64,000 nt of DNA from Lachnospiraceae bacterium 3-1 (GTDB taxonomy: Bacteria; Bacillota; Clostridia; Lachnospirales; Lachnospiraceae): assembly GCA_000403255.2 (NCBI GenBank), contig KE159596.1, positions 124,001-188,000 on the forward strand, in the 5' to 3' direction. The translations under genes and the position numbers were made by a program. Shown here in pieces: positions 1 to 64,000 of this stretch. Each line of letters starts with the position of its first letter. The stretch's first letter is position 1. A model generated the notes under the pieces. The model saw nothing but the letters and a program-made list of their open reading frames with translations. It did no database searches and had not been told where the DNA came from.

Positions 1-325
1 CAGCATCGCCTGCCTGAATCATCTGAGCAGCCATATTTACGCAATTCAGACCAGAACCGCAAACTACATTTACAGTAACTGCTGGAGTTTCAATTGGTAA
101 ACCAGCCTTGATGGATGCCTGACGTGCTACGTTCTGTCCTAAACCAGCCTGGATAACACATCCCATATATACATGGTCAACCTGATCAGCCGGAACACCT
201 GCTCTGCTTAATGCTTCCTTAATTACGATAGATCCTAACACTGGTGCTGGAGTTGTGCTTAAAGCCCCTCCCATAGTTCCGATTGCAGTACGGCATGCGC
301 CTGCCAAAACAACTTTCTTTGCCAT
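1..325 (-). CDS. Acetyl-CoA C-acetyltransferase (thiolase), 5' end only
   Basis: The reverse frame opens at ATG 325 behind an AAGGAG site and runs off the window, giving about 108 N-terminal residues. It starts MAKKVVLAGACRTAIG and contains the thiolase nucleophile block around VNVVCGSGLN, so the active-site cysteine is present. The family condenses two acetyl-CoA to acetoacetyl-CoA in the clostridial butyrate pathway. The C-terminal half with the His and second Cys lies outside the window. It is a canonical thiolase, unlike the divergent one at 16554. The exact paralogue (thlA, atoB) cannot be decided. Confidence 0.93.
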   Translation of the reverse strand, partial: MAKKVVLAGACRTAIGTMGGALSTTPAPVLGSIVIKEALSRAGVPADQVDHVYMGCVIQAGLGQNVARQASIKAGLPIETPAVTVNVVCGSGLNCVNMAAQMIQAGDA

Positions 326-519
326 TTTCTTCGTCTCCTTTTTTATATTATGTATCGTGAAAACCTTTTTGACAAAATCACTAAAACGCCTGTTATTTTT
401 TTAACAATCTTCTGCCAAAAAAAAGGAAAACAGGGCGCTGGCATCTTCTGTGCTGCCATGCCTGCAAAAAACTTCTGATAATTCCCATTTTCCCCATGTT
501 TTCATCTGTCGATAAAAAT

Positions 520-548
520 ATCCTAGCACATTTCCTTTTAAATTGCAA
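520..548 (-). promoter_or_regulatory. Predicted sigma-A promoter of the thiolase gene
   Basis: On the minus strand TTGCAA (543-548) and TAGGAT (520-525) are separated by exactly 17 bp, about 195 bp upstream of the thiolase start. The rest of the 378-bp gap (326-703) holds a terminator and AT-rich DNA with no convincing gene. Confidence 0.45.
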
Positions 549-630
549 GAATTATCTTCCCCTGTCCATATCCCCCCTTTTTTGTCTATCTTTGTTATAT
601 TTTTATCATTCTTTCCGGTATTTTTCCTAG

Positions 631-675
631 AAAAAAAGGTTAGTTTTTGTAGAAATTAAACAAAAACTAACCTTT
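631..675 (-). terminator. Intrinsic terminator after the SleB-type hydrolase gene
   Basis: A perfect 16-bp inverted repeat (635-650 with 660-675, 9-nt loop) lies 29 bp past the stop at 704. Read on the minus strand it is followed by a run of seven T. The plus strand also shows T-rich DNA after the stem, so it could act in both directions. Confidence 0.85.
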
Positions 676-703
676 CCTTTTTCAAAGGGATTTTCGCTAT
701 GTA

Positions 704-1933
704 TTAATAAAAAACATGATTCCCTATGACAGTGCCTGGGATAGAACCATCATTTTTTCGAAAATAAAGACAGCTTATGGTAATATTACCACCTAACACT
801 TCCCCTGCTGCCTGAGTACAGCTTTGATTGGCTCCTGCTGCCAGCACAGAGGCAAACCGCCCGCTTGCTACTGGAGAAAACTGTCCTCCCTGATAAATCA
901 CTCCTGCTACTGTATTTGGAAAATGAGAGCTTCTCACCCGGTTCATCACTACACTTCCTACTGCCAGCTTTCCTTCGTAGCTTTCTCCACCTGCTTCACA
1001 CTGAATAATAGCAGCCAGCATTGCCAAATCGGAACTGCTGCTGTTAGAGCCTCCGCCAGAGCTGCTATTGTTAGAGCCTTCTCCAGAATTCCCGGTTCCT
1101 GCAGATTCTCCAGTTCCTCCAACGCTGTCCTTTTTCTTGGCATTTTGCTGCATCTCAGCCTCCTGCCGTTTGATTTCCTCCATTCGCTTAGCATCTTCTG
1201 CTGCCTTCTGTTTTTCCAATTCCGCTTCATATGCCTTCTGCCGTTCAATTTCCGCTTCATATGACGCTACATCTGCCTGAGCGCTGGCCAGTTGCTTTTT
1301 TGCTGCGCCTAGTTTTTCCGAAGTACTATCCACCAAAACTGCCAGCTCCTGCTTTTTCCCTTCCTGCTGTTCTTGTAAATCTGCCAGCAGCCTCTCATCC
1401 TCCTCCAGTTTTTGCTCTTTGGATGCAATCTCATTTTTGGTTGCCCGGTATTCCTCTAGCATTTCCCGATCATAATTGTGAATACTTACAATATATTCCC
1501 CTTTACTCAAAAAATCTGCAAAGTTTTCCGCACTTAACAGCACTTCCAGCATTCCCTCTGTGTCCATCTCATACATGAACTGAATGCGCTTTTTCATAGC
1601 GGCATACTGCTCTTTTTCCTTCTTCTTTGCCGTCTCCAAATCATTCCTGGTTACTTCCAGGCTATCCCTGGTGCTGTTTAACTGCTCTTCTGTCTCATTC
1701 AATTCTGTTATCACAGCGGCCAGACTATTATTAAATTCCTTCAAATCTCCTTCCAGGCTATTGGCTTCATTAGATAAATTGGCGGCTTCCTCCTTTGCTT
1801 TCTCCTTCTGCTCTTCCAGACCTTCTATGTCTTCCTGAACTTTATCGATTTTTCCCTGAGTTGCAAAAACCGCTATGCTGGACATCCAACACAGGAAAAA
1901 AAGAAGCGCCATACTTTTTAAAATTTTTCTCAT
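704..1933 (-). CDS. Secreted coiled-coil protein with C-terminal SleB/CwlJ-type cell-wall hydrolase domain
   Basis: 409 residues. Residues 1-24 form a signal peptide (basic MRKILK, then a hydrophobic stretch ending before AFAT-like residues). About 25-245 is heptad-rich Glu/Lys/Gln/Leu sequence predicted to be a long coiled coil, as in PcsB-like hydrolase regulators. A Lys/Gln stretch and a Gly/Ser-rich linker (about 265-300) follow. The last about 110 residues match the Hydrolase_2 (SleB) fold, with the presumed catalytic Glu in QCEAGGE and a SPVASGRF segment. It probably cleaves peptidoglycan at the cell surface during growth or sporulation. The start has a GGAGG site. Confidence 0.85.
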   Translation of the reverse strand: MRKILKSMALLFFLCWMSSIAVFATQGKIDKVQEDIEGLEEQKEKAKEEAANLSNEANSLEGDLKEFNNSLAAVITELNETEEQLNSTRDSLEVTRNDLETAKKKEKEQYAAMKKRIQFMYEMDTEGMLEVLLSAENFADFLSKGEYIVSIHNYDREMLEEYRATKNEIASKEQKLEEDERLLADLQEQQEGKKQELAVLVDSTSEKLGAAKKQLASAQADVASYEAEIERQKAYEAELEKQKAAEDAKRMEEIKRQEAEMQQNAKKKDSVGGTGESAGTGNSGEGSNNSSSGGGSNSSSSDLAMLAAIIQCEAGGESYEGKLAVGSVVMNRVRSSHFPNTVAGVIYQGGQFSPVASGRFASVLAAGANQSCTQAAGEVLGGNITISCLYFRKNDGSIPGTVIGNHVFY

Positions 1934-1984
1934 TCTTCTCCTCCATCAAATTCCATACAAATAAATCCCACATAAACTATCACA

Positions 1985-2013
1985 ATTCTATCACATGAAA
2001 CGACATTAGGCAA
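1985..2013 (-). promoter_or_regulatory. Predicted sigma-A promoter of the wall-hydrolase gene
   Basis: TTGCCT (2008-2013) and TAGAAT (1985-1990) on the minus strand, 17-bp spacing, about 50 bp upstream of the ATG at 1933. Confidence 0.5.
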
Positions 2014-2037
2014 TTCCCTATACAAAAATCGACAACA

Positions 2038-2748
2038 TACATGTAACAGTTCAGCCCTGTCAGCTCTAAAATAGAGCTTTATTCAAAGGATTTTCATACT
2101 GACAGTATAAAAATATGGATGGGTATTTCCATATTTGAGACAAATTTTCTTGCTTTCCCTTCCAAGAAAGGAAACATTCGGTGGATTTCGTGTATTTCCT
2201 TCTTCCAGGGATGGAAGAAGTGTATTCCCTCCAATTTCACTGTTAGAGGTTTTCCGCCACGCGGGAAATTATCATGGAGCGGGGCTGTTTTTCTTCACGG
2301 ACAGTCCTTCTGGTTTTCCTAACAGCGCCAAAGGCCCCTTCGATTTGGGTATGCCGCTGAAACTCAGGACTGCCCCATAGAATAGAAAAGACTCAAAAGG
2401 CTTGACACAGCAGCCCTTCAAACAGGTCAGCCCGGCATACCCATTGGGGCTTTTCTGCCGCTGGCAAGGAAAACATAGGAAGGACTTGCGAATCTCAGAA
2501 AAACAGCCCCGCCCCTTAATATCCTCCCATCGGCTGGAAAACCGAGTTTGAATTGGAGGGAATTAATAGCATCCTTCCATCCCTGGAACTGGAAATACTA
2601 GAAATCCAACCGCGTTTCCTTGTGGAAGGGAAAGCAGGAAAATTTGTAAAAAACAATAGAAGTTCCCATCCATATTTTTATTCTTGCATCGAAGAATCCT
2701 TTGAATAAAGCAATGTAGAAAGCTGACAGGGCTGAACTGTTACATGTA
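2038..2748. repeat. 711-bp imperfect palindrome (MITE-like or long-hairpin element)
   Basis: The left arm (2038-2355) and right arm (2434-2748) are reverse complements over about 315 bp with scattered mismatches and small gaps. The outermost about 29 bp (starting TACATGTAACAG) match perfectly, and the innermost 9 bp (GGGTATGCC with GGCATACCC, 2347-2355 and 2434-2442) also match perfectly, enclosing a 78-nt apex. No coding frame spans it; short reading frames inside are by-products of the palindrome. It fills most of the 925-bp gap 1934-2858. It resembles a miniature inverted-repeat element or a transcribed giant hairpin. No flanking target duplication longer than 2 bp was evident. Confidence 0.88.
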
Positions 2749-2858
2749 CATCCAAAAATTTTTATCCCTGGCAGTCTTTGCCAATCGTCCATTTTATCCG
2801 ATATAATATAAAACTAATCGCTTCATCATGTGGCACAATTTGATACGGAGGTGTTTTC

Positions 2859-4040
2859 GTGCAATATATAAAAATCAGCCAACTAAAGCCTGGCATGCGT
2901 CTTGCCCGGCCTGTTTACAATAAAATGGGAGTTATGCTTTTTGAAAGGAATACCAAGCTTACACGCCAGGGCATTGCAAGTATTGAGAACTTCGGTCTTT
3001 GGGGAATCTATATCTTAGAGCCAGCAGAACCGGTGCCGCCTCTGAGCGAAGAAGAGATTGAAATGGAACGTTTTTTCACAGTTTCCACTTTTCGGCTAAA
3101 GGATGATTTGAGTCTGCTTACCAATGGCATGTCTCCTCAAAATATCATGTCTCTGGCCCAGACCATCCTGCGAAATTTCGGTGCACTGGACCATAAAATT
3201 AATTTTTTAAGAACATTGCGCAGCAATGGGGACTACGTATACAAACACAGTTTAAACACTGCTATCTTATCCGCCATGATGGTTCATAAGCTTCATTATT
3301 CTTATGCAGAACAGCTTGCTATCGTATGTGCCGCCCTCCTTCATGATGCAGGAATTTTAATGGTTCCAGACGAAGTTTTAGAAAAAGGAGAAAGCCTTCT
3401 TTCTCAAGACGAACGCCGATTAATCCAGGGTTATCGGGAAAAAGGCTACCAAATGCTCCACCCAGATTACAACGATTATAACCTCCCTGAACTCACCCTT
3501 AAGATTGTAGGACAAACGGCCCGGTTAGAACATAATGTAAAAATTCCGCTGCCCAAAAATATCCGGTGGCAAAATGGAACTCATGTGATTCATGTGGCAA
3601 GCATGTTTGACGAAATGACATCTATGAGCCTGGACAAAGAGCCCACTTCGGAAATCTGTGCCGTACGTTTTCTCCGGGAACATTCAGACTATTATCCTGC
3701 CCCATTTGTGACTGCCCTTACCCAATGCATTCATATTCTGCCAGGTGGGTGTTGTGTAGATTTTTCCAATGGACAAAAAGGTATCATTATAGAAGAGAAC
3801 CAGAAAAATTACGCACAGCCTGTAGTAATCTTGTTTTCCGATAACCAGCGCATCGATTTTAAAGACACCAGATTTCAGAAAACCATGCATATTTCAGATG
3901 TTATGAAAACTATGGATCTTCGTTTAAAAGTTGACCGGGAAACCCTAAAGAAATACGCCAGTGACCCTCGAACAAATGAAACTGCAAAGCGGTATGCAGA
4001 AAAGAGACAGAAATTGGTAGCTGCAGGACGGATTTCGTAA
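2859..4040 (+). CDS. HD-domain (degenerate HD-GYP-type) protein
   Basis: 393 residues from a GTG start with a GGAGGTG site 5 bp upstream. Residues 1-55 resemble the DUF3391-like N-terminal part of HD-GYP proteins. About 105-290 is an HD phosphohydrolase fold with H130 and the H162-D163 pair (LLHDAG). The signature HDIGK is changed to HDAGI and the GYP block is not recognisable, so cyclic-di-GMP hydrolysis is doubtful. A C-terminal small beta domain (about 300-360) follows. It is likely a cytosolic signalling protein, either a divergent phosphodiesterase or a nucleotide sensor. Confidence 0.8.
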   Translation: MQYIKISQLKPGMRLARPVYNKMGVMLFERNTKLTRQGIASIENFGLWGIYILEPAEPVPPLSEEEIEMERFFTVSTFRLKDDLSLLTNGMSPQNIMSLAQTILRNFGALDHKINFLRTLRSNGDYVYKHSLNTAILSAMMVHKLHYSYAEQLAIVCAALLHDAGILMVPDEVLEKGESLLSQDERRLIQGYREKGYQMLHPDYNDYNLPELTLKIVGQTARLEHNVKIPLPKNIRWQNGTHVIHVASMFDEMTSMSLDKEPTSEICAVRFLREHSDYYPAPFVTALTQCIHILPGGCCVDFSNGQKGIIIEENQKNYAQPVVILFSDNQRIDFKDTRFQKTMHISDVMKTMDLRLKVDRETLKKYASDPRTNETAKRYAEKRQKLVAAGRIS

Positions 4041-4082
4041 ACCGTTGCTATGGCTCCCCTTCATCGAAAAATATCTTTGAGA

Positions 4083-4137
4083 AAGAAAAGTCGCCCCATG
4101 GCAACCTCTGCCAGAAGCGACTTATTTTCTTTCTCAT
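4083..4137. terminator. Bidirectional terminator between convergent HD gene and galE
   Basis: AAGTCGC (4088-4094) pairs with GCGACTT (4117-4123). A-rich flank precedes and T-rich flank follows, so a U-tract exists on both strands. It lies between converging stops at 4040 and 4149. Confidence 0.65.
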
Positions 4138-4148
4138 TATTCAATGCA

Positions 4149-5165
4149 TTAACTGCGGTATCCGTCTGGATTATTGCTCTGCCATCTCCAGGAATCCTCA
4201 CACATCCTGTCAATACCGAATTCAGCTTCCCATCCAAGTTCATTTTTGGCTTTGGAAGCATCTGAATAACATGTGGCAATATCCCCAGCTCTTCTCGGTT
4301 TGATTTCATATGGAATCGGTTTTCCACAAGCCTTTTCATAAGCTTTTACCACATCCAGCACACTGTAGCCATTTCCTGTCCCCAGATTATAAATGCTGAC
4401 GCCAGATTTATCTTCAATCTTCTTCAATGCTTTTACATGGCCCTTTGCCAAGTCAACCACATGAATATAATCACGTACACCCGTTCCATCCGGCGTATCA
4501 TAATCATCACCAAATACACCAAGACACTTTAACTTGCCCACTGCAACCTGAGCAATGTAGGGAACCAGGTTATTGGGAATTCCTTTGGGATCTTCTCCGA
4601 TAATTCCGCTCTCATGAGCTCCAATTGGATTAAAGTACCGGAGTAATACCACGTTCCACTCTGGATCTGCCACATGGAAGTCTGTTAAAATTTGTTCTAA
4701 CATTCCCTTGGTCTGTCCATAAGGATTGGTAATCTCCCCTTTGGGACACTCCTCTGTAATTGGGATAATCGCTGGATCTCCATATACCGTAGCAGAAGAA
4801 GAGAAAATAATATTTTTCACTCCATGGTTACGCATCACATCACATAAAACCAATGTTCCAGTAATATTATTATGATAATATTCCAAAGGCTTCTGCACAG
4901 ACTCACCTACTGCCTTTAACCCAGCAAAATGAATCACACTGTCAATTTTTTCTTTTTCAAAAACTTCTTCCAATCCTTTGGCGTCTAAAATATCCACCTG
5001 ATAAAAAGGCACCTTCGCCCCAGTAATCTTTTCTACTCTCTTTACTGCTTCTTCACTGGAATTTACCAGATTATCCACCACAACCACTTCATATCCTGCA
5101 TGGATTAATTCAATACATGTGTGACTTCCAATATACCCTGCTCCGCCTGTTACTAAAATTGCCAT
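4149..5165 (-). CDS. galE: UDP-glucose 4-epimerase
   Basis: 338 residues, the usual GalE length. The Rossmann NAD motif GGAGYIGSH is at residues 7-15, SSSATVYG provides the catalytic Ser/Thr region, and YGQTK carries the Tyr-Lys pair near 150. It interconverts UDP-glucose and UDP-galactose in the cytosol (Leloir pathway). It is last of three minus-strand genes after a nucleotidyltransferase and a NahK-like kinase, which suggests use of galactose or hexosamine-containing glycans. Its own promoter may lie at 5225-5253. Confidence 0.96.
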
Positions 5166-5224
5166 AATGTTTACCTCCTATCCATCATCCGCTTTACACT
5201 TGCTTTTAGGACTCCTCATGGCAA

Positions 5225-5253
5225 AGTATACCACATCCTAATTATTTAGTAAA
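5225..5253 (-). promoter_or_regulatory. Candidate galE promoter (extended -10)
   Basis: Minus-strand TATACT (5225-5230) is preceded by TGG and lies 17 bp from a weak TTTACT (5248-5253), about 60 bp before the galE start. Confidence 0.4.
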
Positions 5254-5371
5254 TACTATTTTTATTTTACCTTATTTTTAGTAAATCATTAGTTGCTATC
5301 TATTTTCAAGTCTTACACTTCATGCCAGACTTAAATGGAATCAGATGGAATCACCAAAACCTGATTTTCCT

Positions 5372-6490
5372 CTACCTATTATGCCCATTCTGTCCGTTGA
5401 CACTTCGAACAATCTCTTCCAGTTCTTCCCATTTTTCTTCCATATCTGCTACCAGCTTCATCTGAGTGCGGCAACGGTCCAGGTTATGGTTCTCTCGGTG
5501 AATTTTAAAATACACATCTCCCTTTAAGTAATCCGTCAGAAAACGCATTCCATTTTCATAGGTCATTACCTTTGCTCCCATGGGAAGCATAGCGATTTCT
5601 GTATCTGTCAGATTTCCATCGCAGCCTTCCAAAAAACCTTCCGTGTAAATGCGAAACAGCCTTAAATCACAGCTTACTTTCGATAAATCCTGTTCATCTT
5701 CTGCTGCTGTACTAGCGCCAAACCGGATAGAGTCTCCGAAATCATTGACTGCCAGCCCCGGCATTACGGTATCCAAATCAATCACACATATTGCTTTTCC
5801 CGTTTTTTTATCTACCATAATGTTATTTAATTTTGTATCATTGTGGGTCACTCGTAATGGCATTTTTCCTTCTGCCAGCATATCCCCCAACACACAAGCC
5901 GTCTCCTTGCGCGCCCGGAAAAACTCAATTTCCTCCTCTACATTTTTGGCCCTGCCACATACATCCTCCTCTACTGCTTGTAGAAAAACCTCGTATCTGG
6001 CTTTCGTATCATGGAAGCCTGGAATCGTCTCGTGGAGGGTTTTTGCTGGATAATCCGCCAACAGCTGCTGAAATTTACCAAATGCCAGAGCGCTTTCATA
6101 AAAATCCTCATCCTTTTCTACTTGGTCATAGCATATTGCATCTTCAATCACATAATACATACGCCAATACTCTCCATCTTCATCCAGATAGAAGGGTTTC
6201 TGTTCTCGGTCAGGAAGAACCGTTAAAGTTTCCCTCATTTCATCTCCCCCAGCGCTTGCAATTTTCTTTTTCAAAAATGAGGTAACCCCCAAAATATTTT
6301 CCATCACCTCTTCTGGTTTTAAAAAAATACTCTGGTTCATCCGCTGTAAAATAAAATTTTTCTCTCCTTCTACTAAAAATGTATCATTAATATGTCCGTT
6401 GCCGTAGGGTTGTATGCTTTTTATAACGCCTACCTGTTCAAATTGCTGCGCTACTTGTCTAGCCCTCTCCAACTTTTGCTTTTCTTCCAT
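5372..6490 (-). CDS. NahK-like sugar kinase (aminoglycoside-phosphotransferase fold)
   Basis: 372 residues with an APH-type kinase fold. An N-terminal lobe carries an INDTFLV segment. The Brenner motif is VTHNDTKLNNIMVD (about 215-228, catalytic Asp in HND) and the metal Asp lies in CVIDLDTVMPG. The family includes N-acetylhexosamine 1-kinase (NahK/LnpB), which phosphorylates GlcNAc or GalNAc at C1. With the neighbouring nucleotidyltransferase and galE this fits hexosamine salvage from mucin or milk-type glycans. The substrate is inferred from family and context only; homoserine kinase-type activity is less likely. Confidence 0.8.
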   Translation of the reverse strand: MEEKQKLERARQVAQQFEQVGVIKSIQPYGNGHINDTFLVEGEKNFILQRMNQSIFLKPEEVMENILGVTSFLKKKIASAGGDEMRETLTVLPDREQKPFYLDEDGEYWRMYYVIEDAICYDQVEKDEDFYESALAFGKFQQLLADYPAKTLHETIPGFHDTKARYEVFLQAVEEDVCGRAKNVEEEIEFFRARKETACVLGDMLAEGKMPLRVTHNDTKLNNIMVDKKTGKAICVIDLDTVMPGLAVNDFGDSIRFGASTAAEDEQDLSKVSCDLRLFRIYTEGFLEGCDGNLTDTEIAMLPMGAKVMTYENGMRFLTDYLKGDVYFKIHRENHNLDRCRTQMKLVADMEEKWEELEEIVRSVNGQNGHNR

Positions 6491-6592
6491 ACTTCTCCTG
6501 CTCCTTCCAAATCAGAATTCGTTACCATCCAGTTTCTCACTGAGCGCCAAACCCGAATTCTTCTTTCCATGTCGTAACGACCTGCCTAGTCC

Positions 6593-7513
6593 TTAAAACT
6601 CTTCTGGGTATAATCCTTGCTCCTTTAACCCTGCAAGAGCTTTTACCACCATTTCTTTGTCTTCTTTGTAGGTAACGCCAAACCATTTATCTCGTGAATT
6701 TAGCACTTGCACAACTGCTTTTCCTTCCTGCAGCAATTCACCTACTGCCATGGGCAGATAATACTCTGCCTTCATGGGATTCCCTGGCAGCTCCTCTTTC
6801 AGGAAATTCTCGAATCCTATTTCCAGCTCCTTTAAGATGCTCTGTGAAAATCCCCAAATATTCATGGAAACTGTACTGTCCATAGGAATCTCTGTCCAGG
6901 TCGCTCCATCATCTTCTGTATACACTGCCTGATCCCCACGTTTTTCAATATGGGTGCGTTCACAAATTTTTGTTAAGAGACCTTCCTCATTTGTTTCACA
7001 AACGCCTCGAGCCACATGCCCATTTTCGGTAAGCGTATTTTTTAAATCATATCCTACCATAGCATAACGATATTTTTCATCATCCTGATGGTTCGTCAGA
7101 TAATCATAAATTGCCTTGTAAGCATGTTTTCCGTAATAATCATCTGCATTGATAACTGCAAAAGGCCCATCCAGTACCTCTTTGCAGCAAAGAATCGCAT
7201 GACCTGTGCCAAATGGCTTTACTCTTCCTTCTGGAACCTGGTATCCAGCAGGAATTTTCTCCAATTCCTGATACACATACTCCACCTTTATTTTGTCAGC
7301 AACCCGGCTTCCAATGCTTTCTTTAAACGCCTCCTCATTGGCTTTCTTAATAATGAACACCACTTTCTCAAATCCTGCTTCCATGGCATCATAAATGGAA
7401 AAATCGATGATGATATGCCCCTGAGGGTCCACAGGATCAATCTGCTTCAATCCTCCATAACGACTTCCCATACCTGCTGCCATAATTACTAATATTGGTT
7501 TTTTCATATTCAA
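6593..7513 (-). CDS. Sugar-1-phosphate nucleotidyltransferase family protein
   Basis: 306 residues. The N-terminal nucleotide-binding signature MAAGMGSRYGGLKQIDPV, FGTGHAILC and INADDYYG identify the NTP_transferase family (GlmU/GalU-like fold). It likely couples a sugar 1-phosphate to UTP, producing a UDP-sugar for GalE. First gene of the sugar cluster, about 100 bp upstream of the kinase, and divergent from the AraC regulator. In the start context MNMKKP the second Met could also initiate. Confidence 0.82.
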   Translation of the reverse strand: MNMKKPILVIMAAGMGSRYGGLKQIDPVDPQGHIIIDFSIYDAMEAGFEKVVFIIKKANEEAFKESIGSRVADKIKVEYVYQELEKIPAGYQVPEGRVKPFGTGHAILCCKEVLDGPFAVINADDYYGKHAYKAIYDYLTNHQDDEKYRYAMVGYDLKNTLTENGHVARGVCETNEEGLLTKICERTHIEKRGDQAVYTEDDGATWTEIPMDSTVSMNIWGFSQSILKELEIGFENFLKEELPGNPMKAEYYLPMAVGELLQEGKAVVQVLNSRDKWFGVTYKEDKEMVVKALAGLKEQGLYPEEF

Positions 7514-7566
7514 CGTCCTCCTGGATTCCAGCGTCTTTGCACTGATTCATTTTCTTCTTTCATGAT

Positions 7567-7619
7567 AATATAAAAAAAATATTCTGTATTTGCACAATAT
7601 TTTCACTTTTTTGCACAAT
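7567..7619. promoter_or_regulatory. Divergent control region with two direct repeats (AraC-type operator)
   Basis: The 10-bp sequence TTTGCACAAT occurs at 7589-7598 and again at 7610-7619, exactly 21 bp (two helical turns) apart, as expected for an AraC-family dimer. The proximal copy overlaps where the -35 of the sugar operon would sit if minus-strand TATATT at 7567-7572 is the -10. This suggests activation of the operon by the divergent regulator. Confidence 0.6.
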
Positions 7620-7680
7620 CCTATGTTAAAATAATTTCATACATCATTTATATATTTCAAACTGATAGAAAGGAATTTTT

Positions 7681-8598
7681 ATGGAATTTTATAAATATCC
7701 CCTAACAAGCCTATTTGAAATCCCTCAAATCGTCACCATTCATTATTTTGAATATGGAAAAGACTTTACATTCCAAGGGGAATCCCATGATTTTTGGGAA
7801 TTCCTTTGTGTAGACAAAGGAGAAATTACTGTTACTGCTGATGAAAAGACTCATACCTTAGGGAAAGGAAAAATTATTTTTCACAAACCTGGACAATTTC
7901 ATTCCGTAACTGCCAATGGTGTCATCGCGCCCAATCTTGTGGTAATTTCTTTTGTATGCAGCTCCCCTGCTATGAGTTTTTTTGAAGATAACATTCTCTG
8001 CCTTGGTGAAACGGAACGCAGCCTTCTTGCAACCATTCTTGCCGAAGCCGCAGATGCGTTCTTAACTCCCTTAAACAACCCCTATACCCGTCAGCTTTCT
8101 GGCAATCCCGAACAACTTCCTGGAGCAGAACAATTGATACGGCTTTCCCTGGAGTATTTTCTCATTTCCCTATACCGAAAAGGAACACGATCTGCTCCAA
8201 ATTTGAAGCTTACCAAATCCACCAAGCTAAAACAGGATGATGAAACCTTCCGTCATATTCACACTTATATGGAAGGACGTCTTTCTCAGCCCCTAACCTT
8301 GGAACAAATCTGCCATGATAACATGATTGGAATTTCCCAGCTTCAAAAACTTTTCCGCAACAAATGCAACAGCGGCATTATGGAATATTTCTCCTGTATG
8401 AAAATCAGACGTGCCAAAGAGATGATCCGGGAACAAAACATGAATTTCACCCAGATTGCCGATTCTCTGGGTTATACTTCCATCCACTATTTTTCCCGGC
8501 AATTCAAAAAAATAACTGGAATGACCCCTTCGGAATATTCTCTCTCCATTCAAATGCTCTCTGAAAATGGCAAAAGCAGCGAATTTCAGACCTTTTGA
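7681..8598 (+). CDS. AraC-family transcriptional regulator
   Basis: 305 residues. The N-terminal half (about 15-110) is a cupin-like sensor containing GEITVTADEKTHTLGKGKIIFHKPG-type beta strands. The C-terminal about 100 residues carry two helix-turn-helix motifs, including YTSIHYFSRQFKKITGMTP, the AraC signature. Divergently transcribed from the galE/kinase/nucleotidyltransferase genes, it is the likely sugar-responsive activator of that cluster. The ATG follows a GAAAGGAA site. Confidence 0.9.
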   Translation: MEFYKYPLTSLFEIPQIVTIHYFEYGKDFTFQGESHDFWEFLCVDKGEITVTADEKTHTLGKGKIIFHKPGQFHSVTANGVIAPNLVVISFVCSSPAMSFFEDNILCLGETERSLLATILAEAADAFLTPLNNPYTRQLSGNPEQLPGAEQLIRLSLEYFLISLYRKGTRSAPNLKLTKSTKLKQDDETFRHIHTYMEGRLSQPLTLEQICHDNMIGISQLQKLFRNKCNSGIMEYFSCMKIRRAKEMIREQNMNFTQIADSLGYTSIHYFSRQFKKITGMTPSEYSLSIQMLSENGKSSEFQTF

Positions 8599-8676
8599 AT
8601 TCTTAACCCTATACATCATTGTCTTGATCTTATAAGAAAATACCATCACGCTTTCATGTGACAAGGTCTTTCTAGA

Positions 8677-8742
8677 GAATAAAAAAACAAAGCGGATAAA
8701 TCTCTCAATGTTGAGGGAATTGCACGCTTTGTTCTTTTATTC
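8677..8742. terminator. Bidirectional terminator between AraC gene and efp
   Basis: An 18-bp stem (8677-8694 with 8725-8742, one mismatch) encloses a smaller CTCAA/TTGAG hairpin. A- and T-rich ends give U-tracts on both strands, between converging stops at 8598 and 8753. Confidence 0.8.
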
Positions 8743-8752
8743 TATTCAAAAT

Positions 8753-9310
8753 CTATACTCTGGAAAGGTACTCGCCAGTCCTTGTATCAATCTTAATCAT
8801 GTCTTCTTGTTCCACAAACAGCGGCACATACACAGTTGCTCCTGTCTCTACCACTGCTGGCTTCGTTGCCCCTGTAGCTGTATCGCCCTTAAACCCTGGT
8901 TCTGTGTCTGTAATCTTCAACTCTACAAATAATGGCGGCTCTACTGCAAACACACTTCCATTATGGGAGCACATTTTCACCATCTCATTCTCTTTCACAA
9001 ACTTTAATGCATCCCCGATTGCCTCCTGATCCAATGCAATCTGCTCATATGTTTCCACATCCATAAAGTGGAACAAATCTCCATCGGAATATAAGTACTG
9101 CATGTCCGCCCGTTCAATACGTGCCTGGGGGCATTTTTCGGTTGGCCGGAATGTTTTCTCCACGATACCGCCGTTCTTGATATTCTTCAGCTTTGTTCTT
9201 ACAAAAGCTGCACCTTTTCCTGGTTTTACATGCTGGAACTCAATAATCTGAAAAATATTATTATCTAATTCAATCGTAATACCATTTCTAAAATCTCCTG
9301 CTGAAATCAC
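8753..9310 (-). CDS. efp: Elongation factor P
   Basis: 185 residues from GTG 9310, chosen because the family starts [10 protein letters not shown] and GGAGG lies 8 bp upstream; an upstream in-frame Met would add 11 unconserved residues. EF-P enters the ribosomal E site and relieves stalling at polyproline. The KOW-like N domain has the tip [10 protein letters not shown] with K32, the position modified in Bacillus, followed by two OB domains. Surrounded by housekeeping genes. Confidence 0.96.
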
Positions 9311-9403
9311 TCGATCTTCCTCCTTAACTGCATTTGGGCGCAATCCGCCTTAAACTTCTTAATCATTCTATACTATACTGGCAGATTTTTCAACCTTTTT
9401 TTC

Positions 9404-9844
9404 CTATTCTTCTTCCAGCTTGGAAATCATATCTATCCGGTTTTGATGTCTGCCTCCCATAAATTCAGCGCCCAAATAAGCTCTTACAATATCCTTTGCT
9501 GTCTCAAGTCCAACAATTCTAGCGCCAAAGGCTATAATATTTGCATTGTTATGCTCTTTCACGAGATGAGCTGTAGTAGTATCGGAACATACTCCACACC
9601 GGATGCCTTTTATTTTGTTGGCAGCCAATGAAATTCCAACTCCAGTTCCACAAATCAGAATTCCGCAGTCTGCTTCTTTGCTTGCCACTGCCCGCGCTAC
9701 TTTTTCCCCATAAATGGGATAGTCACAGCTTTCACTGCTATCTGCTCCAAAATTAATAACTGTATGTCCCATTTCTTCCACAAGCTTGCTAATCTCTGCC
9801 TTTAATTCAACACCAGAATGATCATTTCCAATTGCTATTTTCAT
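9404..9844 (-). CDS. rpiB: Ribose-5-phosphate isomerase B
   Basis: 146 residues from ATG 9844 with GGAGGG upstream; an in-frame Met six codons earlier lacks a better site. MKIAIGNDHSGVELK, CDYPIYGEKVARAV and GILICGTGVGISLAANK are RpiB/LacA signatures, with the catalytic Cys in CGTG. It interconverts ribulose and ribose 5-phosphate in the pentose phosphate pathway. Allose 6-phosphate isomerase activity is known in the family. Confidence 0.95.
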   Translation of the reverse strand: MKIAIGNDHSGVELKAEISKLVEEMGHTVINFGADSSESCDYPIYGEKVARAVASKEADCGILICGTGVGISLAANKIKGIRCGVCSDTTTAHLVKEHNNANIIAFGARIVGLETAKDIVRAYLGAEFMGGRHQNRIDMISKLEEE

Positions 9845-9881
9845 TTTGCCCTCCTTTTCCAATGTTTCCTTAGATTCATTG

Positions 9882-10385
9882 TTAGCTTCTCTTAATGCTT
9901 CTATGATAAAAGAACAGCACTATTTTTTCTAAATACCTTTTTAATACAATCTGTATCTCTTCTTTTGGATGAATCGGCTTTGTCAAAATGGTACGGATAC
10001 CTGCCCGGTTTGCCCCATACACATCTGTAAAAATCTGATCTCCTACAAATAGAGTATTATCCTTATTGGTCCCCATTTGTTTCATCGCACGTTCGTACCC
10101 AGACACTTTCGGCTTTCCTGCCTTAAAAATATATGGTACCTGTACCTCATCATGAAACATTTTTACGCGTGGTTCCTTATTATTGGACAGTAAGCAGCAT
10201 TGATAGCCAAGCTTTTTCAACCGTTCAAAAAATTTTTTTGCCCGTTCGTCTGCTGGCGCTCCATGGGGCACAAGGGTATTATCCACATCAAAAATAATCC
10301 CTCGATATCCTTCCTGGAATAAACGTTCAAATTCTATTTGATACGCAGAATCCAGATATTCATTGGGATAAAACCTTTTCAACAT
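9882..10385 (-). CDS. yqeG: YqeG-family HAD phosphatase (subfamily IIIA)
   Basis: 167 residues with the HAD motif I DVDNTLVPHG near 35, motif II SNN, Lys in FKAGKPKVSGYERA and motif III VGDQIFTDVYGANRAG. The family occurs throughout Firmicutes. Here it lies between nrdR and rpiB, probably in one transcript. The substrate is unknown; mitochondrial relatives dephosphorylate phosphatidylglycerophosphate. Confidence 0.9.
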   Translation of the reverse strand: MLKRFYPNEYLDSAYQIEFERLFQEGYRGIIFDVDNTLVPHGAPADERAKKFFERLKKLGYQCCLLSNNKEPRVKMFHDEVQVPYIFKAGKPKVSGYERAMKQMGTNKDNTLFVGDQIFTDVYGANRAGIRTILTKPIHPKEEIQIVLKRYLEKIVLFFYHRSIKRS

Positions 10386-10418
10386 TCTGTCATTCTCCTA
10401 ACCTGGATCAATCAAAAA

Positions 10419-10871
10419 TTAATTGTCCAATATCTTTTTCAGTTCATCCATAAATGTATTCACATCTTTAAATTCACGATACACCGATGCAAACCTTACA
10501 TAGGCCACAGGGTCCAACTCCTGCAGCCTGTTCATTACAATTTCTCCAATTTCTGAACTAGAGATCTCCTTTTCTTCTCGATTAAAAATATCCACTTCCA
10601 TCGTATCTACTAATTGGCTAATCATATCTACAGACACTGGCCGTTTATGGCAGGCCCGCAGAATTCCAGCTTCTACCTTCGCCCGTTCATACTGTTCCCG
10701 GTTATTATCCTTCTTAATCACAATCAAGGGAATCGTCTCCACTTTCTCATAAGTAGTAAAACGCTTCCCACAATCATCACACAACCGTCTCCTACGAATG
10801 GAATAATTGTCATCCACAGGTCTTGAGTCTATCACTCGTGTGTTATCACTGCTGCAAAATGGACATTTCAT
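10419..10871 (-). CDS. nrdR: Transcriptional repressor NrdR
   Basis: 150 residues. A zinc ribbon uses C3, C6, C31 and C34 (CPFC and CDDC), followed by GKRFTTYE and an ATP-cone domain (VIKKDNNREQYERAKVEAGI onward). NrdR senses ATP/dATP and represses ribonucleotide reductase genes. It is first gene of the nrdR-yqeG-rpiB stretch, with a strong promoter at 10960-10988. Confidence 0.97.
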   Translation of the reverse strand: MKCPFCSSDNTRVIDSRPVDDNYSIRRRRLCDDCGKRFTTYEKVETIPLIVIKKDNNREQYERAKVEAGILRACHKRPVSVDMISQLVDTMEVDIFNREEKEISSSEIGEIVMNRLQELDPVAYVRFASVYREFKDVNTFMDELKKILDN

Positions 10872-10959
10872 GGAATCCCCTCCCCAAACTCTCTATTACC
10901 GCCAATTATACACTCTGCCGCTTTACAATCTGCCCCATCAAACAATTTCATTCGTTTTC

Positions 10960-10988
10960 AGTATATCTTTCTTTTTTTGGGTTGTCAA
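10960..10988 (-). promoter_or_regulatory. Strong sigma-A promoter of nrdR
   Basis: A consensus TTGACA (10983-10988) lies 17 bp from TATACT (10960-10965) on the minus strand, about 90 bp upstream of nrdR. Confidence 0.75.
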
Positions 10989-11038
10989 CAAAATTTGTCC
11001 GATTATTGAGGCTTTGGTAAACTAGCCCTTTCAATCTT

Positions 11039-12304
11039 CTACATTGCTTTATCGCGCCTCTTTAGTGTTACCATAAAAGATAAAAAAAGTCCAATTACTG
11101 CAAAAGCCAAAGCAATCAGAAATGAATCCCTGTAATCCCCTGTCTGCTGAAGCGCTTTACTTACAATCATCGGCCCTAACAGCCCAGCCATATTAAATCC
11201 AATGAACATAATTCCGTAATTTACACTGGAATTCTTCGTTCCAAACTGCTGGGCTGTGAAACTTGGATACACGCCCATAAATGCTCCAAAACACACGCCC
11301 ACCAAACAAATTCCTATATAAAACAGCCCTGCAGATCCATCTCCACTAAGATAAAGAATCCCCATTGCAGCAATTGCAATCACAAATACTGCCCGGAGTG
11401 TCTGGATACAGCCAATACGATCCGATATCATCCCTGCCAGAATCCGTCCAAATGTATTAAACAAAGCCAATACTGAAACTACAATTGCAGCTGCCGCCGG
11501 AGTCATGCCAATCATATCCTGGGCAATATTAGATGCCTGTGAAATAGCCATCATGCCAAGCACAGCTCCAAAAAACAACATAACAATCATAGTATAAAAG
11601 TTCGGCGTCTTAAGCATCTCTTTCCAGTCCATATTTACCGCTTGGGGATTTTGCCCTTGTATATCTTTTTTCACAGGCGGCTTCCAGCCATCCGGCACAA
11701 ATCCATCCGGACATTTCACAATCATCTGAGAACACACGCCCACCACAAGGATTATCGCAACGCCCATTGCGATAAATGCTTTACTTACACCAAATCCATC
11801 AATCAAGGCATTTGCCACTGGCGGCACAATCACAGAAGAAATACCATAGGAAGCAGTTGCAATTCCCCCTACCAGTCCCGCTCTATCAGGGAAAAATTTC
11901 ACAGAATTGCTGATGGTGCAGCCATAGGCAAGTCCCATCGCAAGCCCGCTGAACAACCCATACCCCACCACAAGCATTGCAATGTTTGATGCAAACCCAC
12001 AAATCACGTAACCACACCCAAATAAAACCCCTCCCGTAAAAATCACCCATTTTGGCCCTATCTTCTGATTTAAAAATCCGCCGCCAATCATTGTAATAAA
12101 TCCCAAACCATTTCCTACTGAAAAAACCACAGACAAATCTGCGGCAGTCAATTCCATTCCTAGAATTTGGGAAAGATGCGCCGCCATCGGCGCTGCAAAT
12201 ACGCTCCATGCATAGAGGGCGCCTATGCATAAGTTAATCAAACAACTGGCTAATAGTACCAACCAGCGCCTTTTTGTCAAATCCATACTGTCCTTCTTTT
12301 TCAT
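11039..12304 (-). CDS. OFA-family major facilitator transporter (oxalate/formate antiporter-like)
   Basis: 421 residues with 12 predicted membrane helices. The N-terminal LINLCIGALYAWSVF segment is characteristic of the oxalate:formate antiporter family, which exchanges small carboxylates. Last gene of the acyl-metabolism operon, 37 bp after the MBL hydrolase, so it probably imports the operon's acid substrate or exports its product. The second Met (12286) has a nearer AAGGA site and is an alternative start. Confidence 0.85.
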   Translation of the reverse strand: MKKKDSMDLTKRRWLVLLASCLINLCIGALYAWSVFAAPMAAHLSQILGMELTAADLSVVFSVGNGLGFITMIGGGFLNQKIGPKWVIFTGGVLFGCGYVICGFASNIAMLVVGYGLFSGLAMGLAYGCTISNSVKFFPDRAGLVGGIATASYGISSVIVPPVANALIDGFGVSKAFIAMGVAIILVVGVCSQMIVKCPDGFVPDGWKPPVKKDIQGQNPQAVNMDWKEMLKTPNFYTMIVMLFFGAVLGMMAISQASNIAQDMIGMTPAAAAIVVSVLALFNTFGRILAGMISDRIGCIQTLRAVFVIAIAAMGILYLSGDGSAGLFYIGICLVGVCFGAFMGVYPSFTAQQFGTKNSSVNYGIMFIGFNMAGLLGPMIVSKALQQTGDYRDSFLIALAFAVIGLFLSFMVTLKRRDKAM

Positions 12305-12340
12305 GAGTCACTCTCTCATCCTTTCGTAACACCCCAACCG

Positions 12341-13126
12341 TTACATTTTCTCTTTCTCTTCCTCTGATATGATCAACGCCACTGGTTCATCCTCCAAAGA
12401 ATCCAGATAAATCCATCCATTGGTATAAGGCGGATATGGATACTGATAAAAATGAAATTTTCTCCCTCTGCTGCTCTCAATACACTTCATCATCCGCCGT
12501 GTCAAAGACTTAGGATACAACATACTCTGATGGGAGGTCAGGTAAACATCAAATTCCAGCTCCTGCACCTGTACCAGGGTTTCATACTGCGCCTGGCTGG
12601 ACAAATGGTTCTGAAAATTCAAACACATCACCGGTGTCAGCGCGTCCCCTGATAAAAGCAATTTCAAAGACGGAATCCATATCCCAATGGAACCTTCGGT
12701 ATGTCCTTTCAGAGAAATGATTCTGCATTCCATCCCTCCAAGGTCAAAATCTTCAAATTCCAGCGGATGAATACACTCCCAATCTTTCGGTGAGGCTAAA
12801 TACGTCCAGATATTTTCCTTGGACATATCCCGAATCCAGCGATTCAGCATTTTCGTGTCATAATTTTCCAGAATTGGAAAATCCAATTTGGGAAGATATA
12901 CATGTTCAAACTGACAGTTCCCGCCAATGTGGTCAAAGTGCCCATGGCTATTAACGACAATAAGAGGAAGCTCTGTGATCCTTCGCAGAGCTTCTTTCAT
13001 ATTGTCAATTCCAGAACCGGTATCAAACAAGAGGGCCCTGTCCTTGCCTACCACAAGGTTGCCACAGCAGCCTGCTCTGTCTTTTAATACATACACATTT
13101 TGTAATACTTTTGTTATTGTAATCAT
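12341..13126 (-). CDS. Metallo-beta-lactamase-fold hydrolase
   Basis: 261 residues. The zinc motif HGHFDHIGGN (about 61-70), a later His in LKGHTEGSIG and Asp in LLSGDALTP complete an MBL two-metal site. It overlaps the upstream membrane-protein gene by 4 bp (ATGA), implying translational coupling. Family members hydrolyse thioesters, lactones and other acyl bonds. In this operon it could open a cyclic product or release an acyl thioester. The specific substrate is unknown. Confidence 0.85.
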   Translation of the reverse strand: MITITKVLQNVYVLKDRAGCCGNLVVGKDRALLFDTGSGIDNMKEALRRITELPLIVVNSHGHFDHIGGNCQFEHVYLPKLDFPILENYDTKMLNRWIRDMSKENIWTYLASPKDWECIHPLEFEDFDLGGMECRIISLKGHTEGSIGIWIPSLKLLLSGDALTPVMCLNFQNHLSSQAQYETLVQVQELEFDVYLTSHQSMLYPKSLTRRMMKCIESSRGRKFHFYQYPYPPYTNGWIYLDSLEDEPVALIISEEEKEKM

Positions 13127-13626
13127 ATTTTCTGAATTAAAAATTTTTGAAAGGCATCAACGCCTACTCCGACATAAAACACCCCGGCTATCATGGCAAT
13201 CCCAATTTGTATAGGAAGCATGCCAAGTTCTGAAACCTTCATTGGTCCCATAATCATAAGACCGATGGCCCATCCACAAAGCCAGGCAGGCGTAAAGAAC
13301 ACCTTTGGCAATGTCTCTCCGATGAGAACTGCAATTCCCCCAAGCATAAACAAGGTCAGATACAATTCCACATTAGGAGGAAAGGAAAGCTTCTCCATCA
13401 CAAAAATTGCAGTCACTGCCCACGCATCACCGGCAAGAAAACCTGTTGCAATTTTCAGTGCATCCTTGCGATTGTTTCCATTTGTTACATAAAGACCTGC
13501 ACAAATCAATGCTACTGCACCCACATCAACACCCAGATAGGGCGCTGCCACCGCCCATATGGGCGGCAGAAGAGCAATACCCAATGCCAGAGTCAGCATA
13601 TTCACTTTCTTTTGCTTTTTATCCAT
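13123..13626 (-). CDS. Small integral membrane protein of unknown function
   Basis: 167 residues from ATG 13626, chosen to avoid overlapping butyrate kinase; an upstream Met at 13668 is possible. Five to six hydrophobic segments are visible (for example LALGIALLPPIWAVAA and LTLFMLGGIAVLIG). No family was recognised. Its place between buk and the MBL gene suggests a transport or membrane-anchoring part for this pathway, possibly partnered with the OFA transporter. Confidence 0.7.
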   Translation of the reverse strand: MDKKQKKVNMLTLALGIALLPPIWAVAAPYLGVDVGAVALICAGLYVTNGNNRKDALKIATGFLAGDAWAVTAIFVMEKLSFPPNVELYLTLFMLGGIAVLIGETLPKVFFTPAWLCGWAIGLMIMGPMKVSELGMLPIQIGIAMIAGVFYVGVGVDAFQKFLIQKI

Positions 13627-13651
13627 ATGCCTTGTCTTCCTTTCCCCCAGC

Positions 13652-14761
13652 TCACCAATCAAAACCATTCCATACCGACTTTCCAGTGTATTCCTTTAAT
13701 GTCTCTTCTCCATTCAGCACACGGACTGCCCCTGCAGCCATCGCTTCCATTTCAAATTCTCCTGGATAGGCAGTAACCGGTGCAATGAAAGAACAGCTTT
13801 CTGTAATCTGCGCCACCAAATCCTTACTATGTACCATGCCGCCGCCAAGAAGTATGCCGTCCACTTCTCCATGCAAAACAGCAGCCATGGCGCCGATACA
13901 CTTTTCAATCTGGTAAATCATAGTATTCCATAACATTTCGGCATACTTATCCCCATTTTTTGCCCGATTTGTCAATTCCAGCGCATCGGAAATCCCTACG
14001 TGGCTCACGAACCCTCCAGTCCTTGTGCACAGCCTTTTCACATCCGCTACATCCAGATCATTTTTTTCCATATAATCCAAAAGATCTGAAACGGCTATGC
14101 TTCCGCATCTTGTTGGCGCCATAGGTCCTTCGCCGCCTACGATGTCATAGCCATCTACCATTCTGCCCTGACGATGGGCGGATATGGAAATCCCCCCGCC
14201 AATGTGGCATACCACATAATTGCAGCTTTCATATTCCTTCTTCATCACATGCTTGCTGTGCCGGATGGCCGTTTCTTTCAGATTCAGCGCATGTAAATGA
14301 ATGATCCGGTTTACTCCCTGAATCCCTGTCATCCTTGCCAAGTCCTGGAGCTCATCTACATCCGGCGGATTAACCACCATTGCCTTTGCATTGTATTTCA
14401 CTGCAAATTCATTGGCAAGCTGGGAGCCCAGGGCAGCCGGATGAATCACCCCATTGGCACAGTTTTTTGCATGGTCAAGCATCAATTCTGATACCTGGTA
14501 GGTTCCCCCTTCCATAGCCAGGAGTCCTCCGCCCCTGCCTACAAATACATCAATATCTTCCAGAGAAATCCCTGCCTCTTCCAAAAGCTTCAGAATCATA
14601 TCCCGCCGATAGGGAAGCTGATCTGGTATGGTCTGATATTTTGCAAGTTCACTGGCATCATGAGATACATTTTTTGTATAAATGCACGTATCGTCCTGAA
14701 ATAAAGCTATCTTTGTAGAAGTAGAACCGGGATTAATCGCTAATACTTTATAGTGTTCCAT
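13652..14761 (-). CDS. buk: Butyrate kinase-type acyl kinase
   Basis: 369 residues, close to clostridial Buk. The ASKHA fold shows INPGSTSTKIALF at residues 9-21 (phosphate loop), GRGGGLLAMEGGTY, HIGGGISISAHR and an ILLGGGMVHSKD adenosine motif. It converts acyl-phosphate plus ADP to the carboxylate plus ATP. It lies 9 bp behind the Pta-like gene. The physiological acyl group may be butyrate, isobutyrate or another short acid released by the neighbouring thiolase-like enzyme. Confidence 0.92.
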   Translation of the reverse strand: MEHYKVLAINPGSTSTKIALFQDDTCIYTKNVSHDASELAKYQTIPDQLPYRRDMILKLLEEAGISLEDIDVFVGRGGGLLAMEGGTYQVSELMLDHAKNCANGVIHPAALGSQLANEFAVKYNAKAMVVNPPDVDELQDLARMTGIQGVNRIIHLHALNLKETAIRHSKHVMKKEYESCNYVVCHIGGGISISAHRQGRMVDGYDIVGGEGPMAPTRCGSIAVSDLLDYMEKNDLDVADVKRLCTRTGGFVSHVGISDALELTNRAKNGDKYAEMLWNTMIYQIEKCIGAMAAVLHGEVDGILLGGGMVHSKDLVAQITESCSFIAPVTAYPGEFEMEAMAAGAVRVLNGEETLKEYTGKSVWNGFDW

Positions 14762-14770
14762 TCTTTTCTC

Positions 14771-15772
14771 CTATCTGCTTCCTGCGGCGCGCACAGCGCT
14801 TATCACAATATTTCCCTTAATTTCGGAAACTGGCGCCCCTCTGGAACAGTCACATACAATTTTGTTAAATCCCTGCAGCATCGGCCCATATGCATCTGCA
14901 TGGCCAAACTGCTGAATTAATTTCACTCCCACATTTCCCACATTCAAATCCGGCCAAATCACAATATTTGCTTTGCCCGCAACCTTGCTCTCCCGGTTTA
15001 CCTTTTTTTGCGCTACAGCCGATGAAATTGCAGCGTCAAACTGGAATTCTCCATCAATGGCAAGGTCCGGCCGCTGCTCCTTTGCAATCTCAACAGCCTG
15101 AACTACTTTATCAATCAATTCTCCCTGGCCGCTTCCCAAGGTAGAATAACTGACCATGGCACACCTGGGCTCCCAATCCATCAGAGCTTTTACCGTATCA
15201 CAAGCTGAAATTGCAATATCTGCCAACTGCTTGGCATCCGGATTCGTGCACACTGCACTGTCTCCAATTGCAAGAAGGCTTCCTTCACTTCCCTGAAAAC
15301 CCGGGATATCGCACAGGCCAATGCTGGAAACCGTACTGATTCCTTCTTTTAGCCCGATAATCATCTGGCCTGCCAGAAGCACATCCCCAGTTGTATTATC
15401 AATGCCAGCAAAAGTTACATCCGCTTCATCCACAGCCTGCATCACCATTGCATAATATAATGGGTTCTGCATCCGTCGGTTTAAAGCTTTTTCTTTTAGA
15501 ATGGTCTGGGGCAGCGCCACATACTTTTCAATCAATGTTTTCTTATAACTCTCCTCACTTATATCAACAATCTGAAAAACGCTTTCCTCATATCCTCTTT
15601 CTTTTGCCGCCTTTTTTATTTCATTGCCATCCCCCACAAGGATAGGGATAATATAGCCTTCCCGGCCCGTTTCATATGCAGCCTGCATCATTTTCTCATT
15701 CATTGCTTCCGGAAAAGCTACTTTTTTGGGATTCTCTTTGGCCTTCTGGTAAATTTCATCCAACACGTTCAT
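14771..15772 (-). CDS. Phosphate acyltransferase (Pta/Ptb family)
   Basis: 333 residues of the PTA_PTB family. VSYSTLGSGQG, DGEFQFDAAI, ANIVIWPDLNVGNVGVK and DCSRGAPVSEI are typical and sit closer to phosphate acetyltransferase than to phosphate butyryltransferase. It would turn acyl-CoA plus phosphate into acyl-phosphate for the adjacent butyrate kinase. It starts 3 bp after the acyl carrier protein stop, so the two are co-translated. Acyl-ACP as donor is a possibility raised by this linkage. Confidence 0.88.
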   Translation of the reverse strand: MNVLDEIYQKAKENPKKVAFPEAMNEKMMQAAYETGREGYIIPILVGDGNEIKKAAKERGYEESVFQIVDISEESYKKTLIEKYVALPQTILKEKALNRRMQNPLYYAMVMQAVDEADVTFAGIDNTTGDVLLAGQMIIGLKEGISTVSSIGLCDIPGFQGSEGSLLAIGDSAVCTNPDAKQLADIAISACDTVKALMDWEPRCAMVSYSTLGSGQGELIDKVVQAVEIAKEQRPDLAIDGEFQFDAAISSAVAQKKVNRESKVAGKANIVIWPDLNVGNVGVKLIQQFGHADAYGPMLQGFNKIVCDCSRGAPVSEIKGNIVISAVRAAGSR

Positions 15773-15775
15773 TTT

Positions 15776-16015
15776 TTACATTTCTCCTTCAATCAGGTTT
15801 ACCAAATCTCCAATGGTTGCACAGCCGCTTGCATCTGCCAGCATCAGTTCCACATCCAGCTCGTTTTCAATTTCCGCTACAAGAGCCACCATCTGTACCG
15901 ACGCACCACCCAAGTCTTCTTTAAATAATGTTTCCATTGAAAGTTTTTCTGCATCCTGCTTATAAGATGTTGCCACCATATTGATTACCTGTGTTTCTAA
16001 TTCTTTTCTTTCCAT
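15776..16015 (-). CDS. Dedicated acyl carrier protein with altered DSL motif
   Basis: 79 residues with the four-helix ACP pattern. Where classical ACP has LGADSLDTVEL this protein has LGGASVQMVAL: the Ser for 4'-phosphopantetheine is kept but the preceding Asp is Ala and the Leu is Val. It sits between the DUF35 and Pta genes, far from any fatty-acid synthase genes, so it is probably pathway-specific. Whether it is actually phosphopantetheinylated is uncertain. Confidence 0.85.
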   Translation of the reverse strand: MERKELETQVINMVATSYKQDAEKLSMETLFKEDLGGASVQMVALVAEIENELDVELMLADASGCATIGDLVNLIEGEM

Positions 16016-16127
16016 AATTCTTGTTCTCCTTTTCTAAAAATCCGTAAGCAGATGGACTGCCCTGCTTCAACTGCAAAAGCCATAAACAAATGAACCGCTC
16101 TGTCTAAACTGCAAAACAACTTTCCCG

Positions 16128-16541
16128 TTAGCCTTCATCCAGGTCAAATACAACTGTTTTAAAACCGCCTTCCCGCTCAAAGATGGACGCATGGCAGTTA
16201 AGAGGAAGCTTCTCTGAAAGCTCTGCCCTGTTTTTTTTGCTGATACCCCGGACAACAGCATTTAGCCTTGTCCCCTCTTCTAACTCCACTTCGCCATATG
16301 CATATTTCCCTAACTTCTTATATTCCGGCTTGGAAGAAAGAGCAGCCGGAAGAACAATCGAATGAAGTTTTGCTTTCCCACTGATTTCATACCACTCCGT
16401 CTCATAATTGCCGCATGCATTACATGCATATACCGGCGGAAACTCCACATTTCCACATTCCGGGCATTTTCGCCCAAGAAATTTTCCTTCTTCCAGACCT
16501 TCATAAAACCTTTGGACTACCTTTTCTAACTTGATACCCAT
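16128..16541 (-). CDS. DUF35 zinc-ribbon/OB-fold protein, thiolase partner
   Basis: 137 residues. The zinc ribbon cysteines are C26, C29, C40 and C43 (CPECG and CNACG), followed by an OB fold (about 50-125). DUF35 proteins form complexes with thiolase-like enzymes, as in PhlB with PhlA/PhlC and ChsH2 with Ltp2, and help bind acyl-CoA. Here the gene lies 12 bp downstream of the thiolase-like gene, so a heteromer is expected. AGGAGG is 8 bp before the start. Confidence 0.88.
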   Translation of the reverse strand: MGIKLEKVVQRFYEGLEEGKFLGRKCPECGNVEFPPVYACNACGNYETEWYEISGKAKLHSIVLPAALSSKPEYKKLGKYAYGEVELEEGTRLNAVVRGISKKNRAELSEKLPLNCHASIFEREGGFKTVVFDLDEG

Positions 16542-16553
16542 GTTCCATGCCTC

Positions 16554-17864
16554 CTATTCTTCTAATGTACGAATCACAACTGCTGCGACATTCTGCGCTC
16601 CGCCATATCCCCGAAGCATGGCTGTCCTTGGCATATGTTTCACTTGATGTTCCCCGCATTCGCCCCACAACTGTTTACACGCCTCGTATACATCCGCAAG
16701 ACCGGAAGCTGCATGGGCATGACCAAAGGATGTCCGTCCGCCATTTGTATTGATTGGCTTGTCGCCATCCCATGCGGTACGTCCCTCGCAAATATATTTC
16801 CATCCTTCGCCGTAGGGAAGGTATCCTGCAATCTCAGCAGACACCAGATGGGAAGTAATAATAAAATCATTTGCATAGAATAAGTCCAAATCTTCCCCGG
16901 ATAACCCTGTCAATTCATATACCTGCCGTACAGCTTCCTCTGTTGCCCGCACTTCAAAATGAGGCGTGGTGGCTTCACAGGCTGCACTCCCAATTCCCAA
17001 TACTTCAATGGGTTTATGCTTCAGGTTTTTTGCAATCTCCGGTATCTTTTCTGTTGCACATACTATGGCTGCTGCCGCACCATCACATTTCAACTCTATG
17101 CCGCCGGCACGGAGAAAATCTCCCATCCGCGGATTGTACGGAGAATTCATATATTCTTCCAATGTCATGCCTGCCTCCTTAGCAAGCTCTTCATAGGTTT
17201 TCCTTTCAATGGCCAATGGATTGACCGAAGCATTTCTCCTGTTATTGATGCACATCCAGTTCAACGTATTATTCATCTGTTCTGATGTGATGCCCCTAGT
17301 TCTTACATACCACTCTGCCGCATCGTCATAGATCAATTCCTGGCCTGCCATCAGGCTTCTTGTATAAGTCCGATCATACAGCCATGATGTGGTTTTCAGA
17401 AATTTATCCATGGTCATCTTATCTCTTTTATAGGGATGTTTTGGGGATTCTACATTATCTGCCGGTGAAGGCGTACTATCCCCAAACTCCACAGCTCCAG
17501 TAAGAACACAATTATACTTTCCAGAAGCAACTGCATTCACTGCCTGTTCAATCGCAAGATATCCTGTGCAGCATGCTTCAGAATGATGGATAGACCCTTT
17601 CCCTTTCATTCCAAACCAATTGGCAACCTGTACATTCGGTGTCAAATAATTAGAACCATTCAAAGGACTGGCCTCACCATGAAAATAAAAGTCTACATCC
17701 CGCGGGTTAACTCCAGCGTCTTCCATCGCTTTTAATGCTGCATATCCAAACATTTCCCCTTCCGTAAGCCCATCCGTTTTTGGATGATCTACCGTGTACA
17801 TAAACGGGGTACAGCCAACGCCAATGATTGACACACTTCTTCCATACTTTCCTAAAGTACCCAT
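16554..17864 (-). CDS. SCP2-type thiolase-like enzyme (non-canonical)
   Basis: 436 residues from ATG 17864 (GGAAG upstream); the upstream in-frame Met adds 26 unconserved residues. The nucleophile block is SEACCTGYLA (C98/C99) and the His block is SFGHAHAASG. The second canonical Cys motif (CGSG type) is replaced by GYGGAQN, as in SCP2/Ltp-type thiolases. With the DUF35 partner it may perform C-C cleavage (thiolysis, retro-Claisen or retro-aldol) or C-acylation. It leads the operon thiolase-DUF35-ACP-Pta-Buk-membrane-MBL-OFA transporter. The substrate is unknown. Confidence 0.85.
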   Translation of the reverse strand: MGTLGKYGRSVSIIGVGCTPFMYTVDHPKTDGLTEGEMFGYAALKAMEDAGVNPRDVDFYFHGEASPLNGSNYLTPNVQVANWFGMKGKGSIHHSEACCTGYLAIEQAVNAVASGKYNCVLTGAVEFGDSTPSPADNVESPKHPYKRDKMTMDKFLKTTSWLYDRTYTRSLMAGQELIYDDAAEWYVRTRGITSEQMNNTLNWMCINNRRNASVNPLAIERKTYEELAKEAGMTLEEYMNSPYNPRMGDFLRAGGIELKCDGAAAAIVCATEKIPEIAKNLKHKPIEVLGIGSAACEATTPHFEVRATEEAVRQVYELTGLSGEDLDLFYANDFIITSHLVSAEIAGYLPYGEGWKYICEGRTAWDGDKPINTNGGRTSFGHAHAASGLADVYEACKQLWGECGEHQVKHMPRTAMLRGYGGAQNVAAVVIRTLEE

Positions 17865-17967
17865 AACTTTTCTTCCTTTCTTTTCTTTTGATAGACTAAG
17901 TATAAGAAATCTTCCTCTTCGTTTCATCATGTCTGCATCCAATCTTTTTCTCTACCGGACCAATTTT

Positions 17968-18001
17968 TTGTGCGCACGCACAATGCCATTTGGGATATAA
18001 T
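17968..18001 (+). promoter_or_regulatory. Palindromic operator and -10 in the PucR/thiolase divergent region
   Basis: TTGTGCG-CA-CGCACAA (17968-17983) is a 7-bp inverted repeat with a 2-bp centre. It lies 12 bp before TATAAT (17996-18001), which faces the PucR gene. No matching -35 is present, so the palindrome may be a regulator site replacing it. No clear minus-strand promoter for the thiolase operon was seen. Confidence 0.45.
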
Positions 18002-18109
18002 AGGAAGGGAATATTTTGCCCTTGAATCACTTTCTTATTGTCAGCGCAGCAAATACGCAGAACTGTTAAAGGATTACAAAACAATTGTAGAATGAAAGGA
18101 AAACGAAAG

Positions 18110-19658
18110 ATGGAATATATACAGCTCCTTAGCCGTTTGAAAGAAAATGGATACCACTACCGCACATATGGAAACCAACTGCTGAACCCGGACCTAATCC
18201 ATGCCCGCATCCTGACCGACAAGCATCAGGCTTACGCTGCATCTACACTATATCTCACCCCCACAGACTTGCTTCCTGATCCTGCTATGGACAATCCCAT
18301 GATTTTATTCTGTTTTGAACAGCCCGCAGATTTCCATATTTATGAGAACAGTGTCTTCCAGGTTGTATCCTTTGACCCCGGTATTTCCCAAGGGGAACTG
18401 CTAAATTTTGTTTTGGAATGCCTGACGGAAATCCAGCAGATTACTGCCGGCATGCATATTCTTGTCAATGCATTGTTTTCCGGAAATGGACTTCAATACC
18501 TGATTGACACTGCCACAGATTTGTTTGGAAACCCAATTTATGTCATCGACCTGCAATACAAATATCTGTCCATGTCCGCAGGCATTATGCCAGAAAATAT
18601 TTTTTTTCAACGAAGAAAGCTCCACTGGCTATATTGGGGAAAAAGGAATCCAATATATTTCAAAAAATAAATTAGATGAAAAAGTCCAGCGTACCAACCA
18701 TGCTTACTATCATTACAATCAATTAATTCAAAAGGGAATGCTCATAGACACAGTAGAAATCCAGGGAATTGTAATTGGACATGTAATGATGCTGGAATCC
18801 AAACATGCTTTTTATGATTTTGACAAAGAATTTTTTCATCGGTTCAGCAAATTGATCTCTATGGAATTGCAAAAAGATTCCTCCTTTCGAAGAAACAAGG
18901 GCGTCATGTATTCTTATTTCCTCATTGATTTACTCAAGCATCCAGGGAAAAATACAAATGACATCCGGGAGCGTCTGAAAGTGATGGGCTATAACCCAAA
19001 AGAAACTTTTTACGTTATTGCAATCCCAACCGTAGGATACAGTACCTCTGATTTAAAAATGGAAGTGATTTTAGAGCAGATGCGGTTCCTGCTATCCGGA
19101 AGCATTTACGTCATTTATGAAAATACCATTGTATTTCTCATCAGCCGCAACCTGAACCAACACCTAAGTGACTATGAGATGCATCAACTAGAACTCTACC
19201 TAAAAGCAAACAACTTAAAAGTCGGCATCAGTAACTTTTACCGTGACCTGGAAGATACCTCCTCTTTCTACCAGCAGGCAGTCTCGGCAGTGCTTTTGGG
19301 CATAACGCTAGACGCTTCCAGATCCATTTACTATTTCAGCGATTACTATCTCTACAAAATGTTAGAAACCATGGAGAAGGAAAACCCTCAAATTCAATTT
19401 CTCATTCAGCCCGGACTGATGAAGCTTTATCTTTATGACCAAGAACATGGCACAGATTTCATGGATACCATCATAGAATTTTTAAAACATCCCGGCCAGC
19501 CTGCCAGCATTGCAGATGCACTGCACATCCACAAAAATACTCTGCTGTACCGGATGGGTAAAATCAAGCAAATTACAGACTGCAGTTTTATCGAAGGAGA
19601 GGATTTCATGAACTATAATCTGTCTGTTAAGATTATGAAATATCTGCATCTCATTTGA
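18110..19658 (+). pseudogene. PucR-like transcriptional regulator, frameshifted at a T8 run
   Basis: Two frames together make one about 515-residue protein. The first runs from ATG 18110 (AAAGGA upstream) and the second continues to 19658. They join at 18600-18607, a run of eight T; with seven T the frame would read ENIFFNEESSTGYIG without interruption. The C-terminus SIADALHIHKNTLLYRMGKI is the PucR-type HTH_30, and the middle resembles the GGDEF-like PucR domain. It lies between the two operons of the redox/acyl cluster and probably controls them. The change may be a mutation, a sequencing error, or switchable slippage. Confidence 0.8.
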
Positions 19659-19678
19659 CACCCCTTCTTCTTTGTACC

Positions 19679-19720
19679 GCTTTGTTCCTGGCAGGTGCGA
19701 TAACCTGCTAGGAACAAAGC
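19679..19720. terminator. Strong hairpin between convergent regulator and ferredoxin genes
   Basis: An 18-bp stem (19679-19696 with 19703-19720, one mismatch) has a 6-nt loop GCGATA. It sits between converging stops at 19658 and 19763. A U-tract is missing on both strands, so termination is likely but unproven. Confidence 0.5.
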
Positions 19721-19762
19721 AGGCAAACAGGCTTCAACTTCCTAAATACTTCATTTTAACGC

Positions 19763-20338
19763 CTATCTTCGTTTACAGGGAATCGGACGTTTCGGGCATT
19801 TCGGCTTTTCCGCCCCTGCACGGACAATAGCATCTTCCTCACATGCTTCCATGCAGGCTCCGCATTGAATACATTCTTTCTGCTCTATCACATGCACAAA
19901 CTTTGCCTTTCCTAAAATTGCTTCATCCTCGCAGACATCCACACAATCCCCGCAGCCAGTACAACGGTCTGCAAGTATATGGTAAGTCATAAACTTCCGG
20001 CAAACGCAAGCCCTGCACCCTTTCTTCCCGATATGAGCCTCAAAATCTTCCCGATATGTATCAATTGCTGTGAGAACAGCAGTCCCAATCTCTTCCCCTG
20101 TCTCGCAAAGGGACTGGCTTTTCATCATCTCACAAAGTTCCTGCATCTGTGCCAGGTCAGCGCTTTTCCCTTTTTTCTCGGTAATATCCCCAAGAATCAG
20201 TTGAAGCTGTGTCATTCCTTCATACCCAAAGACACATTTTCCGCATTCGGTACATTCATTTTGGGAAACCCCTTGACATAAGGTATCTACCACACACTCT
20301 GTACTTTTCAGATTTTTAATTTTATCTAACATACTCAT
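19763..20338 (-). CDS. Stand-alone NuoF C-terminal-type iron-sulfur protein
   Basis: 191 residues. Residues 20-95 match the NADH_4Fe-4S domain of NuoF/HydB (CTECGKCVFGYEGMTQL). Two ferredoxin clusters follow (CTGCGDCVDVCEDEA and CIQCGACMEACEEDA). The flavin and NADH-binding N-terminal part of NuoF is absent. It starts 15 bp downstream of the NuoG-GltD fusion and likely carries electrons between it and the flavoprotein reductase. The Lys/Arg/Pro/Cys-rich tail CPKRPIPCKRR is unusual. Confidence 0.82.
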   Translation of the reverse strand: MSMLDKIKNLKSTECVVDTLCQGVSQNECTECGKCVFGYEGMTQLQLILGDITEKKGKSADLAQMQELCEMMKSQSLCETGEEIGTAVLTAIDTYREDFEAHIGKKGCRACVCRKFMTYHILADRCTGCGDCVDVCEDEAILGKAKFVHVIEQKECIQCGACMEACEEDAIVRAGAEKPKCPKRPIPCKRR

Positions 20339-20353
20339 TCCACAGGCACCTCC

Positions 20354-22444
20354 CTAGTACTCATTCCACAGTTTTGGCCTGTGAAGCAAAAGCCGCAAAT
20401 CACACTGCAAGCACCGACTCGCCTCACATTGTGCCTGCTCGCAGGTCATTGGCTGCTCCACAAGTGTGAAATCCTTTGTCCGCAGGGATGCATCATTCGC
20501 CTCTGGTTCCACTCTTGCCAAACCCGCAAATCCCTGAACCCGGCCAAGATAGGGAGAAGGGATCTCCTCATCCAGAAGCTGCTCACTGATATCTCCATCT
20601 CCTCCCAGATATAAATCCATCTGTTGGGCAGCCTTTCTTCCAGCAGCAATTGCTGCAATCACAGACTTTGTCCCTGTCACAACATCTCCTGCTGCAAACA
20701 CGCCTTCCATACTGGTTTTCAAGTTCTCGTCAGCCTGAATGTAGGGCCCATGGGTCAAAGCAAGTTCCATCTCATCTGTCCCCTCTGGTTTTTGGCCCAC
20801 AGCAAAAATTACATTGTCTGCTGCAACCACCCGATTGCTGCCTTCCACCAGTTCCATCACCGCTTTTTTGTTTTCATCAAAGTAGAATTTATCAATCTTT
20901 TGGATTTCCACACCTTCTACTTTATCTGTCCCGATAATTTTCAGGAAAGAATGAGCTGCATGTAGAATGACGCCCTCCTGCCGACCTTCTTCAATCTCGT
21001 CCGGAGTAGAAGTCATCTTGTCTTCACTTTCCAGGCAGGCCATATGAACCTCTTTCGCTCCCAGCCGGATTGCCGTTCTGGCACAGTCATATGCTACATT
21101 TCCGCCGCCAAGCACCATGACCTTCTCTCCCACAGGAAGAGGCGTTCCCTTCCTTGCATTTTTCAAAAAATCCGCATTTACATATACGCCGGGAAGGTCA
21201 TTTCCCTCCATGGGAAGCTTTGTTCCCCGATGGGTTCCGACGGAAACAAGCACTGTATCATATCCCTGGCCCAAAAGCTCTTTGGGACTGCCTAAGGTAA
21301 TTCCCGTCTTCAATGTAAAGCCTGCTTCCAACATGGTATTAATTTCTTTATCCAGCAATTCATCCGGCAATCGATACGCTGGTATGCCATAACGGCACTG
21401 TCCGCCTGCCTTTTCATTCTTCTCAAACACAGTTACTTCATGGCCTTTCTTTGCCAGATAATATGCCGCAGTCAAGCCTGCAGGCCCAGCCCCAATGATC
21501 GCTGCTTTCTTTCCGGTAGCTCCCTCTTTGCGGACACGGGTTTTCCAGGCGCCGCTGTCATTTGCAGCCGCGGAACGTTTTAATTGGCAAATAGAAACAG
21601 GTGCGTTCAATTCCCCACGTTTACATTCTTCTTCGCATGCATGGGTGCAGATGCTTCCAAGAGTCTCTGGAAACGGAACTTTCTCCCGTACCACTGCTGT
21701 CGCCTTATCAAAATCCCCTTCTTTGATATAACGGATATACCGGGGAATATCAATATGTGCGGGACATGTGCTTCGACAAGGCACAATATTTTCTGCATAG
21801 GAACGTTCTTCCTTCATGATTTTTACCTGATCCATGATAGATCCGGTGGGACAGACCTCAATACATGCCCCGCAGAAACGGCATCCGGCATCTGTCAGGG
21901 ACTTTCCTTCTGGAATGCCTGCCCGGACGCCCGCAGGAGTCTTGATATAGTCCAATACCTTAACCCCCCGCAATTCCTGACAGGCACGGATGCACCTTCC
22001 GCAGCGTACACATCTGGTAAATAAATGTGATACCAAGGGATTGCTGTCATCATTTGCCACGCTTCTGGATTTTTTCCTCCATCCCTCCGGGCTGACGCCC
22101 ATATACTGATACATGGACTGTAATTCACATTTTCCATATTTGGGGCATCCGGTACAGTCTGCCGGATGGGTAGCCAGGAGCAGCTCCATTGCCATTTTTC
22201 TTACCTTCGACGACAGCGGTCCATTTACGGTAACCTCCATCCCCTCACGCACTTGTATCTTGCAGGCGGGCACTGCGCCCGGTTCCCCTGCAATTTCTAC
22301 GGAACATAACCGACATCCGCCCTTTGCTTCCAGATCTGGGTGGCTGCACAGGTGTGGGATAAAAACTCCCGCCTCCAATGCAGCGTCTAATATATTCTGA
22401 CCTTCTTTTGCTTCAATTTCTCTTCCATCAATCGTAATCTTCAT
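20354..22444 (-). CDS. NuoG-like iron-sulfur / GltD-like flavoprotein fusion oxidoreductase
   Basis: About 696 residues from ATG 22444 (the Met four codons upstream is too close to AAGGA). Order: 2Fe-2S ferredoxin (about 1-75, CRLCSVEI), NADH_G 4Fe-4S_3 (HPADCTGCPKYGKCEL), two 4Fe-4S clusters (CVRCGRCIRAC, CRFCGACIEVCP), then a GltD-type part with Fer4_20 (CRSTCPAHIDIPRYI), an FAD site (IIGAGPAGLTAAYYLAKKGH) and an NAD(P) site (VLGGGNVAYDCARTA). It should oxidise NAD(P)H and pass electrons through Fe-S centres to the adjacent reductase. Similar fusions accompany formate dehydrogenases and bifurcating enzymes. Confidence 0.87.
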   Translation of the reverse strand: MKITIDGREIEAKEGQNILDAALEAGVFIPHLCSHPDLEAKGGCRLCSVEIAGEPGAVPACKIQVREGMEVTVNGPLSSKVRKMAMELLLATHPADCTGCPKYGKCELQSMYQYMGVSPEGWRKKSRSVANDDSNPLVSHLFTRCVRCGRCIRACQELRGVKVLDYIKTPAGVRAGIPEGKSLTDAGCRFCGACIEVCPTGSIMDQVKIMKEERSYAENIVPCRSTCPAHIDIPRYIRYIKEGDFDKATAVVREKVPFPETLGSICTHACEEECKRGELNAPVSICQLKRSAAANDSGAWKTRVRKEGATGKKAAIIGAGPAGLTAAYYLAKKGHEVTVFEKNEKAGGQCRYGIPAYRLPDELLDKEINTMLEAGFTLKTGITLGSPKELLGQGYDTVLVSVGTHRGTKLPMEGNDLPGVYVNADFLKNARKGTPLPVGEKVMVLGGGNVAYDCARTAIRLGAKEVHMACLESEDKMTSTPDEIEEGRQEGVILHAAHSFLKIIGTDKVEGVEIQKIDKFYFDENKKAVMELVEGSNRVVAADNVIFAVGQKPEGTDEMELALTHGPYIQADENLKTSMEGVFAAGDVVTGTKSVIAAIAAGRKAAQQMDLYLGGDGDISEQLLDEEIPSPYLGRVQGFAGLARVEPEANDASLRTKDFTLVEQPMTCEQAQCEASRCLQCDLRLLLHRPKLWNEY

Positions 22445-22459
22445 ATTGGTTACCATTCC

Positions 22460-23947
22460 TTAGTATTCAAAATCATCCAGCTCTGCTGCCGCGTTTTCTC
22501 CTGCAATACGCCCGCTGTTTAAGCAAAATCCCATGGTATTCCCTGACAAAATAAAGGGATAGCTGTCCCCGAAAATGTTGCATGCGTCTGTTCCTACACA
22601 ATACAATCCCGGAATCACCTTAGCGTCTTGGGTAAGAACCTGGGTCTTATGATTGATTTTCACGCCGCCTAAGGAACCATAGGCTCCTACATTCTGCCTG
22701 CAGCAATAGAAAGGCGCTTTTTCAATTGGCTGCATATAACGCCTGTCTTTTTCAAATATCTCATCAAAACCGCCGGCACACATTTCATTGTATTCTTCAA
22801 TCTGCGCCACCAACCCTTCCACGTCAATGCCTGCTTTTTCTGCCAATTCCTCAATAGTGTCTGCTTGCGCAATCGGCTCATATCCATCTGCCAGATCCCT
22901 CTCCCACTGTTCATCGAAATGATCATACAGGTCATGGGGATGTACATGAGAGACAATGTCCGGGCCTTTTTTCTTGTATTTCCTTAATAGCTTGCTGTCA
23001 AAAATAGAAAATGCAATGCTTCCTGGCTGTGCTGTGATGGCATTCCCTGTAAAAGTGGTATTTCCGATCTGATCTTCCGGCATAAACCGTTCTCCATTCC
23101 TGTTCACCCACAAGCAAGGCTGGCGGAATGCCCCGTCCAGGATAAAATGGTTCATGTTATCCGGAAGCTGATACATCAATTCCATACTGCATGGTTCTTT
23201 CCCTGCCCCTGCTTCCCATGCCATTTTTAATCCGTCACCTTTCATGCCCGGGATTGCAAAATTGAAAATTGTCTTCCCGAACTCATAGCCCGTTTCCTCC
23301 TGAATCATCTTCGGATTATCTCCAAATCCTCCCGTTGCAATAATCACAGAATTAGCCCTTGCTTCTATTTCTTCCCCGTCTTTTCCCTTTGCCAGAACAC
23401 CTACTGCTCTTCCATCTTCCATGATGATTTTGGAAACCGGAGTTTCAAACAGAAATTCCACACCCAATTCCGACGCATGCTCTGTCATTTTTTTTGTCAT
23501 AGAAGTTGCCGCACGCGGACCCGGCGCTCCGCCGCCTTCCGGCTTGCATACATGCCAAGTAAATTCCCCGTCGGAATATGCCCTGGTATCTTCCGGTGCG
23601 CTGAAGGCCCGCTGTACCCCAACAAATTCCACGCCCATATCCATCAGCCAGTCAATGGTGTCCCCTGACTTAAAATAATAATCCCTTACCATACGCGCAT
23701 CTACACGGTAATGGGTAAAATACATATGCTTGCGGAATGCTTCCCCTGGGGTCAGGGAAATCATATGCTCCCGCTGTATCCTGGAACCAACTCCCAGCGG
23801 CCCCATTCCCATATTTGCTGCCCCGCCTGTGGCGCTTGCTTTTTCAAACGTCAGCACCTGCGCCCCGTTTTCTGCTGCTGCAATGCTTGCCGCAAGGCCG
23901 GATAACCCCGCTGCTACTACAATTACATCTGCTTTCATCTGTTTCAT
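22460..23947 (-). CDS. FAD-binding reductase of the fumarate reductase/ketosteroid dehydrogenase type
   Basis: About 495 residues. AGGAGG precedes two adjacent ATGs (23950 and 23947); the second has better spacing. The N-terminal FAD motif VVAAGLSGLAASIAAAENGA is followed by TGGAANMG. ATGGFGDN and a C-terminal GVKINHKTQVL and GLYCVGTDACN complete the FAD_binding_2 fold. Members reduce C=C bonds (fumarate, urocanate, enones) or dehydrogenate steroids. No heme or flavin-tethering domain is attached, so electrons probably come from the downstream NuoG-GltD/ferredoxin pair. Confidence 0.87.
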   Translation of the reverse strand: MKQMKADVIVVAAGLSGLAASIAAAENGAQVLTFEKASATGGAANMGMGPLGVGSRIQREHMISLTPGEAFRKHMYFTHYRVDARMVRDYYFKSGDTIDWLMDMGVEFVGVQRAFSAPEDTRAYSDGEFTWHVCKPEGGGAPGPRAATSMTKKMTEHASELGVEFLFETPVSKIIMEDGRAVGVLAKGKDGEEIEARANSVIIATGGFGDNPKMIQEETGYEFGKTIFNFAIPGMKGDGLKMAWEAGAGKEPCSMELMYQLPDNMNHFILDGAFRQPCLWVNRNGERFMPEDQIGNTTFTGNAITAQPGSIAFSIFDSKLLRKYKKKGPDIVSHVHPHDLYDHFDEQWERDLADGYEPIAQADTIEELAEKAGIDVEGLVAQIEEYNEMCAGGFDEIFEKDRRYMQPIEKAPFYCCRQNVGAYGSLGGVKINHKTQVLTQDAKVIPGLYCVGTDACNIFGDSYPFILSGNTMGFCLNSGRIAGENAAAELDDFEY

Positions 23948-23987
23948 CATGATACCTCCTGTCACCCTTACTATGTTCTCCTTCAGA

Positions 23988-24932
23988 CTAAATTGTCTTA
24001 AATTGTTTTTCTTTATATTTCTCCAACCTTTCCTGTACAATCTTACGATTTTCAGGATTGGCATAGAATCCGCCTTGGGTATGCGCAATCTCCTCCAAAT
24101 GCTTTGCACGCCCTTCTACGGTAGTCCTGTCTTTCAAAAGCCCGTTCTCCTGGATGACGAATTTCCACTTTCCATCTTCTGTCTGTTCCAGTGTGCCGCC
24201 TGCGCCGCATACCTGGCATTCAATAGGATAGTAAAGCCCGTCCCACTGCTCCTCTCCTAACACCAGTGCATTCGAATGGCAATTTGGGCACCATCCCATA
24301 TCCTCGTCTCCAAGCCATTTGCGCTCTTCTACCGGTGTGGTTACTGCTGTCATAATATTTTCTCCAAGTTTTCTTGCGCGGGCAATTAAATCGTCATCTA
24401 ACAAACATTGTGCCATACCGGGAACCCTGGTTGCCAGAATCATATCAACAACCTTCATGTCTGTCGTAAACATGGTAGCCTGCAGCCCTTCCAATGCCAT
24501 AGACTGCCAGGAACGTGTAGAACCTCCTACAGCGATTAACCCGGCAACCCTGTCCTTATGCTCAATCGCACCTATTGTTTCTAAAAATGCTGTCTCATAA
24601 CTCAGGCTCCTTTGGGCAAATGTAAGATAAGCGCTTGCTGGCATCAAATCATAAGTAGGTACAGAATAAATCACTGCATCCTGGGTAAGCATCACATCCA
24701 TAATCTTTTTCTTGGCATCCTCTTCGTCAAGCACACACCCTACGTTCTTTCCCTGGGACATGCCAATTGTGCAGGAAGTACACCCTGTGCAATCCAGGAT
24801 TTTATAATCCTTTAAATTAATCATAGCAACCTCAGCGCCTGCTTCTTCACAGTACATTAATGCCTCCTTTAGCAATATTTCATTATTGCTGTTCTTTCTT
24901 CCTGCTGCGATTCCCATTACTTTTACTGGCAT
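23988..24932 (-). CDS. Flavodoxin-fold NAD(P)H/FMN reductase with C-terminal zinc ribbon
   Basis: 314 residues. The N-terminal about 190 residues are an FMN_red flavodoxin fold (GIAAGRKNSNNEILLKEAL, CTGCTSC, YSVPTYDLMP). After about 210 a rubredoxin/zinc-ribbon-like pair appears (CPNCHS and CQVCGA). Such proteins shuttle electrons or reduce small aromatic or quinoid substrates. It leads the reductase operon and overlaps a 53-residue upstream ORF by 10 bp. Its precise role is unknown. Confidence 0.83.
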   Translation of the reverse strand: MPVKVMGIAAGRKNSNNEILLKEALMYCEEAGAEVAMINLKDYKILDCTGCTSCTIGMSQGKNVGCVLDEEDAKKKIMDVMLTQDAVIYSVPTYDLMPASAYLTFAQRSLSYETAFLETIGAIEHKDRVAGLIAVGGSTRSWQSMALEGLQATMFTTDMKVVDMILATRVPGMAQCLLDDDLIARARKLGENIMTAVTTPVEERKWLGDEDMGWCPNCHSNALVLGEEQWDGLYYPIECQVCGAGGTLEQTEDGKWKFVIQENGLLKDRTTVEGRAKHLEEIAHTQGGFYANPENRKIVQERLEKYKEKQFKTI

Positions 24933-25084
24933 ATCAATTCTCCTTTCTCTTCTTTTCCTTGGCTTTTCGATTTCTTTAAAACTCCCATCATGCTCAGCCT
25001 ATCGTGCGGCAGGCGCATGGCCATCCTTACTATGGAAGCTTTTGTTTTCACAGTAAGGATATCAGATTGACATTTTTTTAACAT
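24923..25084 (-). CDS. 53-residue basic small protein overlapping the FMN reductase start
   Basis: ATG 25084 follows a strong GGGGGAG site. The frame reads MLKKCQSDILTVKTKASI and ends at TAA 24923-24925, ten bases inside the next gene, whose own ribosome site lies within this ORF. The product is Lys/Met-rich and matches no family I know. It could be a small protein or a leader peptide for translational coupling. An inverted repeat CCTTACT(A/G)TG (about 25025-25058) lies within it. Confidence 0.5.
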   Translation of the reverse strand: MLKKCQSDILTVKTKASIVRMAMRLPHDRLSMMGVLKKSKSQGKEEKGELICQ

Positions 25085-25180
25085 CGTGTCTCCCCCTCAA
25101 ATTTCATGGAAATCTTTTTTGTATTTTGTGCCAGTACACAAAGTATGCATTATTTCAGTTCCCTAACCAAAATAACGCAA

Positions 25181-25232
25181 AAAAGAAAAGCATATTGCCC
25201 CATCTACGGGTCACAATATGTTTTTCTTTTTC
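25181..25232 (-). terminator. Intrinsic terminator after ylmC/glycerol operon
   Basis: GCATATTG and CAATATG stems extended by A/G-rich and T/C-rich flanks form a long hairpin, followed on the minus strand by CTTTTCTTTTTT. It lies 75 bp past the ylmC stop at 25308. Confidence 0.75.
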
Positions 25233-25307
25233 ATTACTCAATCATCTAAATACCAATGAATTTTACCCAGAATCAATTTCCATCTGCCGCATAAGCCCGG
25301 AGTAATA

Positions 25308-25556
25308 TCACCTGGGCGGTCTTGGTTCTGGAATTTCTACCAGAATAATATCCGGCCCAATCTTCACTACCTGATTCCAGGGAATGATAATTTCACTTTC
25401 CCTGCCAAACAGTCCCCAAAACCTTCCGCATCCAGGTATAATTAATGCCAGAATACAACCATTGTGAGGATCAATATCCAAATCCACCACAAATCCCAGG
25501 CATTTACAGTTACATACATTGATGACTTCTTTTTCTTTTAAATCACATAAACGCAT
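25308..25556 (-). CDS. YlmC/YmxH-family PRC-barrel sporulation protein
   Basis: 82 residues from ATG 25556, supported by an AGGGGG site and the family start MRLCDLKEKEVINV. YlmC/YmxH proteins have a PRC-barrel fold (GFVVDLDID, ESEIIIPWNQVVKIGPDIILVEI) and occur in spore formers with unknown biochemical role. The gene ends the glycerol cluster. Its ribosome site lies in the 3' arm of a perfect 12-bp hairpin, suggesting translational control. Confidence 0.87.
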   Translation of the reverse strand: MRLCDLKEKEVINVCNCKCLGFVVDLDIDPHNGCILALIIPGCGRFWGLFGRESEIIIPWNQVVKIGPDIILVEIPEPRPPR

Positions 25557-25595
25557 AATATCCCCCTGATCTAAGGTATGATGCAGGGGGATATT
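25557..25595 (-). promoter_or_regulatory. 12-bp hairpin burying the ylmC ribosome-binding site
   Basis: In the transcript AATATCCCCCTG (25584-25595) pairs perfectly with CAGGGGGATATT (25557-25568), loop 15 nt. The AGGGGG ribosome site is inside the 3' arm and the ATG follows immediately. No U-tract follows, so it is better read as a translational block or a processing/stability structure than as a terminator. Confidence 0.65.
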
Positions 25596-25614
25596 TGTTC
25601 CTATTTCTGATATT

Positions 25615-25974
25615 TTATAATACGTTTTTTGTAGCAATAATGTCCACGCCTGTACCTGCCACATCACTCAAGATAATATCTCCGATATGTACAGGCGCCT
25701 GAACTTTTACGCCCTTTAACTGTTTCATAATATCAAAGATTTTCCCTTTCGGAATATCCTCTTTCGTTTTTACAGATACTGCTGCAAGGCTTCCGCCTTC
25801 TACAATGACAGAACTTGTCACGATTCTAGTGGGATTTGTTACTTCCTTTCTTGCATATACATCACCGCGCTTGCAAGTATTTCCAACAACATTTACTACT
25901 TCCCCATTGTCCATTTCCACTTTCAATGGACATCCCATTGGACATCCAATACAAATTAATTCTCTTGTTTCCAT
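25615..25974 (-). CDS. DUF1667 zinc/iron-sulfur-type protein of the glycerol-3-phosphate oxidase set
   Basis: 119 residues from ATG 25974 (GGAGG upstream). Four conserved Cys occur near the start: CIGCPMGC plus CKRGDVYA. DUF1667 proteins are almost always encoded next to GlpA- and GlpB-like flavoproteins in anaerobes and probably supply a metal or Fe-S site to the complex. It directly follows the GlpB-like gene, only 4 bp from its stop. Confidence 0.88.
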   Translation of the reverse strand: METRELICIGCPMGCPLKVEMDNGEVVNVVGNTCKRGDVYARKEVTNPTRIVTSSVIVEGGSLAAVSVKTKEDIPKGKIFDIMKQLKGVKVQAPVHIGDIILSDVAGTGVDIIATKNVL

Positions 25975-25978
25975 AATT

Positions 25979-27250
25979 TTACGCCTCCTCAATCTTTACG
26001 GTAATCTGAGACAAATCTGAAAATGCTGCTAATTCTTCTTTTTTCAATACGACTTCTTCCATCTCTCCTGGCGCCACCACCGGACGTTTTTTGTGAATGA
26101 TACGTTCATCATTGAGATATACCGATACATAGCAATTCTTATATACATCGCCTACGCGGAAACGTACGGTATGTTTTTCATCCATACGGTCTGGATTAAT
26201 TGTCTTTGGTACCGTGTAACGCGCACCTTCAGTAGCAACAATCGGAATATCCTTTCCATTGCTTTCTTTGTGTTTTGCACCGTTTACTACATACTCAGCA
26301 GCATGTTTTCCAGCAGCAGATGCTTCCTCAGAAACAAAGTCTACCAGGTCATGTACATGGAGCACATTTCCACATGCAAATACGCCTTCTACATTTGTTT
26401 CCAGACACTCGTTCACCAACGGGCCAGAGGTAACAGGACTCATCTCAACATTCAGGCTTCGGGATAGTTCATTTTCAGGAATCAATCCGCAAGACAACAG
26501 CAAGGTATCACAAGTATAACGCTCTTCTGTTCCTGGAATTGGCCTTCTGTCAGGTCCTACCTCTGCAATAGTGATGGCTTCCACTCTTTCCTTCCCTTCA
26601 ATATCTACAACTGTATGACTTAATTTCAGAGGAATGCCATAGTCATCCAAGCACTGTACAATATTTCTCTTTAATCCGCCGGAATATGGCATTAGCTCAG
26701 CCACAACTTTTACCTTCGCACCTTCTAATGTCATTCTTCTTGCCATGATAAGTCCAATATCACCAGAACCAAGAATTACAACCTCACGACCAGGCATATA
26801 GCCTTCCATATTAACAAGACGCTGTGCCGTACCAGCAGAATAAATACCAGCCGGACGGTATCCAGGAATATTCAAAGCGCCTCTGGAACGTTCTCTGCAG
26901 CCCATAGCAAGAATAATTGCTTTCGCCTGAATTTCAAACATACCCTCCTCACGGTTCATAGCCGTTACAACTTTATTCGGAGCAATATCCATAACCATCG
27001 TATTTAATTTATATTCAATTTTCGCGTCTTCCAACTGCTCAATAAATCTTCCTGCATATTCTGGACCCGTCAATTCTTCTTTGAATGTATGAAGACCGAA
27101 TCCATTATGGATACACTGGTTCAAAATCCCTCCCAGCTCTTTGTCTCTTTCTAATACTAAAATAGATTCTACTCCGTTTCTCTTCGCTGATACGGCTGCT
27201 GCAAGTCCTGCTGGACCGCCTCCTACAATAACAATATCATAATTTAACAT
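25979..27250 (-). CDS. GlpB-like FAD/NAD(P)-dependent oxidoreductase
   Basis: 423 residues, pyridine-nucleotide-disulfide reductase fold. FAD motif IVGGGPAGLAAAVSAKRNGV is at 6-25, an NAD-type second nucleotide motif is VILGSGDIGLIMARRMTLEG, and GVFACGNVLHVHDLVD is the C-terminal FAD contact. No redox-active CxxC is seen. It likely takes electrons from the neighbouring glycerol-3-phosphate dehydrogenase subunit to NAD(P) or another acceptor. Confidence 0.88.
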   Translation of the reverse strand: MLNYDIVIVGGGPAGLAAAVSAKRNGVESILVLERDKELGGILNQCIHNGFGLHTFKEELTGPEYAGRFIEQLEDAKIEYKLNTMVMDIAPNKVVTAMNREEGMFEIQAKAIILAMGCRERSRGALNIPGYRPAGIYSAGTAQRLVNMEGYMPGREVVILGSGDIGLIMARRMTLEGAKVKVVAELMPYSGGLKRNIVQCLDDYGIPLKLSHTVVDIEGKERVEAITIAEVGPDRRPIPGTEERYTCDTLLLSCGLIPENELSRSLNVEMSPVTSGPLVNECLETNVEGVFACGNVLHVHDLVDFVSEEASAAGKHAAEYVVNGAKHKESNGKDIPIVATEGARYTVPKTINPDRMDEKHTVRFRVGDVYKNCYVSVYLNDERIIHKKRPVVAPGEMEEVVLKKEELAAFSDLSQITVKIEEA

Positions 27251-27276
27251 TTTTTTCCCTCCTGATTCATAACCAA

Positions 27277-28722
27277 CTATATTCTATCTTTATTAATTCC
27301 TACAATGATCTTGGAGTTTCCGCCTGCTTTGGTAATCTCTGACGGGTCTACGCCACGTTCCCTTGCAAGGATTTCGATGGTTCTTGGAGAACAGAAACCT
27401 GACTGGCAACGGCCCATTCCTGCTCTGGTACGACGTTTTACGCCGTCAAGAGATTTTGCACCCAGAGGACGCCGAATCGCATCAATAATTTCACCTTCTG
27501 TAATCATTTCACACCTACAGATAATATTTCCATATGCCGGGTTCTCTTTAATCAAAGCTGCATGTTCTTCTTTGTTCAATGTCTTGGGGTCTAAAATGCC
27601 TTTTCTGGTTCCAACAAAGTCAGGATTTTCTTCTGCATTGGTTAAATTTTTCACAATTTCCGCTACCATTTTTCCAATCGCTGGAGCACTGCTCAATCCA
27701 GGAGATTCAATACCTGCGCAATCAATGAAGCCTCTTGCTTCTTCTAATTCACCAATATAGAATTCATGTCCGTCTTCATGGGCACGCAATCCAGCAAAAG
27801 AGGTGATAACCTGACGAATGGGAAGACCCTTCACGGTAGTTCCCGCTTTATTGATTAACTCGTCAATCCCTTCTTGTGTGGTATTGGTTCCTTCTCTATT
27901 TTCGATATCAATTGCAGTAGGTCCTACCAATGTATTACCATGAACGGTAGGAGACACCAAAACTCCTTTTCCGAATTTACTTGGAAGCTGGAAAATGGTA
28001 TGAGTTACAAATCCTTCGGTAGAACGATCTAACAAACAGTAATCTCCACGTCTTGGAGTGATATGCAATTTGTTGTCGCTTACCATGTTATGGAACTTGT
28101 CTGCATAAACACCTGCTGCATTTACTACATACTTGGTTTCAATTTCCCCTTGATTGGTTTTCACTACCCAAGTATCGCCTTTCTTCTCTAATCCGGTTAC
28201 CTCTGTATCAAATTTGAATTCTACTCCATTGGTTGCTGCATTCTCAGCAAAAGCAATGTTCATTCCAAAAGGACATACAATTCCACCTGTAGGTGCATAC
28301 AATGCCGCTACTGCTTCATCTGAAATGTTTGGCTCTAGCTTCACAAGTTCTTCCCTGTCAATGATGCGAAGGTCCTTCACACCATTCTTCACTCCCCTGT
28401 CATACAAGTTCTGAAGATTGGGTTTCTCTTCTTCATGAAGGCATACAACCAAAGAACCATTATTTTTATAATGGAAATCCAATTCCTTCGAAAGCTCTTC
28501 CATCATCTGATTGCCCTCTACGTTCAATTTCGCCATAAGAGAACCTGCTTCCGCGTCAAAGCCTGCATGTACAATTGCACTGTTTGCTTTCGATGTTCCG
28601 CAGCATACATCTTCTTCCTTTTCCACTACGCAAACATTCAGTTTGTATCTGGAAAGTTCCCTTGCAGAAGCAGCTCCTGATACGCCTGCACCAATAATTA
28701 CTACATCATACATAATGTTCAC
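27277..28722 (-). CDS. Glycerol-3-phosphate dehydrogenase (GlpA/GlpO-like) with BFD [2Fe-2S] domain
   Basis: 481 residues. The DAO fold begins VVIIGAGVSGAASARELSRY. The C-terminal about 60 residues form a BFD-like [2Fe-2S] domain (CRCEMITEGE and GMGRCQSGFC). It oxidises glycerol 3-phosphate to dihydroxyacetone phosphate, probably as a complex with the next two products. Clustering with glpK and glpF supports the substrate. Confidence 0.9.
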   Translation of the reverse strand: MNIMYDVVIIGAGVSGAASARELSRYKLNVCVVEKEEDVCCGTSKANSAIVHAGFDAEAGSLMAKLNVEGNQMMEELSKELDFHYKNNGSLVVCLHEEEKPNLQNLYDRGVKNGVKDLRIIDREELVKLEPNISDEAVAALYAPTGGIVCPFGMNIAFAENAATNGVEFKFDTEVTGLEKKGDTWVVKTNQGEIETKYVVNAAGVYADKFHNMVSDNKLHITPRRGDYCLLDRSTEGFVTHTIFQLPSKFGKGVLVSPTVHGNTLVGPTAIDIENREGTNTTQEGIDELINKAGTTVKGLPIRQVITSFAGLRAHEDGHEFYIGELEEARGFIDCAGIESPGLSSAPAIGKMVAEIVKNLTNAEENPDFVGTRKGILDPKTLNKEEHAALIKENPAYGNIICRCEMITEGEIIDAIRRPLGAKSLDGVKRRTRAGMGRCQSGFCSPRTIEILARERGVDPSEITKAGGNSKIIVGINKDRI

Positions 28723-29011
28723 CTATCCTTTTCTTACTCTTTTTATTTTTTACTGTCTGCCTAAAAGCTAAGACAGTGATTTTCCATTGTTATATTCCTT
28801 TCGATACTACCAGTCTATTGTGTTTCATCATATATGTTTTGTTGGAAACATTCGTACTTGGCAGTAATCTGTTCTTTTTCATAAGATTAGAAAAGCAACA
28901 ATCACACTCCCCTTTTTTTGGGGAATGTAATCATTGCCTCTCTCATCTCTGCAATGTCATATTCACAACCTGTGCTTTCACACAATGGCTATCATAACAT
29001 TTGAGTACTAT

Positions 29012-29716
29012 TTACCATGGAATCACTGAGTACAAACCAACTGCAATAAGAGCACCAATGACTGGTCCAACTAATGTAACGATTCCATATCCCCAGTTAG
29101 AGCTTCCTTTTCCGTTGATTGGAAGAACTGAATGTGCCAGACGAGGACCAAGGTCACGGGCCGGGTTCATTGCATATCCTGTCAATCCACCTAATGACAT
29201 ACCGCAGGAAACAATAATTCCGAATACTAACAAGTTATTTACACCAGCAGGAGCTTCTGCAGGAATACCTTTGATTGCAAATACTAGTACAAAGGTTGCA
29301 ACAACTTCTGCAAAAATATTAAGTGGCAAATTTGGAATAGATGGTCCGCAGGAGAATACGCCTAATTTGGTTCCTGCATCTTCTGTTGCATCAAACTGAT
29401 CTTTAAATGCAATCCATACAATAATTGCTCCTACAAATGCACCGGCAAACTGTGCAACAATATATCCAGGTACCAAACTCCAAGCCATGCTTCCGTCTGC
29501 TGCCAAAGCAATCGTTAATGCTGGATTAAAATGAGCTCCTGATGCTGCACCGAAAATGAACGCTGGCAACATAACTGCAAGACCCCAAGCAAGAGTAATC
29601 TGAATCGATCCTGCACCTTTCATTCCGGATTTGTTCAAAGTTACGTTAGCAACTACGCCATCTCCTAAGATAATCAACATCATTGTTCCTATAAATTCTG
29701 CTATATATGGTAACAT
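29012..29716 (-). CDS. glpF: Glycerol uptake facilitator (aquaglyceroporin)
   Basis: 234 residues, six membrane helices with the two NPA boxes: HFNPALTIAL and MNPARDLGPRL (the Asp after NPAR is typical of glycerol channels). It allows passive glycerol entry; the adjacent kinase traps it. It starts 39 bp after glpK stops, so the two share a transcript. The 289-bp gap to the GlpA-like gene contains small hairpins but no gene. Confidence 0.95.
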   Translation of the reverse strand: MLPYIAEFIGTMMLIILGDGVVANVTLNKSGMKGAGSIQITLAWGLAVMLPAFIFGAASGAHFNPALTIALAADGSMAWSLVPGYIVAQFAGAFVGAIIVWIAFKDQFDATEDAGTKLGVFSCGPSIPNLPLNIFAEVVATFVLVFAIKGIPAEAPAGVNNLLVFGIIVSCGMSLGGLTGYAMNPARDLGPRLAHSVLPINGKGSSNWGYGIVTLVGPVIGALIAVGLYSVIPW

Positions 29717-29755
29717 TTCGTGTTCCCCTTTCTGCCTTCAATCTACGTTTGTCCA

Positions 29756-31317
<1,562 letters not shown>

Positions 31318-31396
31318 TAGACACATGCACTTATTTGTACAATTTATTCATTTTTCTTTGTCTTCAACTGTCATAACAGGTATTTCTAACAAAACT

Positions 31397-31951
31397 TTAA
31401 GCTGTCATTGTAGATTTTGTTGTGGGAAGTACCCAAATACCTCCCGTTGGATGCTGCAACATTGCACGTATATTCTGTACTGCTGCCAACACCTCTTCTT
31501 CTTCTGGTCCTTTCTTCATTGTCACACAGTCCAGCATAAAATGGCAGACAGACTTGACAATAAAGCTTTCTACGAGATAATTTCCATCATTTTCCGACCA
31601 GAACCGGCATCTGAGTTGTTCATCCACCACAGGAATCAACCGTTCCATCAACCGTTCCCTGCTGACATTCTCCAATACCTTCCGGTAAAAAAAACGATTC
31701 TCCTTGATGTTCCTCACAACTTTGCAGATCCAGTCTTCAAACACCTCGTTCTCATCATATGCAACCTGCTTTACGAAATCTTCATTATAGATCCATTCAA
31801 TCACCCCATAGATATCCTGAAAATGATAATAAAAGCTTTGTCTCTTCATATCCTTACAATCCATAATGTCCTGAACTGTAATTTTCCGCAAAGGCTTTTC
31901 ATGAAGCATTTTCTGCAGCCCATCTGCAATCTTTCTTTTTGTATTACCCAT
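31397..31951 (-). CDS. TetR-family regulator (DhaS-like)
   Basis: 184 residues from ATG 31951 with GGAGG upstream. The N-terminal TetR helix-turn-helix is ITVQDIMDCKDMKRQSFYYHF, and the ligand domain continues to about 170, as in the DhaS-type activator subgroup of dihydroxyacetone kinases. Located between glpP and glpK, it likely regulates glycerol or dihydroxyacetone use. The ribosome site lies in a 49-bp tandem duplication. Confidence 0.87.
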   Translation of the reverse strand: MGNTKRKIADGLQKMLHEKPLRKITVQDIMDCKDMKRQSFYYHFQDIYGVIEWIYNEDFVKQVAYDENEVFEDWICKVVRNIKENRFFYRKVLENVSRERLMERLIPVVDEQLRCRFWSENDGNYLVESFIVKSVCHFMLDCVTMKKGPEEEEVLAAVQNIRAMLQHPTGGIWVLPTTKSTMTA

Positions 31952-31960
31952 CTCTCTTTT

Positions 31961-32058
31961 CCTCCTTTTTGCCCTGTTTTTTGGGCATTCAGGTACGTCT
32001 GTGACGCTTCCTCCTTTTTGCCCTGTTTTTTGGGCATTCAGGTACGTCTGTGACGCTT
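31961..32058. repeat. Exact 49-bp tandem duplication upstream of the TetR gene
   Basis: Two identical 49-bp units (31961-32009 and 32010-32058) begin CCTCCTTTTTGCCC and end GACGCTT. Each unit carries, on the minus strand, a ribosome-site-like AAAAAGGAGG and a small TGCCC/GGGCA hairpin. The remaining CCTCC at 32059 suggests slipped-strand origin. Unit length is not a multiple of three. Confidence 0.95.
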
Positions 32059-32063
32059 CCTCC

Positions 32064-32630
32064 TTACATAAACCATATTTCCTGGTTGGTCGTTGAAACT
32101 GAGATTGCCCCAGCATTTAACGCATCAATCACATCCTCTCTATCATTAATTAATCCACCGGCAATCACTGCCTGAGAACTAAGCTCATGAATCTTGGCAA
32201 TAATCTTCGGCATAACCCCTGGCAATATCTCAATAAAATCTGCTTTGATCTGCTTTTTCTGTTTTTCTATACTCTGAAAAGCTCTGGAATCCAGAACAAA
32301 TATCCGAAAAATTGTATATAAGGACAGCTCTTTCGCACGATTAATCATATTCACCCTCGTTGAAATAATTCCATCTGCCTCTGTATTTTTTTTGATGTAA
32401 TCCACCGCAATCTCATGGCCACTTAAACCTTCTATTAAATCAATATGCACCAAGGCTATTTTGCCCGTTTTTTTGGTACGTTTTACAATTTCACCAATAT
32501 TACACATATTTCCAAACAAAATAAATACGATTTTCACATCAGATTCCAAACATCTTTCGATTCCCTCAAAATTTTTTACCGCTGCAATTACTGGACAATC
32601 TGTCATTGCATCATAAAATCTCTGTTCCAT
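32064..32630 (-). CDS. glpP: Glycerol-3-phosphate-responsive antiterminator
   Basis: 188 residues, full length. CPVIAAVKNFEGIERCL, VFILFGNMCNIGEIV, HIDLIEGLSGHEIAVDYI and AGGLINDREDVIDALNAGA match GlpP. In Bacillus GlpP with glycerol 3-phosphate binds glp leader RNA to prevent termination. Here its own leader contains a strong terminator (32690-32747), suggesting autoregulation. Confidence 0.94.
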   Translation of the reverse strand: MEQRFYDAMTDCPVIAAVKNFEGIERCLESDVKIVFILFGNMCNIGEIVKRTKKTGKIALVHIDLIEGLSGHEIAVDYIKKNTEADGIISTRVNMINRAKELSLYTIFRIFVLDSRAFQSIEKQKKQIKADFIEILPGVMPKIIAKIHELSSQAVIAGGLINDREDVIDALNAGAISVSTTNQEIWFM

Positions 32631-32689
32631 AGGCCTCCCACACCAGTTCTACTTCGTTCACGTTTTCTCTTGTCTGGTATACACCTCCC

Positions 32690-32747
32690 AAAAAAGAAAA
32701 AAAGAGTAAAGCTAATAAGCAACATTTCTGTTGTGTTAACCTTACTC
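32690..32747 (-). terminator. Leader terminator upstream of glpP
   Basis: On the minus strand a roughly 19-21-nt arm (32729-32747) pairs imperfectly with 32704-32724 around a GAAA tetraloop. TTTTTTTCTTTTTT follows, then the glpP ribosome site. Position between promoter and gene fits conditional termination. Confidence 0.8.
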
Positions 32748-32786
32748 TCCATTCTCCAGGCACTGTTTGTTTTATTGTGTAGTAAT

Positions 32787-32815
32787 ATGTTAGCACTTTT
32801 CACAGAGAAATTCAA
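32787..32815 (-). promoter_or_regulatory. Predicted glpP promoter
   Basis: Minus-strand TTGAAT (32810-32815) and TAACAT (32787-32792), spacing 17 bp, about 35 bp upstream of the leader terminator. Confidence 0.45.
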
Positions 32816-33024
32816 GCACACTTTTAAAAAAATTAAAATTATATCTAAAATCGTCAAATTTCATTCTTTGCTTTTGGTTGTTTTGACTAGTTCATTTTTC
32901 CTATTATTTTTTCTTTATTTATTAATTTTTGTGATTTTTTCCATATTAAGAGGTTCATTCCTCATACATCTTAAACTAAATGTCAAAATCTTACCGTTTT
33001 TTTGACACTTCTTCATTTTTGCCC

Positions 33025-33160
33025 TTGCGCCTGGTTATAATTAAAGCTATAATACAAGCACAGTCAGATGTGGTAAATTTTATCACAAATGCAACTTAAT
33101 TTTTGCCCACTCTCTTTTAGACCAGGGCTCTGCTTTCGTGGAGCCTCTGGTCTTTTCCAT
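33025..33160 (+). ncRNA. Candidate short leader or small RNA with promoter and terminator
   Basis: TTGCGC (33025-33030), a 17-bp spacer and TATAAT (33048-33053) predict a start near 33060. Within 100 nt the RNA would form a TGTGGTAAA/TTTATCACA hairpin and then a terminator-like stem (GACCAG..CTGGTC, about 33119-33153) followed by TTTT. No frame is present, and the next gene begins at 33261. It may be a small RNA or an attenuating leader of that gene. No known riboswitch was recognised. The rest of the gap 32816-33024 is very AT-rich without genes. Confidence 0.45.
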
Positions 33161-33260
33161 GTCGGGCAAGATCCAATTGTATCAATTGCAGATAAAATTG
33201 ATATCATTTAGAAGTTTCGCAATTACCTAAAATTTTCGCCCCAAAGAAAGGAACATATTT

Positions 33261-33521
33261 ATGCGTATCTGGTTTAAACTATGGAAAAACAATCATTTAA
33301 TCAACGACACTGTCATTACCAACGACAGTGAAGATACACGAACACATAAAATCTTTCACGCATTAGAGCAGGTCTGTTATGAATTTGATCTAAGCAAACC
33401 CATCTGGCTGGATTCCACCATTGGTGAATTTAAACGCCATGGAAAAGCGCGGTTTTACCAAGATAATTTTGTGGAGACCATCGATTTTGATTTCCTGGAA
33501 ATCCATGTAATAGAAGAATAA
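33261..33521 (+). CDS. Conserved-looking 86-residue protein of unknown function
   Basis: ATG 33261 follows AAAGGAA. The product starts MRIWFKLWKNNHLINDTVI and is acidic at the C-terminus (FDFLEIHVIEE), with no membrane segment or Cys pairs. It has its own promoter/leader structure and a terminator behind it, which argues it is expressed. I do not recognise a named family. Confidence 0.7.
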   Translation: MRIWFKLWKNNHLINDTVITNDSEDTRTHKIFHALEQVCYEFDLSKPIWLDSTIGEFKRHGKARFYQDNFVETIDFDFLEIHVIEE

Positions 33522-33561
33522 ACTCATCTTGCTCGGCTACCCTTTGGCCAGCGAAGGAGCC

Positions 33562-33605
33562 CCTTACGATGGAAATCTAAAAGCTTCCATCGTAAGGAAA
33601 ATTTT
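33562..33605. terminator. Terminator between convergent genes 33261 and trmH
   Basis: A perfect 13-bp stem (33562-33574 with 33585-33597, 10-nt loop) is followed by AAAATTTT on the plus strand, between stops at 33521 and 33604. Confidence 0.7.
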
Positions 33606-34440
33606 ACCCTCTCTGTCGTTTCACTTCATACATCAATAATGCTGCTGCAACGGCTGCATTTAATGACTCCACATTTCCTTCCATAGGAATTCGAACACAG
33701 ACATCTGCTAACCCTGTGGTCTCGGCGCTGAGTCCATTTCCTTCATTTCCAATTAAAAAACCAGTATGTCCCCTATAATCAGGCTCCCCATATAACATAG
33801 TTCCTGATAAATGAGCCGCATACATGGACACACCTTTCTTTTTCAACTCCTGAATCGCTCCTGGCAAATCAGCAGTAATACAAAAGGGTACACGATATAA
33901 TGCTCCCATGGTAGCGCGGATGGTCTTTGGATGAAAAATATCTACCGTAGCTTTATCCATAAGAATGCCGGTAACTCCTGCCCCTTCTCCTGTTCGTATC
34001 ATGGTTCCAAGGTTTCCTGGGTCCTGAATACTTTCCAGGATCAGCAAATGTGCATATTTTCCGCTCTTGCCGTTATCCGAACTATTTTCCATCTGTTTGT
34101 CTGTATTCTGCCTGTCCCTAAAATTCCCCAGCAAATCCTCAAAATGATATTGAGGCATTCTGACCAAACATAGGATTCCTTGAGGCGTCTTGGTATCACT
34201 CATTGACTGGAATACACTGTCAGATACCACCTCATAAGAGTATCCCTCAATTCTCTTCCTCTTGCTTTCGTCTGCCAAAAAAGATTCTGAAACATACATT
34301 TTTACAATGTCTTCTTTAGGAGCCTCCATGGACATTTTTATTCCTTCAACCACAAAAATCCGCTGTTCATAGCGGATTTTTGCCTTTTTATTTAACTGCA
34401 AAATATGTTTGATCTGTTGATTTGCAACACTCGTTATCAT
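33604..34440 (-). CDS. TrmH/SpoU-family RNA 2'-O-methyltransferase
   Basis: 278 residues from ATG 34440 with GGAG 5 bp upstream. An N-terminal substrate-binding domain (KKAKIRYEQRIFVVEGIKM) is followed by the SPOUT knot: LILESIQDPGNLGTMIRTGEGAG, FLIGNEGNGLSAE and IPMEGNVESLNAAVAAALL. It methylates ribose in rRNA or tRNA using S-adenosylmethionine. A paralogue, rlmB, lies at 55528. A spacer of low-complexity NTDKQMENSSDNGKSGK interrupts the two domains. Confidence 0.92.
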   Translation of the reverse strand: MITSVANQQIKHILQLNKKAKIRYEQRIFVVEGIKMSMEAPKEDIVKMYVSESFLADESKRKRIEGYSYEVVSDSVFQSMSDTKTPQGILCLVRMPQYHFEDLLGNFRDRQNTDKQMENSSDNGKSGKYAHLLILESIQDPGNLGTMIRTGEGAGVTGILMDKATVDIFHPKTIRATMGALYRVPFCITADLPGAIQELKKKGVSMYAAHLSGTMLYGEPDYRGHTGFLIGNEGNGLSAETTGLADVCVRIPMEGNVESLNAAVAAALLMYEVKRQRG

Positions 34441-34456
34441 ATTTTCTCCAATTTCA

Positions 34457-35431
34457 CTAAACACTTAAATTTTTGCATACCTGGAACTGATATTCTGGAA
34501 GCAATTTTTCCATAGCCAAAGCTTCATCAATATCAAAATCTACGAAATCCCCATGACGGTATCCTACCACCCGGTTGGATTTTCCCTCACAAAGCAAATC
34601 TACTGCATAGGCGCCCATAGTGGATGCGTATACACGGTCTTTACAGGTAGGACTTCCACCACGCTGCATGTGTCCTAAAATTGTCGCTCTGGTCTCCAGA
34701 CCTGTAGCAGCCTCAATACGCTTTGCCATACTTGCGGAATGTCCAATTCCCTCTGCATTTATAATAATATGATGTTTCTTTCCACGTTTACGGTTTGCAA
34801 TAATATTATTTACCAGCTTCTGCTCATCGTAATCATATTTCTCTGGAAGAAGAATATCTTCTGCGCCGTTGGCAATGCCGCACCACAATGCAATATAACC
34901 TGCTCCTCGTCCCATAACCTCTATAATTGAACATCTCTCGTGGGAGGTAGAGGTATCACGCACCTTATCAATTGCATCCATAGCAGTATTTACGGCTGTG
35001 TCAAATCCGATGGTATATTCTGTACAAGCAATGTCCAAATCAATCGTTCCAGGAATTGCCACAGTATTAATCCCAAGAGCTGCCAACTTCTGAGCTCCCT
35101 TAAAGGAACCATCCCCACCGATTACAATCATACCATCAATGCCATGTTTCCTGCAGACTTCCGCGCCCAACGCCTGTCCTTCCGGCGTCCGAAACTCGCT
35201 GCATCTTGCTGTCTGCAGAATCGTACCCCCCCGCTGAATTGTATCTGAAACACCTTTTGCCTCCATATCAACAATCTCTTCCTGAAGCAATCCGGCATAT
35301 CCTCTTTTAATCCCTTTTACTTTCTTACCTCTTGCAAGCCCCTGACGCACCACTGCACGAATTGCAGCATTCATTCCCGGCGCATCCCCGCCGCTGGTAA
35401 GCACACCAATTGTTTGAACTTCTTTTCCCAT
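34457..35431 (-). CDS. pfkA: ATP-dependent 6-phosphofructokinase
   Basis: 324 residues. GVLTSGGDAPGMNAAIRAVV, GGDGSFKGAQ, IPGTIDLDIACTEYTIGFDT and MGRGAGYIAL are PfkA hallmarks. In the catalytic block the usual TIDND reads TIDLD: the catalytic Asp and the second Asp remain but Asn is Leu. It phosphorylates fructose 6-phosphate in glycolysis. It lies between dnaE and trmH, a common clostridial order. Confidence 0.94.
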   Translation of the reverse strand: MGKEVQTIGVLTSGGDAPGMNAAIRAVVRQGLARGKKVKGIKRGYAGLLQEEIVDMEAKGVSDTIQRGGTILQTARCSEFRTPEGQALGAEVCRKHGIDGMIVIGGDGSFKGAQKLAALGINTVAIPGTIDLDIACTEYTIGFDTAVNTAMDAIDKVRDTSTSHERCSIIEVMGRGAGYIALWCGIANGAEDILLPEKYDYDEQKLVNNIIANRKRGKKHHIIINAEGIGHSASMAKRIEAATGLETRATILGHMQRGGSPTCKDRVYASTMGAYAVDLLCEGKSNRVVGYRHGDFVDFDIDEALAMEKLLPEYQFQVCKNLSV

Positions 35432-35480
35432 AACCGTCCCTCCTGTTTTCCTGTCCTGTTTCTGTCTAATCTATATTATT

Positions 35481-38400
35481 TTAATCTCTTTTTGGAAGAT
35501 TTTCAATGCTCTTTTCTACAACTTTTACATTTTTTTCCCCTAAAAAGTTAGTGAATCTGTTCACCATTTCTGTGGAAGCATCAATACTCCAGTTCGGGGG
35601 AAGCCGTTTCATCTGCTTTTCTTTCGAAATATAGATTACCACCTGTTCCGTTCCATCACTGGATTCCAAAAGCTCCATTACCTTGTCTTTCTTCTGCTCA
35701 TATTCCTCCTTGGTAGGAAACTGCAGCCACAGCTCTTTTTTTGTATCATCAAAGGAGTATATTTTGTCACAGATTAGCTTTCCGTTTTTCTCCTCTTCAG
35801 TCGAAACCCGGCCTTTTACAAATACTTTTTCATCCACATTCAGCAATCGGCTGTTTTTTTCATAATTTCTTGGAAAAATAATAATCTCCAGGTTCCCAAC
35901 CAAATCCTCTAAGGTAATAAATGCCATGGTCTGATTCTGCTTGGTATATTTTACTGTTTTGTCCACAATCATGCCTCCCACCATAGCAATTTCCCCTTCT
36001 TGAACCTTTGTCTGTCCTGTCTCCTCTTCCAGAAGAAAATCTGTGGTTACTCTGGTAACATTTTTCTTTAATTTTTCTTCGTATTCCTCCAGAGGATGTC
36101 CGCTGATATAGATTCCAAGCACCTCTTTTTCAAATCCCAGATACACTTCTCTGGAATATTCCCCTACATCTGGAAGCTTAACCTCAAAATCTGACTTTTC
36201 CTCTTCTCCAGCCAAGTCAAACAGGGTCATCTGTCCTGCCATGGTGTTTTTCTTATCCTGGGCAATTCCATCCATAATTCCTGCATACACCATCATACTC
36301 TGTTTTCTTGTGGCATCAAAGCCATCCAAGGCCCCTGCTTTAATGAGATTTTCCACTACCCTCTTATTGATTTCCTTGTCAGCCATTCGGGTTAAAAAAT
36401 CATTCAAGCTGGTAAATTTCCCTCGTTCTCTCCGCTCCTGGCAAAGATTTTCAATAAAGGCATGGTTGACACTTTTAATTGCAGACAACCCATAACGAAT
36501 CGCCTTATCTGACACGGAAAAATAACTTTCTCCTTCATTCACACTGGGCGGCAGCACCTGTATTCCCATCTGTCTGCAAGTAAAGATATACTCTGAAATC
36601 TTTCCAATGTGCCCCATAACAGAGCTCATCAAGGATGCCATATATTCCAGCGGATAATAATATTTCAAATAAGCTGTCTGGTAAGCCACCACTGCATAAG
36701 CCGCCGCATGGGATTTGTTGAAGGCATATTTTGCAAAATCGATCATTTCATCAAAAATTTTATTGGCAATTCTCTCATCAATCCCATTGCTGACACAGCC
36801 TGGAACCCCTTCTTCCTGATTCCCATACACGAAATTCTTCCGCTCCTGCTCCATCACGGCAGTCTTTTTCTTTGACATGGCCCGGCGGACCAGATCGCTG
36901 CGTCCCAAAGTATATCCTGCCAGATCCCTTACGATCTGCATCACCTGCTCCTGATACACAATGCAACCATAGGTAGGTGCAAGAATCGGTTCCAACTGAG
37001 GACAGTCATAGGTTACAAGCTTCGGATTATTCTTTCCCCTGATATAGGCAGGAATAAAATCCATGGGACCTGGCCGATACAAAGAAATCCCTGCGATAAT
37101 ATCCTCCAAGCTCCTGGGCTTTAACTCCTTCATGAAATTTTTCATGCCTGCGCTTTCTAACTGGAATACCCCTTCTGTTCTTCCTGTTCCAATGGAATCT
37201 AACACAGCTTTATCATCAAAATCAATCTTATCAATATCCAAATGAACCTTCTGTCCTTCATTCACTAAATGAACTGCGTTCTGCAGCACAGTTAAGTTCC
37301 TAAGTCCCAGAAAGTCCATTTTCAACAGCCCCAGCTCTTCCAACGTCGTCATGGTAAACTGGGTCGTAATAGCGCCGTCACTCCCTCTGGACAATGGAAC
37401 GAAATCATCAATTTCTTTAGAGCTGATTACCACCCCTGCTGCGTGCATGGAGGTATGCCTGGGCAGTCCCTCCAAACGCCTGGACATATCAATCAGCCTG
37501 GTGACACTCTCATCATTTTCATACATGCTGCGTAATTCCCGGTTCATTTTCAATGCCTTATCTATGGTAATTCCCAGCTCCGTAGGAATCTGTTTTGCAA
37601 TACTGTCCACAAAGGCATAGGACATATCCATAACTCTTCCCACATCCCGAATCACCCCCCTGGCTGCCATCGTACCAAAGGTGACTATCTGCACCACCCG
37701 GTCTTTTCCATATTTATCACTGACATAATCAATGACTTCCTGCCTGCGATCCACACAAAAATCAATATCAATATCTGGCATAGTAACACGTTCCGGATTC
37801 AAAAAACGCTCAAAAATCAGACTGTAGCGAATGGGGTCAATATTGGTAATTTCCAGAGAATAGGATACTAAAGAGCCCGCAGCACTTCCACGCCCTGGCC
37901 CCACCGCAATGCCGCTTTCCCTGGCAAAACGAATAAAATCCCATACAATCAAAAAATAATCCACATACCCCATCTGCCTAATGATGTCCAACTCATACTG
38001 GAGCTGATTCTTGATTTCCTCCAAAGAAACATTTTCTTTTCCTGGAATGGATATCCTTCCATGCTTGGATGGATATCTGCGCTCCAATCCTTCGTAACAA
38101 AGTTTCTTAAGATACTCCCAGGAGGTGTAATCCTTGGGCACATCAAATTTGGGAAGCTTGGTTACGCCAAATTCAATTTCCACTTCACACCTGTCTGCGA
38201 TTTTCTGAGTGTTTTCCAAAGCTTCCAACGCATACGGAAACAGTTTATTCATTTCTTCTTCTGATTTTACATAAAACTGTCCGCCTTCATAACGCATACG
38301 GTTTTCATCGGTTAGCTTTTTGCCTGTTTGGATACACAGTAGGATATCATGGGAATCCACATCTGTGGCATAGGTGTAGTGAACATCGTTGGTAGCGGTC

Positions 38401-39002
38401 AGTGGAATGCCTGTATCCTGACTGAGCCTTAAAAGCTGCTGATTCACATTCTGCTGTTCCAACAATCCATGGTCTTGCAGCTCCAGAAAATAATTGCCAT
38501 GCCCAAAGGTTTTATCATGCCACAATGCAGCTTCTTTTGCTTCCTCATAGGCGCCTCTAGACAGAAGCTTCTGCACTTCCCCTGCTAAGCAAGCGCTTAA
38601 AACAATCAATCCTTCGTGGTACTTTTCCAACACTTCCCGGTCTATTCTTGGCCTGTAATAATATCCTTCAGTAAATCCTCTGGATACAATCTTCATTAAA
38701 TTTGCGTAGCCCTGATTGTTCTCTGCCAGAAGCACCAAATGAAAATAGCGTTCTTCCCCTTCCACTTTCTCCCGATCAAATCGGGAACCTGGTGCAACAT
38801 AAACCTCACATCCCAAAATAGGCTTAATTCCTTCTTTTTTTGCTGCACGATAAAAATCAATCACTCCATACATGGCGCCATGGTCTGTGATGGCCGCTGC
38901 ATTCATACCCAGTTCTTTTACTCTGGTAACATATTCATTTATCTTATTGGAACCGTCCAACAGGCTGTATTCTGTGTGGACGTGAAGATGTACAAAAGAC
39001 AT
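35481..39002 (-). CDS. dnaE: DNA polymerase III subunit alpha
   Basis: 1173 residues. The PHP domain is at the start (FVHLHVHTEYSLLDG). The palm includes GRGSAAGSLVSYSL and the catalytic PDIDIDFCVDRR. A helix-hairpin-helix and a C-terminal OB fold (about 990-1070, GEIAMVGGMIVDKTVKYTK) follow. It catalyses DNA synthesis; in Firmicutes DnaE extends primers before PolC. It is 50 bp upstream of pfkA. Confidence 0.97.
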   Translation of the reverse strand: MSFVHLHVHTEYSLLDGSNKINEYVTRVKELGMNAAAITDHGAMYGVIDFYRAAKKEGIKPILGCEVYVAPGSRFDREKVEGEERYFHLVLLAENNQGYANLMKIVSRGFTEGYYYRPRIDREVLEKYHEGLIVLSACLAGEVQKLLSRGAYEEAKEAALWHDKTFGHGNYFLELQDHGLLEQQNVNQQLLRLSQDTGIPLTATNDVHYTYATDVDSHDILLCIQTGKKLTDENRMRYEGGQFYVKSEEEMNKLFPYALEALENTQKIADRCEVEIEFGVTKLPKFDVPKDYTSWEYLKKLCYEGLERRYPSKHGRISIPGKENVSLEEIKNQLQYELDIIRQMGYVDYFLIVWDFIRFARESGIAVGPGRGSAAGSLVSYSLEITNIDPIRYSLIFERFLNPERVTMPDIDIDFCVDRRQEVIDYVSDKYGKDRVVQIVTFGTMAARGVIRDVGRVMDMSYAFVDSIAKQIPTELGITIDKALKMNRELRSMYENDESVTRLIDMSRRLEGLPRHTSMHAAGVVISSKEIDDFVPLSRGSDGAITTQFTMTTLEELGLLKMDFLGLRNLTVLQNAVHLVNEGQKVHLDIDKIDFDDKAVLDSIGTGRTEGVFQLESAGMKNFMKELKPRSLEDIIAGISLYRPGPMDFIPAYIRGKNNPKLVTYDCPQLEPILAPTYGCIVYQEQVMQIVRDLAGYTLGRSDLVRRAMSKKKTAVMEQERKNFVYGNQEEGVPGCVSNGIDERIANKIFDEMIDFAKYAFNKSHAAAYAVVAYQTAYLKYYYPLEYMASLMSSVMGHIGKISEYIFTCRQMGIQVLPPSVNEGESYFSVSDKAIRYGLSAIKSVNHAFIENLCQERRERGKFTSLNDFLTRMADKEINKRVVENLIKAGALDGFDATRKQSMMVYAGIMDGIAQDKKNTMAGQMTLFDLAGEEEKSDFEVKLPDVGEYSREVYLGFEKEVLGIYISGHPLEEYEEKLKKNVTRVTTDFLLEEETGQTKVQEGEIAMVGGMIVDKTVKYTKQNQTMAFITLEDLVGNLEIIIFPRNYEKNSRLLNVDEKVFVKGRVSTEEEKNGKLICDKIYSFDDTKKELWLQFPTKEEYEQKKDKVMELLESSDGTEQVVIYISKEKQMKRLPPNWSIDASTEMVNRFTNFLGEKNVKVVEKSIENLPKRD

Positions 39003-39062
39003 AAACTCCTCCGTTTTGTATCTTAGATATCCCTAAGTCAAATACCTCCCAGAAATGACAGG

Positions 39063-40220
39063 TTATATATATTCTGGATTAAGAAAGGGGATCACAAGCT
39101 CTGTAGCTTCACCGTCTGCATCAAGCCCCCAATACCCACTGTAGATACCGTCTCCTAACCCGCTTGCAAACATCGCAAGTTTGTAGCCAGTCTCTGGCAT
39201 CTGCCAAAGGAGGAAATCACCGCTTTCCCGCTGGAGCTCTGGGTACATCTCATAGCTTTTTCGGAAATAAGGTGCGAAGTAATCATAGTATTCATTTTTA
39301 CCAGGATTCTCATCCTTCCATTTGCTAATAAAATGACGGTATTTTTCTGCCGCCTCTGTATCTGAAAAACATGCTAACCCGGCATCCACACCAAAAAATG
39401 CCCAAACCCCTGGTTTGTTCATATCCTCCTTGGCGCTTCCTTTTGGCATTGCAATTTCATGACATACCGTCTGTCTGTTGCTGATTACAAGTCTTGCTGC
39501 CACAATACGCAATCCAACCTTTTCCGAATGGCAAACTGCAAGGTCTACGGGATAACTACCTGCCGGAATCTTTTTTTCCAATGTAACCATATATTTACTT
39601 CCCAGATATACAATGGGGTCTGAAAGAACAATTTCTCCTGTGGGAAAATCTGCTTCTCCAATGCAAAAAGACTCTATCCTGCCTCCCTTCTGAAACAAGC
39701 TCTGAAAAAATTCTTCTGGGTATGTTTCTTTATTTAAAAATTTTAGATTCTTTTCAAACGCCTCCTGGAACGGCGGTTTTATCTGCTCCCTGATTTCTTC
39801 CCCTGTTACAGTATTTACAAAATAAGCGCCTGTCTCATCCTTGCGAAACTCCAAATCAGACCCATCTGGCATAAAGAAAACATTTACCACTGCTGGTTCT
39901 ATATTCGCCAACACATTAAAATCAACTACCGTCATATTATCTGGATTATCCACATATTCCTGGGTGTCTGTATCCCCAAAAGCAATCCATCCATTTCCAT
40001 GCCCCTCCCCCTGGCGGAACAACCATTTCAGCTTTGACTTACCCTGAAGGATGGATTTGCTGACGATGGTTCCGCCGGCTCCTTTGATATATTGTTTGAT
40101 CTCTGATTGTTCCGAGCCTGTCTTGGTCTTTTCTGTCTGTGTCTGTGTTTTTTCAGATGTTACTTCTGCTTTCTCAACTTTTAACTCTTTTTCTTTTTTC
40201 TTCTTATTAAATAATCCCAT
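39063..40220 (-). CDS. DUF2185-DUF4241 two-domain protein (Imm33-like)
   Basis: 385 residues. A charged Lys/Glu/Thr-rich head (1-42) is followed by a DUF2185/Imm33-type domain (about 45-110: GGTIVSKSILQGKSKLKWLF, NGWIAFGDTD, NMTVVDFNVLANIEP). The C-terminal 200 residues resemble DUF4241 (IPAGSYPVDLAVC, WAFFGVDAGLACFSDTEA). Both domains occur among immunity proteins of contact-dependent toxins, but no toxin gene is nearby. No signal peptide. Cytosolic; function unproven. Confidence 0.75.
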   Translation of the reverse strand: MGLFNKKKKEKELKVEKAEVTSEKTQTQTEKTKTGSEQSEIKQYIKGAGGTIVSKSILQGKSKLKWLFRQGEGHGNGWIAFGDTDTQEYVDNPDNMTVVDFNVLANIEPAVVNVFFMPDGSDLEFRKDETGAYFVNTVTGEEIREQIKPPFQEAFEKNLKFLNKETYPEEFFQSLFQKGGRIESFCIGEADFPTGEIVLSDPIVYLGSKYMVTLEKKIPAGSYPVDLAVCHSEKVGLRIVAARLVISNRQTVCHEIAMPKGSAKEDMNKPGVWAFFGVDAGLACFSDTEAAEKYRHFISKWKDENPGKNEYYDYFAPYFRKSYEMYPELQRESGDFLLWQMPETGYKLAMFASGLGDGIYSGYWGLDADGEATELVIPFLNPEYI

Positions 40221-40361
40221 ATCTACTCCTTATATGTAAAATATAACGTCGTCTCATTTGCCACAAAAATTTTCATTTCTATCTTACCCTTAAATCCCAA
40301 AAAGTGCAAGAACAAAACGGGAAAGAAACGTTACTCCTCTGTTACTGCCCCTTCATAACAC

Positions 40362-40390
40362 TTGATTTTTATTGCCTGCAATTCTATAAT
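40362..40390 (+). promoter_or_regulatory. Promoter of the CPBP protease gene
   Basis: TTGATT (40362-40367), 17-bp spacer, TATAAT (40385-40390), 42 bp before ATG 40433. Confidence 0.65.
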
Positions 40391-40432
40391 AATTAGTATA
40401 ACAAAATACGCTATAGAAAGAAAGGATTTTAC

Positions 40433-41314
40433 ATGATGAAAGTTTTAAAAAAAATAGGAAGCATCCTGTTTTGTCTGCTTCCGGTTCTTCTGGCCTTGGG
40501 TATTCAATTTCTTGTGGTTTTCGCTGGATTTGTAATCAAAATTATTATTCTTATCGGCCGGGACTCTTCTTGGATCAATGAGATTACTTCTCCTGACCTT
40601 TTATATCAGACTCTGTCAGACAGTCAGTTTTTAATGCTGCTATCTGCCATTTATGGAATTATTTCTGCTTTAATCCTGGGTTTCTGGTATTGGAAAGGGT
40701 TCTTTCCAAAAAAACAGCCCAAACGCAGATGTTCTTCCATCATTCATCCTGCCATGTTCTTTGGACTGATATTTCTGATGATTGGAATGCAATATATTTC
40801 CACTTATCTGGTTGCAATTTTGGCTGCTGTTCATCCTGCCTGGTATCATTCCTATGAAGAGCTGCTAAAAAGCGCTGGTTTTGGTGATATCACACTCATT
40901 CTTGCCTTATACTCTATCGTTATAGCTCCCATCAGTGAAGAACTCATTTTCCGGGGCGTTACTATGAAATATGCAGCAAAAACCATGCCCTTTTTCCTGG
41001 CGAATGTCCTGCAGGCATTTCTGTTCGGCCTATTCCACGGAAATGTAATACAGGGAGTCTATGCCTTTACTGTTGGGCTGTTCTGCGGTTATGTTTGCTT
41101 CATAGGCAACAGCATTTATCTGTCCATTCTGTTTCATATGATGTTTAACCTGTGGGGAACTTTTTGTTCTGATTTCCTTTCTTATTCTGGAGACTCTGCC
41201 CTGATTCATCTGGCTATTTTTGCCGGGGCTGTCTTGGCAGCCGCAATTGGAGTATTTTTATATCAATGGGGCGCCAAGAGACGTCCCACTTCAACGAAGT
41301 CAAATACTCCGTAG
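40433..41314 (+). CDS. CPBP-family (Abi/CAAX) intramembrane metalloprotease
   Basis: 293 residues with about eight membrane helices. The CPBP motifs are present: EELIFRG (motif 1, catalytic Glu-Glu...Arg), FGLFHGN (motif 2, His) and a later HMMFNLWG (motif 3). These enzymes cleave membrane peptides or confer bacteriocin self-immunity. The ATG pair at 40433 follows AAAGGA. Convergent with the next gene, 2 bp apart. Confidence 0.9.
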   Translation: MMKVLKKIGSILFCLLPVLLALGIQFLVVFAGFVIKIIILIGRDSSWINEITSPDLLYQTLSDSQFLMLLSAIYGIISALILGFWYWKGFFPKKQPKRRCSSIIHPAMFFGLIFLMIGMQYISTYLVAILAAVHPAWYHSYEELLKSAGFGDITLILALYSIVIAPISEELIFRGVTMKYAAKTMPFFLANVLQAFLFGLFHGNVIQGVYAFTVGLFCGYVCFIGNSIYLSILFHMMFNLWGTFCSDFLSYSGDSALIHLAIFAGAVLAAAIGVFLYQWGAKRRPTSTKSNTP

Positions 41315-41316
41315 GT

Positions 41317-41895
41317 TCATTCTGGCTTCAAACTAAAAAGCTTCGCTCCAACTCCATTGCCAATCAGCATGACTAGCAGATAGCTAAACGCCTTGAAACT
41401 ATATATTCCCGCAAAATTGAAATAAAACATATTTGCAATGGAGTGCTCAAAACCGGATAATATGAATATCATTACAGGCGCAATGATAAATATAATATTT
41501 TTCGATTTGTTATAATTATCGATTGCCAAATACATTAGAGCACCACAAAACATAGATAAAATAAAAATATGTAGCATATTGTTACTTAACTTTTTATGAA
41601 CCAATTGCAAGCTATCGATATTAGGATGCGTAGCTTTCATGAAAAACGCTACAATAAAAGTTCCTATAAAGTTTCCAATTATGATGATAGGCATATGGAA
41701 CAATTCCTTGCATTCTTTCACAAACCCTATTTTTCCAGTGTATAAGCAAAATCCTTGAGTTACGATTGTTAATAAACCAAAAGAAAATAAAAGCGAACCG
41801 ATCACTTTATTTTCTACTGACAAATACACAATCCCACCCAGCCCAATCATTAGACCTGCATAAATTGATTTTATAAACATTTGCTTCTTATCCAT
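41317..41895 (-). CDS. Formate/nitrite transporter-family membrane protein
   Basis: About 192 residues from ATG 41895, shorter than typical FNT channels (about 250-280). Helices include IYAGLMIGLGGIVYLSVEN, MPIIIIGNFIGTFIVAFFM and GFEHSIANMFYF, the last matching the FNT re-entrant signature. The longer open frame reaching 42078 crosses the attachment-site duplication and is not genuine. The start region may have been rearranged by island insertion; GTG codons near 41904 are alternatives. Confidence 0.72.
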   Translation of the reverse strand: MDKKQMFIKSIYAGLMIGLGGIVYLSVENKVIGSLLFSFGLLTIVTQGFCLYTGKIGFVKECKELFHMPIIIIGNFIGTFIVAFFMKATHPNIDSLQLVHKKLSNNMLHIFILSMFCGALMYLAIDNYNKSKNIIFIIAPVMIFILSGFEHSIANMFYFNFAGIYSFKAFSYLLVMLIGNGVGAKLFSLKPE

Positions 41896-41981
41896 AAATG
41901 AAAGCACCACCTCTCCCACTACTGTGTATATTATATTTGAAATTTTAGTATTAAAAAAACCTTGATTCCTCAAGGTTGCCA

Positions 41982-42006
41982 AAAGCTGCTGACGGGAATC
42001 GAACCC
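41982..42006. repeat. Distal attachment-site copy (tRNA-Thr 3'-end duplication)
   Basis: 25 bp starting AAAGCTGCTGACGGG and ending CGAACCC match 54694-54718 exactly, covering the T-arm and acceptor 3' half of tRNA-Thr. Only this fragment, not a whole tRNA, is present. Confidence 0.9.
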
Positions 42007-42084
42007 ACTAGCAAATCTTAGTTTTCCTCTAAAAACCAGCTTTTTTCTACTTTTCATTTGATTACCTTTGATTACCAAAGTAAT

Positions 42085-42456
42085 TATGCTTTCTTAAATT
42101 CTGGTATAGAACTTATGATATGGCTTTTTTGTTCAATACCTCTTCGATTTCTATGATAATAATTTTCTGTGCAACTAATAATTCGTAGTCATCCTTTTTC
42201 CGCTTTTATCTGTAAATATGTATTCTCCAAACGGATTTAAGGATTTAATCTTTGAACATAACCATGCATAGTCCTCTGGAATTATTACAGTTCTTACACC
42301 TGCTTCGCTCTTAGGAAATTCTTTTACACTATACACATACTTTCCATCTTCTCCTAAAAACCGAGTTTCTGTCCTTCTAATCTTGAAGGTGTTCCCGTCA
42401 AAAACATCATGTTTTAATGCTACAAGCTCTCCTACCCGAATTCCTGTCGCAAACAT
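42085..42456 (-). pseudogene. Tyrosine recombinase (integrase) remnant
   Basis: The frame starting at IS junction 42456 reads ATGIRVGELVALKH, the block with the first catalytic Arg, continuing to KSGKRMTTNY, then a stop. Further downstream in frame YHRNRRGIEQKSHII and IPEFKKA resemble an integrase C-terminus. The segment with the HxxR and Tyr residues is missing, and the 5' part is cut off by an IS fragment. It is the island's former integrase, next to the attachment site. Confidence 0.8.
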
Positions 42457-42459
42457 TAA

Positions 42460-42882
42460 CCTAAATTATTCACCGATATGCGGTGAAAGTGGCTCAAAGT
42501 CCCATAGTTATTGTATTTAAGCTGTTTATTGCATTTCATCTATTAAATGAATAAAAAAGAGCATCCAGTTGTGGTAAAATTAAGGTGTTCAACGTCTTAA
42601 TAATCACACAAAAGGAGCCCTTTATGGATATTTTAAACACCTTATCACTTAAAAGCAATAGACAGATTAAAATAAATTTTAACGGTGGCGATCTATCCTC
42701 CGATGCAGGACTTCTTCTTATAAAAGAATTCGCTGCAAAAATCGGCTTTGCAAAGCTGATCAAAAAGATATTTAAGACCGATGATAAATCGATCCGCTTC
42801 CACAAGGATAACGAAAACCTTATGCAGATGCTCTATCAGATTATCTCCGCATATTTTGAAGATGACTGCGCGGATGAGCTAA
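42460..42882 (+). mobile_element. Truncated IS1380-family copy
   Basis: About 423 bp nearly identical (reverse orientation) to the right end of the element at 45148-46671. It begins with terminal CCTAAATTATTCACC and includes the transposase start (MDILNTLSLKSNRQIKINF) to the ADEL residues, where similarity stops abruptly at about 42882. It interrupts the integrase at 42457-42459. The short frame running past 42882 into unrelated DNA is not a functional gene. Confidence 0.88.
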
Positions 42883-42961
42883 TTTTTATCTTTACCACTC
42901 AATACACACTTTTTACAAAAGCATCTGGATATTCCTTCTCCAAATGCTTTTCAACTCTTCA

Positions 42962-43180
42962 TCATATTTTACTGTTAAAATATTCTTGTGTAACTTGTAA
43001 CTGCTTCTTTAATATTTCCCTCCACATATGAGGACGAATTTCTCCTGAACCTTTTGAAACTTTCGTCAATTTGATATTTCCATCATCATCTATTTTCCGA
43101 TAGAAGTAATGATCCGTATCTTTATACAGTTCCCATCCATCTCTATCGCAAAATCTCTTTAGTTCTTTCCATCTTGGCAT
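42962..43180 (-). CDS. HicA-like mRNA interferase toxin
   Basis: 72 residues. The dsRNA-binding-type fold is suggested by WELYKDTDHYFYRKID, with the His at the usual HicA catalytic place, then SGEIRPHMWREILKKQL. Overlaps the upstream antitoxin by 22 bp, typical of toxin-antitoxin coupling. It would cleave mRNA when free of antitoxin. Confidence 0.72.
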   Translation of the reverse strand: MPRWKELKRFCDRDGWELYKDTDHYFYRKIDDDGNIKLTKVSKGSGEIRPHMWREILKKQLQVTQEYFNSKI

Positions 43181-43584
43181 TGTAACATATCTCCTATCCT
43201 TTCTGGGTTATCTATAATCAATGCTTTAAAAATATAAGGGATATGTTTCTTTCTATTGGGACTATGGGAATACATTTCATATTCATTATAATAATCCAAA
43301 GCATATTCTAATATAGCCCTGCCCATGTTCAAACGTGCTTCCTGCTCATCTTTACCATTCTCTACAAGATCAATTTCATTAAGTGATAAAGTAACAGAAT
43401 TATCGCCTTCAATATATCTCGTGGCAGTAAAATAATATGCTTCTAAAATCTCAGATATTGTTTCCAAATTTGAAAACCACATTTTATCTCGTGTGCGTTT
43501 GATAAACTTAGGTTTCTCATGAATAACGCTATCGCAAACCGCGCTCCATTCTTTTCTTACAGTTGTAGCCTGTTCCATCAACAT
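43159..43584 (-). CDS. Antitoxin of the HicA-like module (Phd/HicB-like)
   Basis: 141 residues from ATG 43584 with AAGGAG 9 bp upstream; earlier Met codons lie in the promoter. N-terminal VRKEWSAVCDSVIHEKPKFI and RTRDKMWFSNLE resemble Phd-type DNA-binding antitoxins; SVTLSLNEIDLVENGKDEQEA resembles HicB. It likely neutralises the HicA-like toxin and represses the operator at 43610-43650. Confidence 0.75.
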   Translation of the reverse strand: MLMEQATTVRKEWSAVCDSVIHEKPKFIKRTRDKMWFSNLETISEILEAYYFTATRYIEGDNSVTLSLNEIDLVENGKDEQEARLNMGRAILEYALDYYNEYEMYSHSPNRKKHIPYIFKALIIDNPERIGDMLQCQDGKN

Positions 43585-43609
43585 ATCTATCATCTCCTTC
43601 GATACCTCC

Positions 43610-43650
43610 ATCATAGCAAAAAGTGTACACAATGTCAACAGTGTACACTT
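43610..43650 (-). promoter_or_regulatory. Consensus promoter embedded in a palindromic operator
   Basis: Minus-strand TTGACA (43633-43638) and TATGAT (43610-43615), 17-bp spacing. The perfect inverted repeat AAGTGTACAC / GTGTACACTT (43621-43630 and 43641-43650) brackets the -35. This is the expected design for toxin-antitoxin autorepression. Confidence 0.82.
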
Positions 43651-43698
43651 CTAGCATATGATGTTCATCCAATTTTTATGCTATAAATAAAAGTCTGT

Positions 43699-43969
43699 CT
43701 ATTTCATCTTATAATCTTTATACCACATTTTATACAATTCCTTATCCGAATGCTTTCTATTTCCATTATACTTAGACCACCCCTTCTTATAGGAGTTAAA
43801 GGAATTTAAAAATTTATAATCACAAATATCATAAGAGCAAAATAATTTTTTATATGCCCTTCCAGACGGAATGTCCAAATAATTTCTACGCAAATGTCTA
43901 TTTGCACGCTTTTTTCATTCCACGGTTATAATCCTTGCAACATGGAACTTTCTTATAACTTCTACTCAT
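43699..43969 (-). pseudogene. Frameshifted small basic protein gene (MSRSYKK type)
   Basis: ATG 43969 opens MSRSYKKVPCCKDYNRG but reaches a stop at about 43898. Dropping one A of the A6 run (43910-43915) joins it to KRANRHLRRNYLDIPSG and the frame ending at 43699 (about 89 residues). The combined protein is Lys/Arg/Tyr-rich and resembles small uncharacterised Firmicutes mobile-element proteins. Function unknown. Confidence 0.6.
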
Positions 43970-44054
43970 AACATTTTCCTCTTAAAAGCAACATTTCATT
44001 TCGACTCAACATCATCTACTAAATAACAGATAATTTTCATGTCCTCTTTTTATT

Positions 44055-44216
44055 CTACTGATTAATCAATTCGTCAATTATAGCCTCACAAGCAGCAACA
44101 CACTCATCTTGAGTAGAATATCTCATATTTTCCCATAAAGAGTTAAAACGACAATCTTCATCTTTTTTATTAAATATATAATACCAATATGGTACTTCAT
44201 TTCTCGATCTTAACAT
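44055..44216 (-). CDS. 53-residue hypothetical protein
   Basis: The frame from ATG 44216 reads MLRSRNEVPYWYYIFNKKDE and ends QDECVAACEAIIDELINQ. No clear ribosome site precedes it. Two Cys and an aromatic-rich head are notable. It could be the tail of an older gene. Confidence 0.35.
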   Translation of the reverse strand: MLRSRNEVPYWYYIFNKKDEDCRFNSLWENMRYSTQDECVAACEAIIDELINQ

Positions 44217-44264
44217 TTGGATTTTTCAACTAAACAAGTTAGACTTGTTCCAAATTATTAAGTT

Positions 44265-44456
44265 TTACATACTCGCTACAGTTTTCCGCTTTAATGCCCT
44301 TCTCCGTTCAATCTCTCTTTCTGCTTCTTTGCCGGAATTATTGTAATATGCAACTTTTTCCGCTACTGTCATATCTTTTGTCTGTTCATAATTCTGTTCC
44401 CTGATCTTGTGAATATCCTCAATCGTAAAATCAGGACTAATAACCAATGCTTCCAT
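44265..44456 (-). CDS. Small antitoxin-like protein paired with PIN nuclease
   Basis: 63 residues from ATG 44456 (GAGGG upstream). The acidic/basic helical sequence DFTIEDIHKIREQNYEQTKD and a C-terminal Arg/Lys cluster resemble small partners encoded downstream of PIN proteins. It starts 2 bp after the PIN stop. Confidence 0.6.
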   Translation of the reverse strand: MEALVISPDFTIEDIHKIREQNYEQTKDMTVAEKVAYYNNSGKEAEREIERRRALKRKTVASM

Positions 44457-44458
44457 AA

Positions 44459-44935
44459 TCATCCCTCACTTTCCAATAATACAGATGGATTGATAATATC
44501 TATTCCCTTGTAACCTTCTAGATTAGCAATCGCTCTCACGCCCCTAATCGTCTTGATATTTACAATATGCTTAAAATTCCATGATATGATACAGTCACAA
44601 GCATTGACAACAGCGGCGGCAATGTGCTGACAGTCATCAAAGCTCTTCGGTCTTAATATCCCCATATCAATAATCTTCTGTGCAAGTTCCACGATTTCCT
44701 CATTAATTTCTAATTTGGTATACTCAATATCACTCAAATAGTCATACAGTTTGTTCCTTTTGCTTTCAGAACATTTCTCTATTTCATCCAATGTTACCTG
44801 AGAAAGATATACATCATATTTTCCATTGACAAAATCTTTCCATAATTCCAATGTGTCCTTCATGCGTTCTGGTGCATCTTCCTGTGAAAGATAACTGATG
44901 TATCTAAGTATACCTTTAATTTCCGCATAGAGCAT
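44459..44935 (-). CDS. PIN-domain ribonuclease, VapC-like toxin
   Basis: 158 residues from ATG 44935, which overlaps the preceding stop as ATGA. PIN-type acidic residues appear in VTLDEIEKC, SFDDCQHIAAAV and CDCIISWNFKHIVN (the last is the typical D-xx-xS-W-N-F block). It is probably a toxin cleaving RNA, with the downstream 63-residue protein as antitoxin. Confidence 0.78.
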   Translation of the reverse strand: MLYAEIKGILRYISYLSQEDAPERMKDTLELWKDFVNGKYDVYLSQVTLDEIEKCSESKRNKLYDYLSDIEYTKLEINEEIVELAQKIIDMGILRPKSFDDCQHIAAAVVNACDCIISWNFKHIVNIKTIRGVRAIANLEGYKGIDIINPSVLLESEG

Positions 44936-45141
44936 CACTCCTTAAATCTGGTTTCATATGCCAACTCTGGTTTTAGATCAACTTTCCATTCAATCAAATC
45001 CTCCAGCTGGCATTGTAACAACTGGCATATATCCTCAATAGTCTTTGTTGATACATCACACATAAAATCTTTTCCGTTATGAGTGTCTTTGTATTCCTGT
45101 AATTTTTGCTCAATCTCTTCCATTGTTGCACCGCTACACAT
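44935..45141 (-). pseudogene. 5'-truncated Cro/CI-type HTH regulator
   Basis: Residues VSTKTIEDICQLLQCQLEDL match the C-terminal end of HTH_26 (Cro/CI) regulators. The DNA-binding N-terminal part is missing because the IS1380 element begins at 45148. Formerly first gene of the PIN operon and probably its regulator. Confidence 0.68.
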
Positions 45142-45147
45142 TTTAAG

Positions 45148-46671
45148 CCTGAATTATTCATGAACATATAGAAATGCTTGATACTACAAAACCTTGAACC
45201 AGTTCCCTTGAAATCAATCGAGTTATCCACAAAAATGGGCAGACTTCCCCCTTGGAATCCGATTGAGTTTTTTGAAATGTCAAAGTACGTTAATGGTTGC
45301 TATTCCAACTGTATGGTCAGTCGCCGGATGTTCTCCAGTGTTCCGTAGAATTCCTTTTTATAGGGACAGCTGCCGCACAGCTTGAATGTGACATATCTTG
45401 CTGAACGGACTGCTCTCGCAGCAATTTTTATCAGCTTTAATCGAATGGTATTAACCTGTTGCTTTCGCATATTTGCCGGAAGTACCAGTCGCCTGAACCA
45501 ATTGAATAAGTTGTACGCAAGCATGTGAATCCGCATTCGGTTGGCATTTACTACTTTGGAATGACTGCTGACAGCGGCAAAGTCAAATGTATAAGCTGAC
45601 CGTATGGTTTCTCAATTTTGAAAACCACACGTCTCGGATATTCCCATGTGCCAGCCTGATACAGGAATTCACCATAAGTTGCTCTATAGCTGATCTGGTC
45701 CTCTTTGGATGCTTTGTACAAATCTTCCTCTTCATCCGAAGCAAGGGCAATAAGTGAGGAATTCCGTTTTAAGCGGATGGCATAGGAACAGCCATTCATC
45801 TCACAGGCTTTATAAAGTTTTGGAGATGAGAATCCGCTGTCGCCGCGAAGATAAGTTTTTATTCCTCTTTCCATGTATTCCAGAAAGAGGGATTCCATAA
45901 ATTTATCCGCATCATTGCTGCAGTGGAGTGTTCCGTCACACAGCTGTGCTTTGGGCAGATCTCTGGTCAGTCCGTCATAGCGCAGTAACGGATGATAGCC
46001 ATGTGCCTGATAATGGAAGTTGAAGCCTTCTCCTTCCTGCTTGCCGTAAGCGCCAAACAGGGTGCTGTCCAAGTCAAGAAGCATATGTTCCGGCCGCTTT
46101 ATGGAATAGATGATATCCCTGAGGCTTTTATCAATGTCATCGAACTGTATGAGGGTATCCTCGTTCATACGGTTGAAAAATCTTGATAATGTAGGCTGCG
46201 ATGCCAGACTTTTCTTTTCAAGAATGGCATGAAAAACAGGATCCGAAGTTAGCTCATCCGCGCAGTCATCTTCAAAATATGCGGAGATAATCTGATAAAG
46301 CATCTGCATAAGGTTTTCGTTATCCTTGTGGAAGCGGATCGATTTATCATCGGTCTTAAATATCTTTTTGATCAGCTTTGCAAAGCCGATTTTTGCAGCG
46401 AATTCTTTTATAAGAAGAAGTCCTGCATCGGAGGATAGATCGCCACCGTTAAAATTTATTTTAATCTGTGTATTGCTTTTAAGTGATAAGGTGTTTAAAA
46501 TATCCATAAAGGGCTCCTTTTGTGTGATTATTAAGACGTTGAACACCTTAATTTTACCACAACTGGATGCTCTTTTTTATTCATTTAATAGATGAAATGC
46601 AATAAACAGCTTAAGTACAATAACTATGGGACTTTGAGCCACTTTCACCGCGTATCGGTGAATAATTTAGG
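45148..46671 (-). mobile_element. IS1380-family insertion sequence, internally deleted
   Basis: Terminal inverted repeats CCTGAATTATTCA (45148) and CCTAAATTATTCA (complement ending 46671) are flanked by the 5-bp duplication TTAAG (45143-45147 and 46672-46676). The length 1524 bp is about 120-150 bp less than a full IS1380, matching a deletion in the transposase. Confidence 0.9.
45300..46507 (-). pseudogene. IS1380 transposase with deletion/frameshift
   Basis: From ATG 46507 (AGGAG upstream) the product shows the IS1380 N-terminus, the first Asp in LLDLDSTLFG and second Asp in YLRGDSGFSSPKL. At KPYGQLIHLT the frame breaks; the remaining frame resumes at FDFAAVSSHSKVVNANR and ends at 45300. 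The about 40-residue stretch that should hold the catalytic Glu is missing, so the enzyme is inactive. Confidence 0.87.
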
Positions 46672-46828
46672 TTAAGCATGGAAGACATACGGAACTACTA
46701 CGGAAGTACAGAGGTAGATACAGACGGCACAAGGATATTGAAATAGGCGTAACCGCAAGTAAAAAATAGGGTGTAACCAATGGAAACGGCTGCACCCTGA
46801 CAATAAAAGAAAAGGACGGTATAAGGAT

Positions 46829-47056
46829 ATGAGAATCAACGGCGCAAGACAATTCAGGGGAAATGATGGGAACAGCTATTTCGTACAGGATGCACACAAA
46901 GCAGACATGCATAAAGGAAAATATATTTTGACTGTCAAAGTAAATGGTGTGTATAAATTATGTTACGACATGTTTTATAAGCTGTTGTATTTTAATACCA
47001 TTAAGGATGCACAAAGGGAAGTGTTATACAGTGCTGATTTTATTAGAACCATGTGA
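46829..47056 (+). CDS. 75-residue hypothetical protein
   Basis: ATG 46829 follows AAAGGACGG and AAGGAT. Sequence MRINGARQFRGNDGNSYFVQ, basic, no family recognised. It is the first plus-strand gene after the IS; a 22-codon remnant (MEDIRNYYGSTEVD) precedes it. Confidence 0.45.
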   Translation: MRINGARQFRGNDGNSYFVQDAHKADMHKGKYILTVKVNGVYKLCYDMFYKLLYFNTIKDAQREVLYSADFIRTM

Positions 47057-47631
47057 GAATAATGCAGGAAAGATGAATGAAGGATGCAGGAATGCGGATT
47101 GAAATTATTCAGCTTCTATGGGCTTCATCTGGAATATATCTGGATGCAGTAAGAAACATACCTGGAATATGGCAATAGATTGGGACTATGGGCTTCATGC
47201 TTTCATAGTCTTTTCTTTCTGGTTTTCGCTTCTTTCTTTTGGTGTATTTAATAACTCTGTGTGCGTTTCTAAGGGACAAATTCGGGCTTTAATGGTTTGG
47301 GTGTAATGTGTTAGGGTACGGATGGAAAATGGATATTTGGGCTGATAATTGCGTTGTGTGATGTGGTTTATGCAGCAGTTTGGAGGGAAGTGGGTGCAGT
47401 GGTACTAGGGTGGGTTTACATTTTATTTTTCTGACTTTAGTGTAGGAAAGGGGTTATCTAATCAACATTCATGTTACCTTAAAAATTTGACTCCGAATCG
47501 AATATGCCAGGGGAGGGGGTATGTTTTGAACAAAAAAATAGTTAAGTACTTAATATATAGAGGTATACCTCCAAAACCCGCAAAAAAATAAGGCACACCA
47601 GACTTTCACATCCGATATGTCTTACAACAAA
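47057..47631. other. Gene-free stretch with two adjacent 12-bp palindromes
   Basis: 575 bp without a convincing gene. It contains perfect palindromes TTAAGTACTTAA (47542-47553) and GAGGTATACCTC (47560-47571), six bases apart, possibly regulator or recombinase sites. Confidence 0.5.
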
Positions 47632-47910
47632 TCAACAATAATGGCTGATTTCCCCAAAATATTCATACCACTTCTGCATAATCTCATTGCTATTCGCCTC
47701 AATAAAGGCTATCAGCTTCCTCAGATCCTTTGCAGGTATTTGGGAATTGTTATTGCAAATGAGAGTCTTCCCTCTTTTCGTTATCCATATTTTTGTTGAG
47801 TTCGCCCTTGGGTTATGTTCCGCAATATGCGCATGAACCGGCTCTGTCGGCTTATTCTCATTTGCCCAAAAGAATATGATATATCCACCGAACCTAAAAA
47901 TTTGAGGCAT
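47632..47910 (-). CDS. DUF4160 protein
   Basis: 92 residues from ATG 47910, overlapping the upstream gene by 17 bp. GGYIIFFWANENKPTEPVHAHI is the DUF4160 signature, with the metal-binding-like HAH. DUF4160 proteins are encoded with small partners in toxin-antitoxin-like pairs; which one is toxic is unsettled. Confidence 0.82.
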   Translation of the reverse strand: MPQIFRFGGYIIFFWANENKPTEPVHAHIAEHNPRANSTKIWITKRGKTLICNNNSQIPAKDLRKLIAFIEANSNEIMQKWYEYFGEISHYC

Positions 47911-48163
47911 TTGCAAATCCACCTTCTTTTGCAAACTCTATGATTAAGTGGGCATTATTTTCTACAAATTCTTTATAATAAGCCATTTCTTCATCAGAGA
48001 AGCCAACTACTTCTTCCCATGTGTAATCCGGCAAATAACACGTTGCATTATGAAAGCCATCATATACCGCTTTTTCAAAATAAACTTTTACCCTTCCATC
48101 TGCCCTCATTTCTGAATGGACTACTTCTGTCGTATCGCTCAGTGTTGCATAAGAATATACCAT
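47894..48163 (-). CDS. Partner protein of DUF4160 (TA-like)
   Basis: 89 residues from ATG 48163 with GGAGG 9 bp upstream. Starts MVYSYATLSDTTEVVHSEM and contains KVYFEKAVYDGFHNATCYLP. It overlaps the DUF4160 gene, the usual arrangement of paired antitoxin-like proteins. Exact family uncertain. Confidence 0.68.
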   Translation of the reverse strand: MVYSYATLSDTTEVVHSEMRADGRVKVYFEKAVYDGFHNATCYLPDYTWEEVVGFSDEEMAYYKEFVENNAHLIIEFAKEGGFANASNF

Positions 48164-48294
48164 AATTGCCAGCCTCCCAAAACCTATCAGGTTTTTCCAC
48201 AAATTTAATTATCATTACTATACCACAGCTTGAATCTTTTATCTACATTTTTCTAAAAAAATAGGCTTACCAGACTTCCACATCCAATATGCCT

Positions 48295-48875
48295 TCATTC
48301 ACTTTCAAATATATCTTTCCTCATACTTATTGTATGTTTTGCATTTTTCCGTTTATTGCTCAAATTTTCAATGAATCCATTCTTCTCATAGAATCTAGGT
48401 GTATTTGGCTCATACTCAATATCTGCATCTACAGTGATAAACCTACACGCTATTCCCATTTCATTCATGCCAAAAGCAAATGCCCTTGCCATATCCAGCA
48501 TAAATGAACCATATCCCTTCCTTTTTGCCTTATCCGATACTTCCTTATTCACTGCCAGCTTTCCAACTTTTAATGCAGGTATTGAAGCATATGGCACTTT
48601 ACTTATATCATGTAACTCTTTTTCTTCATTTGTCAATTTAATCGAATCTGCCGAAAAAGTCATATATGCCAACAATTCATTGTTTTCCTATGAAAAAGCA
48701 AGAATGTTTTACTTACATTTAAATCATAAAATTTATTGGCAATTTTCAAAAAACCATTATATTCAGCAATATGACTGTCAAATAAATAATGTGAGACATC
48801 ATCTACTTCATTGATTGATAATAGTCTCACATCATTTTGAATCTCCACAATGTCACTTTCTGTCAAATAACTCAT
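48295..48875 (-). pseudogene. GNAT acetyltransferase toxin-like gene, frameshifted
   Basis: The N-terminal frame (from 48875, MSYLTESDIVEIQNDVRL) ends near 48660. The C-terminal frame (ENNELLAYMTFSADSIKL, then KGYGSFMLDMARAFAFG, the acetyl-CoA loop region) runs to 48295. One extra A in the A4 run near 48690 would fuse them. GNAT toxins acetylate aminoacyl-tRNA. ATGA overlap with an upstream antitoxin-like gene. Confidence 0.75.
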
Positions 48876-49024
48876 GGTTTCCGTATATCAGCAAGGACAT
48901 TATGCAACATATAGTTTTTCTTCATGGCCTTTTCTGTCGGTTTAGTATTTGTCTGAAGCAATAGTTTGGCAGCATCCTTACCGCTTAGTTCAGGTGTTGC
49001 CTGGATAGGTTTTATTGTTGACAT
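48872..49024 (-). CDS. Antitoxin-like small protein upstream of GNAT gene
   Basis: 50 residues from ATG 49024 (AGGTGG upstream): MSTIKPIQATPELSGKDAAK. Overlaps the GNAT gene by 4 bp. It is the presumed antitoxin; no ribbon-helix-helix is obvious. Confidence 0.65.
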   Translation of the reverse strand: MSTIKPIQATPELSGKDAAKLLLQTNTKPTEKAMKKNYMLHNVLADIRKP

Positions 49025-49248
49025 AATATCCACCTCTTTCCCTTTCTTTTCCTTATTCATATTATATCACCTCAGTTACCAAAATTCAATAACTGTGTAT
49101 GTGATATTCTCCTATTACTGAGAAGTTTATCACATACTCAATCAAAAACCAATCATTTTTACATATTATGTGCAATGATGGCATAACAATTCCTGATTTT
49201 CATCATACAAGGTAAAATACATCTGCTATGCCTTGCCATCAATAACCA

Positions 49249-50265
49249 TCAATCCCAATCTTCCACATACGGCTTCACTTCAAACCTCACCAGCGCATCA
49301 TACACCTTTTTTGGAACCTTATTCTTATACTTATCAGCCATAATCAGTATGTCAGCCTGTTTATGCCTTTTATATTCTTCAAATGCTTCCTCTGGTGTTT
49401 CCCAATAAGATAATCTCACAACTTCGTCATGCCCATATGGTTTTATCTCACCATAATACATTTTCATTTTACTGTCATACCTCACGCCAAGGGGCAAATC
49501 CATTTTAGAATTCCTCCATTTGCCTGTCTTATGCTTCTTACAGTTGGATAACATGGTATTCAATGTCTGGGGAATGATACAACATTTATCAGGAGCATAC
49601 TCTTTATATCCAGGAAACAGCAGGTCTTTATCTACTGCCATGGATTCACCGTCACACTCATAATATTCAGAAGCCCACCACTCCGCAAATGAATCCTTGT
49701 CATTTAGCCATAAATCACACATAGTTGAACCATTCTTATCCTTATAGCACCTAATATAGATGCCATTCCAGATTGAATATGCAGCAGTTGATTTCAATGT
49801 TATATATGGAAGATATTCCTGTCGTCTGCCCAGTTCATCCACATAAACTATCCCACGCTCCAAATCAGTATATTCTTCATTGTTTACAAAGATTAAATTC
49901 CTGTAATAACAATTATTTTTATCTCTGTCAATGTGCCATATCCTGTTATATTCATTTGGGTTTTCAAGGAAATGCTCTGCTACTAACTTGTCTGTATATG
50001 TTTCTATCCTTTTCTCTTTATCTATTCCACTGAGGGTAAAATGTGCATACCCTGTTTTATGCATACGGAAATTGCTGCGGAGATTGTTTACAAGCCGCCC
50101 ATGGTTGCTGATCCAGTAATTATTTGTGCCATTCACCAATACAAATATTTCATCATTTGCAATAAGCTCTATGTCTGATTCCTTTATATCCAATACCCTT
50201 TTATCTGCAATGGATAAATATTCTTTAAATTCTTTTCTCTGTTCTAATTTCTTTTTGCTACTCAT
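49249..50265 (-). CDS. HNH/NUMOD4-type DNA-binding or endonuclease protein
   Basis: 338 residues. NUMOD4-like NYWISNHGRLVNN (about 48-60) is followed by an HNH_3-like core WHIDRDKNNCYYRNLIFV (about 110-127). The C-terminal part has LPLGVRYDSKMKMYYGEI, similar to AP2-type domains of homing proteins. It likely nicks DNA as a phage-type homing endonuclease or binds structured DNA. It borders the hairpin array on the promoter side; the two may be functionally linked, but this is inference. Confidence 0.72.
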   Translation of the reverse strand: MSSKKKLEQRKEFKEYLSIADKRVLDIKESDIELIANDEIFVLVNGTNNYWISNHGRLVNNLRSNFRMHKTGYAHFTLSGIDKEKRIETYTDKLVAEHFLENPNEYNRIWHIDRDKNNCYYRNLIFVNNEEYTDLERGIVYVDELGRRQEYLPYITLKSTAAYSIWNGIYIRCYKDKNGSTMCDLWLNDKDSFAEWWASEYYECDGESMAVDKDLLFPGYKEYAPDKCCIIPQTLNTMLSNCKKHKTGKWRNSKMDLPLGVRYDSKMKMYYGEIKPYGHDEVVRLSYWETPEEAFEEYKRHKQADILIMADKYKNKVPKKVYDALVRFEVKPYVEDWD

Positions 50266-50306
50266 TTTACTTATAAATTCCTTTCAATTTCGATATGATA
50301 ATAGAT

Positions 50307-51367
50307 ACGTTCACCAAAACGGGAGAACGTAAAAAGAGAGCCAGAATAGGCTCCCTGATATAAGAAAATATTCAGTTGTATGTTTTCGCCATTAGTGCGA
50401 TTATTCAAATCTGTGTAATCGTGATAATAACGTTTCCAAAATGGGAAACACTGATTTTTCCCAACTTGTAGGGAAAAGGTAGAATTTCAGATATGCAGAG
50501 TATACATATCCGAATTAGACCATCCTGGACTAATGTATCCATAAATCCACATTAATTTGCAGTTGTACCACCATGGGGCAACCTTTTACACAATTCTGCG
50601 AAAAACTCATCCCTTTATAGGGGTTGGGTTTGTAACCGATGCTATTGGTTTAAGTTTTTCACTTTGAACGGAAATAGGTTTTTCCCATACATAATCAGGT
50701 TTTTACTTTGATTTTCTAAGGTAGCGATTTACTACTTTAGGCTCTGCAATTATCAAAAGTTTTGCTTTCTAAAGCTGCATTTAACGACTTTTGGATTTAC
50801 TTTGCTTTCAAGGATGTAAATACTCTTTACTCCCTTTACTATTTTGTATTCAAGGTAACTAATGTTTACCTTACTCCTTCCAATCGGACTAATCGGCAAA
50901 TAACCACATATTTCAAAGGATACAATTATAATGAGCTTTTCTACAAATGGAGAAACCCTCTGCCCTGAAACAGGGTAGCCATTATAATAGAATGTCCGCT
51001 ATGGACACAATACAGATCCTTTTATAGGTATGTCGTGAAATACGACACCCCTAATCACATAAGTGTAGAATCGCACTTATTTTGAATATGGGATAGCATT
51101 TTGATGCCCAATATCCTATCTCCAAAAGGTATCGGTGAAACGCCTACCCCCCCCCCTTTATATTTACACATTATGGTTTTTACTCCGACATTTTTGTCGA
51201 AGCTGTACTTTTTAGTATATGTTGGTTATAAACTTTACAGTGTCCTTTGAAAGCCAGTGTATTATATACAACCTGCGTCCATTTGAACGCAAGATGATTT
51301 TTACAGCAACATCAAATTTGAAGCGCCTTTTATATTTTCGAGGGGTACAAAAATTTTCGTATCCCCT
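50307..51367. repeat. Gene-free array of >15 different short hairpins
   Basis: The 1135-bp gap 50266-51400 has no credible gene but many perfect or near-perfect stems, each 5-9 bp with 3-14-nt loops. Examples: 50307-50330, 50338-50353, 50398-50421, 50432-50449, 50456-50477, 50634-50650 (AACCGAT-gct-ATTGGTT), 50716-50740 (9 bp), 50852-50872, 50925-50988 (9-bp outer stem with CCCTG/CAGGG inside), 50993-51007, 51031-51047, 51059-51080, 51186-51199, 51274-51291, 51341-51367. Stem sequences all differ; spacing is roughly 25-50 bp. Could be a structured RNA, a single-strand DNA origin or recombination array. Confidence 0.72.
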
Positions 51368-51400
51368 TTAATGGACATGCTAGAATGGCGCGACCACATA

Positions 51401-51778
51401 TCACGCTTGGTGTTCCAGAATCCATTTCAACATATCTTCACATCCATTCTCGCCATCTGCTACGCCGAGTATCAGATCATACAACTCTTTTTGTGTATAT
51501 TCCAATTCATACCCATTGACTGCAAGAAAAACCAGCATAACATGAACACCAATTCTTTTATTCCCATCTATCATTGCATGATTCTTTACCAATCCATAGC
51601 ATAATCTTGCCGCTTTTGCCTGGATACTTGGATATAATTCATCACCACCGAATGACTGAAACGGACTTTCAAGTGCTGAATCCAACAATCCATTATCCCG
51701 AATTCCATCACAGCCTCCTATAGATTCTATCAACTGAGCATGGAGCATTAACACCTGTTCCTTTGTCAGACGGATCAT
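51401..51778 (-). CDS. doc: Doc toxin (Fic/DOC family)
   Basis: 125 residues. The Fic-type motif HAMIDGNKR (about 66-74) matches HxFx(D/E)GN(K/R) except that the aromatic Phe is Met. Doc phosphorylates EF-Tu to stop translation. It overlaps the Phd antitoxin gene by 4 bp. Confidence 0.9.
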   Translation of the reverse strand: MIRLTKEQVLMLHAQLIESIGGCDGIRDNGLLDSALESPFQSFGGDELYPSIQAKAARLCYGLVKNHAMIDGNKRIGVHVMLVFLAVNGYELEYTQKELYDLILGVADGENGCEDMLKWILEHQA

Positions 51779-52017
51779 TTTGCCAATACCTCATAAGCCT
51801 CTCTATTCTGTTCAATCAGTCTTTTAGATATATTCATGATATCTTCATCTGATGCAACTGAATCATTCTCAGCCTTGCTAAAATCTATTACAAGATACCT
51901 CGGCACATTATTTTTTAGGATAACAGCAGTACCATGTTCATCAACCAGCCTTGCTACTTTGGAAAAATTCTGGTTTGCTTCTGTAATGGAAACCATTGTA
52001 TTTGTATCAATCTTCAT
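51775..52017 (-). CDS. Phd/YefM-family antitoxin
   Basis: 80 residues: MVSITEANQNFSKVARLVDE is the Phd N-terminal DNA-binding fold; the C-terminal tail (IEQNREAYEVLAK) would block Doc. Encoded first, as usual for autoregulated pairs. Confidence 0.88.
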   Translation of the reverse strand: MKIDTNTMVSITEANQNFSKVARLVDEHGTAVILKNNVPRYLVIDFSKAENDSVASDEDIMNISKRLIEQNREAYEVLAK

Positions 52018-52137
52018 GATCGAACATCTCCTTAATCACAATATTTTGTTTATATTATATGCAACTTATAGGATATATTCAACCTATTTTTTGATTACAG
52101 GAAAGATGTTTTGATTCTGAACATCTTTTTTTCTTAA

Positions 52138-52968
52138 TTAAAACAGATCCTCTATATCAATAAGGTCTAAATCTTTTCCAGTAATGCAAAATAACTCATG
52201 ATTACATTCACCATGAGATTCATTATCTACTTCTATATAATCAGGTTCCTTATAATCACCTGTTTTATAAACCTCAATATCCCGTTTTGGAGTTTCCAAA
52301 TTTTTCGGAGACACCACTTTGCATGGGTCATTCTGTCCCACACAATCTATACTTGTCAGGGTAGGTTCTGATAAAACCTGTCTACACAAATCAACCTCCG
52401 CATCAAAGTTGTTCCTATACTTTTTCGCATCATTACAGTAAGCATTGTATCTTAGCTTGATTGCCCTTCTGTCAAGCTTCTCAACAAAATCTTCACATTC
52501 CACGGTATCAGAATATTTTTGCGCTTCAGCAATCACAGCATCTTTGTCACAATATCTGCCATATGAATTATTCAGCTTATAGTATGTACCATTTGATCTC
52601 CGCTTTTTATGTCTATACACATATATAAGCTGCATTTTCTCTAATTGCTCCAGGTAACCATTAATAGTCTCTTTCCCATATCCCCACAATGATATCATTT
52701 CATCTTGTGACATATGCCATTCCTTAGTCTGGTTATTGATTGTACCAATCAGGGAACAGAAGAATGAAAATATATTAAACGGCTTATTTGCGTTTTCAAA
52801 GATGCTCTGCATCTCCCATTGTTCCAAAACAACAAACTTTTTCTTATCGGAATTTACCTCTAATCCTTTACCAGAAAAAATGTAATTATCATTATCCTGA
52901 TTTAGAACCTCTATAATTCCTTTTTCTATAAGCGAATGTACGCCACTTTTAATTCCATCAATTACAGA
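52138..52968 (-). pseudogene. Replication-initiator-like winged-helix protein, 5' end lost
   Basis: The open frame runs from just after a TAA (52969-52971) to 52138 without an ATG. Only a TTG at 52827 could start a shorter 229-residue form. The sequence IDGIKSGVHSLIEKGIIEVL, SQDEMISLWGYGKETINGYLEQLEKMQLIYVY resembles winged-helix domains of plasmid or phage replication initiators. The upstream in-frame stop suggests the gene is broken. Confidence 0.6.
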
Positions 52969-52998
52969 TTATTTTGATTGTCCTGTAATAGCAATTAT

Positions 52999-53163
52999 TT
53001 ATTTTCTTAATGGACACCATTCAGGGCTTCTCTTCGGCAACTCATTTACACTTAATTTCCCCATATCGTCAATTCTGTCTACATGGTCACAATAATAAAT
53101 CTTTTTCCCATAATTATACTTCTTCATAAATTCACATTCGGCGCAATTTTGCGTTCTATTCAT
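52999..53163 (-). CDS. 54-residue Cys-rich protein ending CPLRK
   Basis: From ATG 53163: MNRTQNCAECEFMKKYNYGK with CxxC, a further Cys (YYCDH) and C-terminal WCPLRK. Four Cys suggest a zinc ribbon. Shares the Cys-Pro-Leu-Arg-Lys ending motif with the next gene. Confidence 0.6.
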   Translation of the reverse strand: MNRTQNCAECEFMKKYNYGKKIYYCDHVDRIDDMGKLSVNELPKRSPEWCPLRK

Positions 53164-53182
53164 ATATCGTTGTCCTCCTGTA

Positions 53183-53512
53183 TTACCATATCATATCTAT
53201 ATATTCTGGTTCTGGCACTTTCACTTCAATAAACTTTCCATCTTTATCTGTCAATGATATATTCGTATTCATTTGTATAATATCTTCTGCCTTATGTTCC
53301 GTTTCTCTTCTATTCTGCCATGCTGTGAAAATCTTCATGACACGCTTTCTGATTCTTGATTTTCTTAATGGACAATCAGTTTTCATATCAATCTTCCCTG
53401 TACGCTTCCTATTCAGCGAACAATAATCATCCATATCTAAATGCCTGCTTACATCTTTCCTGTATATGCAATGGTTACAATTCTTCTTTCTCTTGCCCAC
53501 ATAAATTTTCAT
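53183..53512 (-). CDS. Cys-rich island protein with CPLRK motif
   Basis: 109 residues from ATG 53512. The head KKNCNHCIYRKDVSRHL, then YCSLNRKRTG and DCPLRKSR give four Cys as in the neighbouring 54-residue protein, followed by an extra C-terminal extension. Likely a zinc-binding small protein; function unknown. Confidence 0.65.
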   Translation of the reverse strand: MKIYVGKRKKNCNHCIYRKDVSRHLDMDDYCSLNRKRTGKIDMKTDCPLRKSRIRKRVMKIFTAWQNRRETEHKAEDIIQMNTNISLTDKDGKFIEVKVPEPEYIDMIW

Positions 53513-53559
53513 GAAATGCACTCCTGTCATTCATTCTCTGAATCTATTCCGTTTTTGGT

Positions 53560-53847
53560 TTATTCATCCTCTATTTTTTCTGTCAATGTCTCGCTTGGGT
53601 AAAACTTTACTTTTTTATGCTCTGGTACAATACATGTTTCTCCTGTCTTCGGGTTCCTTGCTTCCTTTTCTTTCACGGTTTTCAGTTCAAAGTGCCCTAT
53701 GCCGTAGAAATTGACTTTCCTGCCCTCCGATAGATAATCCATAAGCATATCCCAGAATAATTCAACCATTTTTACTGCATCCTTTTTATAAAAGCCGCCT
53801 TGCTCTGCTATCTTGTAGGCAAACTCCTTTTTATTCACTGTTTCCAT
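53560..53847 (-). CDS. HU-family DNA-binding protein
   Basis: 95 residues. NKKEFAYKIAEQGGFYKKDA, a GRKVNFYGIGHFELK turn and RNPKTGETCIVPEHKKVKFYPS match HU/IHF, including the beta-arm RNPxTG. It probably bends DNA for island maintenance or recombination. Confidence 0.92.
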   Translation of the reverse strand: METVNKKEFAYKIAEQGGFYKKDAVKMVELFWDMLMDYLSEGRKVNFYGIGHFELKTVKEKEARNPKTGETCIVPEHKKVKFYPSETLTEKIEDE

Positions 53848-53862
53848 ATTATTTTTCTCCCC

Positions 53863-54246
53863 CTATGCCCTTACTGATATTCCCTGGTTTCTTAAATACT
53901 GAATTGCCAATTGTAATAAGCTGCCATTGTTGATCGTTTCGTCCATCGTGTCATCCCACACACGGGGTTTATGGTTGACAGACAGTCCCCCATGCAATTC
54001 ACTGTTCGCCCACCTTGCCACCTGATACCCGGTTGCATTTACATAATCATCCATGGAATCATAATCAATGTATACACATGCCCTTACGCCGCCTTTATCT
54101 GGATATGCGTCTACTTTTACTGCTGACCGCAGGAATGCTTCAGTCCTTCGGTAGCTGTCCGGTGTCCACCCGGTATAGTAATCATTCAGGTAATAATTTA
54201 ACGTCTCATATACCCTTTCCGCTAATTGGTCTACCATATTTTTCAT
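53863..54246 (-). CDS. Hypothetical island protein (127 residues)
   Basis: Starts MKNMVDQLAERVYETLNYYL, ends LAIQYLRNQGISVRA; contains WANSELHGGLSVNHKPRVWDD. Vaguely like small phage head-tail or gp10-type proteins, but I cannot assign a family. It is 16 bp upstream of HU. Confidence 0.6.
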   Translation of the reverse strand: MKNMVDQLAERVYETLNYYLNDYYTGWTPDSYRRTEAFLRSAVKVDAYPDKGGVRACVYIDYDSMDDYVNATGYQVARWANSELHGGLSVNHKPRVWDDTMDETINNGSLLQLAIQYLRNQGISVRA

Positions 54247-54693
54247 GACTGGCTGTAATGCTTTCTATAACTGGCTCATGTTCTTTATGTGTTTTGCCAT
54301 TATAAGTTGTCCTCCTTGGGTTTTAGATTTTATGATTTTGTTTTTAGAATTCTGTTTTGCTTTTGGGTTCTGTTTTGATTGTTACAATGAAATTGTGGTT
54401 TCAAGTTACTGTAGAATTGGCTGTTAGAATGCCCCTGTGAAGCTCTATGTGGCTTATAAGGGCATTTTCATGCTGAATGCGGTGAATATTGTTTTGTGGT
54501 TTCAGGCACTAAAATAAGCCCACCATCAATCATATTTCTATAATTGATCATGGACTTATGGTAATGTCCAAATATCCAATTCCACGATGTACAGGATTCT
54601 TCCTTTCTCAGATGCTAATTTGTTCGTACGCTTGTTCTGATTACCTTTTTGATTACCTATCTTCTGAAACCCTTGATTTTATAGGATTTTTCA
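54247..54693. other. Gene-free island end with arm-like repeats
   Basis: 447 bp without a gene. GATTACCTTTTTGATTACC (54638-54656) resembles GATTACCTTTGATTACC (42060-42076) at the other island end, suggesting integrase arm sites. Confidence 0.45.
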
Positions 54694-54718
54694 AAGCTGC
54701 TGACGGGAATCGAACCCG
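54694..54718. repeat. Proximal attachment-site core in tRNA-Thr
   Basis: 25-bp core shared with 41982-42006, covering the tRNA 3' end and three bases beyond. Confidence 0.9.
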
Positions 54719-54768
54719 TGACCTCCGCACTACCAATGCGACGCTCTACCGACTGAGCCACAGCAGCA
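54696..54768 (-). tRNA. tRNA-Thr (anticodon GGU)
   Basis: The minus strand begins GCTGCTGTGGCTCAGTCGG and folds as a cloverleaf: acceptor GCTGCTG/CAGCAGC, D-arm, anticodon stem CGCA/TGCG with loop TTGGTAG (anticodon GGT), and T-arm with GGTTCGAATCC. CCA is not encoded. It follows sigH as in related Clostridia. Confidence 0.95.
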
Positions 54769-54856
54769 ACTATATTTGACTGTCAGCTATTTTCCTAACC
54801 GACTTGTCTAATATACTATATTCTCCATATCTTGTCAATATTTTTTACAAATTTTT

Positions 54857-55465
54857 TTATAAAATCTTATAAAATTTTCCTCGAATACGCTGCATGGCAT
54901 TGTCAATTGCCTTGGGGTCCTTTTCCATTTTCTCCGCAATCTGTCGATAATTCATCCCACTCAGATAAAACTCCAGGACTTGCTGTTCAAAAACGCTTAA
55001 GCTCTGTCTCACCTTTTCTTGAATTGCCTTGACATTCTCCCGATCAATGAAAAGCTGCTCTGGATTGGCATTCTCAAAAGTTTCCAGCAAATCCAGCAGT
55101 GTATCCTGACCATCCTCTCCCATAGCTGTACTCAAAGATATGTAACTGTTTAAAGGCTGATGCTTTTTTCTCTGGGAAGCCTCAACTGCATGATAAATCT
55201 GTCTGGTAATACACAAATCAGCAAAACGAAAAAAAGAAGCGTCTTTTTCCTGCCGATAATCCCGAATCGCCTTAAATAGTCCAATCATCCCCTCCTGAAT
55301 TAAATCATCGGTATCCCCGCCAATTAAAAACATGGCATTGGCCCGCTTACGCACAAGATATTTATATTTCTCCATGATATAATCCATAAGCTCTGGCCGT
55401 CCGCTTCTTAATGCTTCAATTAACATTTCATCTGTCCAACTCTGATATTCTATCTTTCTCTGCAC
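54857..55465 (-). CDS. sigH: RNA polymerase sigma-H-type factor
   Basis: 202 residues. Region 2: DDLIQEGMIGLFKAIRDY and FRFADLCITRQIYHAVEA. Region 4: LSVFEQQVLEFYLSGMNYRQIAEKM. SigH drives transition-state and early sporulation genes. The location after cysS-mrnC-rlmB and before tRNA-Thr supports sigH rather than an ECF factor. Confidence 0.92.
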   Translation of the reverse strand: MQRKIEYQSWTDEMLIEALRSGRPELMDYIMEKYKYLVRKRANAMFLIGGDTDDLIQEGMIGLFKAIRDYRQEKDASFFRFADLCITRQIYHAVEASQRKKHQPLNSYISLSTAMGEDGQDTLLDLLETFENANPEQLFIDRENVKAIQEKVRQSLSVFEQQVLEFYLSGMNYRQIAEKMEKDPKAIDNAMQRIRGKFYKIL

Positions 55466-55527
55466 TTATTTTTCCTCTAAAATTATTTATACTTTTCACC
55501 AGAATGGATGACACGGGCAATGACAAT

Positions 55528-56265
55528 TTACATCCTCTGCCTTACAATTTCATAAGCCAGCACACCTGCTGCCACGGAAGCATTCAGGGAATCTATATTC
55601 CCAGCCATGGGAATAGCCGCTGTGAAATCACAGTTTTCTTTTACCAGCTTACTGACCCCTTCTCCTTCACTTCCAATTACCAGCCCGATTGCCCCTCGCA
55701 AATCCAAATCATACATAACGGTTCCGTCCATATCCGCACAGACAAACCACATCCCCTTCTTCTTTAACTCTTTCATTGTATTGGACAGATTGGCTACCTT
55801 CGCCACTGGAGTATAATTGATTGCCCCGGCAGATGTTTTTGCCACGGTAGCCGTCAGTCCCACCGCCCGCCGCTTAGGTATAACCACCCCATGAGCTCCT
55901 GCAAGATTGGCAGTACGAATAATTGCCCCTAAATTATGGGGATCCTCAATATTATCTAAAAACAGCAAAAAGGGCGGTTCTCCCTTCTCCTCTGCTATTT
56001 TTAGCATATCCTCCACTTGTGCATATTCATAAGCCGCCGCAAAAGCAATGACTCCCTGATGCTTCTTCGTCTCTGAAAGCTGATCCAGTCTTTCTTTTGT
56101 GACAAAGTTTACAATTGTATCATGTTTTCTAGCTTCCCTGGTAATCGTACGCACAGGCCCATCCTGGCAGCCGTCCAATACAAACAGCTTGTCTATGGTT
56201 TTACCAGAACGAAATGCTTCCAGCACCGCATTCCTTCCCTCAATGGTCAGCTCTTCGTATCTCAT
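55528..56265 (-). CDS. rlmB: 23S rRNA (guanosine-2'-O-)-methyltransferase RlmB
   Basis: 245 residues from ATG 56265 (GGAGGG upstream). An N-terminal substrate domain ([16 protein letters not shown]) precedes the SPOUT knot: LDNIEDPHNLGAIIRTANLAG, LVIGSEGEGVSKLV and IPMAGNIDSLNASVAAGVL. It modifies G2251 of 23S rRNA. Overlaps mrnC by 26 bp. Confidence 0.94.
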   Translation of the reverse strand: MRYEELTIEGRNAVLEAFRSGKTIDKLFVLDGCQDGPVRTITREARKHDTIVNFVTKERLDQLSETKKHQGVIAFAAAYEYAQVEDMLKIAEEKGEPPFLLFLDNIEDPHNLGAIIRTANLAGAHGVVIPKRRAVGLTATVAKTSAGAINYTPVAKVANLSNTMKELKKKGMWFVCADMDGTVMYDLDLRGAIGLVIGSEGEGVSKLVKENCDFTAAIPMAGNIDSLNASVAAGVLAYEIVRQRM

Positions 56266-56704
56266 CTTTATCCCTCCATGTTTCCATCCCATCCAGCCCC
56301 TTTAAAATCAGCTCCATCATTCGTTCCATCTCATCTTTCAGGTATAGATAACCCATCAATGCCTCAAAGCCTGTGGCTCTGCGGTAATCTGCCACCGTGG
56401 AATTCTTGGCCATGGTAAATGATTTTGCATTTCTTCCTCGTTTGTATACTGCAAATTCTTCTTCTGTCAATTCTGGCTGCAAAATACCAATCATCTGAGA
56501 TTGAGCGTGTGCTTTCACCAACTGGCTGGTCCTTCTGTGAAGGTCGTTCACATGGGCATTCCCTTTTCCAACCATCATGGAGCGAATCACCAAATCATAA
56601 ATCCCGTCTCCGATATAGGCCAGCACCAAGGGAGAATACCCTCGGATATCCATCTGGTCTATGCCGAATTTTTCTAAAATATATTCATTTATGCCCTTTT
56701 CCAT
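56240..56704 (-). CDS. mrnC: Mini-ribonuclease III
   Basis: 154 residues: an RNase III catalytic domain without dsRNA-binding domain. [20 protein letters not shown] holds the catalytic Asp, and the C-terminal Glu block is [13 protein letters not shown]. It matures 23S rRNA ends. It overlaps cysS (16 bp) and rlmB. Confidence 0.94.
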
Positions 56705-58095
56705 TTTACCCCTTCTCTGGTATCCTCCAGGATAATTCCCTGTTCTAAGAGCATCCCGCGGATTTCATCTGCTCTGGCAAAATTTTTCTCTTTTCTGGCT
56801 GCCTGACGTTCCTCGATCAATTTCTCGATTTCCTCATCCAAAATCTCTTCCTTGGCTTCCACAATAATTCCCAGGATGTCGCATAACTGAACAAGTCTCT
56901 GATAGAGACCCTCTAAAAATTCTCTGGAAGAATCTCCATTGGCCTTTGTATTGGCATATTTGACCAATTCAAACACCGATGAAATCCCATCTGCGGTGTT
57001 AAAATCATCATCCATAGCGGTTTCAAACTTTGTGACAAATTCCCTGCTTTTTTCCCAGATTTCCTTTTCTTCCTCTGTCATCTCCTCTATGTGGGCATTT
57101 TTCGATAAATGCTTTAAATTCTCTGCCCCATTGCGAATTCTATCCAATCCGTTTTTCGCAGCTTCCATCAATTCTTCACTAAAATTCAGAGGACTTCTAT
57201 AATGAGCGCTTAACATAAAGAAACGCAATACCTGTAAATCATATTTTTCACTAATTTCCCTCACGGTAAAAAAGTTTCCCAGGGATTTGGACATTTTCTT
57301 ATTGTCAATATTTAAAAATCCATTGTGAAGCCAATACTTGGCAAAAACCTTCCCATTGCAAGCTTCGCTCTGGGCAATCTCATTTTCATGATGAGGAAAA
57401 ATCAAATCTTCTCCTCCTGCATGAATATCAATTTCTTCTCCCAGATATTTTTTAGACATCACAGAACACTCAATATGCCAGCCTGGACGTCCTTGACACC
57501 AGGAAGATTCCCAATAAGGCTCTCCTTCTTTTTTCGGCTTCCACAATACAAAATCCAGGGAATCCTCTTTTTCTTCCCCAGTAACCTTGATTTCTCTATG
57601 GCCAGCCTGCAAATCATCCAGATTCTTATGGGATAATTTTCCATACTCTTTAAATTTCCGGGTACGGAAGTACACAGTCCCATCTCCAGCAGGATAAGCA
57701 TAGCCCTTTTCAATCAATGTAGAAATCATCTGAAGCATTCCATCTATTTCTTCTGTTGCCAAAGGATGTGTGGTTGCAGGCTTTACATTCATTGCTGCCA
57801 TATCTTTCTTACACTCTTTAATATAACGCTGGGAGATTTCCTGAGCCGAAACGCCTTCTTCCACTGCCTTTTTGATAATTTTATCATCTACATCTGTAAA
57901 ATTAGACACAAAATTCACTTCATACCCTTTGTATTCCATGTAACGTCTTACTGTATCAAACACAATCATCGGCCTTGCATTTCCGATATGGATAAGATTG
58001 TATACGGTGGGCCCGCACACATACATTTTTACCTTTCCATCCTCCAAAGGGACAAATTCTTCCTTCTGTCTGCTTAATGTATTGTATACTTTCAT
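56689..58095 (-). CDS. cysS: Cysteinyl-tRNA synthetase
   Basis: 468 residues from ATG 58095 with AGGAGG 5 bp upstream; a longer frame adds 12 non-conserved residues. Class I motifs HIGNARP (HIGH) and KMSKS are present. Zinc ligands: CGPTVY, GWHIECS, and HHENE. It charges tRNA-Cys. Co-located with cysE, linking cysteine synthesis and use. Confidence 0.97.
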
Positions 58096-58118
58096 AAATC
58101 CTCCTGTTTTTCTTTTCT

Positions 58119-58850
58119 TTATGAGAAACAATTATCATCTGTACTGGTTCCCCCATCCGGGTATGTATTGTCCATACTCCACCCGCCTTTTTTCTGTAAT
58201 TGGCGGATTTCCTTCTCCAAATCCAGTACCCGGTTGCACAGTGCAGAATTTTCATGTTGTAAAATAGTAATATCTTCCATCACCGGGTCCGGTAAATGAA
58301 CCTGGTCCATATCACTTCTGGGCACCTTAATATTGTCCCGTTTTACAATTCTTCCTGGAACCCCAACAACGGTGCAATTAGGTGGGACTTCCTCCAGCAC
58401 CACGCTCCCGGCGCCAATTTTACTATTTTCACCGATGGTAAAAGAGCCAATGATTTTCGCTCCGGCGCTTACCATCACATTGTCGCAAAGGGTAGGATGG
58501 CGCTTGCCTGTTTCTTTTCCTGTACCGCCTAAGGTTACGCCTTGGTAAAGAGTGACATTGTCCCCAATAATCGTAGTTTCTCCAATAATAACACCACTTC
58601 CATGGTCAATAAAGAATCCTTTTCCTATGACAGCCCCTGGATGAATTTCAATTCCAGTTCTCCTAGCTGCCTTCTGGGAAATCTTTCTTGCCCGGAAATA
58701 ATGCCCCTTCAAATACTGTTTGTGAGCCTTTCGGTAGCTGAGCATCACACGAAAAGATGGATATAGCAATACCTCCCATGGAGATTTGATTGCTGGGTCC
58801 CGTTCCCGTATCACCTCAAACTCTTCTTTCACATGCTTTAAAAATCCCAT
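58119..58850 (-). CDS. cysE: Serine O-acetyltransferase
   Basis: 243 residues. Hexapeptide left-handed beta-helix repeats ([51 protein letters not shown]). The first step of cysteine biosynthesis: serine plus acetyl-CoA to O-acetylserine. The C-terminal tail of about 60 residues is longer than minimal EpsC and has a coiled-coil look ([19 protein letters not shown]). Confidence 0.94.
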
Positions 58851-58939
58851 TGCACGCCATTTCCTTTCAAAAACATTCTGACTCTTTTGACAATTGCGAC
58901 ATTTCTACCATCTATGAGCCTCCCAATTATCCCTTTTGA

Positions 58940-59998
58940 TTATACCCACTCTTTCAAATACACACAGGTATCCTCAAGCAGCATCTCTGCCAGCTTTTGG
59001 ATATCTATTTCTTCTTTTACCTTCTCTTGTGATATTTCCTGGATTCTGCCGCCATCCTTCGAAACCTCGATACGAAAACATCCACAGTTGCTGGGAACCA
59101 TTTCGTCCTTTACCTTTATCTCATAACAGCAAGCCTTTTCACTTTTCATCAGAGAAACAAATTCCCGCAGATTGGCGATACGCACCATCATGGGAAATTC
59201 ACCAAAGGTAATTTCTAGTTCTGGCAAAGCCTCTCTGCACAATTTTGTCTTATAACCAGAATCTTGGGCTTCTATCAGTAATTCTTGAATTTCTGCCTTT
59301 TGTTGTTCCACGCCGTAAACTAAGATCCCTTTCAGCCTGGATTCTTCTTCCCCTCTCGCACATCTTGGCTCCTTGGCGCTCACCTCTTTTAATAGCAGAA
59401 TTCCACCCCGCTCTGCCTTTGTTTCTGCAAACAGACGCTGATAGTACTGTGCATCCCTCTTTACAAATATATGATATTTCTCTTGTAAAATATTATTCGA
59501 AAACTCCACCATTTCAGGAATATCTACTGCTTCTGCCTTCTGCCACTGGAGATCTGGAAATAATTTTTTCTCTGTACCTTTGCCCAAGAATGATTCCTGG
59601 AAATTTTGGCAAGGAAAAAATACAAATCCTTGTCCACGATAATAAGCAGGATCTGCTGGCAGCAAAAAAGTAAATGGCGCCTGCTGCTGGGCCAAATCCT
59701 GTAACGCCCACTCCATCACACGCCCCATTTTTCCCTGTCGGCGGCAGTCTGGGTATGTAGCTACCGCCACAATATATGGAACCTTTCTCAGATGTCCATG
59801 AATCCACAGAGTATAGGGATTCAAATGCATCATAACCTCTGGGATACCAGCTTCCTCCAGAACAAGAATCCGATTATCCTTCGTCTTCCATTTATAATAG
59901 TAATCTACGAACTCTTTGGTATCCTCAGAAAAAATTTGTTCATACATCTCTCTGGTCTTTTGTTTTTCCTGAGGTTCTAAGTAGCGTACTCTTTCCAT
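58940..59998 (-). CDS. GNAT-family N-acetyltransferase (Eis-like)
   Basis: 352 residues from ATG 59998; a GTG at 60013 is possible, and neither has a clear ribosome site. GNAT core VPYIVAVATYPDCRRQGKMG includes the acetyl-CoA-binding loop (RRQGKMG). A long C-terminal part resembles Eis-type two-domain acetyltransferases. Substrate unknown. Confidence 0.82.
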   Translation of the reverse strand: MERVRYLEPQEKQKTREMYEQIFSEDTKEFVDYYYKWKTKDNRILVLEEAGIPEVMMHLNPYTLWIHGHLRKVPYIVAVATYPDCRRQGKMGRVMEWALQDLAQQQAPFTFLLPADPAYYRGQGFVFFPCQNFQESFLGKGTEKKLFPDLQWQKAEAVDIPEMVEFSNNILQEKYHIFVKRDAQYYQRLFAETKAERGGILLLKEVSAKEPRCARGEEESRLKGILVYGVEQQKAEIQELLIEAQDSGYKTKLCREALPELEITFGEFPMMVRIANLREFVSLMKSEKACCYEIKVKDEMVPSNCGCFRIEVSKDGGRIQEISQEKVKEEIDIQKLAEMLLEDTCVYLKEWV

Positions 59999-60047
59999 AA
60001 TAAGATTTTGCACTTACGCTTTTGGAAACAAATAATAACCGATAATT

Positions 60048-60629
60048 TTATTCTGTATCCGTTCCTAAACCGGCATTCCTTTCTTCTTTGTGTCCTGCAC
60101 ATCCCTTGCAGCTATCACAATTCCTTCCACTGTCATAAGCGGCCATACTTCCCTCATAAAACCCAGTGAGAGAACAGATTGCCTGTGCTGCTATTCCCTG
60201 CCCACTTCCAGTAAACCCAAGTCCCTCTTCGGTTGTAGCTTTCATATTGACCTGATTTCCTGCAAGGTGAAGGGTCTTGGCCACATTTTCCTCCATCTGT
60301 GGGATAAATGGCCGCAGCTTCGGCTTTTGGGCAATAATCGTAGCGTCAATATTCTCCACCACATACCCCTCCTGCTCTAGCAGCTCTCCCACATGAGCCA
60401 GCAGCTTCATACTGGAAATCCCTCTGTACTTTTCATCCGTGTCTGGAAAATGCTTTCCAATATCTCCAAGGGCTGCTGCCCCTAACAATGCGTCCATAAT
60501 GGCATGAACCACCACATCCGCATCGGAATGTCCATCCAGACCCATCGTATGAGGAATCTCCACACCTCCTAAAATCAATTTTCTGCCCTTTTTCAACCTG
60601 TGCACATCATAACCTGTTCCAACTCTCAT
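60048..60629 (-). CDS. ispF: 2-C-methyl-D-erythritol 2,4-cyclodiphosphate synthase, with Cys-rich tail
   Basis: 193 residues from ATG 60629 (GAGGG upstream). [12 protein letters not shown] and [12 protein letters not shown] provide metal ligands, [11 protein letters not shown] and [18 protein letters not shown] complete the fold. MEP isoprenoid pathway. Normal IspF is about 157 residues; here an extra about 35-residue tail contains CDSCKGCAG. Confidence 0.93.
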
Positions 60630-60639
60630 TGATATCCCT

Positions 60640-61164
60640 CTATTTTCCTTCATATGTAATGAGACTTTCCATCTCATATCCAGATAATTTTTCTCTTCCC
60701 TTTAATCCTGCAAGCTCTATCACACAACAAATCTTCACTACCTGTCCGCCCAACTTTTCTACTAACTTTATAATGGCTTCCATCGTTCCGCCAGTTGCCA
60801 TCAAGTCATCGATAATCACAACCTTCTGCCCTGGTTTTATAGCGTCTTTATGCATTTCAATTACTGCGCTTCCATACTCCAAATCATATTCTGCAGAAAC
60901 AGTCTCACAGGGCAGCTTGCCCTTCTTGCGAACCGGAACAAAGCTTTTACGTTCTTCATACGCTACTGGCACACCAAAAATAAATCCTCTGGACTCTGGT
61001 CCCACAATCACATCATATTCCACACCTCTAACTGCTCGCAATAATCCTACAATGGCAAGATGCAATCCGTCTGCATCCTGTAAAATACTGGTGACATCCC
61101 GAAAGATAATCCCTGGTTCTGGAAAATCTGGAATACTCCTTACATAATCTTCTAATCTTTTCAT
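60640..61164 (-). CDS. apt: Adenine phosphoribosyltransferase
   Basis: 174 residues. [35 protein letters not shown] and the PRPP loop [16 protein letters not shown] are Apt hallmarks. Salvages adenine to AMP. It is 10 bp upstream of ispF, likely one transcript. Confidence 0.96.
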
Positions 61165-61194
61165 AACTGTTCTCCTTCCATGTTTCTTTTGTTT

Positions 61195-62295
61195 CTAGAT
61201 ATTTTCTTTTGCACATTTTAATGCCGCTTCAATGGTATCATCCATATCGTAATATTTGTACTGTCCAAGCCTGCCTCCGAAAATCATATTACCTTCCTGT
61301 TCTGCAAGGGCTTGATATCTGCCATATAATTCTGTGTTCTTCTCATCATTCATGGGATAATAGGGCTCGTCCCCCCGCTTCCACACCTTAGGATATTCTC
61401 TGGTAATCACGGTCTTTGGCTGGGTTCCATATTCAAAATGCTTATGTTCAATAATTCTGGTATAAGGCACCTCATATTCCGTATAATTTACCACTGCATT
61501 TCCCTGGTAATTCTCCTCGTCCAATACCTCCGTTTCAAATCTGAGAGAACGATACTCCAATTCCCCATAGCAATAGTCAAAATATTCATCTATCATTCCT
61601 GTATACACAATCGTCTCTGCAAGCTCCTGATACGCTTCCCGTTGTTCCAGAAAATTCTCCCCCAGTCTGACATCGGTTCCCTCTAGCATCTTTTCTACCA
61701 TCTTTGTGTAGCCGCCTATGGGAATCCCTTGATAATTATCATTGAAATAGTTATTGTCATAGGTAAAACGCACCGGGAGACGTTTAATGATAAAAGCTGG
61801 AAGCTCCGTAGCACGTTTTCCCCACTGCTTCTCAGTATACCCCTTTACCAGCTTGGTATACACATCCGGTCCCACCAGACGAATGGCTTGTTCCTCCAGA
61901 TTCTTGGGATGCTCTATGGCATACTCGCGCTTCTGCTCCTCAATCTTCTCCTTTGCCTCCCTGGGAGTAATAACACCCCACAATTTATGGAATGTGTTCA
62001 TATTAAAAGGCATATTGTAAATTTCGCCCTGATAATTTGCCACTGGCGCATTGGTATATCGGTTAAATTCTGCAAACTGATTCACATACTCCCAAACCTC
62101 TCGGTTAGAAGTATGGAAAATGTGTGCTCCATATTCATGAACCTGTATTCCTTCTGCTTCTCTTGTGTAAATATTTCCTGCAATATGTGTACGCTTATCG
62201 ATCACAAGGCATTTCTTTCCCGCTTTTTTTGCCTCCTGCGCAAATACTGCTCCAAACAACCCTGCTCCTACAATTAAAAAATCATATTTTTTCAT
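61195..62295 (-). CDS. glf: UDP-galactopyranose mutase
   Basis: 366 residues from ATG 62295 with AAGGAG upstream. The FAD motif FLIVGAGLFGAVFAQEAKK, the HEYGAHIFHTSNREVWEYV block and RVTREYPKVWK-like Arg residues (ITREYPKVWKRGD) match Glf. Makes UDP-galactofuranose for surface glycans. The UDP-galactose could come from galE. Confidence 0.95.
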   Translation of the reverse strand: MKKYDFLIVGAGLFGAVFAQEAKKAGKKCLVIDKRTHIAGNIYTREAEGIQVHEYGAHIFHTSNREVWEYVNQFAEFNRYTNAPVANYQGEIYNMPFNMNTFHKLWGVITPREAKEKIEEQKREYAIEHPKNLEEQAIRLVGPDVYTKLVKGYTEKQWGKRATELPAFIIKRLPVRFTYDNNYFNDNYQGIPIGGYTKMVEKMLEGTDVRLGENFLEQREAYQELAETIVYTGMIDEYFDYCYGELEYRSLRFETEVLDEENYQGNAVVNYTEYEVPYTRIIEHKHFEYGTQPKTVITREYPKVWKRGDEPYYPMNDEKNTELYGRYQALAEQEGNMIFGGRLGQYKYYDMDDTIEAALKCAKENI

Positions 62296-62485
62296 CAAAA
62301 ACTCCTTATTTTTCTTCACTTATGGATTCGCCCCAAACAATTTATGGCAGCCATATGCTGAATTTCTATATCAGTATAGTATAACAAACTGGTTTTCACA
62401 AGTGATTTTTCTGCAAAAAATGCCGAAAATCTGCCATTTCTTTCCAAAATTTTAACACACAAACCGCTTCTTTTCTGGTATAATG

Positions 62486-62670
62486 GCACTGAGGTGATTA
62501 AAATGGCAGTTAGAAATATTCTCAATTCTTCCGATAATATGAGACTGTTAGAAAAATTACAAATCGAGAATCAACTTCTAATCGAAGAAAATAAAAAACT
62601 AACCGATACCGTGAACTGGATGCACGACACAATCTGGCGTCTGGTTCGCACACAACGCAGCGAAGGATAA
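62486..62670 (+). CDS. 55-residue coiled-coil protein
   Basis: ORF 62503-62670, with an extended -10 TGGTATAAT at about 62477-62485 and a GAGGTG site. The product MAVRNILNSSDNMRLLEKLQ has a heptad Leu/Ile helix and a Trp-rich tail (VNWMHDTIWRLVRTQ). No family known to me. A long hairpin follows. Confidence 0.62.
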
Positions 62671-62684
62671 TTTTGCCGGATGGC

Positions 62685-62736
62685 ATTCAGAAAAGTGAGG
62701 ATGCTTCTTTTTCGTAAGCATGCTCCTTTTCTGAAT
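62685..62736. terminator. Long hairpin behind the 55-residue gene
   Basis: ATTCAGAAAAG (62685-62695) pairs with CTTTTCTGAAT (62726-62736), enclosing an inner GCATGCTT-like stem. It lies between converging genes, but lacks a clear U-tract. Confidence 0.6.
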
Positions 62737-62783
62737 TATCCTATTTCATCAATTATGAAATTCTAAACGATAACAGAAGCATA

Positions 62784-63593
62784 TCAGTCCTCTCGCTTTC
62801 TTACCAATACAATCTTTGTGATTCCGTTGCTGGAATCGTCTTTCCTTGTCTGTAATTCTGGAAAAGACTCTATCAACTTACCGAATTTATGATATCCATA
62901 ATTCCTACAGTCAAAATCAGAATACATTTTCTGAATCATATTGCCAAGCTCTGACAAATACATCCATCCATCCTCGTCGGAATTTTCATCCAAAAGAGAG
63001 ATCACAGTGGCCTTAATGGACTTTAGGTTAGTGATGGGCTCTGCATCCTTTACCAGCATTTTCTCAGATTCAAAATTTTTGGCATTCTGTTTTCTGCCTC
63101 GTTCCTGCACATTACTTCTATATTCTGCGCTATTACTTTTATGTTCCGAATTATTATTTTTATACAAGACGTCTAACGTCTTAAACTGTTCACATGCCCG
63201 GACAAACGGTGTAGGAGTCTTGCTCTCCCCCATTCCAATCACCCGTTTCCCAGATTCCCTGAGACGTGTTGCCAGCTTTGTAAAATCACTGTCTGAAGAC
63301 ACAATAATAAACCCATCTACATCTCCCGTATACAAAACATCCATAGCGTCAATAATCATCGCTGAATCAGAGGAATTCTTTCCTACTGTATAATTATACT
63401 GTTGAACTGGAGTCAGGGAATTCTCCAACAAAGAATCCTTCCAGGAATTCTTAGAACTTGAAGTCCAGTCTCCATAGATTCGTCTTATGGTCACATTTCC
63501 CAATGTCTGTGCCTCTTTTGTAACAATTTCTATATATTTGGAAGATACATTATCTGCATCAATCAGTAAAGCATATTTCTTTTCATTGTCCAT
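62784..63593 (-). CDS. NYN-domain protein with C-terminal OST-HTH/LOTUS domain
   Basis: 269 residues. NYN/PIN-like: ALLIDADNVSSKYIEIVTKE (Asp at 12-14), SDSAMIIDAMDVLYTGDVDG and VSSDSDFTKLATRLRE. After a charged linker (about 145-190) comes an OST-HTH-like domain (ATVISLLDENSDEDGWMYLS to GKLIESFPELQ). Probably an RNA-cleaving or RNA-binding protein like LabA/DUF88; role unknown. Confidence 0.88.
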   Translation of the reverse strand: MDNEKKYALLIDADNVSSKYIEIVTKEAQTLGNVTIRRIYGDWTSSSKNSWKDSLLENSLTPVQQYNYTVGKNSSDSAMIIDAMDVLYTGDVDGFIIVSSDSDFTKLATRLRESGKRVIGMGESKTPTPFVRACEQFKTLDVLYKNNNSEHKSNSAEYRSNVQERGRKQNAKNFESEKMLVKDAEPITNLKSIKATVISLLDENSDEDGWMYLSELGNMIQKMYSDFDCRNYGYHKFGKLIESFPELQTRKDDSSNGITKIVLVRKRED

Positions 63594-63756
63594 CTTACCT
63601 CTCCTTTTTCTTTTTTCCGTTCTTTATTATAATACTTTCCACTGGCAGAAACAACCATACCTGCAAAGAAAGCATAACTTTTCGTTACAGTTCCACCTAC
63701 AGATTCCCTGTAATAATTTTTCTTCTTTCGTCTCATACTATTCCAGAGGTGATTTT

Positions 63757-63909
63757 ATGGCATCCTATGTAGCGCCCGGTTTACGGGACAAATTTGAAAC
63801 ATTATCGTCCGAACTCAAAGACTGCATTCTGGCTCGGAATGTCAGATTGCAGACCCTTCAAGATCTCATCCAGGTTTTGGAAGATATCGTAAAAGAAGGA
63901 GAAGCCTGA
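63757..63909 (+). CDS. 50-residue conserved-looking small protein
   Basis: ATG 63757 follows AGAGGTG. MASYVAPGLRDKFETLSSEL continues with a helical acidic C-terminus (LQDLIQVLEDIVKEGEA). Cytosolic; unknown function. Confidence 0.65.
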   Translation: MASYVAPGLRDKFETLSSELKDCILARNVRLQTLQDLIQVLEDIVKEGEA

Positions 63910-63913
63910 AATT

Positions 63914-63956
63914 CTTTGGGAAGGGCTGTCCACCTTTGGATTTGCCCCTCCCCAAA
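63914..63956 (+). terminator. Hairpin after the 50-residue gene
   Basis: TTTGGG-AGGGC pairs with GCCCC-TCCCCAAA across about 17 nt just after the stop at 63909. Only A-rich sequence follows, so efficiency is uncertain. Confidence 0.5.
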
Positions 63957-64000
63957 ACAGGCTCCTGTCATTGTACAACTACGACTATCCCTTCCAGGCT

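Follow-up and report, generated by a model that had tools for sequence, protein, structure and literature searches.

The tract located at positions 50266-51390 of the window (the whole 64,000-nt stretch of Lachnospiraceae bacterium 3-1 DNA analyzed here, derived from contig KE159596.1) probably encodes, on its minus strand and in the sense of an adjacent HNH endonuclease gene, a large structured noncoding RNA of modular build that is carried by mobile islands. As judged from the comparison of homologous sequences, (i) local hairpins are kept by compensatory changes, (ii) the 3′ end is constant and (iii) the body is composed of variable hairpin blocks. It would represent a kilobase structured RNA of gut-bacterial islands, usually placed just 5′ of an HNH gene, which has apparently not been described so far.

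The initial annotation had reported, for region 50307-51367, an array of hairpins with unlike stem sequences, and had viewed structure rather than sequence as the conserved feature. The density of the array exceeds chance. The tract, bounded by the start of HNH (50265) and, approximately, by the stop codon of Doc (51401), contains 23 non-overlapping perfect stems of at least 5 bp (within 50266-51390) vs 12.2 after shuffling, a value reached by none of 1000 shuffles; for stems of at least 6 bp the respective numbers are 9 and 3.8, and 8 of 1000 shuffles reach 9. Region 50307-51367 taken separately contains 27 perfect stems (at least 5 bp, 3-14-nt loops) vs 14.2 (sd 4.1) in shuffled sequence, which was equaled in 2 of 300 cases, and none of these stems is 8 bp or longer. 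The whole-tract fold z-score of this region is -7.5 for the plus strand and -7.7 for the minus strand (30 shuffles each). Direct repeats within the tract are limited to two-copy families and the stems are indeed unlike one another, which rules out an amplified repeat. The two hairpins originally given as examples (50634-50650 and 50716-50740) proved to be poor ones, since each contains a plus-strand G.T pair; on the minus strand, the one supported by the comparative evidence, this pair becomes an A.C mismatch. A run of ten C residues on the plus strand (G in the RNA sense) is present inside the tract at 51147-51156.

The search of related genomes, proposed in the same annotation, revealed homologous tracts of about 0.3-2.1 kb directly 5′ of HNH homing-type endonuclease genes in Lachnospiraceae. 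A second copy (L023; 1,740 nt by profile) is located on contig 12 of the window's own genome. Family-level DNA searches with the window tract and with the 1.7-kb copy of Petralouisia muris (L044) listed 10 and 9 of 397 genomes, respectively. In each list, 8 genomes were confirmed, either by the profile or through longer matches; genomes G157, G373 and G175 gave short matches only (L032, L034 and L231), unconfirmed by the profile. The RNA tract was found in 7 of the 29 genomes of the window's genus, including G715, which is 100% identical to the P. muris copy over 1,751 positions. Seven HNH relatives (A2), used as queries, yielded 71 loci, mostly titled as Lachnospiraceae or its members, such as P. 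muris, Acetatifactor muris (L037), Parablautia muri (L049) and Sporofaciens musculi (L061 and L062). At higher ranks, with few candidates scored per genome, only the window's own genome was recovered, both in the order-level search with R1, a model covering the final 182 positions of the RNA (1 of 392), and in the class-level DNA search (1 of 291). The tract gave no blastn match in collections of phage, plasmid and E. coli genomes, and a phage or plasmid origin was rejected on this basis. Four DNA patterns applied to IMG/VR identified L215, which shares a contig with L106/L108 (L108 is identical to L068), and L216, which was unconfirmed by the full profile.

The copies differ considerably in length, from about 0.3 kb (L037, L042, L045 and L060) to about 2.1 kb (L035 and L036). 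The window copy, recognized by its stem excess, its homologues and out-of-sample pairing, is shortened: it lacks about 550 profile positions of the body at a junction located at 50759-50764 (profile position 713 corresponds to 50764 and 1270 to 50759). Duplicated stretches occur in L029 and L036. The body gains and loses hairpin blocks between copies, and long bodies of 1.6-2.1 kb retain structure.

Pairing in the relatives was assessed out of sample: 279 pairs were predicted from 9 tracts and checked in 34 others, in which 2661 of 3087 cells pair (86.2%). The re-dealt controls gave a mean of 84.2% and a maximum of 84.8% (200 re-deals), and the slid controls 39-46%; the small margin over re-dealing reflects the fact that most pairs vary little. 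Where both letters had changed in the test tracts, 90 of 150 cells still pair (26-43% when slid), so that stems change letters and pairing stays, in accordance with the initial view. Taken one by one, only 3 of the 39 helices exceeded every shuffle in this test. When the window is folded by itself, its global minimum-energy structure shows no conservation (pairing in 0.34 of cells at changed pairs vs 0.33 for random pairs), and support is therefore limited to local hairpins. In the out-of-sample test, as in the counts of mismatches, terminators and non-overlapping stems, tract boundaries were set by hand. None of the 51 four-nt loops closed by perfect stems of at least 6 bp in 43 tracts is of the GNRA or UNCG type, which, together with the size spread of about 0.3-2.1 kb, speaks against one fixed, ornate fold. 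The commonest four-nt loops in these tracts are composed of A and T (e.g. AAAT and ATTT), and several hairpins are full palindromes.

One copy, L226, comprises the body (profile positions 4-1694) without HNH and without an R1 match. In this copy 89% of 134 pairs are kept and the local fold z-score is -10.5. The near full-length body occupies positions 3559-5487 of the locus, and the sequence downstream of it resembles, by eye, the terminator-like stretch found beyond HNH in L061.

The 3′ part of the tract has the most regular anatomy: in the 5′ to 3′ direction, the body of hairpin blocks is followed by a terminator-like hairpin, a last hairpin, a ribosome-binding site and HNH. In the window, the conserved 3′ domain (50271-50456, minus strand), defined by an R1 match of 163.7 bits and by covariation, contains on the same strand (i) the terminator-like hairpin followed by a T run (50335-50356), (ii) the last hairpin (50306-50331; helix 4, 94.8% of cells paired in the fitted alignment), placed between the terminator-like hairpin and the ribosome-binding site, and (iii) the putative HNH ribosome-binding site GAAAGGAA (50278-50285), read from the sequence and conserved in the alignment. 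Of 43 tracts, 32 have a terminator-like hairpin at this place, within the final 140 nt, and it occurs in two unlike sequence versions. In a plain 21-row alignment of the R1 region, 81.3% of cells are paired vs 75.3% after re-dealing (0 of 500 re-deals reached the observed value); in the alignment fitted to the model the values are 87.1% and 68.1%, and of the 29 pairs 27 vary on both sides. RNAalifold predicted only 8 pairs from the plain alignment, whose stems are misaligned. Compensatory changes are present in the 3′ domain as well as out of sample.

R1 matches 44 of the 66 sources searched, in every case on the HNH strand and on the 5′ side of HNH. These sources comprise 58 of the 71 loci of the HNH search and eight others (the window, L023, L025-L029 and L107); L052, L077 and L086 (the same loci as L028, L026 and L029), L062 (98% like L061), L059 (which looks like L058), L090 and L099-L105 were omitted. 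Forty-three of the matched rows are distinct, because L027 and L066 are one locus. Matches were obtained for 22 of the 26 sources whose HNH protein is at least 54% identical to that of the window (best segment), and for 22 of the 40 others.

The HNH gene of the window is open and encodes a 338-aa homing-type protein (49249-50265, minus strand; phrog_953, E 9.8e-32; PADLOC homing endonuclease, 1.2e-6). The family profile matches PDB 1u3e, an HNH homing endonuclease that we take to be I-HmuI, with an E value of 0.017. By sequence match the neighboring protein is an HNH homing endonuclease, and cleavage and homing are predicted for it. The gene had been designated HNH/NUMOD-type; the HNH part of this designation stands, also as the rule in relatives, and the NUMOD part does not, the Pfam NUMOD4 match (0.072) being below cut-off. 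AP2 matches of the HNH proteins of L029 and L060 are also below cut-off, and no RuvC-type domain was present among the profile matches. HNH proteins as unlike as about 27% identity follow the same RNA end, and three loci (L050, L053 and L054) encode an HNH protein of 54-72% identity and lack an R1 match.

Whether the array acts as RNA or as DNA was judged from the strand asymmetry of its imperfect stems. Read in the HNH sense, stems with a single internal mismatch in 43 tracts (42,664 nt) contain 57 G.T, 10 A.C and 89 other mismatches, vs shuffled means of 7.4, 6.5 and 35. In the body alone (29 tracts of at least 700 nt, with the last 200 nt removed), the counts are 39, 7 and 78 vs 5.2, 4.6 and 22.7, respectively; the HNH coding control gave 3 G.T, 4 A.C and 11 others. 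Terminator-like hairpins are likewise asymmetric (40 sense vs 7 antisense in the 43 tracts). Both biases favor an RNA of the HNH strand (minus in the window) over folded DNA. A single folded DNA strand is formally conceivable, because G.T is tolerated in DNA too. Among the options initially considered, the multi-hairpin RNA is supported by covariation, one-strand wobble pairs and the conserved sense terminator-like hairpin. The single-strand replication origin and the folded-DNA recombination array, for which stem constraint without strand bias is expected, are unsupported, given the asymmetry of wobble pairs and terminators.

The window copy is carried by an island of about 12.7 kb at tRNA-Thr (41984-54767). 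Its near end is the tRNA-Thr (GGT) gene (54695-54767, minus strand), identified by repeat comparison and tRNA call, and its far end is a 20-nt exact copy of the tRNA end (41984-42003; the other copy is at 54695). The island presumably also contains an integrase-like fragment (42175-42456), whose kind was judged from its letters, and what we take to be two similar transposase-like ORFs (42624-43031, plus strand; 45551-46546, minus strand) and toxin-antitoxin-type genes. The RNA copy has lost part of its sequence and is surrounded by broken genes. Two islands of S. musculi have 3.2 kb in common at 98.3% in different surroundings; the module has therefore recently moved or been duplicated.

Upstream of the tract, all on the minus strand, are located (i) the Doc (Fic) and Phd genes (51401-52017; Pfam Fic, 2.4e-17; Phd/YefM, 6.5e-5, below cut-off), (ii) a gene of a rep-like/DNA-binding protein (52138-52827), with weak matches to replication-type families only, (iii) a gene of an HU-type DNA-binding protein of the island (53560-53847; Pfam Bac_DNA_binding, 1.9e-24; synteny) and (iv) P145 (53863-54246; alignment A6, synteny), the gene of a conserved island protein without family assignment, with a start shortened in the window. 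Doc/Phd separate the rep-like gene from the RNA in the window and in some other copies, and the two are directly adjacent in others. The upstream neighbor varies between copies (P145, HU-like, CSD, rep-like, a 625-aa protein or Doc), and in 58 of the 61 rows listing one it is encoded on the same strand as the RNA. In the window the profile begins about 14 nt past the Doc stop codon, which leaves room for a promoter only inside Doc; promoter-like sites in the window are not above chance (11 vs 9.5), and no promoter could be assigned to the RNA.

The RNA structure seems to extend into the 3′ end of the rep-like gene in relatives: a hairpin in this coding end shows matching changes between copies and is kept, by eye, in the frame-broken L068. 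Rep-like proteins with unlike N-terminal parts, encoded beside the RNA, are alike in their C-terminal tails (about 60 aa; window 52138-52360, L023, L029, L030, L069 and L097). P145 has no match in Pfam, PHROGs, NCBIfam or PADLOC, and the label "gp10-like", considered at first, was dropped for lack of a family match. Its predicted fold (pLDDT 75.7) is weakly like viral proteins (best E 2.1e-3), with tail components lower down, and matches no PDB chain at E of 0.001 or less.

We propose that the RNA would form the last part of the transcript of the island's operon. It would be released at the terminator, and HNH would be made only from read-through transcripts. The body may serve the island as a structural RNA, as a binder of proteins or by assembling with itself, in a role like that of the phage RNAs GOLLD and ROOL, and the HNH enzyme may promote the spread of the locus by homing. 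A role for the body on its own is suggested by its conservation and by one HNH-less copy.

It is possible, albeit clearly less probable, that the array is solely a leader of HNH, an attenuator or 5′ region of excessive size, with a body lacking a role of its own; the terminator-like and last hairpins would then hold the endonuclease low until read-through, perhaps with help from the cold-shock-domain protein whose gene lies upstream in many islands. The constant part does adjoin the HNH start, copies of about 0.3 kb retain essentially this part, and it precedes even highly divergent HNH proteins. Homing endonuclease genes of T4-like phages are also under hairpin control at the ribosome-binding site; in one of them, the hairpin lies just upstream of this site and leaves it uncovered (PMC2988022). 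However, bodies of 1.6-2.1 kb retain structure, the structure of the L226 body, without HNH and R1, is as well kept as elsewhere, and the collection of 71 loci via HNH biases the sample toward an RNA-HNH link.

A two-part mobile machine is a bolder proposal that we consider unlikely: a kilobase string-of-hairpins RNA, unrelated to HEARO/omega RNA and longer than GOLLD and ROOL, would assemble with or scaffold HNH or island proteins (P145, HU or the cold-shock-domain protein) as a ribonucleoprotein for island spread. Joint action of the RNA with the HNH protein specifically, as an RNA-scaffolded or RNA-assisted nuclease, appears quite improbable. The tight linkage (44 of 66 sources) with unlike HNH proteins is in keeping with it, but the RNA occurs without HNH in L226 and HNH without R1 in L050, L053 and L054, and homing-type HNH enzymes carry their own DNA-binding domains.

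It is very improbable that the hairpins act at the DNA level, as single-stranded replication or transfer origins or as a folded-DNA recombination array. The rep-like neighbor gene (weak matches), the location in a mobile island and the fully palindromic hairpins would suit such a role; against it, G.T and not A.C is tolerated in one sense, with an unbiased HNH coding control, and the terminator-like hairpins have one sense. Chance stems in AT-rich, non-functional DNA of a decaying island, as the partly deleted window copy among broken genes might suggest, are hardly credible, being contradicted by the shuffle controls, the compensatory changes and the constant position.

The statement of the initial annotation that no family matches the array holds for Rfam 15: there was no match in the window at gathering thresholds or in the tract surroundings at E up to 5, and no known-family match of the RNA in 12 loci (gathering) or in the L036 tract (E up to 1). 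Membership in GOLLD or ROOL (Rfam covariance models unmatched), in HEARO/omega RNA (no Rfam match, and no RuvC-type match in the partner protein), and in group I or group II introns (no Rfam match) was accordingly rejected. A literature search recovered no description that we recognized; overlap with the structured RNA candidates of human microbiomes in PMC8040213 is possible.

The proposed RNA differs from GOLLD in its location in chromosomal islands and not phages, its linkage to HNH, the lack of an Rfam match and its size (1.6-2.1 kb in long copies vs over 800 nt). Furthermore, hairpin blocks are lost and gained here, unlike in GOLLD, and our claim does not include a conserved multi-branch core. 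HEARO, presumably an Rfam family, and omega RNA, associated with IscB-IsrB, are similar in that an RNA gene lies beside the gene of an HNH-containing nuclease, but here no RuvC-type domain was found in the HNH protein, and HNH and the RNA occur apart. The likeness to free-standing HNH homing endonucleases (I-HmuI and T4-like mob genes) concerns the protein family and the presence of hairpins before the endonuclease gene; T4-like phages have single hairpins at this place, whereas the array described here reaches about 2 kb. According to PMC12286853, ROOL is a large RNA of prophages and phages with unknown function, and its representative env-120 (659 nt) has a complex pseudoknotted fold and forms nanocages. 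The two have in common that they are large RNAs of mobile DNA; the RNA proposed here has no Rfam match. The Vibrio phage ICP1 produces a long noncoding transcript of about 800 nt, similarly an ORF-less kilobase tract in mobile DNA (PMC7567579); its host element is a phage of Vibrio, and the sequence comparison, made by phage blastn only, gave no match.

Conserved structure at such a size is rare among bacterial RNAs other than ribosomal RNA, and there is still no consensus on what GOLLD, ROOL and OLE do (PMC12286853). The tract would add a class of RNA in which entire hairpins come and go, with a link to a homing endonuclease and with members in named strains (e.g. P. muris), and it indicates that current RNA libraries can lack kilobase RNA genes.

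Further observations concern the loci encoding the 625-aa protein. For L060, the identification of this protein as a terminase was rejected, as there was no such match, and an intron reading was considered and found no supporting match. A hairpin of about 25 bp is visible by eye just after the gene of the 625-aa protein in L042, L055, L060 and L081; its G-rich and C-rich arms vary between copies and still pair. In addition, L081 contains a match to the Pistol ribozyme (53 bits) at positions 12139-12207.
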